Origin: a virus
DNA length: 35,040 bases
Direction: 5' to 3' (one strand)
IMG/VR virus record: IMGVR_UViG_3300006754_000064
Coordinates: 1-35,040 of that record
The notes under the pieces were generated by a model. The model was not told the DNA's origin. It saw nothing but the letters and a program-made list of their open reading frames with translations, and did not search any database. The first letter of the stretch is position 1, and each line of letters opens with the position of its first letter. The translations under genes were made by a program, and so were the position numbers. This document shows positions 1-35,040 of the stretch, in pieces.

Positions 1-861
1 TGTTATTAAAATTTTACCATCTTCATAACCTAAACCATTAACATGGTTTTTCATGATTGTTATTTTTGTTCTAGTTGCAAATTTAACTTTTCTCTTTTCT
101 TTAACTGCTGAAATATTTGTTGTTCCAGCATTTTTTTGGTTCCCAAATCTAAAAACTAATGTAGAGTTTAACCATAGAGCTTCTCCACCTTTAGCTTTAA
201 TCTTTGGTTGTCCAAAAGGATTGTCTGGTAACTCAACCCACGGTTGGTTTACTACTACTAATGTATTTGTGTATTGTGAATCTTCTCTTCTAGATTTTCC
301 TATTCTTTGGTTGATTCCCATTCCTATTTTATCAGCAAATACGGCAGCATTGTGCATTTTACCTCCTTTACCATCAAAGGTCATTTTACAAGGTATAGAA
401 CCTACAGAGTCCCATAAAAATAATAAATCGTAATCTAACTCACCTTTTTCCTGAGCATCTAGTAATGAATTTATATAATCTGTAATTTGTTCTATATATT
501 CAAAATCGTTATTAAATAGGAAAAATCCATCCCAGTCTATCTCCCCGGTGGATTCATCTACAACTTCTTCACAATCAAAACCTAATAATTTTGCATAATT
601 AAATCCCCATTTTTGTTCAGTTATTATTACTACTGGTAGTATACCTTTATTCTGTGCGTCTACAGCTGTTTTAATAAGTGCTGTGGTTTTACCAGTGTCT
701 GAATGTCCTAAAAACATTTGTAAATGACCCATAGCTGGACCAGGTATTCCTGTTGCGTCCAGAAATGCCGGTCCTAGGTCAAAAAATCTATCACTTTTAA
801 ATTTAGCTTTTTTAGAGAATTTACTCTTAATGTCTGCAAAACTTCTTTTCTTTAATGCCAT
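1..861 (-). CDS. uvsX: UvsX/RecA-like recombinase (3' end outside window)
   Basis: RecA-family strand-exchange ATPase, expected to form filaments on ssDNA and drive recombination-dependent replication and repair. The reading frame is open for all 287 codons and runs off the window edge, so the C-terminus is missing. Walker A GHSDTGKTT is at residues 52-60; Walker B LLFLWDS ends with D151; the acidic residue E82 in ITEQK sits where RecA proteins carry the catalytic Glu. A short basic N-terminus (KKRSF, KSKFSKKAKFK) precedes the core. The ATG lies 11 bases after the stop of the SSB gene, so the two are almost certainly co-transcribed, matching their shared role. It could be called a generic phage RecA rather than UvsX; the T4-like neighbourhood favours UvsX. 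Confidence 0.9.
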   Translation of the reverse strand, partial: MALKKRSFADIKSKFSKKAKFKSDRFFDLGPAFLDATGIPGPAMGHLQMFLGHSDTGKTTALIKTAVDAQNKGILPVVIITEQKWGFNYAKLLGFDCEEVVDESTGEIDWDGFFLFNNDFEYIEQITDYINSLLDAQEKGELDYDLLFLWDSVGSIPCKMTFDGKGGKMHNAAVFADKIGMGINQRIGKSRREDSQYTNTLVVVNQPWVELPDNPFGQPKIKAKGGEALWLNSTLVFRFGNQKNAGTTNISAVKEKRKVKFATRTKITIMKNHVNGLGYEDGKILIT

Positions 862-872
862 TTGTTAAAAAT

Positions 873-1739
873 TTAAAATGGTAAGTCTTCGTCTGCTTTC
901 TGGTTTGCTTGTGGGTCTGCTGGTTTTGTTGAACCCATATCTACTGTAGAGTTAGTCGGAGTAGCTGGGTCATTATAAGTGTATTTTTTTAACTCATTGT
1001 CCCAAACTGGGTCCACACCTTTAGAAACTGCTTCCAAATATTCAACTGGTTTTTGTGAGTAAACATCTTTCCATGTTCTTTCGTCTCCAACCCATTCTTT
1101 TGTTTTGTTCTCCGTCTCTGATAACTTACCAGGGTCTTCATACATTACTGAAGATACTGTGGTGTATTCTCCTCTTCCACCTGGTAAAGGAACTGCTTGT
1201 AAGATTAAAATTAAGTCTCTTCCTTCATTAACATCAGTAATATCACCTTTGTTTCTCCAGATTGGTATAATTTTATCAATAGGTCCGTCTCCTTTCCAAT
1301 TATGTTTAAATCTCCAGAATTTAACACCATCTTCTTCATTATCTCTATCTACAACTTTTACTATGTAGAATTTTTGAGAACGGTATTGTCTTGCTAATTC
1401 TTTTGATTGTTCGTCCCCCGCTAATTTAAGAGCTTCTTCCACTTCATTAAGTGGACTTCTTTCTCCTGTTGGTTTACCGGTTGAGTCTTTACCTGGGTCA
1501 TAAATTTTCATCCACCTACCTTGTACTTGTGTGTTGTGGAAAAAAACTTCTTTAAATGGTGAACTACCGTCAGTAGTAGGTAGAATTCTAATTCTTTTTT
1601 CACCTGATTTAGTCCCTTTAGGTAAAGCAAGGGCTAAATACTGTTTTAACCTTTCTTCATCTGACATTCTTGGTGTCGATGATGTTGTTTGTTTGTTTTT
1701 CTCGTATTGAGCTAAAACTGCGTCTAAACTTGATGCCAT
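873..1739 (-). CDS. gp32-like single-stranded DNA-binding protein
   Basis: 288 aa, close to T4 gp32 (301 aa). It should coat ssDNA during replication and recombination and work with the recombinase encoded just downstream. Visible parts are a polar N-terminus, an OB-fold-like core (about 45-225) rich in aromatic and basic residues (FYIVKVVDRD, FWRFKHNWKG), and an acidic tail ending DEDLPF (283-288). There is no cysteine anywhere, so the zinc site of T4 gp32 is absent; the stretch SPLNEVEE stands about where T4 has its CPVC. The tail end resembles the D-D-D-I-P-F tip of bacterial SSB rather than T4 gp32. The gene has its own promoter and is insulated upstream by a terminator, consistent with early or middle expression separate from the structural genes. 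Confidence 0.85.
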   Translation of the reverse strand: MASSLDAVLAQYEKNKQTTSSTPRMSDEERLKQYLALALPKGTKSGEKRIRILPTTDGSSPFKEVFFHNTQVQGRWMKIYDPGKDSTGKPTGERSPLNEVEEALKLAGDEQSKELARQYRSQKFYIVKVVDRDNEEDGVKFWRFKHNWKGDGPIDKIIPIWRNKGDITDVNEGRDLILILQAVPLPGGRGEYTTVSSVMYEDPGKLSETENKTKEWVGDERTWKDVYSQKPVEYLEAVSKGVDPVWDNELKKYTYNDPATPTNSTVDMGSTKPADPQANQKADEDLPF

Positions 1740-1775
1740 AATAATTTTATTTTTTTAATGATTAATTCTTATAAA

Positions 1776-1804
1776 AATATAAGATTTATTTAATATTTTG
1801 TCAA
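1776..1804 (-). promoter_or_regulatory. sigma70-like promoter of the SSB-recombinase pair
   Basis: Read on the minus strand: TTGACA (1799-1804), a 17-base spacer and TATATT (1776-1781). The -35 matches consensus, the -10 is one base off, and the spacing is optimal. The SSB ATG follows about 35 bases downstream. The same sequence also offers TTG plus 20 bases plus TATATTTT, a near fit to the Bacteroidota TTG/TAnnTTTG type, so the sigma factor cannot be decided by eye. Confidence 0.55.
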
Positions 1805-1822
1805 TTAAATAAGGAGTATTTA

Positions 1823-1849
1823 CAAAAAGAAAAACCCCTTACGGGGCTT
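1823..1849 (-). terminator. Rho-independent terminator
   Basis: Minus strand: stem AAGCCCC/GGGGTTT with loop GTAA (GNRA type), followed by a T-rich tail. It lies between the acidic protein gene (stop at 1875) and the SSB promoter, so it ends the structural transcripts before the replication genes. Confidence 0.8.
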
Positions 1850-1874
1850 AATATAAAAGATATTTTTTAATTAA

Positions 1875-2624
1875 TCAATTATCATCTTTATTTTCCACAG
1901 AAAAACTTTGTTTAACGTCTGATTCATTATAGTTTTCAACATCCTTTGGTGTTAAAATGTAATCTACTTTTCCTGTTTTTTTATATTTATCTTGTTCGTC
2001 TGTCCAAAAATCTTCTAGGGTTTTACTAAATGGTCCAGAATCATGTTGTTTTCTTAATTCCATTTTTTCTTCAGAAGTTTTTGGTCTATACTTTTCTATT
2101 TTATCTTCTATGCTGTCAATTTGTTTAACTAATTTATCCATACTTGATAATTGGTCTTCTAGGTCGTCTAATTTAGAAAGTAATGATTCTAATTTTTCAT
2201 TATTATCTTCTACTTCATCTTTAGTTGTTGCTACTTCTTTTTCTATTTCTTCCTGAGATGAAACTAGGTCAGTAACATCTAATTCTGTTGAGTCTTCTGT
2301 TTCTATTTCTTCCTCCCCCTCTAAGTCCTCTTCGTCACCCACCAACTCGTCTTCTGTATCAACTGGTGCCTCTAACCCTTCTTCCTCTGCAGGTAATTCT
2401 TCAGTATCAACTTCTGGGTCGGCTTCTAAAGTTACTTCTTCTTCTTCTTGTTCTTCTAACTCTTTTTGACGTTTTATAAATTCACTAACTCTCGGAGAGT
2501 TGCCTTGTTGATTTACAAAGCCTGAACCGTCACCAATAAATTGCTCATTTAAATTAGTAGCGTTATGACCAATCTGTTTAAATCTTTCTAACTCTTCTCT
2601 TAATTTTTGCTCTATATTATCCAT
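1875..2624 (-). CDS. acidic coiled-coil protein, possible head or scaffold-associated
   Basis: 249 aa, function not recognised. Order of parts: N-terminal amphipathic helix (1-20); NLNEQ at 24-28, which fits an [L/I]-x-E/Q cleavage site (after E27); an extremely Glu/Asp-rich stretch (about 50-115); a predicted coiled coil (about 120-175, heptad-like L/I/V); and a more conserved-looking C-terminal part (177-249) with RPKTSEEKMELR, DSGPF and YILTPKDVENYNESD. From memory, similar C-terminal parts occur in hypothetical proteins of environmental T4-like phages. Acidic, helical and with a possible processing site, it could be a scaffold or internal head protein, but nothing here proves that. It overlaps the upstream gene by 8 bases, so the pair is translationally coupled. 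Confidence 0.7.
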   Translation of the reverse strand: MDNIEQKLREELERFKQIGHNATNLNEQFIGDGSGFVNQQGNSPRVSEFIKRQKELEEQEEEEVTLEADPEVDTEELPAEEEGLEAPVDTEDELVGDEEDLEGEEEIETEDSTELDVTDLVSSQEEIEKEVATTKDEVEDNNEKLESLLSKLDDLEDQLSSMDKLVKQIDSIEDKIEKYRPKTSEEKMELRKQHDSGPFSKTLEDFWTDEQDKYKKTGKVDYILTPKDVENYNESDVKQSFSVENKDDN

Positions 2625-2853
2625 TTAATAATTGTTTTACGTCACCATTAGGTGCCTCAACATTTATTTTTCTATTAATTCTAACAGAATTTTCTACCCT
2701 TTCAATTAAACCATCTCTAGTTCTAACAGTATAACAAATCCCAGTATCTAAATCACAAACTTCTTGTGTGTCATTATCATTTGATACTTCTTGTATTCTA
2801 GTGTCTTTACCTAAAAATTTATCTAGTTTTTCTTTTAACATTTGTGATGACAT
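2617..2853 (-). CDS. small hypothetical protein
   Basis: 78 aa, not recognised. It starts with an amphipathic helix (MLKEKLDKFLG) followed by a mostly beta-like part with DLDTGICYTVRTRDGLIERVE; two cysteines (CDLDTGIC) could form a disulfide or simply be buried. Its stop overlaps the start of the acidic protein gene, and a TATTTATAA element lies 10 bases upstream of its ATG, so the two genes probably form one late transcription unit after the giant hub gene. Confidence 0.65.
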   Translation of the reverse strand: MSSQMLKEKLDKFLGKDTRIQEVSNDNDTQEVCDLDTGICYTVRTRDGLIERVENSVRINRKINVEAPNGDVKQLLNG

Positions 2854-2863
2854 ATCTTTTTTA

Positions 2864-2872
2864 TTATAAATA
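2864..2872 (-). promoter_or_regulatory. TATTTATAA element (candidate late promoter)
   Basis: TATTTATAA on the coding strand, 10 bases before the ATG at 2853. One of about ten occurrences of TATTTAT[A/T] directly upstream of genes on both strands in this window. It is the reverse complement of the T4 late promoter core TATAAATA. Confidence 0.35.
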
Positions 2873-2900
2873 TAAAATTATACTATAAAAATACAAGTTA

Positions 2901-5900
2901 TTACGTACTTACTAATTTCTCTGGGTCCAGATATTGTTCCTTAACGCTAAAATCATCCTGTACAACATATCTTATTACCTCATAATGTAAATGAATACCA
3001 CTAGATTTACCAGTAGTACCCATAATACCTAATGGGTCACTTTGGGTGACAAGCTGTCCTTCGTCAAGTTCACTAATATTTTCTGATTTTAGGTGAGCGA
3101 CAATGATTTTTACTTTGGTTACCGCACTTGGTTGGAACGCGGAACTACCCATCTCTATTAATTCTCTTTCTATTTTAAAGTGATTACCCCAACCACCACC
3201 ACAAGCTTTACCAGACGCTAAGGTACAACTACTTACTTTGTCTACTATCACCCCTGTTATTGGACTTCTTATGGTTATAGGTGTTGATTTGTATTCTGCT
3301 TTAGGACTAAAATCAGTACCTTTATGTACTCTTCCTCGTGAACCTGTCCCTGATGGGTCAAATTCTTGTCCTGCTTTAACTGGATAATTAACAAAATTAA
3401 GGTCTACTGGGTTAATGAAAGAAACTCCTGGAATAGCAGTTACATTTACATTTATTTCTCCTTCTTGGACCTGAGTTTCTGTTAATGTATGTTCGTCTAA
3501 ATTTGCTGGTGGAGGTGGTGTGGCTTTTTTAGTTTGTGATTGTAGCTTTTTAAGTAAACTATCCTCTACCTTCATTATTAAATCAGTAATTTTGGGAACA
3601 TTAGGTATTGGTACTCTGGTCCCTACAAAAGAAGTTTCTATATTATTAGGAGTAATATTATGATTAGTTTCTAAAACCATATAAGGTCCAGAGAACATAG
3701 GAACATATCTTAACTGGAAATAAGTTGTTGGTTGTATCATTACATTCCCCATACAAGAAATATTAACTTTATAGTTTCTTGCTTTATATAGGTTAAATAG
3801 GTTAACTGAATTAGTTGCGACAGGTCGTCCTGAGGCTTGTTTACCTAATTGTTCTGTAATAACAAAGGCCTCAGAAGTGTCTGCAAATTCACTTTGGTCT
3901 AGGGTGATACTTTCAAATATATTCTGATTAGGAATTCCAAAATCAACGGTAAATGCCATTACTTTATTACTGTATGGTTTTTCCTCATCACTAGGTTCTT
4001 TACTTAATAACGGATTAGGGACTGTGTCACTAATATCAAAACCATCATTGGTGTAACCATATCCCTTTGTTTTTATATTTAAATTTTTAGAAGGTTCTCC
4101 CACATATTGACATAGATAAACCGGATTAGTGTTAGTTGTGTCTACTACTTTGTGTGTACCAAACATACCGTTTCCTTGTGCTTGATAGTCTCCTGAGTTT
4201 GTTTGTGCATAAAAATTAACATAAGCTGGTAAAGGTATAAAATTAAAATAATTAAGACGACATATATCACTTACAACACTCGCTATACTTTGTTTAATAC
4301 TTTGGGTTGGTTTAGGAGCATCAGGAGTCCCAATCCCTTGAAAGTAAAAAATATCTATTACTGCACTCTGTCCTATGTCCCTATTCGCTCTATCTAAAAA
4401 CATAAATCTTTCAAATAAGGTATTATAATAAGGTACCCCGTCTCTCACACCTTCACCACCTAGTTGGGTACCAGAAATCCATTTATCGTTTAGAGTTTTA
4501 AAAGCTTGGTATAGTTCTAATTTTAGATTGTCGGCCTTTACTCCCGGTGTTTCATCATTTTTTGCTTCTTCTTTTAGGTCTGCAACAGGGTCTACTTTCT
4601 TTATTAATTTATCTATTTCTAGATATATAGCAGGTAAAAGTGCTTTTATAGGTAAATCATAAAACCACGGTTTTACTTTACTTACAAAAGTATCTAGAGT
4701 CAAATTACCTCCTCCACCTAATACTGCTTCTTTAATCCAATATTTTATAATAGGTGCAAATGTTATAATATTACTGTCAGTACAATCTACGTCTATTTCA
4801 GTAAAGAAATTAGTAACATAAAAAGGTGTGGGCACAAAAGTATTTCCAATATTTAACCCTTCCATCTGAACCCACACATTACATGGTCCTGGGTTAGGAA
4901 ATGGTGCAGTAGTACCAAAAGGTTCAAACTGATAATCAGGTTCCATTACAACCTTTTCTGGTACATTGGTTGAACCAGTAGATGTGCTTCCACTTGAGGA
5001 ATATATTGGGTCTATTTTATTTATTAGCCATAACAATAGTTGATGTGCAGAAGCTAACCCACCACTCACAGGGGTTACTGTATCTAAATCATTTGCGGAC
5101 CCCATTTTAACAACAACTTGTTGGTTTAGAAAAGTTTTAAAAACTGTTAAAACATTTTTATATTGGTCTAAAGCTGTTGCGGGTGTGTCCCCGTTTGCAG
5201 TTTCTACAACCATCATTTTTTGAAATATTTGTTTAAATGAGTTAAATTCTCCTTCTACTATTTTTGAGCCCGCGTTCGTAGCTTCACTAAAATTCAAAAA
5301 TTCATCTCTAAAAACATTTAGTACCTGTGTTGGAAATATGCTCAGTAACCCTGTTAGTGAGGTGGTTTGAGCTGTAGAACCGGAAAGATGTGCGTTCCAA
5401 CTATTCTGTTCATTACGTGAACTATCTATAGTTTTCCAATACTGAGCATGGTTAGGAATCCTATAACTGGTTGGGTTAAACAAACCGTAATTAGACTCAG
5501 CCCATAAAAACCGTGCACTTCCCGCATATATTTCATTTGTAGAATTAAGTGTTGTATGGTATTGTAAGTCACTTTTATTTAAATCACCCGCAGAAGGATA
5601 ATAAATAGTATAGTTCGCGTATCCATCATCTATACCCATAGTCCCTACTGAACTGGAAGTGGCATAAGTAGTTACAAATTTACAATTTTTTCCATCACCA
5701 CCTACAAAATTTAAATCGTTAATTGACTCTGCTGATAGTTGGAATCCTCCATTAAAATTAACATTTAGGGATGGGTTTGGGTAAGTTGTTAGGTCTACAA
5801 GGTCTTTTCCTGTTATTATATAATGTGTAGCAGCAATTAGTGGTACCCATAACCCTAAGGTGCGATTTTCCGCATCTTCTCCAGGTAATACAGCTCCAGT

Positions 5901-8900
5901 CGGTGTGGTATATGAATAAGATAACCCTCCATTTGCTACTGGTGCGTATAAATCATCTAAAGTAAGTGGGGTTCCTGACCCTAAATTCCCAGTAATTCCT
6001 GTGATTGGGTCTATACCAGAATATTGTACTTCTTGGTATCTCCACCATAACGACCCTAATTTTAACATAAACGCATAAGGAAAACTATGGTGTGCCGCCA
6101 CTTGTTTTAGTAATGTTGATACGTAGGTACTGTATTGGTGTTGTCCTACATATTTGTTTATAGTTTTCTCCATAACAGAAGTTAATGGTAAGGAGTTTAA
6201 GAAAAGAAATGCGGATTCTTTATATGGTTGAGCTGCCCCTAACCTATCTGCTTCCGCACTCTGTAGTATGGAATTTGCAAACCATGAAGTGTTTAACATG
6301 GAGGTTGCTCCAACCACAGACTGACTATCTAAGTCTCCACTATCGTCAAATAAAATACCTTCAGTAAGGTTTTGTTGGTTTATGTCGTCAACTTTACCTT
6401 CATATAATTCATCAAATCTTCCTTGGGAGGTATATTGGTCTTTCATTACCCCACGTAAATCGGTCGTCAAAGCTTCTAGATTTACTTCACTTTGTTTACC
6501 ACTATCCCAATTCCAATTGCTATAAAATAAAGCTTTAAAATTAGTTCCCCAAACTTTAGTCTCTGGTTGTATTCCAAATTCATTCCCGATAGTGTATAGG
6601 GTGCTTAGGTTTAACGCCACACCGTCCGCCATACGTGTTTTAAGCCAAGATATATTGTTACCAACAAAAGGCCATTTATCATCTGGACCGGTTTGTGTTT
6701 TTATTGGGTTAAAAAGGTTATTATATGCTTTTGTTTCCCCGTTTTTTACGCTCACATCTGTTAAAGAAGATTGTGGAAAAAGCCCGTAGTTTGTGTCTTG
6801 TATATTGTTTCCCGTTGTAGCTCTAGATTCAATATACGGAGTATTGATGACCCCTAAATAATAATTATTTAATTTAATAGGTGAACTTGCCTTAAAGTAA
6901 GTTTCTAGGTCCACAAATGTAGTTGCTTCTTCTTGTAATGTTGTTCTTAAAGAAATAGATTGTATAACCGCGGCTTCTAAATTAGTTGCCTCGTTTTTAC
7001 CTATAGCTTTTGCTAAATCACCTTGTTTTGTTCCATCTAAACCATTATAGTTTATCATTCCACCATAACATACAAAATCTAATATTCTATCTACAATTTC
7101 CCACAATATATCGTCTTTTTCTTTTGTAGGCACATAAGGAATATTGTTGTAAGGAAAACTCCTTACTGAAAGCGGAATAAAATCTAGTACTAATGCTTCA
7201 TTTTTCATTCCTGCTACTAAATTATTTTTTCTAAAGTTTACTCTTTTAACATATTCTTCTACGAATTCAACTTCAGGCCATAAACTTAAATCAAATGCTT
7301 TAGTTTGGGATAGACTGCCGGATGCACCTGGATATTTTAATACTAATTCTTTAGAATCTTTTTCTTCTTCGGTTTCATAGTAATTAGGCCATGGGTAACA
7401 TATTTGTTCACCGTCCTTAGTGTCTTGGAATTCACCTTTTTCATACCCCGTAACTGACTTTATTCTTGCTTCACTAAATCTTTTATCATACGCTTTAGTG
7501 TGAACCAAATCCATTAATCTCAAAAATGTATCCGCTCCTGCCATTACAACCCCTAGTAAATTCCTAATCGATGGATAAAACTCTAATGTTTCTACAAATG
7601 CTTGATTTAATTGTTCTGTTAATTTTTCTTGTTGTTTGTTGAATTCTTCTTCGAACTCTTCTTGTACTCTTCTATGTTTTTCCGCGTAACTAGAACCTAA
7701 AACTTGTAAAATATACCATCCCTTTACATCTTTAATGGTGTCAGAATAATTATCTAATTCTCCTGAAAAATTTTCTGCACGATTATTTTCCGCACTCCCA
7801 AATGTTCCCACCGGTACTAACGCTCCAAACGAAGGGTTTTCTCTTAATGCACTTTCAAAATCTTTTAATAATGTGTTTAGTCTTTCTTCTGCTTTTTTTA
7901 TAAGGTCGTCAGGTGAAGATGTGTCTGTACTGGTACTGTCATTTAATTTATACGCTTGTACTGTTTTAGTGCTTCCTGAGACATTATCATTTGTTTGGGA
8001 TGTAGTTGTAGTTAGTATTTGTACTTTATTCTTATCTAACCATATAGTAATCCATCCTTCGTCACCAAAAATAGCATTATAGAAATTAGTTAATAATTCT
8101 TGGAATAGAGTTTGGTCATCTAATAAACCTAGATTAACATCTACAAAGTTAGCTTCTATATCTTTTACAAAGTTATTAACTTTCCCTATTAATTCCCAAA
8201 TAGTTATTTCGGGAAAGTCCATGGGTAATAATCCTTTAGTTTTATAAATTCCATATATTTCTGCCAATACTTTTCGTCCTAACCCTCCATTTGGGTCTTC
8301 TGCTCCTGTAGTAACATTAGGGTACATATAAGGAGCTACCATAGCTTGTTGTAAGGTAATATCCCTTAATAGGGCGATATGATTACCTACAAATTCACAG
8401 GTCACTTTATAGTCTCCTGTAGAAGCGTCAAAAGAAGCTTTAAAAGAAATTAAAGATAGTTGGTATCTAACTGCTTGTCCAAAATATCCTTTTAATGTTA
8501 AATAAAAAGTAGGGTAAGGTAGATGAAAAAAAGCTGTATATGGTGTAGCGACATCACCTTGTTCAAATAAGGTTTTACCCCTTATATCGGTAAATTGTAT
8601 AGTTACTTGTGGGGTGAATGAAGCACTTATTTTTACATTTATATTAGTAATGCCGAACCCCTGGAAGTCTGTACTGTCTTGTATACGTTTACTAAAATCT
8701 CCTGTTTGTGCAAACCCGTCTTCTTCTGTACGTATTATATTGTTTATTGATGGGTCTGTAAAAGCATCAGTCCATGCAGTATCTAAAGAAGTTTTATTCT
8801 GAGGCTTTAGAAAATTTATTTCACCATCAAATAATTCTACAGTAACTTCTGAATCAGACGCTCCTTCACCAACTACCAATTTAGACCTTGGTATTAAACG

Positions 8901-9062
8901 AGCAGTTAAATTTGCGTACATGACTAGGTCTTCATGATTTACTAACCTATCATATATTTTACCGTCTTTAACTATTTTATTAGGGTCAATTAGTAGAAGG
9001 TTACCCTGACCGATTGGTTGGGTATATATATTTTCGTTTTGTTTGGTTATGTTATCTGCCAT
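2901..9062 (-). CDS. giant baseplate/tail hub protein with C-terminal M23 peptidase
   Basis: 2053 aa. The last ~160 residues are a LytM/M23 metallopeptidase with the usual zinc and catalytic residues: H1913 and D1917 in HKGTD, H1990 in VAHLKS, and H2024/H2026 in HLHYEV. M23 enzymes cut peptidoglycan cross-bridges, so this end probably opens the cell wall during DNA injection. The first ~250 residues contain a beta-rich segment (INVKISASFTPQVTIQF, YPTFYLTLKGYFGQAVRYQL) of a kind I associate with hub or spike proteins. A helical, glutamate/glutamine-rich stretch (about 470-500, EEFEEEFNKQQEKLTEQL) follows. A region before the peptidase (VMIQPTTYFQLRYVPMFSGPY) looks like the end of a hub domain. 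A flexible Pro-rich linker (ATPPPPANLDE) precedes the enzyme. The ATG overlaps the gp53-like gene by 11 bases. It may combine the roles of T4 gp27 and gp5 in one chain; that is inference. Confidence 0.85.
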   Translation of the reverse strand: MADNITKQNENIYTQPIGQGNLLLIDPNKIVKDGKIYDRLVNHEDLVMYANLTARLIPRSKLVVGEGASDSEVTVELFDGEINFLKPQNKTSLDTAWTDAFTDPSINNIIRTEEDGFAQTGDFSKRIQDSTDFQGFGITNINVKISASFTPQVTIQFTDIRGKTLFEQGDVATPYTAFFHLPYPTFYLTLKGYFGQAVRYQLSLISFKASFDASTGDYKVTCEFVGNHIALLRDITLQQAMVAPYMYPNVTTGAEDPNGGLGRKVLAEIYGIYKTKGLLPMDFPEITIWELIGKVNNFVKDIEANFVDVNLGLLDDQTLFQELLTNFYNAIFGDEGWITIWLDKNKVQILTTTTSQTNDNVSGSTKTVQAYKLNDSTSTDTSSPDDLIKKAEERLNTLLKDFESALRENPSFGALVPVGTFGSAENNRAENFSGELDNYSDTIKDVKGWYILQVLGSSYAEKHRRVQEEFEEEFNKQQEKLTEQLNQAFVETLEFYPSIRNLLGVVMAGADTFLRLMDLVHTKAYDKRFSEARIKSVTGYEKGEFQDTKDGEQICYPWPNYYETEEEKDSKELVLKYPGASGSLSQTKAFDLSLWPEVEFVEEYVKRVNFRKNNLVAGMKNEALVLDFIPLSVRSFPYNNIPYVPTKEKDDILWEIVDRILDFVCYGGMINYNGLDGTKQGDLAKAIGKNEATNLEAAVIQSISLRTTLQEEATTFVDLETYFKASSPIKLNNYYLGVINTPYIESRATTGNNIQDTNYGLFPQSSLTDVSVKNGETKAYNNLFNPIKTQTGPDDKWPFVGNNISWLKTRMADGVALNLSTLYTIGNEFGIQPETKVWGTNFKALFYSNWNWDSGKQSEVNLEALTTDLRGVMKDQYTSQGRFDELYEGKVDDINQQNLTEGILFDDSGDLDSQSVVGATSMLNTSWFANSILQSAEADRLGAAQPYKESAFLFLNSLPLTSVMEKTINKYVGQHQYSTYVSTLLKQVAAHHSFPYAFMLKLGSLWWRYQEVQYSGIDPITGITGNLGSGTPLTLDDLYAPVANGGLSYSYTTPTGAVLPGEDAENRTLGLWVPLIAATHYIITGKDLVDLTTYPNPSLNVNFNGGFQLSAESINDLNFVGGDGKNCKFVTTYATSSSVGTMGIDDGYANYTIYYPSAGDLNKSDLQYHTTLNSTNEIYAGSARFLWAESNYGLFNPTSYRIPNHAQYWKTIDSSRNEQNSWNAHLSGSTAQTTSLTGLLSIFPTQVLNVFRDEFLNFSEATNAGSKIVEGEFNSFKQIFQKMMVVETANGDTPATALDQYKNVLTVFKTFLNQQVVVKMGSANDLDTVTPVSGGLASAHQLLLWLINKIDPIYSSSGSTSTGSTNVPEKVVMEPDYQFEPFGTTAPFPNPGPCNVWVQMEGLNIGNTFVPTPFYVTNFFTEIDVDCTDSNIITFAPIIKYWIKEAVLGGGGNLTLDTFVSKVKPWFYDLPIKALLPAIYLEIDKLIKKVDPVADLKEEAKNDETPGVKADNLKLELYQAFKTLNDKWISGTQLGGEGVRDGVPYYNTLFERFMFLDRANRDIGQSAVIDIFYFQGIGTPDAPKPTQSIKQSIASVVSDICRLNYFNFIPLPAYVNFYAQTNSGDYQAQGNGMFGTHKVVDTTNTNPVYLCQYVGEPSKNLNIKTKGYGYTNDGFDISDTVPNPLLSKEPSDEEKPYSNKVMAFTVDFGIPNQNIFESITLDQSEFADTSEAFVITEQLGKQASGRPVATNSVNLFNLYKARNYKVNISCMGNVMIQPTTYFQLRYVPMFSGPYMVLETNHNITPNNIETSFVGTRVPIPNVPKITDLIMKVEDSLLKKLQSQTKKATPPPPANLDEHTLTETQVQEGEINVNVTAIPGVSFINPVDLNFVNYPVKAGQEFDPSGTGSRGRVHKGTDFSPKAEYKSTPITIRSPITGVIVDKVSSCTLASGKACGGGWGNHFKIERELIEMGSSAFQPSAVTKVKIIVAHLKSENISELDEGQLVTQSDPLGIMGTTGKSSGIHLHYEVIRYVVQDDFSVKEQYLDPEKLVST

Positions 9063-9369
9063 AGTATAAGAAGTGTTTATCCAGAGCGTCTTTATAATCT
9101 TGTAATGAACTAAATAGAGGAAAAGGTACTCTTATTAGTCTGCCGTCTGGTATATTCCACTCCTGTCCACCATATTCAGGGTTTGCTTGTAAAATAAACC
9201 ATCCAAAATATGGTGTATCGTACATTTGTTGAGATATTTTATCTAATCTACTTCTGCCTACTTTATACACCACAAATCTATCAGACGTTTTCTGAACTAT
9301 CTCTATGTAGGGGACTACTTTTAGCTCCCCGTTTTGAATAAAATCTTTATATCTATTATAATATGACAT
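9052..9369 (-). CDS. gp53-like baseplate wedge protein (LysM-type)
   Basis: 105 aa. Residues ~38-85 have the LysM-like pattern seen in T4 gp53: SRLDKISQQMYDTPYFGWFILQ, then NPEY and IPDGRLIRVPFP. In T4, gp53 joins wedges around the hub; the same role is likely here. The protein is shorter than T4 gp53 (196 aa), close to the LysM part alone. It lies immediately before the giant hub gene with an 11-base overlap and 1 base after the 384-aa gene, so all belong to one baseplate operon. Confidence 0.7.
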   Translation of the reverse strand: MSYYNRYKDFIQNGELKVVPYIEIVQKTSDRFVVYKVGRSRLDKISQQMYDTPYFGWFILQANPEYGGQEWNIPDGRLIRVPFPLFSSLQDYKDALDKHFLYYGR

Positions 9370-9370
9370 C

Positions 9371-10525
9371 TTAACTTATAAAAATATTTTTATCAACTTT
9401 TTGATTATAACTATCATTACCTGTACCTACTACAGATTTTTTAAAAAACTCTTTTACTAAAGGTAATTGTGTTGTGCTTTCAGTAAAGAGTATAGTGAAT
9501 ATTTGGTCAGTTGGTTGTGTTCCTTTAATTATTCTTAAATAGGTTTGTGCATTTCCCTCACTATTAAAATAATTAGAATACTTTTTAACATCATAATTTA
9601 ACATATCTTTTACAAAGGTTTGGATGTTAAGTAGGTAGTGGTGTGTTATATTTTTCCATTCTGAAGTAGGTTTTACCCCGTCATGATATGGAGGTTGTGG
9701 GTTGGTTAACATGGTTAATAGTTTATCATTTTTATATCTAGTCAATGACTTAGCTGGTGGAATATAACTTTTTAACTCTAGGTATTTTAAAGAATCCATA
9801 TTTAATAGTTTTTTAAAGAAAAATACGTACTCGTCAAAATAACCATAGGATTTTGTTAGGGGGAGTGGTCTATTGTAGTTATAAACAAAACCATTTTTAA
9901 TACCGCTTAAACATTTTTCCATATTTAATGTGTGAGCACTCACCACATTAGTTAAAGCACTTACCCCATCATTTGCGTCTAAACCTGTATTAGCTATAGG
10001 TGAGGTTAAATTTAAAGAAACTATTATACTTCCAGCGGTCCCACTTAATAATCCGTCTTGGTAAGAAGCAACTAAATTAATCCTATCAACAAGTCTAGTA
10101 AGACTTAATTGATTCTCTTTAAACCTACTTACTGTTCTTATACTTCTTGTTCTTGTTTCTAACCAACTCTCGTCTAGTTGGTTTAGTAGTACTTTTTTAA
10201 CATATAGCCTATCTTTTATACTTGCTCCTGTAGGGATTAAAGTTTGTAAGTGTGAAGTTTCATTTTCAATTTTAGTTTTTAAATCACTATGTAATGTATC
10301 TATTCGTTTTAATCCGTTTTTAGGTATGCCCATAAGATACATCCCTACATTTGCTATATTACCAAATTCAAATCTTTTTTCTTTAAAAAATTCCTCTAAC
10401 AGTCCTTGTGATTCTTGCAAATATAATTCTTGTATCCCCTGTAAGGCATACTCACAATAATCTGTGGATTCACCTAGAAAAGTGTTATATAACCCATTGT
10501 ATGTTGTATTTCCTGATAAGCCCAT
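9371..10525 (-). CDS. baseplate-region structural protein, unknown
   Basis: 384 aa, no family recognised. Largely helical with many aromatics; basic helical stretch ETRTRSIRTVSRFKENQLSLTRLVDRI at about 120-147, no signal peptide or membrane segment. Its position between the large baseplate protein and the gp53-like gene, with 13-base and 1-base gaps, indicates a baseplate role (wedge or hub accessory). Possible counterparts by position are T4 gp6, gp8, gp48 or gp54, but I see no motif that decides between them. Confidence 0.65.
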   Translation of the reverse strand: MGLSGNTTYNGLYNTFLGESTDYCEYALQGIQELYLQESQGLLEEFFKEKRFEFGNIANVGMYLMGIPKNGLKRIDTLHSDLKTKIENETSHLQTLIPTGASIKDRLYVKKVLLNQLDESWLETRTRSIRTVSRFKENQLSLTRLVDRINLVASYQDGLLSGTAGSIIVSLNLTSPIANTGLDANDGVSALTNVVSAHTLNMEKCLSGIKNGFVYNYNRPLPLTKSYGYFDEYVFFFKKLLNMDSLKYLELKSYIPPAKSLTRYKNDKLLTMLTNPQPPYHDGVKPTSEWKNITHHYLLNIQTFVKDMLNYDVKKYSNYFNSEGNAQTYLRIIKGTQPTDQIFTILFTESTTQLPLVKEFFKKSVVGTGNDSYNQKVDKNIFIS

Positions 10526-10538
10526 TTAGTTTATTTTA

Positions 10539-13500
10539 TTATCCATTATTTTGATTTTGGGCAAAAAGATTTTCTTCATAATTTAGGTTGCTATCACTCA
10601 CCCCACCAGTATTTGTTTCACCATCTGGACTTTGGGTTCCTCCCTCATTTTGTGCAAATAAGTTTTCTTCATTGTTAGCAATATCTCCTGGCCCTTCAGT
10701 AGCTCCACCATTAGTAGCTCCCCCATTCACCTGTCTTGGTATTGGGTTACTTCGTTCATCATATATTTCGGTATTTGCAAAATAACTGAAAGATAATGCG
10801 TTCTGTAGTTCACTTACAGGACCTTCTAGACCTTGACCACCAATAAATTTAAAGTTTGTTTGGACTGTAACAATCATAGGTTGTACCCCTATACCTTCTG
10901 GGTTTATATCAAGTACCAGAGGGTCATAAGAAAAACTGCAAGAATCAAATATTATTTTACTATGGTAAAAATCCCCAATACGTAAAACACACACTGGAGG
11001 TGGTCCAAATGCTGTATTGTCCGCGTCCACTATTGTTGTACCTTGTTCGGTCACTGTAGGTATAGTTTGTCCTGGACGTAAACATTGTTGTAAAAATGTT
11101 AATCTAGAGTTTAACCCTTCCGGTGTTGTAGAGTGAAATGAAGGGTGAAAATACTTCAATTTGTCTTTTATTGATTGGTATATGAAGGGGTTTTCTTCTT
11201 GTAAAAATGTAAAGTAGTCTTCTTCATTTAATAATGATTGTAAGAACTTACTACCATTATTACTATCAAAGTTTATCTCACCACCAATATAGTGACTTTG
11301 TCCATTCGGAAATCCTTGGGTGGTATTGTTTATACTTTCTTGTGCGTTCTCTACGTCACTATTTTGTTGGTCCTCCGCTGATTGTGCCTCTTCTGGTGTA
11401 GTACCATTTTCAGCGAATAAATTTACCCCCACATTATTATCGGTTACTGTAAGATTAGGGTTGCTGTAGAATTCTTGCGTTACTTCACTAGACCCACCAT
11501 TAGCTAAAATTTGTGCTTGTGTAAGGGTGTCCAAACTCATACTACTGTATTGTTCCGCTAATTCACTTATATCATATTTCCTACATCCAGCAAAGAAAGC
11601 TTCTAAAATTTTATCGGCTGATTTAGATGGTGTGTTTTTTAATTGATTTTGAGCGATTTCATTTAAGATAGATGGGTGGTCCACCACAAGCTTAAATGAT
11701 AATGTACCTACTCTTTGTGTGTCACTATAGGTGTAAATGGGTTCTGGTCTACCTAGAAAGTTTGTGGGATTCCAATTTGCGGAATTTGTATCCCCAACCT
11801 GAATATCATAAGGGGGAAACCACATTATTCGGCCACCATTTGGTCCTCTTTCTGCCTTAGGTAAATTTGACTGCAGTGCTGTCCCTCTCCATGCTAAATT
11901 TTCCAATGAAAACATATATTTCTTCGCGTGAGTAGGCCCTAATGATGTAGATGTTCCTTTATTAGGAGCTATATTTAAATTGTAAGTAGAGTCTAATACG
12001 GAATCAGTGTTACCATATTGGTTACCTTTTGATTTCTGTAGGTCATCATATTTAAAATATGGTTTATCTTTAGTCCACACTCTACAATATTTTTCAGTAG
12101 CTATTGCACCACCTAAAATGGACTCCCCTGGTTCTACCACCGCGGAACCTTTAGAGATAGTTTTATAACCGTCATTAAACATTTTTGATGTTTGGTTAAT
12201 TGCGTGTCCTGCATGTTTATATCGTGAAGCTCCAAATTTTGGTGCAGATTCGATTAGTCGTTGGGTTTGGGCTAGTAATGCTCCTTTCTTTAAAGGTAGG
12301 TCTCTAGACCTGTTTAGTAAGAAACTAGTAGGTGCTTGATTGTCTTCTATATAGGCACTTCCAACCCATGTAAACCCACCTTCTAAACCACCACCATCTA
12401 TAGTCGCTAACCCTAAATCTCCAATTCTATACCACCTCCATAAAGCTCTTCCTTCTACATTTTCAAATTCCTTATACATTTCTGAAGGTCCGTATACAAT
12501 TGCTTTTATTTGTCTTCCGAATCTATCTCTAGGTGTAGCTTCTAATGGACTTTGGAGGTTACTTATGTTATTATCTTTACTTCCAATGTAGTAGTTAGCT
12601 AAAGGAGCCTCTACATCGGTATTTTTTTGTTGTATAGTTCTACTATAATCCGGACGAAATATATTATAATTTAAAGCGGTAAATACCTGTGATTGTTGTT
12701 CAGGCCCCATATAACTTAATAAAGTATCCGAAGGAACAGGGATAGATAAAAGTGTGTTAGGTAATGGATTAGAATTAGCTAACGTATTAAATACCCCATT
12801 AAGTAGTTGGGTTGCTGTTTCTAATGATGATGATTGTAGTATTTCATTATTCTGTATTCCATTTATATCTGGTATGTATAGTGGTGTAAAATAAAATCCT
12901 GGAATAGTAGTTTGTGGGGTATATTGGCCATCTATTCTAGACATGAAGTCTTCCTTTTCCCCTATAAGTTGTTCCGGTAAAGTCGTTATATTATATTCTG
13001 CACTACCATTATCACTTATATCTTTTAAGAATTGAGCTTGTTTAAATCCTAAATTGTCTCTTAAATATGGAAAAGAAGTTTTTATTAGTATAGAGTCATC
13101 TAAAATTTTACCATTAAATGTTACTAATGTTCCGTCAAAACTTCCGTTTACATCCAGTAAAACTTCTATAGCTGTGTAATCTGAAGATACAAATCCTTGT
13201 GGTGTTAGAGTGTTTTGGTTTACATATTCTAATTGTGCAGCGTCCACTAGCTTTACAACGTTGATTCCTAGTGGGTTGCCGTACCCCGTATCAGGACCAT
13301 ATTTGTTATTAAGGAATTGTACTGTTTTTAAAGGAATTCCCTCAGCATTAGTTACCGCTTCTGGGATGGGAGAATCTATAATAGAGAAATCGCTAAGGTA
13401 AGTGTAGGACATAGAACCTGGCATCATGGCACCGTTAGGTGGAATTGGGTTTCCTCGGTTTAGATAGGACCCATCTAAGTTTCTCCCTAATAAAGATTTT

Positions 13501-13586
13501 CTAAGAATCTCTGTGCTATTTAAAGAGATGTTAAAATTTCCTTGAGCCCATGGATAACTAATACCGGTATTTGTTCCTATTGACAT
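10539..13586 (-). CDS. large baseplate/tube-initiator-like structural protein
   Basis: 1015 aa. Two segments look like ones I know from baseplate proteins of large contractile phages: WFPPYDIQVGDTNSANWNP with GRPEPIYTYSDTQRVGTLSF and VDHPSILNEI in the middle, and VLRIGDFYHSKIIFDSCSF with LDINPEGIGVQPMIVTVQT plus NFKFIGGQGLEGPV near the C-terminus. Such domains resemble tube-like beta folds, which would suit a baseplate-tube junction protein. The last 45 residues are low complexity and carry a twice-repeated EENLFAQN (973-980 and 1004-1011); a related VNLFAEN occurs further upstream. No enzyme motif seen. A TATTTATTA element precedes the ATG, so the baseplate operon may have a start here. Confidence 0.7.
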   Translation of the reverse strand: MSIGTNTGISYPWAQGNFNISLNSTEILRKSLLGRNLDGSYLNRGNPIPPNGAMMPGSMSYTYLSDFSIIDSPIPEAVTNAEGIPLKTVQFLNNKYGPDTGYGNPLGINVVKLVDAAQLEYVNQNTLTPQGFVSSDYTAIEVLLDVNGSFDGTLVTFNGKILDDSILIKTSFPYLRDNLGFKQAQFLKDISDNGSAEYNITTLPEQLIGEKEDFMSRIDGQYTPQTTIPGFYFTPLYIPDINGIQNNEILQSSSLETATQLLNGVFNTLANSNPLPNTLLSIPVPSDTLLSYMGPEQQSQVFTALNYNIFRPDYSRTIQQKNTDVEAPLANYYIGSKDNNISNLQSPLEATPRDRFGRQIKAIVYGPSEMYKEFENVEGRALWRWYRIGDLGLATIDGGGLEGGFTWVGSAYIEDNQAPTSFLLNRSRDLPLKKGALLAQTQRLIESAPKFGASRYKHAGHAINQTSKMFNDGYKTISKGSAVVEPGESILGGAIATEKYCRVWTKDKPYFKYDDLQKSKGNQYGNTDSVLDSTYNLNIAPNKGTSTSLGPTHAKKYMFSLENLAWRGTALQSNLPKAERGPNGGRIMWFPPYDIQVGDTNSANWNPTNFLGRPEPIYTYSDTQRVGTLSFKLVVDHPSILNEIAQNQLKNTPSKSADKILEAFFAGCRKYDISELAEQYSSMSLDTLTQAQILANGGSSEVTQEFYSNPNLTVTDNNVGVNLFAENGTTPEEAQSAEDQQNSDVENAQESINNTTQGFPNGQSHYIGGEINFDSNNGSKFLQSLLNEEDYFTFLQEENPFIYQSIKDKLKYFHPSFHSTTPEGLNSRLTFLQQCLRPGQTIPTVTEQGTTIVDADNTAFGPPPVCVLRIGDFYHSKIIFDSCSFSYDPLVLDINPEGIGVQPMIVTVQTNFKFIGGQGLEGPVSELQNALSFSYFANTEIYDERSNPIPRQVNGGATNGGATEGPGDIANNEENLFAQNEGGTQSPDGETNTGGVSDSNLNYEENLFAQNQNNG

Positions 13587-13601
13587 ACTATTATTTCTTT
13601 A

Positions 13602-13610
13602 TAATAAATA
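13602..13610 (-). promoter_or_regulatory. TATTTATTA element (candidate late promoter)
   Basis: TATTTATTA on the coding strand, 15 bases before the ATG at 13586, in the 42-base gap after the tape measure gene. Same element family as at 2864, 26683, 33265 and 33962. Confidence 0.35.
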
Positions 13611-13628
13611 GATTAAAGTTAATTTCTA

Positions 13629-15767
13629 TCAAACACCAGAAGGTCCGTTCACTGTGTTAGCTAGTTGTAACGAAAATTCTTGGTAGTCTGGTGGTGACAT
13701 AGCACGGAAAATATCATCTGCAGATACTTTCATACTATTACCGCCTAATTTAAGGTTAAGCGAACCCGTAATATTTACAGTACCAGCACCGCCTCCACCT
13801 GCATTGTTATTTGTAACTGTATTGGTGGAAGTATTAGTCTCTATGTTCTCTAAGAGTTGGGTTCCTCCCATTATAGTGTCTGCTGGATTAGGTAATAATT
13901 TTAATGCACCAGCATCGAAACTTTTAACAGTCCCGTCCGGTTTTAAAATAAAGTCATTTAAAACTTTATAGTCTGGGGTGGCTCCACTTTGTTCTGGAAG
14001 TCCTCCTCCTAAATAATCCTGGAAGTTTTGTACAAAATCCTCTATGTCTCCTACTGGAGAATAATCTTCTATTGCACTTTCCATAACATCGTCAATTGTA
14101 TTTACAATGTTTTCGGTACCCATCTCTGTGTTTTGAATCTGTTCTGCAATATCTTGAGCACTTACCCCCAATACCCCATCAACCGCTGACGCAGCTAATA
14201 AATTTAAAATTTGCATAACGTTAGCTTGTTGAGCTTCCGCAATAGTCAGTTGTTGTTTATTAACATCTTCGATGCTCATACTGTCTTTTTCAGCTTGGTC
14301 TCTAATCGCGTCTAAGAGACCAGGTTGTTGTTTTGCTCGTTCATTTAATTCATCTAAAGCGTAAGTTACTGACTCTCCTGTCTCATCTTTAACGGTTATC
14401 GTCCCCTTTCCGTCTTTAAAATCGGCCATCGAAGCAATAAGGTCTCCCATACCTTCATCAATATCCCCACCTATCTCAAATTGAGCGAAGGCTTGTGTTC
14501 TTTTTGCATTTCTAATTGCTGTTTCTGCTAGATTCTCATAATCTTGACCGGTAGCGTCCGCCAGTGCTTTTAATCTCATCCTTTCAGATGGTGTAATACC
14601 AAATTCTCCTGTAGCTTCATTAAATGATACTGCACTCTCCGTACTTGCTATAATTGCATCTTGTAGACCCTCAACATCATTTTGAGCCATATACATTAAT
14701 TGGAATGGGTCTAACAATTCACTAGCCGCGCCCCCAATCATAGATAATTTAGATGCCATTTCTACAGCACCTTCAGGTGTAAATGCTTTATCTGCTGTAG
14801 CAAATACATTGTTCATGTTTAAACCAAGTAATTGTGATTTTGCAACCATTTTAGTTAACCCGTCAACACCATTTTTGAATCCGTATGTGTTAATTTTTTG
14901 TATTTCTGAAGCGACTGCGGGTAATAATTTAGAGACTGTTACTCCCATGTTTGCAGCAACTTGGACGGTATTTTTAATAGCTTGTGTCGCGTCATACGCT
15001 CCACCACCAATCTTATCAAAATTTGCAACAAAGTCTGCAGATACTTGACCAAATAAAGAATCAATTTTAGCCATATCACCCATAACGTCTGGAGGAATAG
15101 ATAATTGCCTACCTATCGTCTCATAGGTTTTCTCCATTGTTTCTAAGACATCCAAGTAGGATAGGTTGAAGCCATCCGCGGTGGATGCTGCTGTAGTCAT
15201 GGCCAGCATAGTGCTCTCCATCATCTGTTCACCCATACCTACGGTTGTAGTTAAACTCTTTCTTAAATCGTCTACTAGACTTAACACTTGTTTAACAGCA
15301 TGTTGTCTACCTTTGATTCCTTCACCACCACCAGTTAATAGAGATTCGTACATCCCCATTATTTCATCTAAACTCATGTTACTAGCTTTCGTCTCTTTTT
15401 CCAAATTAGAAACTAGCCCGGTAATTTTACTTAACACTTTACCAGTTGAAAAATGTGTTTTAGTTGTGTTTTCTAAAGCGTCATAGTTGTCTTGTAGCTC
15501 ATCAATCTGTTTTTGTAACTGTACACAGTCGCAATCTGCGAAGGAAGGTATAGGCAATAAAATACCAAGGTTTTGAGCTAATCTATAAGAATAAGGATTT
15601 CCTAATTTTCCATATTTTTTAATGGATTTTATCCTCGCGGCACTGTTAGGTTCGTCTTTACTGTTAAAAATCCCTAATGGTACCCCTAAATCGGGATGTG
15701 AAGCTAAATAAGGTTTAGCTCCAGATAATAGATATTCTATTAGTATTTGTGGGAATAAGTTAAACAT
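13629..15767 (-). CDS. tail tape measure protein
   Basis: 712 aa, nearly all helical. It has repeated hydrophobic, Ala/Gly/Met-rich stretches typical of tape measure proteins (GMGEQMMESTMLAMTTAAST; NVFATADKAFTPEGAVEMAS; KLSMIGGAASELLDPF) and a Gly/Asn-rich hinge before a short C-terminal beta segment (AGTVNITGSLNLKLGG). It should line the tail tube, set tail length and leave during injection. At about 0.15 nm per residue, 712 residues would correspond to a tail of roughly 105 nm, if the full chain is used. It sits downstream of the tube gene and the gp26/gp28-like gene, the usual place for a tape measure. N-terminal cysteines (DCDCVQLQ) are a local oddity. Confidence 0.8.
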   Translation of the reverse strand: MFNLFPQILIEYLLSGAKPYLASHPDLGVPLGIFNSKDEPNSAARIKSIKKYGKLGNPYSYRLAQNLGILLPIPSFADCDCVQLQKQIDELQDNYDALENTTKTHFSTGKVLSKITGLVSNLEKETKASNMSLDEIMGMYESLLTGGGEGIKGRQHAVKQVLSLVDDLRKSLTTTVGMGEQMMESTMLAMTTAASTADGFNLSYLDVLETMEKTYETIGRQLSIPPDVMGDMAKIDSLFGQVSADFVANFDKIGGGAYDATQAIKNTVQVAANMGVTVSKLLPAVASEIQKINTYGFKNGVDGLTKMVAKSQLLGLNMNNVFATADKAFTPEGAVEMASKLSMIGGAASELLDPFQLMYMAQNDVEGLQDAIIASTESAVSFNEATGEFGITPSERMRLKALADATGQDYENLAETAIRNAKRTQAFAQFEIGGDIDEGMGDLIASMADFKDGKGTITVKDETGESVTYALDELNERAKQQPGLLDAIRDQAEKDSMSIEDVNKQQLTIAEAQQANVMQILNLLAASAVDGVLGVSAQDIAEQIQNTEMGTENIVNTIDDVMESAIEDYSPVGDIEDFVQNFQDYLGGGLPEQSGATPDYKVLNDFILKPDGTVKSFDAGALKLLPNPADTIMGGTQLLENIETNTSTNTVTNNNAGGGGAGTVNITGSLNLKLGGNSMKVSADDIFRAMSPPDYQEFSLQLANTVNGPSGV

Positions 15768-15780
15768 ACAATATTTTATA

Positions 15781-15788
15781 TATAAATA
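15781..15788 (-). promoter_or_regulatory. TATTTATA element (candidate late promoter)
   Basis: TATTTATA on the coding strand, 13 bases before the tape measure ATG. It lies in the 35-base gap between the small downstream ORF and the tape measure gene. Confidence 0.3.
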
Positions 15789-15802
15789 TCGTCGTTAGGG
15801 TT

Positions 15803-15934
15803 TTATCTTCCAGCTCTATTTCTTGCCTTGTCCGCGGCTTCTGCTTGTTTTTCGAATCCTTCTACTAATTTCTGTATGTAGACTTTTCTTTCAAAAACAG
15901 GCATTTCCAAAATATCTCTTCTGGTAAAATTCAT
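15803..15934 (-). CDS. short tail-assembly ORF, possibly reached by frameshift
   Basis: The frame is open from 16015 to the TAA at 15803-15805, but its first ATG is at 15934, giving 43 aa (MNFTRRDILEMPVFERKVYI and on). The protein-like signal begins before that ATG: ALLDETYFLCKH, then NFTRRDILEMPVFERK, a pattern I associate with small proteins encoded near tape measure genes of T4-like phages. Either translation starts at the internal ATG or the ORF is the tail of a frameshift product from the gp26/gp28-like gene, whose frame overlaps it from 15975 to 16015. This is the classical place for tail assembly chaperone frameshifts. Confidence 0.6.
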   Translation of the reverse strand: MNFTRRDILEMPVFERKVYIQKLVEGFEKQAEAADKARNRAGR

Positions 15935-15974
15935 GTGTTTACAAAGGAAGTAGGTCTCATCCAGCAGCGCATAC

Positions 15975-16733
15975 CTATATGCCGAAGAAAGGACGAAAAA
16001 AAGATACCCCGAATGTTACGGTAAACTTAACCTCTCTCCCTGAAGGAGCAATTGCAGTCTTGTCTAAGTCAAGTCCTGGGGTAACTTGCTGTAAATATTT
16101 TCTTATTTCTTGTGAATCTTTAATAGGCAAAAGATGAATCAAACGAGACAATTCCATAATGTCTCTTTCACCATCAAGTTCAACTAAACATTTTTCCAAT
16201 CTTTTAGTTGCTAAAGGGGAAATTTTTTGATTTTTGTAAGTTTCTGCTAATTTAGCAAGTTCCTCTTCCTGATTTGGTCCTAATAATTTTAATTTAGCTT
16301 TTTTCCCTGACTTTGGTAGGGTAAAGGGAAATTCTCCTTTTGCGTCTGGAGTGTCATCTATATCTTTTATTGATATTATAGACATATCTTCAGTATGGGT
16401 AAAACTTTTCCCGTCTGCTGGGTCTGTTAAATTAAAAGTGTATTCAGAACCAAATGCTGTATTTCTTAAGAATACATATATTGCCTGTCTATCACACTCA
16501 GCTAATTCTTGGATATTTATGTCTTTATCTAAGATTTTACTTTTTAATAGAGTGTCTAATAAATCGTTACCTTTGCTTAGATTAGGTGAAGATAAAATAT
16601 TTTCATCTGCAGCTGTAAGATAAGTAACTTTGAGGGTTGTTTTTTTATTTTTGTAAAAAATACCACGAGACGGTAATTCCACAACATCGTAAGCTATTTG
16701 TGGGGTTATTTCTGGTGTTTCGTAATGTTCCAT
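15975..16733 (-). CDS. gp26/gp28-like baseplate hub assembly protein
   Basis: 252 aa. The N-terminus YDVVELPSRGIFYKNKKTTL followed by LTAADENILSSPNL and DLLDTLLKSKI matches the T4-type baseplate protein family (Pfam T4_baseplate), which includes gp26 and gp28. In T4 these act in hub assembly; in related phages the gene stands before the tape measure as an assembly chaperone. The middle part (about 145-225) is helical and charged (EEELAKLAETYK, LEKCLVELDGERDIMELSRL). The C-terminus ends VTFGVSFFRPFFGI. A run of seven T (15996-16002), in frame as T TTT TTT, lies 8 codons before the stop, with an overlapping ORF downstream. Terminator and tube gene are upstream. Confidence 0.75.
   Translation of the reverse strand: MEHYETPEITPQIAYDVVELPSRGIFYKNKKTTLKVTYLTAADENILSSPNLSKGNDLLDTLLKSKILDKDINIQELAECDRQAIYVFLRNTAFGSEYTFNLTDPADGKSFTHTEDMSIISIKDIDDTPDAKGEFPFTLPKSGKKAKLKLLGPNQEEELAKLAETYKNQKISPLATKRLEKCLVELDGERDIMELSRLIHLLPIKDSQEIRKYLQQVTPGLDLDKTAIAPSGREVKFTVTFGVSFFRPFFGI
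15996..16002 (-). promoter_or_regulatory. candidate ribosomal frameshift site (T7 run)
   Basis: On the minus strand the zero frame reads TCT TTT TTT CGT. T TTT TTT is a canonical -1 slippery heptamer; a -1 shift adds 21 codons and stops at a TGA (15931-15933) that overlaps the ATG of the 43-aa ORF (15932-15934). The conserved-looking downstream sequence, however, is in the +1 (equivalently -2) frame; TTT-C would allow tRNA-Phe to slip +1 onto TTC. A homopolymer length error is the competing explanation. Confidence 0.4.
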
Positions 16734-16825
16734 TTTTATTTCTATATATTAGTTATTATTGTTAATATACACAATATAAGTATTAAGTGAATAAAAAGCA
16801 AAATATTATTGATTATGTGGCAAAA

Positions 16826-16857
16826 TTGAAAAAAATCCCCATAGAGGATTTTTTCAA
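16826..16857 (-). terminator. Rho-independent terminator after the tail tube gene
   Basis: Near-perfect hairpin TTGAAAAAATCC/GGATTTTTTTCAA with a short loop, 19 bases past the tube stop codon. The T-rich arm gives the minus strand a terminator-like tail. It would make the tube gene largely monocistronic, as fits a very abundant product. Confidence 0.65.
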
Positions 16858-16875
16858 TATAATTTTAAAATAAAT

Positions 16876-17364
16876 TTAGTATACTAATATACACCTATCT
16901 GGTCTAAGTGTTGCTGCTATATTTGCTATACCTTCATCTGAATAACCTAAATCATTAAAGTTTACGTCAGTTAAAAAACATCCTTGTAATACCCATTTTT
17001 CAACTACTACACCTGTTGGGTCTAACATTTCCAAATCTATATTCTTTTTATATCCTGCAGCATAACCCATTCTTCCTGTAACTGATTCTGCGTGTAACCT
17101 TACCCATTCCATCAATGCTTGAGAGGCGGATGGACCTACTGGGTCACGGAATGTTACATTAATCGTATTCCATACAAATCTACCCGCAACATAAGTAGAG
17201 GTGTTTAAAAATGGAATTTCAACAGAATTGATTGTTATTTGGGGACGTGAGGTGCTCTCAACATACCATTCGTTAATCCCTAATGAAGAGTCAAATCGTA
17301 GGATAAACCTATTCTTTTTCTTTGGTTCATAAGGAACAGGCATTTTCATTAATAAGTCGGCCAT
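16876..17364 (-). CDS. tail tube protein (gp19 family)
   Basis: 162 aa, the same size as T4 gp19 (163 aa). Features of the family: N-terminal MKMPVPYEPKKKNRFILRFD, then PQITINSVEIPFLNTSTYVAG, WNTINVTFRDPVGPSASQAL, WVRLHAESVTGRMGYAAGYK and ILQGCFL-like VLQGCFLTDVNFNDLGYSD. It forms the inner tube through which DNA passes, inside the sheath. The upstream region has AAAGGA 15-20 bases before the ATG and two AT-rich elements; a terminator follows. Unusually, its gene is separated from the sheath gene by about 5 kb of accessory genes. Confidence 0.92.
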   Translation of the reverse strand: MADLLMKMPVPYEPKKKNRFILRFDSSLGINEWYVESTSRPQITINSVEIPFLNTSTYVAGRFVWNTINVTFRDPVGPSASQALMEWVRLHAESVTGRMGYAAGYKKNIDLEMLDPTGVVVEKWVLQGCFLTDVNFNDLGYSDEGIANIAATLRPDRCILVY

Positions 17365-17395
17365 TTTAATTTTTTTTTGTTTTTCCTTTATTTGT

Positions 17396-17404
17396 TAATA
17401 AATA
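17396..17404 (-). promoter_or_regulatory. TATTTATTA element before the tube gene
   Basis: TATTTATTA on the coding strand 31 bases before the tube ATG, leaving room for a normal leader that includes AAAGGA. A second close match (TATTTATAT) lies about 30 bases further upstream. This is the site where a promoter reading is easiest, because the spacing to the start codon is normal. Confidence 0.4.
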
Positions 17405-17480
17405 TTCTTTAAAACGAATATTGACTACTCTTTATATAAATATACCTTATATATGAAATAAAGCACTTTACGTTGATTAA

Positions 17481-18335
17481 TTATGATTTCTTAATTATTA
17501 GCTTATTTTTACCCCCATCTGATGTGTCATAAACTACAAAATTTACTTGGGGATATCGGTCTAGTAATTCATTCTCAATAAAAGATTTTATAGCGTCTAC
17601 ATTTTTCTTATCGTCATCACTAAACCCTATGGATAACCTCTTATACTTCTTAGACACTAGATATTTTGCATTATTTACTACTCTTTCTACATAATCCTCT
17701 AATGCTATTTTTTTACCTTCTTCTGGTTTATCCACGTCTGAAACTAAACCAAATTTTTCTTTAAATTCTGGAGACGATACCGCTGAATAATCATTACTGT
17801 TAAGATAGTAATTAATTATATTTTCTGGGTTTCCTTCAGAGGATACCTCTTTATAATTTCTTCTAATATTATCTAACATACTCTCCATTTCTTTCTCATT
17901 TAATACCTCACCAATAAATAATTTTACACCATTTTGTATAATCTCTGGTCGAGTAGACCTAGCGGTAATAATCGCAAAAGGATTTCCATAAATTAAAGAT
18001 TCTTTAAACTTTTCAAAACTAGGTCCGTACTGTTTATCTTGTAAAGCCTTTTTTAAATCACTATAAAACTTATTTTCATCTCTAAACTCATTAAAAGAAT
18101 CTTCTAGTATTTTATAGTTAGGGTTTTCTCTAATTTCTGCAAATTCTTCAGTTGTTACATACTTTATTTCTTTTTTACCATTTCCTGTATATAGAAGTTT
18201 GATTTTGGTTGGCATGTATAGAATATTATCGTCCCAATCAAATGTATACCCTCTTACCTCGTCCAAGGACGATAGATTTTCAGAACTTTGTTCTGCTAAT
18301 CGGTCGAATTGTTTTTGTGTGATTTTTAATTCCAT
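17481..18335 (-). CDS. HAD-superfamily phosphatase with candidate head-targeting leader
   Basis: 284 aa. HAD motifs are visible: motif I FDWDDN (nucleophile D33, acid/base D35), motif II IITARST (T124), a basic motif III region (KKYKR, 229-233) and motif IV GFSDDD (237-242). This predicts Mg-dependent phosphoryl transfer; substrate unknown. Compared with the usual DxDGT the Thr is replaced by Asn (N37), so the fold is clear but activity is less certain. A helical insertion between motifs I and III (about 65-215) forms a large cap. The N-terminus MELKITQKQFDRLAEQ resembles the leaders of other proteins here and ends in L-A-E/Q. It is divergent from the CAP gene, with promoter elements shared in the 70-base gap. 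Confidence 0.8.
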   Translation of the reverse strand: MELKITQKQFDRLAEQSSENLSSLDEVRGYTFDWDDNILYMPTKIKLLYTGNGKKEIKYVTTEEFAEIRENPNYKILEDSFNEFRDENKFYSDLKKALQDKQYGPSFEKFKESLIYGNPFAIITARSTRPEIIQNGVKLFIGEVLNEKEMESMLDNIRRNYKEVSSEGNPENIINYYLNSNDYSAVSSPEFKEKFGLVSDVDKPEEGKKIALEDYVERVVNNAKYLVSKKYKRLSIGFSDDDKKNVDAIKSFIENELLDRYPQVNFVVYDTSDGGKNKLIIKKS

Positions 18336-18340
18336 ATTTA

Positions 18341-18348
18341 TATAAATA
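18341..18348 (-). promoter_or_regulatory. TATTTATA element before the HAD gene
   Basis: TATTTATA on the coding strand only 5 bases before the HAD ATG. At this distance it cannot be an ordinary -10 box for that ATG unless the mRNA starts further downstream, so the promoter reading is weak at this copy. Confidence 0.2.
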
Positions 18349-18350
18349 TT

Positions 18351-18382
18351 TTTGTTTTATAAGAAAATTTTTATTATCTTTG
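18351..18382 (+). promoter_or_regulatory. Bacteroidota-type promoter of the CAP island
   Basis: TTTG (18351-18354), 20 bases, then TATCTTTG (18375-18382): the -33 TTTG and -7 TAnnTTTG layout of Bacteroidota housekeeping promoters. The CAP ATG is 23 bases after the -7 element. It is the best host marker in the window. Confidence 0.7.
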
Positions 18383-18405
18383 TATTATCAAATAAAATAA
18401 ACATT

Positions 18406-19017
18406 ATGAAAAAATTTATCTTCTTTTTACTTCTTTCCTTTTCAACTTTTGTTCAAGGACAAACCGATTATGGGGTGTGCCATGGTCAAATGATTGATGA
18501 GTACTTAGACGAACCTATTGAGGGTTCTATCTTCTTCGAAATAGAGAAGTATAGAGACTCTAGGTCTTTAAAGGAAATTTTATTTGATTCTGAAATATAT
18601 TTAGCAGCAGAGACACATACAGGTTATTGTATTAAAAGAAAAAATATATTTCATGAAGAAGATGTAGATGTTCTTAACCATATTGAGCTCAACACTTTGA
18701 CTGAACGAATGATTCAAACAGAAGAGGGAACAAACGTATATATTTTAGGACGATATGAAAATTTAGCTATTTTGTCACCATACAATATAGATGGTAGTTT
18801 AAGAACTGTAGAAGAAATAGGAAAAAGAGTTGTGGAGTTGTGGGATTTATCTCCTGCCCATAACAAAATACTAAATAAAAAAGCATATACTAATGAATTT
18901 TTTAGTGGTGCTGTCTCCGTAGAAAAAAGTTATAATTATGAAGGATATCCTATATTAAATTTACCCTACATTTATGTAACCTTTAACTATGTAAAATACG
19001 TATACATTAATAACTAA
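18406..19017 (+). CDS. secreted CAP/SCP-domain protein
   Basis: 203 aa. The start at 18406 is chosen over an upstream ATG because it begins a clear signal peptide (MKKFIFFLLLSFSTFVQGQ), falls just after the promoter -7 element, and the upstream ATG at 18352 would lie inside the promoter. The mature part shows CAP-domain marks: HIELNTLTERMI, GRYENLAIL, then WDLSPAHNKILN followed by a beta strand (FFSGAVSVE). In typical CAP proteins the pattern is H, ENLA, W-x-x-S-x-x-H; the first His is not certain, so metal or lipid binding may be altered. Predicted location is periplasm or outside. Function in the phage is unknown. It is on the opposite strand to its neighbours with its own promoter and terminator, a moron-like arrangement. 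Confidence 0.65.
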   Translation: MKKFIFFLLLSFSTFVQGQTDYGVCHGQMIDEYLDEPIEGSIFFEIEKYRDSRSLKEILFDSEIYLAAETHTGYCIKRKNIFHEEDVDVLNHIELNTLTERMIQTEEGTNVYILGRYENLAILSPYNIDGSLRTVEEIGKRVVELWDLSPAHNKILNKKAYTNEFFSGAVSVEKSYNYEGYPILNLPYIYVTFNYVKYVYINN

Positions 19018-19037
19018 CAACTTAAAACAAAATAACT

Positions 19038-19271
19038 ATGAACTACTTAATCGGATACTTAATCATTTCTTTAATCTTAATGGTCTTCTTTATTGAAGTT
19101 AATAAAGAGATTCTTTACAAACAATACTTACAAATTGATAAGGAGAACGGTAGAGAACCTTCGAGTGGGTGGTTCACTTTCTATATATTAACTCATTTTA
19201 TAAAAGCTCCGTTTCTATGTCCTATGATTTTTCTTTTAATTTTAGGAAATGGTGGAAAGATGATAGAATAA
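19038..19271 (+). CDS. small two-helix membrane protein
   Basis: 77 aa. Two hydrophobic segments: residues 2-20 (LIGYLIISLILMVFFIEV) and about 46-70 (WFTFYILTHF, then LCPMIFLLILG), separated by a charged loop. Co-transcribed with the CAP gene (20-base gap) and followed by a terminator. Size and topology would allow a holin-like or membrane-partner role for the secreted CAP protein, but no family is recognised and no lysis gene is nearby. A longer overlapping frame at 19169-19555 is a shadow. Confidence 0.6.
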   Translation: MNYLIGYLIISLILMVFFIEVNKEILYKQYLQIDKENGREPSSGWFTFYILTHFIKAPFLCPMIFLLILGNGGKMIE

Positions 19272-19272
19272 A

Positions 19273-19294
19273 AAAAGGTCCGAAAGGGCCTTTT
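19273..19294. terminator. bidirectional Rho-independent terminator
   Basis: Stem AAAAGGTCC/GGGCCTTTT with loop GAAA (GNRA). T-runs follow on both strands (TTTTAT on plus, seven T on minus), so it can end both the CAP island and the opposing leader-protein operon. Confidence 0.8.
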
Positions 19295-19335
19295 ATCGTT
19301 ATACTCTTTTTAGACGGAATTTCGCATTTATTCCA

Positions 19336-19737
19336 TCACCATCTGCTCTCCATCCAAACTTCTTCCTCTCTTCCCATAACCTCTTCTTCCTCTCTTCCCA
19401 TAAATCCGCTAAGTTCAGGTATTTCTATATCTATATTATATTTCTTATTAGAGTTTCTAGCTTTACCTTCAAGTTCTCTATATCCTTTACGTTCTTCAGA
19501 TTTACCTCCTGCCCACTCAAACCTTTCAATTCTATCTGTATCATTACCTGTATGATTATGTAAAGATAATTCTAATTTAATGTCACCCGTTTGTTTATTG
19601 TCGTCTGAAACCATATAAGTCCTTACACCATTCCATCTACATCTATCACATACAAAATCATCTTCTTGTTCTTTAATAAGTGAGAATTCTTTATGTAATT
19701 TTCTTATTCTATTTTTTTCTTGTTCTGATATAATCAT
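19336..19737 (-). CDS. leader-bearing CxxC protein, unknown cargo
   Basis: 133 aa from the ATG at 19735-19737. The longer frame starting at 19770 adds 11 residues within the upstream gene, but this start aligns the protein exactly with the leader of its neighbour: MIISEQEKNRIRKLHKEFSL then IKEQ, a possible cleavage after E23. Behind it: DFVCDRC (C30, C33), a beta-rich part (IKLELSLHNHTGND, RIERFEWAGG), and a C-terminal double repeat of MGREEE type. One CxxC pair alone would not make a full zinc site. No family recognised. Transcribed with the genes upstream (11-base gap), ends at the bidirectional terminator. Confidence 0.6.
   Translation of the reverse strand: MIISEQEKNRIRKLHKEFSLIKEQEDDFVCDRCRWNGVRTYMVSDDNKQTGDIKLELSLHNHTGNDTDRIERFEWAGGKSEERKGYRELEGKARNSNKKYNIDIEIPELSGFMGREEEEVMGREEEVWMESRW
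19359..19403 (-). repeat. 24-base tandem repeat inside the CxxC protein gene
   Basis: A 21-base identical core occurs at 19359-19379 and 19383-19403, period 24 bases. It encodes an in-frame 8-residue repeat (MGREEE[E]V). In-frame duplication at the C-terminus, possibly variable between strains. Confidence 0.75.
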
Positions 19738-19742
19738 AATTT
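19691..19742 (-). repeat. leader repeat, copy 1 (52 bases)
   Basis: Matches 20308-20359 at 51 of 52 bases. It covers the first ~15 codons of the CxxC protein (MIISEQEKNRIRKLH) plus a few bases upstream of the ATG. The proteins behind the two copies are unrelated, so the match marks a duplicated or exchanged leader module. Confidence 0.85.
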
Positions 19743-19748
19743 TTTTTA

Positions 19749-20354
19749 TTATTTTTTTGCCAAAGTCCATTGGTCATTACCAACTGATTTCCATGTAAGT
19801 TGTCGACCCCCTTTAGCGTATCTGTTAGCCGTTTCGGTGTCTAACTGGTCATCAGATACACTATTTTGAAGACTATCTACCCAGTTTTTGAGGTAGTTAG
19901 TTAGTATTGCAGTTCTATCTTTTTCATATATTGGCCATCCCTCCAGATTAGTCCACGTACTGTCGCTGTTATTTGATAAATTACAAAGGTTATCCCATTC
20001 ATGGGCATGTTGACCACTTGTTGAACCCAGATAAAGGGTTCCGTCTGTCTTTGGTTTAATTAATTTATTCGGTTCAACCCTATTGTCAGAACTATAAGTG
20101 GCTGGTGAACCAAAATAAAACCTTTTCAGTGGACCATTTTCGGTACAACCAGCTATCATTTTAAGTAGCATTTGTGTAGTTATCTTTTGTTGTGATTCTA
20201 TGAAGTCGAGAGTGTTGGGGTGTAGTAACTCTGAGGATATTCCTTGTATACTAGATGTCTCCTCTTTGCCTTTTACATTGTCTTGTTCTTTAATTATAGA
20301 ATAGTTTTTATGTAGTTTTCTTATTCTATTTTTTTCTTGTTCTGATATAATCAT
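19749..20354 (-). CDS. leader-bearing protein, paralogue of the 266-aa protein
   Basis: 201 aa. Leader MIISEQEKNRIRKLHKNYSI then IKEQ (possible cleavage after E23). The payload is clearly related to that of the gene at 20655: shared LLKMIAGC/MLKMMAGC, DGTLYLGS/KGTLYLSY, W-x-NLC and a closing G-x-x-L-x-WK. The shared domain is aromatic-rich and may bind a ligand; no known family recognised and no catalytic motif seen. It has a hairpin (20369-20394) just upstream whose 3' arm contains GGAG, the only SD-like sequence before the ATG. Part of the minus-strand leader-protein operon between sheath and tube. Confidence 0.65.
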   Translation of the reverse strand: MIISEQEKNRIRKLHKNYSIIKEQDNVKGKEETSSIQGISSELLHPNTLDFIESQQKITTQMLLKMIAGCTENGPLKRFYFGSPATYSSDNRVEPNKLIKPKTDGTLYLGSTSGQHAHEWDNLCNLSNNSDSTWTNLEGWPIYEKDRTAILTNYLKNWVDSLQNSVSDDQLDTETANRYAKGGRQLTWKSVGNDQWTLAKK

Positions 20355-20359
20355 AATTT
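20308..20359 (-). repeat. leader repeat, copy 2 (52 bases)
   Basis: Partner of 19691-19742 with a single mismatch. Begins in the leader of the 201-aa protein and extends 5 bases upstream of its ATG. Confidence 0.85.
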
Positions 20360-20368
20360 ATTATATTT

Positions 20369-20394
20369 TTCTCCAGGGTTTAATTCCTGGAGAA
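20369..20394 (-). promoter_or_regulatory. strong hairpin before the 201-aa leader protein
   Basis: Perfect 9-bp stem TTCTCCAGG/CCTGGAGAA with an 8-base loop, between the Cys-rich gene's stop and the next ATG. On the minus strand it is followed by AAAATATAA, not a T-run, so it is a poor terminator. GGAG in the 3' arm suggests control of ribosome access, or an RNA processing or stability element. Confidence 0.5.
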
Positions 20395-20407
20395 TTAATC
20401 TTATTAC

Positions 20408-20623
20408 TTATGCTTGTGCTTTCTTCATTATATTGATTTCGTCTATGCTTTTACACATTGGTTTTTGACCAGCTCCACATCCCCAAGGTTGTGTACCGTC
20501 AGCACATGCACAAGACCCATCTGCGTTATAACATTTATCACAGCCCCATCCTGTACCTAGGCAATCTCCTCCAGCTTGGATATAAGGTACCCACTGGTGT
20601 GTTGTTTCATTTTTTTCTGACAT
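20408..20623 (-). CDS. cysteine-rich miniprotein
   Basis: 71 aa with seven cysteines (C21, C28, C31, C38, C40, C49, C57) and many Gly/Trp/Asp: GGDCLGTGWGCDKCYNADGS then CACADGTQPWGCG. The spacing could bind zinc or form disulfides; no signal peptide is visible, and it lacks the EQ-ending leader of its neighbours. No family recognised. It sits between the two paralogous leader proteins in the same operon, so it may be co-packaged or act with them. Confidence 0.6.
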   Translation of the reverse strand: MSEKNETTHQWVPYIQAGGDCLGTGWGCDKCYNADGSCACADGTQPWGCGAGQKPMCKSIDEINIMKKAQA

Positions 20624-20654
20624 AATTTCTAATTTTTTTGTTTTATTATTTTAT

Positions 20655-21455
20655 TTATCTTACTGCTAAATACCAAGAGTGTTGGTCGTCAAATTTCCAC
20701 ATAAGTTTTTTTCCAGTTTCGTAACGTTGTTGTTTTTGTTCAAGTGATAATTCACCACTCATGTCGTAATCGTTAGCCTCGTCGTCCCAAACACCAGAAG
20801 TATCTGCATCAGATAGATTCTTAAGACCACTTGCTGCTTCCCAATAATCACTTATTGATTTCAAAAGTTCCTGGTCCCATTCAAACCCAGGTAAAGAAAG
20901 CCACTCTCCATAGATTTGGTCTGGGAAATCACAAAGGTTTTTCCATGTTTGACCACCATGTCCATTTCTGTAACTGAGATAAAGTGTTCCTTTTTTACTA
21001 TTATTTCCTTGATTTATTTTCTGGCCACCAGACGCTGTACTTGTATAGTTAGATGCATACCCAACAAGAGGCTGCATTTCTTCATCATCGTCATAACAGC
21101 CAGCCATCATTTTCAACATTCGTGCCGCACTAATCTTTGTTTTGTTTTTTAACGATTCATAAGCATAAGGATGTAAATCAGATATAGCTATACCTTCTAT
21201 CATTGCTACCTCTTCTTCACCTTTTACATCATCTCCTGATTCCACTATTTCTGTATACTTTCCATCTTGAAATAGATAGATTTGTTTTGTTTTAGTATTT
21301 TGGTAATATTTGCCTTCTTCCGCTTCTGCAACAGGGGGCGTATGTTGAATTGGGTCTTCTTTGGTACCTTCAGCGTCTGGAACAACCTCAAGTTGTTCTC
21401 TAAGACCCATTACCTCTCTAACTCTATTAATTTCAGCTAATATATTATTTTTCAT
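20655..21455 (-). CDS. leader-bearing protein, paralogue of the 201-aa protein
   Basis: 266 aa. Leader MKNNILAEINRVREVMGLRE then Q21 (possible cleavage after E20). A Pro/Glu-rich linker follows (to about 45), then a small beta-like segment GKYYQNTKTKQIYLFQDGKY (48-67), then the domain shared with the 201-aa protein: IEGIAISDLHPYAYES, MLKMMAGCYDDDEE, KKGTLYLSYRNGHGGQTWKN and a C-terminal GKKLMWKFDD-x-HSWYLAVR. The ATG overlaps the TGA of the upstream gene as ATGA, indicating coupled translation. Function unknown; diverged duplication with the 201-aa gene is clear from the shared motifs in the same order. Confidence 0.7.
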   Translation of the reverse strand: MKNNILAEINRVREVMGLREQLEVVPDAEGTKEDPIQHTPPVAEAEEGKYYQNTKTKQIYLFQDGKYTEIVESGDDVKGEEEVAMIEGIAISDLHPYAYESLKNKTKISAARMLKMMAGCYDDDEEMQPLVGYASNYTSTASGGQKINQGNNSKKGTLYLSYRNGHGGQTWKNLCDFPDQIYGEWLSLPGFEWDQELLKSISDYWEAASGLKNLSDADTSGVWDDEANDYDMSGELSLEQKQQRYETGKKLMWKFDDQHSWYLAVR

Positions 21456-22579
21456 ACGTCAAAATTTTCTAAATTATCATCTATATCTTCTAACTCTTCT
21501 GGTTCGTCCAAGTCTGGATAAGGTATTGGGTTTGCCACTTGGTCGTAACTTCTTGGAGCTCTTTGTCTTTGTCCAGACCCAACCAACTCACCAGTATACA
21601 TCATAAAATTATTTAATTTAGCTAAGGTATTAGCAATTTGTTTTCTAGTTTTAGAGTCTCTCACATAAGAATAAGCTCTTTTAATGTTATCTATAATATT
21701 CTCAATTCCTGCGGCTGCTGAAACTCCTGGATTGTGCCCTCTCCACTCATCCTGTGATTCGTTTAATACTTCTTGGTAGTCTTTTATCTCTAATTTAGAT
21801 GTTCTTTCATTTATAATGGATTTTCTAATAGCTCTATAAGTTTTATTTATATCTTCATAAAGTTCATCTTTTTTTTTAGATGGAGACTTTATAACCGAAG
21901 GTGCTGGGTTGTATCTTTTCCCTGTCGCTCCCATTCTTTTCATGTAGTTTGAAATTTCTTTAACTTCTGATTCAGTAATAGGGGTAGTGGTTTTAAGTTT
22001 TCTTGACTCCCTAAAATGAGTTCCTCTTTCATGTCTATATTCGTGGTCTTCATCATAAGCCATATCTCTTTTAAGATTTCTTCTATGACTTCCACTCATG
22101 TCATAATGTTTTAGTCTATAATCGTCATGTCCTTCTGATGAAGCATAATCATAAGTTTCTTCACCTTCACTGTCTTCATCTAGATGTTCCATATCATCAG
22201 TCTGGATGGGGTTCCGATGATTTTTGGAGTCACCAAAATGTTGGTGTCTTCTATCTTCCGTATCGAAGTCAAAAGAATCCATCGATTCCTCTATTTCCGT
22301 TGTACCTGTTGTAGTGCCTGTTGTACCTGTTGACGACGTATTTGATTTTGGGTCATACAAGCCACCCTCTTTATAATTTGGGTCATTTATCAAAGCCCTC
22401 ATCCTCATTCTATCTCTGTTCATTTTCTTTATTTCATCCTGTTCCATTATATTAGACATCAATCTTGTTAATTGTGTGTCTGAAACAACCACTTTTTGTG
22501 ATTTGTTATGGGTAAAATTCTTTTTTAATTTGATTGGGAGACCTAACTCCTCACTTAATGTGTGTTTTTTAAATTCCAT
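21452..22579 (-). CDS. sheath-adjacent protein, unknown
   Basis: 375 aa, not recognised. N-terminus basic; the segment VVVSDTQLTRLMSNIMEQ (30-47) looks like the leader helix of other proteins here and ends I-M-E/Q. A Gly/Thr linker (about 83-94) leads to a highly charged, His/Asp/Arg-rich disordered stretch (95-200). The second half is helical (EIKDYQEVLNESQDEWRGHN; IENIIDNIKRAYSYVRDSKT). The last 40 residues are acidic and Pro-rich. No enzyme motif. It starts 6 bases after the sheath stop, so it is co-transcribed with the sheath and could be structural or an internal protein. The disordered middle suggests scaffolding or binding rather than catalysis. Confidence 0.65.
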   Translation of the reverse strand: MEFKKHTLSEELGLPIKLKKNFTHNKSQKVVVSDTQLTRLMSNIMEQDEIKKMNRDRMRMRALINDPNYKEGGLYDPKSNTSSTGTTGTTTGTTEIEESMDSFDFDTEDRRHQHFGDSKNHRNPIQTDDMEHLDEDSEGEETYDYASSEGHDDYRLKHYDMSGSHRRNLKRDMAYDEDHEYRHERGTHFRESRKLKTTTPITESEVKEISNYMKRMGATGKRYNPAPSVIKSPSKKKDELYEDINKTYRAIRKSIINERTSKLEIKDYQEVLNESQDEWRGHNPGVSAAAGIENIIDNIKRAYSYVRDSKTRKQIANTLAKLNNFMMYTGELVGSGQRQRAPRSYDQVANPIPYPDLDEPEELEDIDDNLENFDV

Positions 22580-22585
22580 AGTCTA

Positions 22586-25500
22586 TTATATGTCTTCAAA
22601 TGATGCTCCCGTTGGAGTTATTAAGAACTCTATAAATATAAATTCAAGTGCTCTTGTTGGTTTAATGTAAATCTGACCATTCATTTCGTTTCTATCAATT
22701 TCTTCTGGGTCGTTAGATAGTACAACTCTAAAGTCTGTTAAACCTCTATCTCTTCTAATTGAGTCTAATATCGGATTCACCAAGTCTAAGAATTGTTGTC
22801 TTACTACATCATCATTCTGTTCGAATAATAGTCTTACTGCGACTGCCGAAATCAATTTACGTGTTTGTAATAATAATCTTCTAACATTAATTCTGTCTAA
22901 TGCTGATTCTTTAATCTGTAAAGTTTTATTACCAAAGATAATTGGGCCAACATCACTGAATGTCGCTATTGGATTAATTCTACCAACATATAATGTGTCT
23001 CTATCATCTAATGTTAATTTAGTTCTTGCTTTAATTGCGTTTACAACTCCACGTGTGTAACCTGCCGATGCAAACCATGGGAATGCAATATTGTCTGTCA
23101 ATGCCATATTTCTTAGAACCTCAGCAGTTGGTGGGATATACAATTGTCTATTACTATTATTATCTCTCACTTGTACCCATGGGTAATAAGTTGCAGTATA
23201 ATTAGAATCAATAAATGAATCTTCTAGATTATTTACAGCTTCTGTCGGCGATATCTTATCGGTTGCCGATGAAGATGTACTCACAAACATATTGTAATCT
23301 GGTGTTGTTGATACATATAATGAATCTGCTCTCTCTGATTCTATCATATCAATAACAGAATTAGATAATCCTAAATTATTAACATAATCAATACCTGGAG
23401 TGGTAAATAGGTTGATGTCAATAGCTTCTGGATTTGCAAATGTTTCATAAGCTGTTTGGTATGCGTAATAATCACTGTTGGATTGGTCGGTACCTGTTTT
23501 CTTAAATGTCCCGTATCCTGCACCATCTGGGAAGCTAGTGTCTGAACATGCCCCATTTAAGAACCCTGTTAACCCTAATCTATAGTTGTCGCCATTAGTT
23601 CTTGTTTTTCTATAGTCGTCCCAACCATCAAAACCACCATGTGGAACTAAACTGAATTTTCTTGATTGTAATTTATAATAAGGGTTGGTAGTTGATGTCG
23701 GTTCTTTAGTAAATGAAGCGTCTCCAACCATAAACATCGCTGTACCACTTAAAGTTGTGCTTGTTAGTGACAAATATGAACCTGAACCAGCTATAACAAC
23801 TGTTGCTCCTGAATCCATGTGGAATCCTTGTGTTAAGTCTGGCCAATCTTCACCAGTCGTGTCAGTACATACCGAACTTGGTGTTTTAAATCCTTTAAAT
23901 TCAAAAATATCATTATCAATTGCTGCACCTTCCCCATCAGAATAACCTAAGAAATTTCTACGGATATTGTCTCCCGCGGATATTGATGCGTTACTTTGAT
24001 TTCCACTTCCGTCAAAATATGGGTCATATATAGTTTCTCCAGCAGTATAGTACTTAGTTTTCCATTGAGCTACTGGTATTTTATTACTTGTACAGTAAGT
24101 TCTGAGCCTATATCCTTCAAATCCACAAGGTAGAGAATCTTTTAAATCTCCTTCTTTTAAATCTTCTGTCAATTCTAACATGGTATATGTAGACCTTAAC
24201 TGATATTCACCATCTGAAGTACCTATTTTTCTTCCTACAAAACTTACTAGGTTTGGGTCTAGACTACATCTAGTATATTTTTCTAATATTACTGGATTTG
24301 CGTCTGTATCATTAAAATCTCTTACTAATATATCAAATTCTCCTCTTTCCCAAGATATGTTTATTATTGATAATTTAATTTCTCTATTTGCTTTTGTACC
24401 GTCTGATACTGAAATAAATCTAAATAATCTATCTACACTAGTACCTTTTAATTCAGATACCACATATGGGGTAACTGGTGTTTGCCATTGATTCATGTAC
24501 CAACCAATAGATGTTCTATTTGTGTTATTGAATCTTGCTGATGGTAAGTAACATACACAACAATTCAATCCTCTAATTTTTTGTCTTCTATATAGGTATT
24601 TTGTTATATTAGGATATACTTCCTCAACAAAAATTGGAACTTCAGTGTCTACTCTATCAAAAACTCCTCTTCCTAATACCCTTGGTAGATAATCTTTACT
24701 ACTCGAATCTAGAGATACTTTAAAATTGTGAACTATTCCAGCATCTGTTTTAGCTGAAATGCCAAATACGTTGAACGGATTATTAATTATTTCGGTATAT
24801 TCACCTGTACACTCCATTGCAACACCACCTAGTTGATTACTAGTACTGTCGGTCGTATCTGCACTTATTTGGTAAATTGGCCCTCCTGTGGTTAGAGTAC
24901 TTTCTCCTCTAGACCTTAGGGTAGCTACTACCATACCGTGATAATCAGTATATGGGTCAATACCTCCACCATTCATATTACCTATTATCTCACTACACCC
25001 ACTTACGGATAAAGCTAAATAAGTAATCGCTGAACATGTTCCTGTGTAGAAAGTTGTAAATGAAGATAATGAATTTCCAGTAAACCACATAACTGTGGTT
25101 CCTGTTTCTGATGGTGAAGTAACATTAATTAATCCACCACCATCACCTGCTCTTGCTTGTTGTGTTGGTTGACCTTCTTGAGCTATTCCTGTGTTTGCAA
25201 ATCCACTTAAGGTTACTTGTACTGCTGTATAAGCTGGTGCAGAACCATAAATATCAGTGCTATTATCACAACTTATAAGTTCATAATCTGTTACTCCTCC
25301 TGAATAATTTGAAATACCTAATGTTTGTAAAGTTTCTATCGCTCCTGAAAATGTACTACCAGTTCCGTAAGTTGCTCCAACAAATGGGTATACTGTTGGT
25401 AGGTACCCTAGAGTAGCCGATGTTCCCGCTGAGTAAGAATACCATTGTGCAGCTCCTAGTCCTCCAGGGGTAAAGTCACCAAAATAAGCCCCACCAAATG

Positions 25501-26647
25501 ACCATTCAGACCAAGATGATGCTGAAGTAACTGCAGTATATCCTCCAATTGACCCAACCCAAGTTTGAGAGCCTTCTGCTATTAAATCTGCTACTATAAC
25601 AGTATTATCATCGGAACTTCCAGATAATCCTGTATTAATTACACCTTCTGCATATGTAGTTGCTGTATGTGCACTTGAAACGAACATACTAACTGATAAC
25701 CCTGAATATCCACTATCGTAACAATCAGTAGCGGAACCACCAGTATACTCAAAGAAACTAGCATACCAACCATCATTTGTGTCTCCTGAAAAATCTGCTG
25801 CAGTTACAGCGTCAGCGTATGTATACCCTAAACCGTCAAATCGTGGTCCTAGGTTTGCATCAATACCAAATCTATTGTCTAACGCGACAGGTTGTCCTGT
25901 AGCACCAGTTATAGTTGGCATTTGTAAAGAAGTGTCACCTGTGGACATATATCCCCAATACCAGAAATTATCTGTCACAGTATCATCCCATTGAGTAATA
26001 CCGCTTGGTAGTGTGGCGTTAACAAATGAGGCAACTTCATCTACGAATGTTCCTAAACTTGCACCTGTATCATCATATAATGTTTCACCAGTTAAAGCGT
26101 ATCCTACCATAAAAGCTAAATTACCTAATGCGGTTGCTGAACTAAGAGGTGAAGAAAACTCAGTGGTAGTCGCTGTTGTTAACTCTTGGAATATGTTTGA
26201 GGAGTTTATGGTAGCACTAGTTAGTGGAATCCATAAAGCTGTTTCTTCCCACGCGGTTGTAGTAGAAGCAGTCGCTCCGGTTGCTACATTTGCTGGGTCT
26301 AATCCACCAATAGTGGTAAAATTCCATGAAGGTCCCGCATCGTATCCGGATAAACCTAATACTCTAGTTACAAATAATTGATTAGATTGTTCAAGGTAAG
26401 ACCTAGCTATAAAACTTAATTCATACTTTGGGATTTGACTATCCACAAATTTTTCCGGACTAGTATCACCAAATCTTGTTCTAAATTCGTCAAACGAACT
26501 AATAAAGATAGGTTCAAATGCTGGTCCCTTACTGGTTTCTCCTACAGCACCTAAGGTTGTAACACCAACGCTCTGTGCTACAAATGTTAAATCTTGCTCC
26601 GCGGTATAAACACCAGGTGAGACAAATACTTTGTTATTTTCAGCCAT
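22586..26647 (-). CDS. tail sheath protein (gp18 family), very long
   Basis: 1353 aa, about twice T4 gp18 (659). The N-terminus FVSPGVYTAEQDLTFVAQS with GAVGETSKGPAFEP and FDEFRTRFGD is characteristic of sheath proteins. The conserved C-terminal part carries VNAIKARTKLTLDDRDTLYV, INPIATFSDVGPIIFGNKTL, INVRRLLLQTRKLISAVAV and IYIKPTRALEFIFIEFLIT. The sheath contracts to drive the tube into the cell. The extra length lies mainly in a Gly/Ser/Thr-rich stretch (about residues 115-555), without proteolysis or enzyme motifs, probably surface domains on the outside of the sheath. Its 71-base upstream spacer holds a TATTTATAA element and a small plus-strand gene lies beyond. Confidence 0.95.
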   Translation of the reverse strand: MAENNKVFVSPGVYTAEQDLTFVAQSVGVTTLGAVGETSKGPAFEPIFISSFDEFRTRFGDTSPEKFVDSQIPKYELSFIARSYLEQSNQLFVTRVLGLSGYDAGPSWNFTTIGGLDPANVATGATASTTTAWEETALWIPLTSATINSSNIFQELTTATTTEFSSPLSSATALGNLAFMVGYALTGETLYDDTGASLGTFVDEVASFVNATLPSGITQWDDTVTDNFWYWGYMSTGDTSLQMPTITGATGQPVALDNRFGIDANLGPRFDGLGYTYADAVTAADFSGDTNDGWYASFFEYTGGSATDCYDSGYSGLSVSMFVSSAHTATTYAEGVINTGLSGSSDDNTVIVADLIAEGSQTWVGSIGGYTAVTSASSWSEWSFGGAYFGDFTPGGLGAAQWYSYSAGTSATLGYLPTVYPFVGATYGTGSTFSGAIETLQTLGISNYSGGVTDYELISCDNSTDIYGSAPAYTAVQVTLSGFANTGIAQEGQPTQQARAGDGGGLINVTSPSETGTTVMWFTGNSLSSFTTFYTGTCSAITYLALSVSGCSEIIGNMNGGGIDPYTDYHGMVVATLRSRGESTLTTGGPIYQISADTTDSTSNQLGGVAMECTGEYTEIINNPFNVFGISAKTDAGIVHNFKVSLDSSSKDYLPRVLGRGVFDRVDTEVPIFVEEVYPNITKYLYRRQKIRGLNCCVCYLPSARFNNTNRTSIGWYMNQWQTPVTPYVVSELKGTSVDRLFRFISVSDGTKANREIKLSIINISWERGEFDILVRDFNDTDANPVILEKYTRCSLDPNLVSFVGRKIGTSDGEYQLRSTYTMLELTEDLKEGDLKDSLPCGFEGYRLRTYCTSNKIPVAQWKTKYYTAGETIYDPYFDGSGNQSNASISAGDNIRRNFLGYSDGEGAAIDNDIFEFKGFKTPSSVCTDTTGEDWPDLTQGFHMDSGATVVIAGSGSYLSLTSTTLSGTAMFMVGDASFTKEPTSTTNPYYKLQSRKFSLVPHGGFDGWDDYRKTRTNGDNYRLGLTGFLNGACSDTSFPDGAGYGTFKKTGTDQSNSDYYAYQTAYETFANPEAIDINLFTTPGIDYVNNLGLSNSVIDMIESERADSLYVSTTPDYNMFVSTSSSATDKISPTEAVNNLEDSFIDSNYTATYYPWVQVRDNNSNRQLYIPPTAEVLRNMALTDNIAFPWFASAGYTRGVVNAIKARTKLTLDDRDTLYVGRINPIATFSDVGPIIFGNKTLQIKESALDRINVRRLLLQTRKLISAVAVRLLFEQNDDVVRQQFLDLVNPILDSIRRDRGLTDFRVVLSNDPEEIDRNEMNGQIYIKPTRALEFIFIEFLITPTGASFEDI

Positions 26648-26682
26648 TTTATTATATAATTTAAAAGGTTATTTTATTTTTA

Positions 26683-26691
26683 TTATAAATA
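26683..26691 (-). promoter_or_regulatory. TATTTATAA element before the sheath gene
   Basis: TATTTATAA on the coding strand 35 bases before the sheath ATG, a spacing that fits a promoter -10 element with a ~25-base leader. Confidence 0.4.
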
Positions 26692-26780
26692 TTAATGCAA
26701 AGACCAAAAGTTTGTCTATATAAGTAGATAATTATAGATAAGTGGGAAAATTTTCTTACTTTTTTCTACCTTAAATTAAT

Positions 26781-26927
26781 ATGGAAATTAAAAATCTTAA
26801 AATAAAAAAAGAGTATCACACTATTCTAAAATCCTATTGTAAAAAAAAAGGGTTAGTTATGTCAAGATTTTTAGAGAAACTCATAGAAAAAACTTGTAAG
26901 GATAAAAAAGATATATATGGTGAATAA
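26781..26927 (+). CDS. small ribbon-helix-helix-like protein
   Basis: 48 aa (MEIKNLKIKKEYHTILKSYC then KKKGLVMSRFLEKLIEKT). A short beta strand (NLKI), a helix (EYHTILKSYCKKK), a glycine turn and a second helix (SRFLEKLIEKT) give the ribbon-helix-helix (Arc/MetJ type) pattern of small DNA-binding repressors. It lies on the plus strand, antisense inside the minus-strand sheath/gp15 transcription path, and ends 3 bases before the gp15-like gene's stop. No clear promoter was found upstream. It may regulate transcription; the target is unknown. Confidence 0.6.
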   Translation: MEIKNLKIKKEYHTILKSYCKKKGLVMSRFLEKLIEKTCKDKKDIYGE

Positions 26928-26930
26928 AAA

Positions 26931-28274
26931 TTAAGGGTGTATAGTGTCTTCTACTACCACATAAGAGTCTAAAGTTGAATCAATAGGAATTATAGAAACT
27001 GTATAACACCCTCCTTTGTTGACATTTAAAGGAAAGGTATAATCAAACCCATTTGTCACATTTATAGTAGGTGTAGATAAATAACCTGACCCAGAATTTA
27101 TTATATCAATTGTACTTACTGTTCCGTTAGTTACCGTAGCGGTCGCGGTAGCAGTCACACCACTTGATGGTGCGTCACTAAAAACCACGCTAGGGTTAGA
27201 GTCGTACCCTTGACCTCCATCTGTAATTACAACAGCTGTAACAGAACCACCAACCAGAGTGGCAGTAACTGTAGCTTGTTCATTGGGTTCTACAGTAACA
27301 GATATAGAACTTACATTATCCATCCTATTTAAACTAACTGTTGCATTATATGGGTAACACACCGAGGTACTACAAGGAGATGCGCACCCAGTAGCAAAAG
27401 TTAACTTACGTCTATAGTGATTGGCGTTTGGACTATTGATTGGTACCCCGTCAATTACCGAATTACTTCCGCTACCACTTCTGTGAGAGAGTGTAGCGGT
27501 ATCAAATAACATTAAAGACCTTGTAATAGCTGGTTTTACTTCAAATTCTTCTTCATCTATTAAAAATCCTTGTAATTGGAAAGTATAGTTCTGTTGGTAA
27601 TATCTTCTATCTTCTGTATCTATTACACTTTCATCACTCAAAGTCGTCATTACAATAGGTATGTAATGTCCTTTAACAAAAGTATAAGCTTGACGTGAAG
27701 TAAATTTTTGCATTACTTTTCTATTAAAGGTATTAAGTTCTCGCATTCTATTACTTATAATTTTAACATCATATGTAATGTCTACAGGAACAGGTTGAGG
27801 AATTGTATAAACATCCATCCCTTTTCTAACACCGTCCCATGTTGGTACTTTTGCAAAATGAAATTGTTTTCTATCAGGAATTGTATAAATTAAAGAGGGG
27901 TTAGAACCATATTGTACATCAGGTTTTCTTACTACCACAATAAAAGGTAACTCCACATTTCTATCTTCATTTGCAAATGTCCATGTTTGGGCGAATTCAC
28001 CCCATCTTTGTATGGTAAGTATTCGGTCTATTATGTTAATTTTTTTACCCCCTATACTTATCCCTAATTCATTATTAACAAAGTCTAACATTCCACCATC
28101 CATATCTTCATGTAAAATAGACTTGGGTAAGAAGGTCCCATCTTCTGTAATATAATCTGCAAGTTCTTTTCTTCTAATAGGCGTCGTTACCCCACCATAC
28201 CCAAAAGGATATTGTGGTTGTATCGGCTGGGGAGCTATATTGATGTCTTTTTTAACTTTCTTTGGTAATGCCAT
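26931..28274 (-). CDS. gp15-like tail sheath terminator/stabiliser with beta repeats
   Basis: 447 aa; T4 gp15 has 272. Residues ~160-255 resemble gp15: PVDITYDVKIISNRMRELNT, FNRKVMQKFTSRQAYTFVKG, YIPIVMTTLSDES, then QQNYTFQLQGFLIDEEEFEV. In T4 this protein caps the tube and sheath and meets the neck. The C-terminal third is extra: two tandem Gly-Tyr repeats (VVITDGGQGYDSNPSVVFSD and IDIINSGSGYLSTPTINVTN, about residues 348-409) inside a beta-rich, Thr-rich region. Located directly upstream of the sheath gene, the usual neighbour. The ATG overlaps the preceding stop as TAATG. Confidence 0.7.
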   Translation of the reverse strand: MALPKKVKKDINIAPQPIQPQYPFGYGGVTTPIRRKELADYITEDGTFLPKSILHEDMDGGMLDFVNNELGISIGGKKINIIDRILTIQRWGEFAQTWTFANEDRNVELPFIVVVRKPDVQYGSNPSLIYTIPDRKQFHFAKVPTWDGVRKGMDVYTIPQPVPVDITYDVKIISNRMRELNTFNRKVMQKFTSRQAYTFVKGHYIPIVMTTLSDESVIDTEDRRYYQQNYTFQLQGFLIDEEEFEVKPAITRSLMLFDTATLSHRSGSGSNSVIDGVPINSPNANHYRRKLTFATGCASPCSTSVCYPYNATVSLNRMDNVSSISVTVEPNEQATVTATLVGGSVTAVVITDGGQGYDSNPSVVFSDAPSSGVTATATATVTNGTVSTIDIINSGSGYLSTPTINVTNGFDYTFPLNVNKGGCYTVSIIPIDSTLDSYVVVEDTIHP

Positions 28275-28792
28275 TATATTCCTTTAAATTGATTTGGTGT
28301 AACGTAAGCACACATTATGGTTCTATAGAAAGCTTTGTACCCACCAATCGTATGTTTTAAATCAGAAGTTACCCTTCCATCATTAGTTACACTATAATAT
28401 CTCATTCTGACCTCACTTTCAGCATACCCTATATAATCACCATAAGATATGTCTACCCCCAACTCTTCTAAATGCTTAGTATAGACACTAAATGTAAGAT
28501 TGCCTGGTTCCTGTTGATTGACGAGACCACCGGCATAACTTTTATTCTGTGGTTCAGCAATTTTAACATAACCATTTAATTCTACAGGTGGTTTGTATCT
28601 TATTTCTTCTGGACCGGCTTCCCCATATATGTCATCTACATCTGTTTTGGTACGGTCCACTTGGAATAGTACGAGGGTAAATCTCATGTCCCCATGTAAC
28701 CACTCCATCCCCATTCTTTGTTCTAAAGCAAAATCTTCAGACCCAAAGAAACGAGATATTCTAGTAATTGGTATTTTCTTTTGTTCAGCCAT
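28274..28792 (-). CDS. gp14-like neck protein
   Basis: 172 aa. FFGSEDFALEQRMGMEWLHG, then VDRTKTDVDDIYGEAGPEEI and RYKPPVELNG resemble the DIYGE region of neck proteins in distant T4-like phages; the second half (GDYIGYAESEVRMRYYSVTN) is beta-rich. It is shorter than T4 gp14 (256 aa). It probably joins the portal/gp13 ring to the tail terminator. Next to the gp15-like gene with a one-base overlap. By position it could also be a head-completion protein. Confidence 0.5.
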   Translation of the reverse strand: MAEQKKIPITRISRFFGSEDFALEQRMGMEWLHGDMRFTLVLFQVDRTKTDVDDIYGEAGPEEIRYKPPVELNGYVKIAEPQNKSYAGGLVNQQEPGNLTFSVYTKHLEELGVDISYGDYIGYAESEVRMRYYSVTNDGRVTSDLKHTIGGYKAFYRTIMCAYVTPNQFKGI

Positions 28793-28797
28793 TATAT

Positions 28798-28806
28798 TAA
28801 TAAATA
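28798..28806 (-). promoter_or_regulatory. TATTTATTA element before the neck gene
   Basis: TATTTATTA on the coding strand 5 bases before the ATG at 28792, in a 57-base divergent gap shared with the helicase gene. Too near the ATG for a simple -10 box. Confidence 0.25.
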
Positions 28807-28849
28807 CTTTGTTGTCAATGTTATATTATATTCTTATTATTTAATACGT

Positions 28850-29599
28850 ATGGATATAACAATTCCCGAAATAGAAGCGAAAAAAATTTTGGCACAGTAT
28901 TCTGGTGCCAATAACTATATTATTAATTTACAATCTTATTATAAACTCTACAAATCTAGACATCTTACCAGAAGTCAATCAGATTATATTATTACAAACC
29001 ATAATAACACACCTAAAATCGCAAGAAAATGGGTAGAGATAGATGATTATTTTGCTGAGACTTTAATGAATAAACATTTATTACCTCAAAAACCAGAGAA
29101 AATATGGGTAGAAAAAATATTAGCGTCAAGCGAAAAAGCTTATCATTTATGGGGTAAAATTTTAGAAACACAAAATCTATATAGTTTGTGGGTACCCAAA
29201 AATCAACTTGTAATTAACACAGAAAGGAAGGTAGAGGTAGATTACTCACCTTATTCACATCGAGCCCCTTATGACCACCAAAAAGTAGCAATAGAAAAAT
29301 TATTAGGTAATGATAAATTTATACTTGCAGATGATATGGGTGTTGGTAAAACTACTAGTGGTGTTATCGCGGCTTTAGAAAGTGGAGCTAAAAAAGTTTT
29401 AGTTATGTGTCCCGCTACTCTGAAATTTAATTGGAAAAGAGAAATCGAAAATTATACCGATGAAGAAGTAGGAATAGTAGAAGGTAAAAAATGGCAGGAT
29501 GGAAAATTTGTTATTATTAATTATGATATTTTAAAAAATTTTCATTCTACTACTAAGGAAGGTCCTAATAAATTATGGAATATGATTTTGACCTGGTAA
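28850..29599 (+). CDS. SNF2-type helicase, N-terminal fragment (motif I half)
   Basis: 249 aa. Carries Walker A DDMGVGKTT (motif I) and motif Ia VLVMCPATLKFNWKRE, then VIINYDIL, and stops (TAA) just before the DEAH box. The order PYDHQKVAIEKLL, then motif I, matches SNF2/UvsW-like DNA translocases, related to SMARCAL1-type annealing helicases. Without the second half it cannot hydrolyse ATP by the usual mechanism. ORF2 begins inside its end, 22 bases before the stop. The start at 28850 (MDITIPEIEAKK) is preferred; the alternative at 28781 would lie over the divergent neck gene. This is either a natural split gene or a one-base frameshift. Confidence 0.8.
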   Translation: MDITIPEIEAKKILAQYSGANNYIINLQSYYKLYKSRHLTRSQSDYIITNHNNTPKIARKWVEIDDYFAETLMNKHLLPQKPEKIWVEKILASSEKAYHLWGKILETQNLYSLWVPKNQLVINTERKVEVDYSPYSHRAPYDHQKVAIEKLLGNDKFILADDMGVGKTTSGVIAALESGAKKVLVMCPATLKFNWKREIENYTDEEVGIVEGKKWQDGKFVIINYDILKNFHSTTKEGPNKLWNMILTW

Positions 29600-30585
29600 T
29601 TATTGATGAGGCTCATTATATTTCCAATTCCAAAGCTCAAAGAACTAAGTTAGCTAACGATATTGTTAAAAAAGTAGGAAAGGTATGGTTATTAACTGGA
29701 ACCCCAATGACTTCAAGGCCGATGAATTATTATAACCTATTACGAATAGTAGAATCTAGAGTCACAAAGAACTGGGTTGGGTACGTTAGAAGGTATTGTG
29801 AAGGTTATCAAATTCATAAAGGTGGTAGAAAAATATGGTTAACTAATGGAGCGTCTAACTTAGATGAGTTACGGGAAAGAACTAAACAAAAAGTTTTAAG
29901 AAGATTAAAAGAAGAAATATTAGATTTGCCGGATAAGATTATTACCCCGATATTTCTAGAATTAAAGTCGGCTGAGTATGAAAGGGAGGTTGGTGAATAC
30001 TTGGATTGGGCTCATGAGAATCAAAACCAAAGTTTATCCATTCAATTAAATAAACTTATGAAAATTAGACAATTAATAGCACAAGAAAAATTAATTACTA
30101 CTTTTGATTTGATAGACCAGTGTTTAGAACAAGATAAAAAAGTTATAGTTTTTACCAATTTTACTGAGCCTTTAATGCAAATTTGGTCTAAGTATAAAAA
30201 AATTGCCGTACCGTTATATGGGCAAATGAAAAAAGAACAGAGACAGGAAAGTGTAGATAAGTTTCAAAATGACCATAAAACTAAAATATTTGTATCCAAT
30301 ATTATAGCTGGTGGAGTGGGAATAACCTTAACAGAAGCTGAAGTTGTTATCTTTAATGACCTTTCTTTTGTGCCTGCTACTATGTCACAAGCAGAAGATA
30401 GAGCTTTTAGAATTGGTCAAAAAAATAATGTATCATGTTTATATCCTATTTTTGATAACACCGTAGAGCGTATAATATATAATATGGTAGAAAAGAAAAA
30501 ACGCATTATAGATACGGTTATGGGGGATAACATATCGGAAGAGGATATGTTCTCTGAAATTCTACAAGAAATGCAATCTTTATAG
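29575..30585 (+). CDS. SNF2-type helicase, C-terminal fragment (DEAH and motifs III-VI)
   Basis: 336 aa. It starts immediately before motif II: LVIIDEAHYISN. Then motif III LLTGTPMTS, the helicase C domain (KVIVFTNFTEPL, LYGQM, KIFVSNIIAGGVGITLTEA), and motif VI QAEDRAFRIGQKNNV. This is a complete second half of a SNF2-family ATPase. It lies in the -1 frame relative to the first fragment, and the protein sequence continues across the junction without a gap. AAGGAAGG stands 12-14 bases before its ATG and could act as a ribosome binding site, allowing separate translation as a two-subunit enzyme. No canonical slippery heptamer is present in the overlap. Expected role: fork remodelling or branch migration with UvsX. 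Confidence 0.85.
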   Translation: MEYDFDLVIIDEAHYISNSKAQRTKLANDIVKKVGKVWLLTGTPMTSRPMNYYNLLRIVESRVTKNWVGYVRRYCEGYQIHKGGRKIWLTNGASNLDELRERTKQKVLRRLKEEILDLPDKIITPIFLELKSAEYEREVGEYLDWAHENQNQSLSIQLNKLMKIRQLIAQEKLITTFDLIDQCLEQDKKVIVFTNFTEPLMQIWSKYKKIAVPLYGQMKKEQRQESVDKFQNDHKTKIFVSNIIAGGVGITLTEAEVVIFNDLSFVPATMSQAEDRAFRIGQKNNVSCLYPIFDNTVERIIYNMVEKKKRIIDTVMGDNISEEDMFSEILQEMQSL

Positions 30586-30586
30586 G

Positions 30587-30595
30587 TATTTATTA
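30587..30595 (+). promoter_or_regulatory. TATTTATTA element before the phosphatase fusion gene
   Basis: TATTTATTA 12 bases before the ATG at 30608 in a 22-base gap following the helicase stop. Member of the recurring element family. Confidence 0.35.
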
Positions 30596-30607
30596 AAAAA
30601 ACCCATA

Positions 30608-31675
30608 ATGAAAATTATTAAAGAAGAAATAAATAGAATTAGAGAAATTATGAGTTTACCTCTATTAAAAGAAGATGAAACTCTAACTACTGGGACAACT
30701 ACACAGGTAGAAATAATAATGGATTCTGACGTAGAATCTATTTTACAAGGAAAAAATATACTTAAAAGAGGTCATAAGGGTAAATTAGTATCTAATATAC
30801 AACAGAAATTAGTAGTGGACTATAATATAGATTTAGGAGAATATGGAAAATTAAAAGATGGTGTAGATGGAGTTTTTGGGTCTAAAACTAAAGAAGGGGT
30901 AAAAGAATTTCAAAAAACATTTAATTTAGTGGTAGATGGTATCGTTGGTCCTTGTACCTTGGATACCATAATAAATGGTGTAGCTAATAAATGTTGTGAG
31001 AGTGGTAAATGTAAAACTGAAGAATGTAAGGATACCAATTTTTGCCCTGCTAAGAAAAATATTAAATCCCAAAAAACCAATACCAACACAAAGAAGAACG
31101 AGAGAGAAGTGGAGAATGTTAAAGTAAATAAGAAATTACCAAGAAAATTTGAATTAATACCAGGAGGTGCAGGCAATTATAGAACGGGACAACCTTCACT
31201 AGGACAATTAAAATATATTTTACAAGATGAATTTCCAGAGATTCAAAGAGTGGTTAGGATGAATGGGTCTAGAGAGGTAAGTGTCTCTATTGAGAAGGAG
31301 AAAGAATTGGTGGAGGGTCTAGGTAAAGAATTTATTTGGATTAATGCCCATAAAGGGTATAGACGAGGAGAAGGGTATGTAGATTCTATGAATGTTGTTA
31401 TCCCATTATTAATGGAAGGTAATACTCTGATTCATTGTACCGCGGGAAAAGATAGGACTGGATTTATGGTAGCACGTTACCTGAAGGATATCGGTTATAA
31501 TAACTGGAGTGATGAAGACTTATGGGATTATACTGTAGATTTTAACAGTTGGGAACGAAAAGGTTATATTTGTAATAATACAGACTATAAAAAGTATATG
31601 GAAGGATTCTATACTATAAACGATTGGTGTTCTGCCAATTCTGAAAGACGGTCCTGTCGTGTATGTAGAGGATAA
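30608..31675 (+). CDS. leader + peptidoglycan-binding domain + tyrosine phosphatase fusion
   Basis: 355 aa in three parts. Leader MKIIKEEINRIREIMSLPLL with K21-E22/D23, a possible cleavage after E22. PG_binding_1-like domain, about 48-122: LKRGHKGKLVSNIQQKLV, YGKLKDGVDGVFGSKTKEGV, FNLVVDGIVGPCTLDTI. A Cys-rich, Lys-rich linker (129-178). Tyrosine/dual-specificity phosphatase, about 185-355: NYRTGQPSLGQL, then the P-loop HCTAGKDRTG with nucleophile C277 and R283. So it may bind cell wall and remove phosphate from a protein or other substrate. Eight further cysteines in the linker and C-terminus (CNN, CSANSERRSCRVC) are unusual. If the leader directs packaging, this could be an injected effector; the pairing of wall binding with phosphatase is not one I know. 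Confidence 0.75.
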   Translation: MKIIKEEINRIREIMSLPLLKEDETLTTGTTTQVEIIMDSDVESILQGKNILKRGHKGKLVSNIQQKLVVDYNIDLGEYGKLKDGVDGVFGSKTKEGVKEFQKTFNLVVDGIVGPCTLDTIINGVANKCCESGKCKTEECKDTNFCPAKKNIKSQKTNTNTKKNEREVENVKVNKKLPRKFELIPGGAGNYRTGQPSLGQLKYILQDEFPEIQRVVRMNGSREVSVSIEKEKELVEGLGKEFIWINAHKGYRRGEGYVDSMNVVIPLLMEGNTLIHCTAGKDRTGFMVARYLKDIGYNNWSDEDLWDYTVDFNSWERKGYICNNTDYKKYMEGFYTINDWCSANSERRSCRVCRG

Positions 31676-31678
31676 ATT

Positions 31679-32155
31679 ATGAGGAATAATCCATTTGAAG
31701 ACTTAATAGACCAGTTAGACCCGGAACAAGGAGGCCCTTTACTTTCTTTAACTAGTCAAGAAAGACATGAAGTAGCAAGATTTGTAGAAAAGCTTAGACA
31801 ATGGGGACGATATAATACTGTAGTGACCGATTTAAGTCCTTTCCTTACAGACGCAAAAACCATTATAGAAGGAGAACTATCTCGAGAAATCCTTCAGTAT
31901 GCTAAAGAAACTGGTGAATTCCCAGTTAATATGAAAGAATTTATGGTAAACCAACCAGAGCCATTACAGTATATCTGGGAAAATTCCCAAAAAATGAGAG
32001 ACTTAATGACACGTGCAGCAATTCGTTTTATAGAAATGAACGAAAACTTGTCTATGGATGTGATTCAGGATGTATTTGAAACCTTAGCTCGAAAAATATA
32101 TCGTACTATCTTAACTGGTCCTTATTTAAAAAGAATTCAATCTAAGGAGCAATAA
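31679..32155 (+). CDS. alpha-helical hypothetical protein
   Basis: 158 aa, not recognised. Entirely helical-looking: FVEKLRQWGRYNTVVTDLSP, TIIEGELSREILQYAKETGE, MRDLMTRAAIRFIEMNENLS, VFETLARKIYRTILTGPYLK. No membrane segment, signal or leader motif. It follows the phosphatase fusion with a 3-base gap and ends at a terminator, so the two are co-expressed; no functional link is visible beyond that. Confidence 0.6.
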   Translation: MRNNPFEDLIDQLDPEQGGPLLSLTSQERHEVARFVEKLRQWGRYNTVVTDLSPFLTDAKTIIEGELSREILQYAKETGEFPVNMKEFMVNQPEPLQYIWENSQKMRDLMTRAAIRFIEMNENLSMDVIQDVFETLARKIYRTILTGPYLKRIQSKEQ

Positions 32156-32182
32156 AAAACCCCGACCGTCGTCAGGGTTTTT
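32155..32182. terminator. bidirectional Rho-independent terminator
   Basis: Stem AAAAACCC/GGGTTTTT with an inner GAC/GTC pair, directly at the stop of the 158-aa gene. T-runs on both strands let it serve the plus genes and the convergent outer-membrane protein gene. Confidence 0.75.
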
Positions 32183-32292
32183 GCAACTCATAAGTTATCT
32201 AAAATCCGTTATTAGTTTCCATCTTTTGGTTGCGGGAAAAAACTTTCACTAATTGCAACCGTTTCAAATTACTTATCCTGTTCTTCTACTTT

Positions 32293-32718
32293 TTAGAATC
32301 TATATGATAAACCAAGATTGAAAGTGCCCTCTCTTTCTTCGTTTTCATCTTCTTTTAATCCCATACTATAGTTTGGTTCGACATTAAGTCCCTTCCATAC
32401 ATTGAAAGAGTAGCCAATCCCAATTGTCATATTGTCCATCATTTCTTCGGTTGGTGCTTGAAGTGAAATGTACGCATCTCCATTTAAGTTATAACGTGCC
32501 CATAGGTCATAATTCATATCACCTAATGAGTCTTCCCCAGCTTGAATCATACCTAGAGTCCATGTATCGTTTAAAGCATACCCAAAACCAAAGTTTTGTG
32601 TTACTTTATCCATCATTTCTTCTTGGTCCCCATCATAAGTGGATACTACCATGAAACTTTGTGCAGACGCAAATAACGTTGAGAGTGCTATAGCGGATGT
32701 TAAAAATAATTTTTTCAT
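32293..32718 (-). CDS. outer-membrane beta-barrel protein with signal peptide
   Basis: 141 aa. Signal peptide MKKLFLTSAIALSTLFASAQ typical of Bacteroidota. The mature part shows alternating hydrophobic/polar strands (NFGFGYALNDTWTLGMIQAG, NYDLWARYNLN, MTIGIGYSFNVWKGLNVEPN) and ends LGLSYRF; the terminal Phe after aromatic/hydrophobic alternation is the BAM-recognised end of barrel proteins. The size suggests a small barrel of about 6-8 strands. Carried by a phage, it could alter the cell surface, for example blocking superinfection, or be a receptor decoy. No homologue of known function recognised. Confidence 0.75.
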   Translation of the reverse strand: MKKLFLTSAIALSTLFASAQSFMVVSTYDGDQEEMMDKVTQNFGFGYALNDTWTLGMIQAGEDSLGDMNYDLWARYNLNGDAYISLQAPTEEMMDNMTIGIGYSFNVWKGLNVEPNYSMGLKEDENEEREGTFNLGLSYRF

Positions 32719-32819
32719 ATTAAAATTGTTTTCTTTTTTTTATATTCTCATTTTTTTTTCGATGTAAGAGAATTATCTTCATCACTTTTTACTAACCATG
32801 TGAAAACATAGTTAAATTT

Positions 32820-33047
32820 TTACTTCTTGTCAACGAAGAAGGAAGCTACAATCAGTAACACTACAAAGCCAACGAATCCTCCATTACCCAATGAAGTAAT
32901 TAAACTCGTTAAATTTGTTATTACGTCAAATTCAAAAACTGCGCCACCTGTTAATACGTACCATAAGATTGATAGTGGGATTAGACTTACAAAAAATCCA
33001 GTAATTCCTCCTACAAATCCTTTTACGTAACTAAACACTTTTTCCAT
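32820..33047 (-). CDS. small two-helix membrane protein (holin-like size)
   Basis: 75 aa. Hydrophobic segments at about 8-34 (VKGFVGGITGFFVSLIPLSI) and 53-71 (GGFVGFVVLLIVASFF), with charged ends (EK at the start, VDKK at the end). The topology allows a class II holin, but similar proteins occur with other roles and no endolysin is adjacent. The OMP gene follows on the same strand about 100 bases downstream. A 15-base palindrome 56 bases upstream may be an operator. Confidence 0.55.
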   Translation of the reverse strand: MEKVFSYVKGFVGGITGFFVSLIPLSILWYVLTGGAVFEFDVITNLTSLITSLGNGGFVGFVVLLIVASFFVDKK

Positions 33048-33102
33048 AATTTTATATTTTTTTTAAGGTTTATTAGTATCCATAAATACCATTAACTTTA
33101 TC

Positions 33103-33117
33103 TAATTCGTCGAATTA
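33103..33117. promoter_or_regulatory. 15-base palindrome, possible operator
   Basis: TAATTCG-T-CGAATTA, perfect two-fold symmetry, between the divergent membrane-protein and 203-aa leader-motif genes, and about 40 bases from a TATCTTTG element. A repressor such as the RHH protein at 26781 could bind here; this is not tested. Confidence 0.4.
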
Positions 33118-33157
33118 TGATGGATTATTTGTCGTAAAACACATTAAACTTTAAAAA

Positions 33158-33165
33158 TATCTTTG
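33158..33165 (+). promoter_or_regulatory. Bacteroidota -7 element TATCTTTG
   Basis: TATCTTTG followed by TATT, the same 12-base sequence as at the CAP island promoter (18375). A TTTG 26 bases upstream (33128) is too distant for the usual -33 spacing, so the match is partial. It would drive the plus-strand leader-motif gene with a ~110-base leader RNA. Confidence 0.35.
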
Positions 33166-33202
33166 TATTTACCCCATGGGAAAGAAAAAATTCAGCCGCT
33201 GT

Positions 33203-33224
33203 TTTTGTAAAAAAAATTACAAAA
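33203..33224 (+). promoter_or_regulatory. hairpin in the leader of the 203-aa gene
   Basis: Perfect 8-bp stem TTTTGTAA/TTACAAAA with a six-A loop, between the -7 element and the gene. It overlaps the end of a 17-codon ORF (ATG at 33176). An attenuator or RNA stability element is possible; AT-rich composition makes chance plausible. Confidence 0.3.
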
Positions 33225-33264
33225 TTTAGTATAACCATAAGTTGTCTATTAATAAAAAACGATA

Positions 33265-33273
33265 TATTTATAA
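33265..33273 (+). promoter_or_regulatory. TATTTATAA element before the 203-aa gene
   Basis: TATTTATAA 11 bases before the ATG at 33285. Confidence 0.35.
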
Positions 33274-33284
33274 GAAAAAACATT

Positions 33285-33896
33285 ATGAAAGATAAAAAAT
33301 TAACCATATCTGAGATTGATACTCTAGTAAAAAAAATCGTTTTGGAGAAGAGTGGAGCGAAGGGTGCCCTTGAGAGTACGTACAAAAAACTGAAGGATGT
33401 TAAAAAAGCTCTTAAAGAAAGAGGTAAGAAAAATGTAGATTTAAAAAAATATAAAGCTACAATGAGAGAGTTAGCGGATGAATTAGATGAGATGGAGGAT
33501 GAAGAAATAACAGAAATGGAGGAAGAAGAAGAACAGGAAATTGTTAACAGAAATGAAAATTCTGAAGGTTATGGAACCTTTAAGGGTTTGGAAAAAATAG
33601 AGGAGGGTGTTGTTAGACTTAGTAGGTCTGATTTACAAAATGTAGTTAAACGAGTTATAAAAGAAAGTGGAAAATTCAGTAGTGATGAAAAAGATTTAAT
33701 TGTGGTTAATTTTGCAGATGATGAAAATTATAACTCTAAAAGAAATTTATTCGAACAAAACTTACATGAAGCTCCAGAAAAAGGCACTGATTGGATTATA
33801 AGTAAAGAGGATAGAGCTGACTTAATAGCGATGGGTGGTAAAGCAGAAGAAATAGGAAATGCTACTACAAATGATTTTTCTAAATATTGTAGATAA
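33285..33896 (+). CDS. leader-motif protein with two copies of the helix
   Basis: 203 aa, unknown. The motif occurs twice: KKLTISEIDTLVKKIVLEKSG (4-24) and VRLSRSDLQNVVKRVIKESG (about 109-128; V-I-K-E/S). Between them a basic helix (LKDVKKALKERGKKNVDLKK) and an acidic stretch (ELDEMEDEEITEMEEEEEQE). The C-terminal part is small and polar. From memory, such helices (T/S-x-x-D/E-L-x-x-hV-K-R-V-I-K-E) are common in environmental phage proteins. Two copies suggest a protein with an internal processing site, separating a basic/acidic N-half from a C-half. A good terminator follows; the next gene is gp13-like. Confidence 0.65.
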   Translation: MKDKKLTISEIDTLVKKIVLEKSGAKGALESTYKKLKDVKKALKERGKKNVDLKKYKATMRELADELDEMEDEEITEMEEEEEQEIVNRNENSEGYGTFKGLEKIEEGVVRLSRSDLQNVVKRVIKESGKFSSDEKDLIVVNFADDENYNSKRNLFEQNLHEAPEKGTDWIISKEDRADLIAMGGKAEEIGNATTNDFSKYCR

Positions 33897-33921
33897 ATCA
33901 TCCACTTCCCTTAAAATTTAG

Positions 33922-33945
33922 AAACCCACTTATGTGGGTTTTTTT
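33922..33945 (+). terminator. Rho-independent terminator
   Basis: Stem AAACCCAC/GTGGGTTT, loop TTAT, followed by TTTT. Located 26 bases after the stop of the 203-aa gene. Confidence 0.85.
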
Positions 33946-33961
33946 AATGCTTAGTTATAAG

Positions 33962-33970
33962 TATTTATAA
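33962..33970 (+). promoter_or_regulatory. TATTTATAA element before the gp13-like gene
   Basis: TATTTATAA 13 bases before the ATG at 33984 and just after a strong terminator, so a new transcript must begin in this 38-base gap or read through. This is the position where a late-promoter function is hardest to avoid. Confidence 0.45.
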
Positions 33971-33983
33971 TAAAAGATAGTTT

Positions 33984-35040
33984 ATGTCAACATTAATTAC
34001 ACCAGAGAAAAGAGAAAAATTATTCCGACAAGTTAAGCATTTACTTGGTGCTCCTATTAGAGCGGTAGAACTAGAAGATGAAATGTTAGATTCTGGTCTG
34101 GAAATGTCTATACAAGATTATGGTCAATATATACAAGATTGGTTAATAGAAAATCAATGGTCTTCTTTATATGGGCAAGACCAAGATGTCATATCACTTA
34201 CTAGTGCATTTATGACTAGAGATTTAGATTTTGAAACTTCATTTACATATGCTTATTCTAAAATAGTCGGATTACAAGCTGGAGGACCTTATCAACTTAA
34301 ACAAGATTATGTAACACTAAGTGCTGGGACCCAAATGTATCAAATTCCAGCAGGAAGAGAAATCAATGAGGTATTATGGTATACAAGAGCAGAATTAAAC
34401 GAATCATTTATTGACCCATTTTTAGGGGCCTTTGGTGGTTTCGGTGGTATGGGAATTGGGGGTCCTGGTGGTATGGCTCAAATGGGGATTCAGGGTTCTT
34501 ACTATATGATGCCTGCATTTGATATCTTATTAAGAATGCAAGATAGAAACCTAAAGAACAGAATTATTGGTGGGGATTTAACTTATCGAATTACTGCAGG
34601 TGCTGGAGGTGTAAATGGTGTAAAATACCTTCACCTTTATAATGTTCCTGGTGGTAGATTTGATTTTGGAAATATTGAAACCAACCAACATAGGTGTTGG
34701 TATTGGTACTACGATGTAGGTCCAGAAAATAGAAATGATTGTTTAGCACAAAATAAAGATATTATATTACTACCTAGTGATGTTAGATTAGACGAAATGA
34801 CATTTAACGAATTAAACCCACCAGCTCAATCATGGGTTAGAAGGTATTTCTTTGCTAGAAGTAAGGAGATGCTGGGTAGGGTGAGAGGTAAGTTTAGTGG
34901 TAACTTAAAAACTCCCGATAGTGAACTCACAATGGAGTATAGTGACTTATTAACAGAAGCAAAAGATGAATATGCTAAACTTATAGAAGAATTGACTGGA
35001 AGATTAGAACGATTACGAAATGATAAAATGTTAGAGAGAA
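33984..35040 (+). CDS. gp13-like neck protein (3' end outside window)
   Basis: 352 codons are inside the window, open to the edge. The N-terminal part KREKLFRQVKHLLGAPIRAV with ELEDEMLDSGLEMSIQDYGQ and the later LGRVRGKFSGNLKTPDSELT, DLLTEAKDEYAKLIEEL resemble gp13 neck proteins of T4-like phages. It forms the ring between portal and tail. A Gly/Met-rich insert (about 150-170, GGFGGMGIGGPGGMAQMGIQ) is unusual. It is on the plus strand while the gp14-like gene is on the minus strand about 5 kb away, so the neck genes are not in one operon. Preceded by a terminator and a TATTTATAA element. Confidence 0.7.
   Translation, partial: MSTLITPEKREKLFRQVKHLLGAPIRAVELEDEMLDSGLEMSIQDYGQYIQDWLIENQWSSLYGQDQDVISLTSAFMTRDLDFETSFTYAYSKIVGLQAGGPYQLKQDYVTLSAGTQMYQIPAGREINEVLWYTRAELNESFIDPFLGAFGGFGGMGIGGPGGMAQMGIQGSYYMMPAFDILLRMQDRNLKNRIIGGDLTYRITAGAGGVNGVKYLHLYNVPGGRFDFGNIETNQHRCWYWYYDVGPENRNDCLAQNKDIILLPSDVRLDEMTFNELNPPAQSWVRRYFFARSKEMLGRVRGKFSGNLKTPDSELTMEYSDLLTEAKDEYAKLIEELTGRLERLRNDKMLER

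Follow-up and report, generated by a model that had tools for sequence, protein, structure and literature searches.

In bacteriophage T4, the gp21 protease cuts past L/I-X-E, and the ten-residue leader of IPIII suffices for packaging (PMC9026906); the internal proteins Ip1-3 have only the leader in common and are injected (PMC12373910). The inner-body and ejection proteins of phiKZ and SPN3US are likewise cut by a gp21-like protease, the phiKZ motif being S/A-x-E (PMC9026906, PMC5694885, PMC10052503).

Here, we analyzed a window of 35,040 nt from an uncultured T4-like phage (IMG/VR record IMGVR_UViG_3300006754_000064, a fragment that lacks genes for protease, capsid and scaffold) and its relatives. 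Our data make it highly likely that a set of short N-terminal leaders encoded in this window are prohead-targeting propeptides cut by a prohead protease. The motif, its conservation, the swapping of modules, and the presence in relatives of the protease and of the capsid and scaffold sites are direct observations; binding to the scaffold, packaging, cleavage and injection are inferred.

Results

All of the leaders listed in a sequence-only reading of the window were present (Table 1), and the block that carries most of them is flanked by the sheath and tail-tube genes. No leader was found on the 71-aa CxC protein at 20408 or on the + strand genes inside the block. Most of the predicted cargo could not be placed in an informative family with Pfam or PHROGs, and a host scan of the genome contigs matched a single bacterial MAG, leaving the host unsettled.

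Table 1. Leaders and leader-bearing genes of the window (a slash marks the predicted cut)
Feature	Coordinates	Strand	Remarks
HAD-fold protein leader	18291..18335	-	MELKITQKQFDRLAE/Q, 15 aa before predicted cut
HAD-fold phosphatase-like protein, 284 aa	17481..18335	-	Conserved HAD motif residues; HAD structural matches
CxxC protein class B leader	19669..19737	-	MIISEQEKNRIRKLHKEFSLIKE/Q
CxxC gene (predicted cargo)	19336..19737	-	Start moved to leader-homologous ATG
201-aa protein class B leader	20286..20354	-	MIISEQEKNRIRKLHKNYSIIKE/Q; DNA nearly identical to CxxC leader
201-aa predicted cargo protein	19749..20354	-	Body homologous to 266-aa protein, E = 1e-21
266-aa protein class C leader	21396..21455	-	MKNNILAEINRVREVMGLRE/Q
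266-aa predicted cargo protein	20655..21455	-	Body homologous to 201-aa protein
375-aa protein two-part leader	22442..22579	-	MEFKKHTLSEELGLP...VVVSDTQLTRLMSNIME/Q; end reads ...TQLTRLMSNIME/Q
375-aa acidic leader protein	21452..22579	-	Downstream of sheath gene
Phosphatase fusion class C leader	30608..30673	+	MKIIKEEINRIREIMSLPLLKE/D
Phosphatase fusion: leader, peptidoglycan-binding domain, dual-specificity/tyrosine phosphatase domain	30608..31675	+	Pfam
Acidic protein leader	2544..2624	-	MDNIEQKLREELERFKQIGHNATNLNE/Q, end ...NATNLNE/Q; site kept in orthologues
203-aa protein N-terminal leader-like module	33285..33347	+	LTISEIDTLVKKIVLE/K; weak profile score
203-aa protein internal class A module	33609..33665	+	VVRLSRSDLQNVVKRVIKE/S (internal helix RSDLQNVVKRVIKE/S); profile A iE 2.6e-5

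Within residues 9 to 60, [LI]xEQ occurred in 6 of the 28 window proteins, as compared with a mean of 0.88 upon residue shuffling (p = 0.0002) and of 1.22 for a null drawn from interior segments of the same 28 proteins (p = 0.0013). As this motif was picked post hoc, independent support from relatives weighs more. In a set of seven genomes, [LI]xEQ had an N-terminal/interior ratio of 3.9, versus 0.45 in the control Cellulophaga phages phi14:2 and phi38:1, flavobacterial phages in which the leader motif was not enriched. Thus, the leaders are enriched in this family relative to unrelated flavobacterial phages, a point on which the sequence-only reading could have failed. Single leader assignments nonetheless remain uncertain, because the chance frequency of [LI]xE is high in Glu/Leu-rich leaders.

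We observed that the CxxC and 201-aa proteins carry one common leader on unrelated bodies. Their leader DNA is nearly identical, including the bases before the ATG, and the similarity ends at the KEQ site (the first ATG of the CxxC gene would give 11 extra aa; the leader-homologous ATG is at 19737). Conversely, the 201-aa and 266-aa proteins have homologous bodies (E = 1e-21) and different leaders. The view that the leader-bearing proteins are unrelated to one another therefore holds for the CxxC and 201-aa bodies and fails for the 201-aa and 266-aa bodies, which align; exchange of leaders between unrelated bodies was indeed seen. The near-identity of the CxxC and 201-aa leaders (both class B) at the DNA level, extending upstream of the ATG, is what would be expected if the shared 5' ends were recent DNA copies kept for expression (i.e., for ribosome binding or early codons) without any protein function. 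We find this scarcely conceivable, since the amino-acid motif persists across relatives despite very different leader sequences, and there is no enrichment of the control motifs [LI]xK and [LI]xD.

At least four leader classes (A to D) were found on the N-termini of ~46 body families. Past the leader core, [LIV]xE was present in 17/17 class B leaders (3 to 16 residues past the core; 5.5 expected, 0/5000 shuffles), in 27/27 of class A (8.3 expected) and in 10/13 of class D (4.0 expected); for class C, 8/10 versus 5.4 expected was not significant alone (p 0.075). Some bodies (G005:109541 and L057) carry a leader core without a clear cut site. Searches found no relatives of the 266-aa protein or of the phosphatase fusion, so that leader conservation could not be assessed for these bodies. 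Short class A and class C leader queries (23 to 24 residues) had no tblastn match in cultured phages, which shows little given the insensitivity of such queries.

The site of the 375-aa protein was kept in relatives L004 (INE/Q), G001 and L028 (both LME/Q), and L011 (IQE/Q), and was not kept in L007 and L008. Likewise, five orthologues of the acidic protein retained it (i.e., NLTE/Q, NLEE/Q, NLDE/M, YIVE/Q and YIFE/Q). The N-terminus of the 203-aa protein also resembles a leader (KIVLE/K), in addition to the internal copy, and both modules are kept in the homologue in G004. The phosphatase fusion matched PG_binding_1 (E 8e-13) and Y_phosphatase3 (E 1e-6) in Pfam; its P1' residue, D, was counted against a head leader.

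In 72 of 80 loci from relatives, the HAD-fold protein is encoded beside the tail-tube gene. Among 22 divergent leaders of its orthologues, 20 contained [LI]xE (11.5 expected, 0/5000) and 14 contained [LI]xE[GQASN] (3.3 expected); control motifs, e.g., [LI]xK and [LI]xD, were not enriched in these leaders. Many orthologues have E/G at the leader end, and the motif is absent from that of L074. HAD relatives in phages of 640 to 735 kb showed CTS-like ends (FLNE/N and FIRE/S). Residues D33/D35, T124, K208 and D240/D241 were invariant in 41 orthologues, and motif I (DxD), motif II (T/S), motif III (K) and the motif IV acidic pair were conserved, with residues matched to individual motifs by inspection. 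The AlphaFold model (pLDDT 88) drops to a confidence of <50 at residues 17 to 22, just past the predicted cut. Its structural matches included HAD phosphatases at Z 5 to 7.6, mixed with unrelated folds; Foldseek against the PDB gave only chance-level matches and none at E <= 0.001, a sequence search of the PDB returned nothing, and Pfam gave no HAD match. As PNKP and Swiss-Army-Knife HAD proteins matched only weakly in the viral library, a role in RNA/DNA-end repair is only a guess.

The sequence-only reading had named a gp21-like protease, and the same motif in capsid and scaffold, as checks on its proposal, and relatives supplied both, the latter as motif only and without cleavage data. A gp21-like Peptidase_S77 protease was detected in 5 of 15 relative records (E 1e-23 to 1e-27); the records without a match include several fragments. 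The relatives also encode a gp23 capsid protein, the N-terminal region of which ends in LINE/A in 77 of 79 cases (/S and /Q in one each), and a gp22-like scaffold, in which [LI]xE/Q occurred in 41 of 65 sequences versus 1.9 expected, with site spacing as variable as in class B leaders. Judging from these scaffold sequences, Q after the predicted cut is a signature of the phage family itself. At P1', the putative protease seems able to accept any of A, G, Q, S and N, given E/Q in the scaffold, E/A in most capsids and E/G in many HAD orthologues, with Q common in the subgroup of the window. The earlier remark that Q prevails at P1' in the window leaders was correct; the differing protease preference deduced from it was not upheld, the family's scaffold having E/Q. 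For the same reason, we discarded the idea that Q at P1' points to an unrelated protease.

Variable spacing also bears on whether the leaders could target the prohead and yet stay uncut, LxE being part of a helix contact. In T4, CTS variants carrying Asp at position 10 do package unprocessed (PMC9026906), and a few bodies have a leader core but lack LxE. In class B, however, the core-to-LxE distance ranges from 3 to 16 residues while LxE is constant, the scaffold is equally variable, and a contact surface would not easily tolerate this; we therefore hold uncut leaders to be highly improbable.

Repeated leaders were also found in the cultured T4-like Flavobacterium phage vB_FspM_immuto, in which one leader of its own occupies four genome places and another is present on two bodies; these leaders end in [LI]xE before S/G/N, and the capsid site is IVSE/A. 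Our literature search found no paper describing them as targeting leaders and no proteome of this phage.

We also weighed a role that does not involve the head, in which the leaders would attach proteins to the tail or baseplate or would serve wall enzymes of the periplasm. The block does sit between sheath and tail-tube genes, and some bodies are wall-linked (PG_binding_1 in the window, Peptidase_M23 in G004), but leader ends that match the capsid and scaffold sites would be needless for a tail-docking peptide. Moreover, leader gene G005:53554 directly follows the capsid gene, an immuto leader gene lies just before terminase, and class A to D leaders stand on the N-termini of ~46 families. 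We consider this explanation very unlikely.

Still counting against a head role, several block genes do lie among tail genes, and the wall-active cargo of some relatives could be tail-borne.

Discussion

That the leaders are a counterpart of the T4 type, as the sequence-only reading suggested, is supported in silico only, by the protease, the capsid/scaffold motif, the enrichment and the swapping. In our proposed mechanism of prohead targeting, the short amphipathic N-terminal helix would bind the assembling scaffold core, so that the attached protein would be enclosed as the capsid shell forms. The gp21-type Peptidase_S77 protease would cut past the Glu of [L/I/V]-x-E, as part of the wave of cleavage that trims capsid (LINE/A) and scaffold ([LI]xE/Q); the leader would be lost, and the cargo would remain in the head with the DNA until its ejection into the next host cell. 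Exchange of at least four leader classes among bodies would allow the phage to carry a changing cargo set. Predicted cargo comprises the HAD-fold phosphatase-like protein, the peptidoglycan-binding phosphatase fusion, and zinc-ribbon and unknown proteins in the window; in relatives, it includes an M23 peptidase, P-loop kinases and poly-Lys proteins. We regard as evenly balanced a further-reaching reading, in which uncultured T4-like phages of a widespread group would rely on a modular leader code, made up of several unrelated docking types, for loading a large, fast-changing injected set; internal leader copies would divide a single translation product into distinct cargo pieces, and the HAD-fold protein would be the near-universal cargo.

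Injected phage proteins disable host defenses and reprogram cells. To our knowledge, few have been identified other than in T-even and phiKZ-like phages, since no virions of uncultured phages are available for study. Should the leaders be packaging tags, sequence alone would suffice to catalog head cargo throughout a very common phage group (at the least, more than 590 stretches matched), and the leaders would provide a choice of tags with which foreign proteins could be loaded into T4-like heads.

The leaders resemble those of the T4 internal proteins, yet are more diverse; packaging and cleavage, although inferred, very probably apply to them. As with the T4 CTS (IPI, IPII, IPIII and Alt; gp21-cut), (i) a short N-terminal leader stands on otherwise unrelated proteins; (ii) it ends in (L/I)-x-E; and (iii) the relatives have a gp21-family protease, a gp23-type capsid and a scaffold that shares this motif. 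Whereas the T4 CTS is one conserved 10-residue sequence, several unrelated leader classes of about 7 to 46 aa occur here, P1' is often Q, dozens of putative cargo families are spread across the phage group, and module copies are also internal and C-terminal. Judged by eye only, the window leaders showed no likeness to the T4 IP leader. With immuto, the likeness lies in repeated leaders ending in [LI]xE, and the differences in other leader sequences and no Q at P1'. Finally, phiKZ and SPN3US are similar as large phages with many ejected proteins, in which many different head proteins carry propeptides ending in Glu, and differ from the present system, in which the P3 residue is L/I/V and leader families are recurrent and swappable.

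Leader-bearing proteins in the window and its relatives

The window (35,040 bases) is a virus fragment from IMG/VR carrying T4-like tail genes, and the likely identities of further genes, judged from sequence, are baseplate components, a UvsW-type helicase and a single-strand binding protein. With the tail-tube protein as query, we collected at least 599 stretches from relatives (L numbers) and retained 80 loci; six large relative genomes (110-298 kb; G numbers) were read over their entire records.

Coordinates of tail, helicase and selected leader-bearing features in the window
Feature	Coordinates	Remark
Baseplate-like protein	2901-9062	2053 aa
Tail-tube-like gene	16876-17364	T4-like tail gene
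HAD-fold protein	17481-18335	284 aa; putative HAD fold
Tail sheath gene	22586-26647	T4-like tail gene; 1353 aa
UvsW-type helicase	28850-30585	Two overlapping ORFs (249 and 336 aa)
203-aa protein	33285-33896	Internal leader module

Because known sheaths match mainly the C-terminal third of the sheath protein, it probably contains large insertions. The C-terminal end of the baseplate-like protein resembles an M23 peptidase domain by eye (HKGTDFSP...HLHYEV). A frameshift or an assembly error may underlie the split helicase ORFs, whose G006 counterpart is a single 577-aa ORF.

The sequence-only reading had described short N-terminal leaders ending in [LI]xE on unrelated window proteins, and these are present as described. 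More specifically, [LI]xEQ occurs at residues 9-60 in 6 of 28 window proteins, whereas shuffled N-termini would give 0.88 (p = 0.0002) and interior segments of the proteins 1.22 (p = 0.0013). The N-terminal-to-interior ratio of [LI]xEQ is 3.9 in the family versus 0.45 in the unrelated Cellulophaga phages phi14:2 and phi38:1, in which leader profiles A-D found no match.

These profiles, made from relatives' sequences, define four recurrent classes with the consensus TExDLxxIVxxVLxE (A), EEKNRIxxLH...LxEQ (B), EINRIxxxMGLxxEQ (C) and ITExQLxxLxE (D). Class B matches the CxxC (gene 19336) and 201-aa (19749) proteins, class C the 266-aa protein (20655) and the phosphatase fusion (30608), and class A the internal helix of the 203-aa protein (2.6e-5); the class D likeness of the HAD and 375-aa (21452) leaders is by eye only. 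Since we set the motif classes on the same data, starts were taken as the first ATG and the genomes are metagenomic, individual cargo calls are provisional.

A conserved predicted cut site

Of the 80 loci, 72 encode the HAD-fold protein adjoining the tail-tube gene. Its N-terminal extension differs among loci in sequence and length but ends in [LI]xE before the core (including, with a slash for the predicted cut, LRE/G, LTE/G, IKE/G, LEE/Q, LLE/Q and LTE/Q). Among 22 HAD leaders of <60% identity, 20 carry [LI]xE (11.5 expected; 0 of 5000 shuffles) and 14 carry [LI]xE[GQASN] (3.3 expected), and the control motifs [LI]xK, [LI]xD, [LI]xxE and E.[LI] were not enriched in this set. Likewise, [LIV]xE is found in 17 of 17 class B leaders despite a 3-16-residue spacing from the conserved core (5.5 expected; 0 of 5000 shuffles), in 27 of 27 of class A (8.3 expected), 10 of 13 of class D (4.0 expected) and 8 of 10 of class C (5.4 expected, p 0.075). 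Orthologues of the acidic protein (1875) keep the site as NLTE/Q, NLEE/Q, NLDE/M, YIVE/Q or YIFE/Q. In the HAD AlphaFold model (pLDDT 88), the sole segment below 50 is residues 17-22, right behind the predicted cut at E15.

Leaders and bodies are exchanged

The CxxC and 201-aa leaders are identical at 18 of 23 aligned residues, with no similarity elsewhere in the two proteins; their DNA is near-identical from shortly upstream of the ATG through codons KEQ, where similarity stops. The 201-aa and 266-aa bodies are homologous (E = 1e-21), yet their leaders differ (class B versus C). Across relatives, about 46 body families bear class A-D leaders (A, 19; B, 15; C, 6; D, 10; some shared). A zinc-ribbon/VMVYYNL protein carries class C (L033, L035, L046, L049, L052) or class D (L063, G005), and the P-loop kinase has class C in L024 and a different leader, MKNLIKNILKEELLLEE or MKGLIKQVLSEELLKEE, in L016 and L246.

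Leader modules also lie internally or C-terminally (L009:6793-7200, L011:6048-6443, G004:70722-71060, L200:5727-6197 and the window's 203-aa protein), which would suit processing of a single chain into several pieces.

Head maturation genes share the motif

A gp21-like protease and a matching scaffold motif, both proposed as checks of the packaging reading, were found in relatives. A protease of the gp21 type (Peptidase_S77, E 1e-23 to 1e-27) is encoded by five of them, with genes for a gp22-like scaffold and the Gp23 capsid protein coming next. The capsid site is LINE/A in 77 of 79 cases, with /S and /Q once each; G004 also has LINE/Q. An L[IV]E motif lies close to the N-terminus of the S77 proteases; T4 gp21, which cleaves C-terminal to Glu after L/I-X-E, itself has LIE at residue 9 (PMC9026906). 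The scaffold carries a helix, MKEEISELVKESL, then [LI]xE/Q at variable distance; 41 of the 65 distinct sequences show this arrangement, against 1.9 expected, and [LI]xK/Q and [LI]xD/Q occur in none of the 65. The cargo leaders follow the same plan, which accounts for Q at P1', the residue after the predicted cut.

Putative cargo and its likely expression

Putative window cargo includes the HAD-fold protein, whose residues assigned by inspection to HAD motifs do not vary across 41 orthologues, a peptidoglycan-binding domain fused to a dual-specificity-type phosphatase, and zinc-ribbon and unknown proteins; relatives add an M23 peptidase, a P-loop kinase and, by inspection, OmpA-like and PG-binding-like proteins. 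In relatives' poly-Lys proteins, the Lys run begins immediately after the predicted cut, a layout that would fit a head protein binding DNA.

Near the capsid gene, L168, L169, L180, L195 and L212 encode small proteins whose class A leader directly precedes a lysine run and a CSRGxxAAKAKYxVYPSAYANGYAVQ domain; L173 and L196 have this domain fused behind a YMFFSNLEQ domain. The leader-bearing P-loop kinase (AAA_33/zeta-toxin-like; L016:5403-6071, L246, L024:8394-9047) has HAD-like fragments near its gene in L016.

Genes 21452, 20655, 19749 and 19336 come after the sheath gene on its strand, separated by short gaps or overlapping (small gene 20408 lies among them), and are thus likely, by inference, to be expressed late. 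Separately, ATATTTAT and TATTTATA, the octamers most often found ahead of start codons in the family, lie 10-30 bases before many starts (e.g., window 18336-18380, 13768-15812) and may be a late-promoter-like element; TATTTATA precedes 131 of 992 genes (peak 10-25 bases before ATG), namely 21 of 84 leader genes versus 110 of 908 others (p = 0.002).

Comparison with known packaging leaders

The packaging role proposed for the leaders is supported on the sequence side only: they resemble propeptides of the T4 capsid-targeting sequence (CTS) type, with packaging, cleavage and injection inferred. Most likely, the leader helix would bind the scaffold core, scaffold-bound cargo would be enclosed in the head, the protease would cut after the leader's Glu, and cargo would exit together with the DNA. 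The ten N-terminal residues of T4 IPIII suffice for packaging (PMC9026906), and T4 Ip1-3, which have nothing but the leader in common, are injected and act as inhibitors of type IV restriction enzymes (PMC12373910). In the cultured T4-like Flavobacterium phage immuto, a different leader, NFDLKKFLVENKLTTNSKILKE, occurs at four places and a second, MKKQILSEQFKRMQFLAGIITE/S, on two bodies, and the capsid site is IVSE/A; the N-termini of HAD relatives from uncultured phages of 640-735 kb (FELFLNE/N, FDQFIRE/S) look T4-leader-like by eye. What is new relative to the known CTS is that the leaders here fall into several classes, are swappable and are in wide use across a common uncultured phage group.
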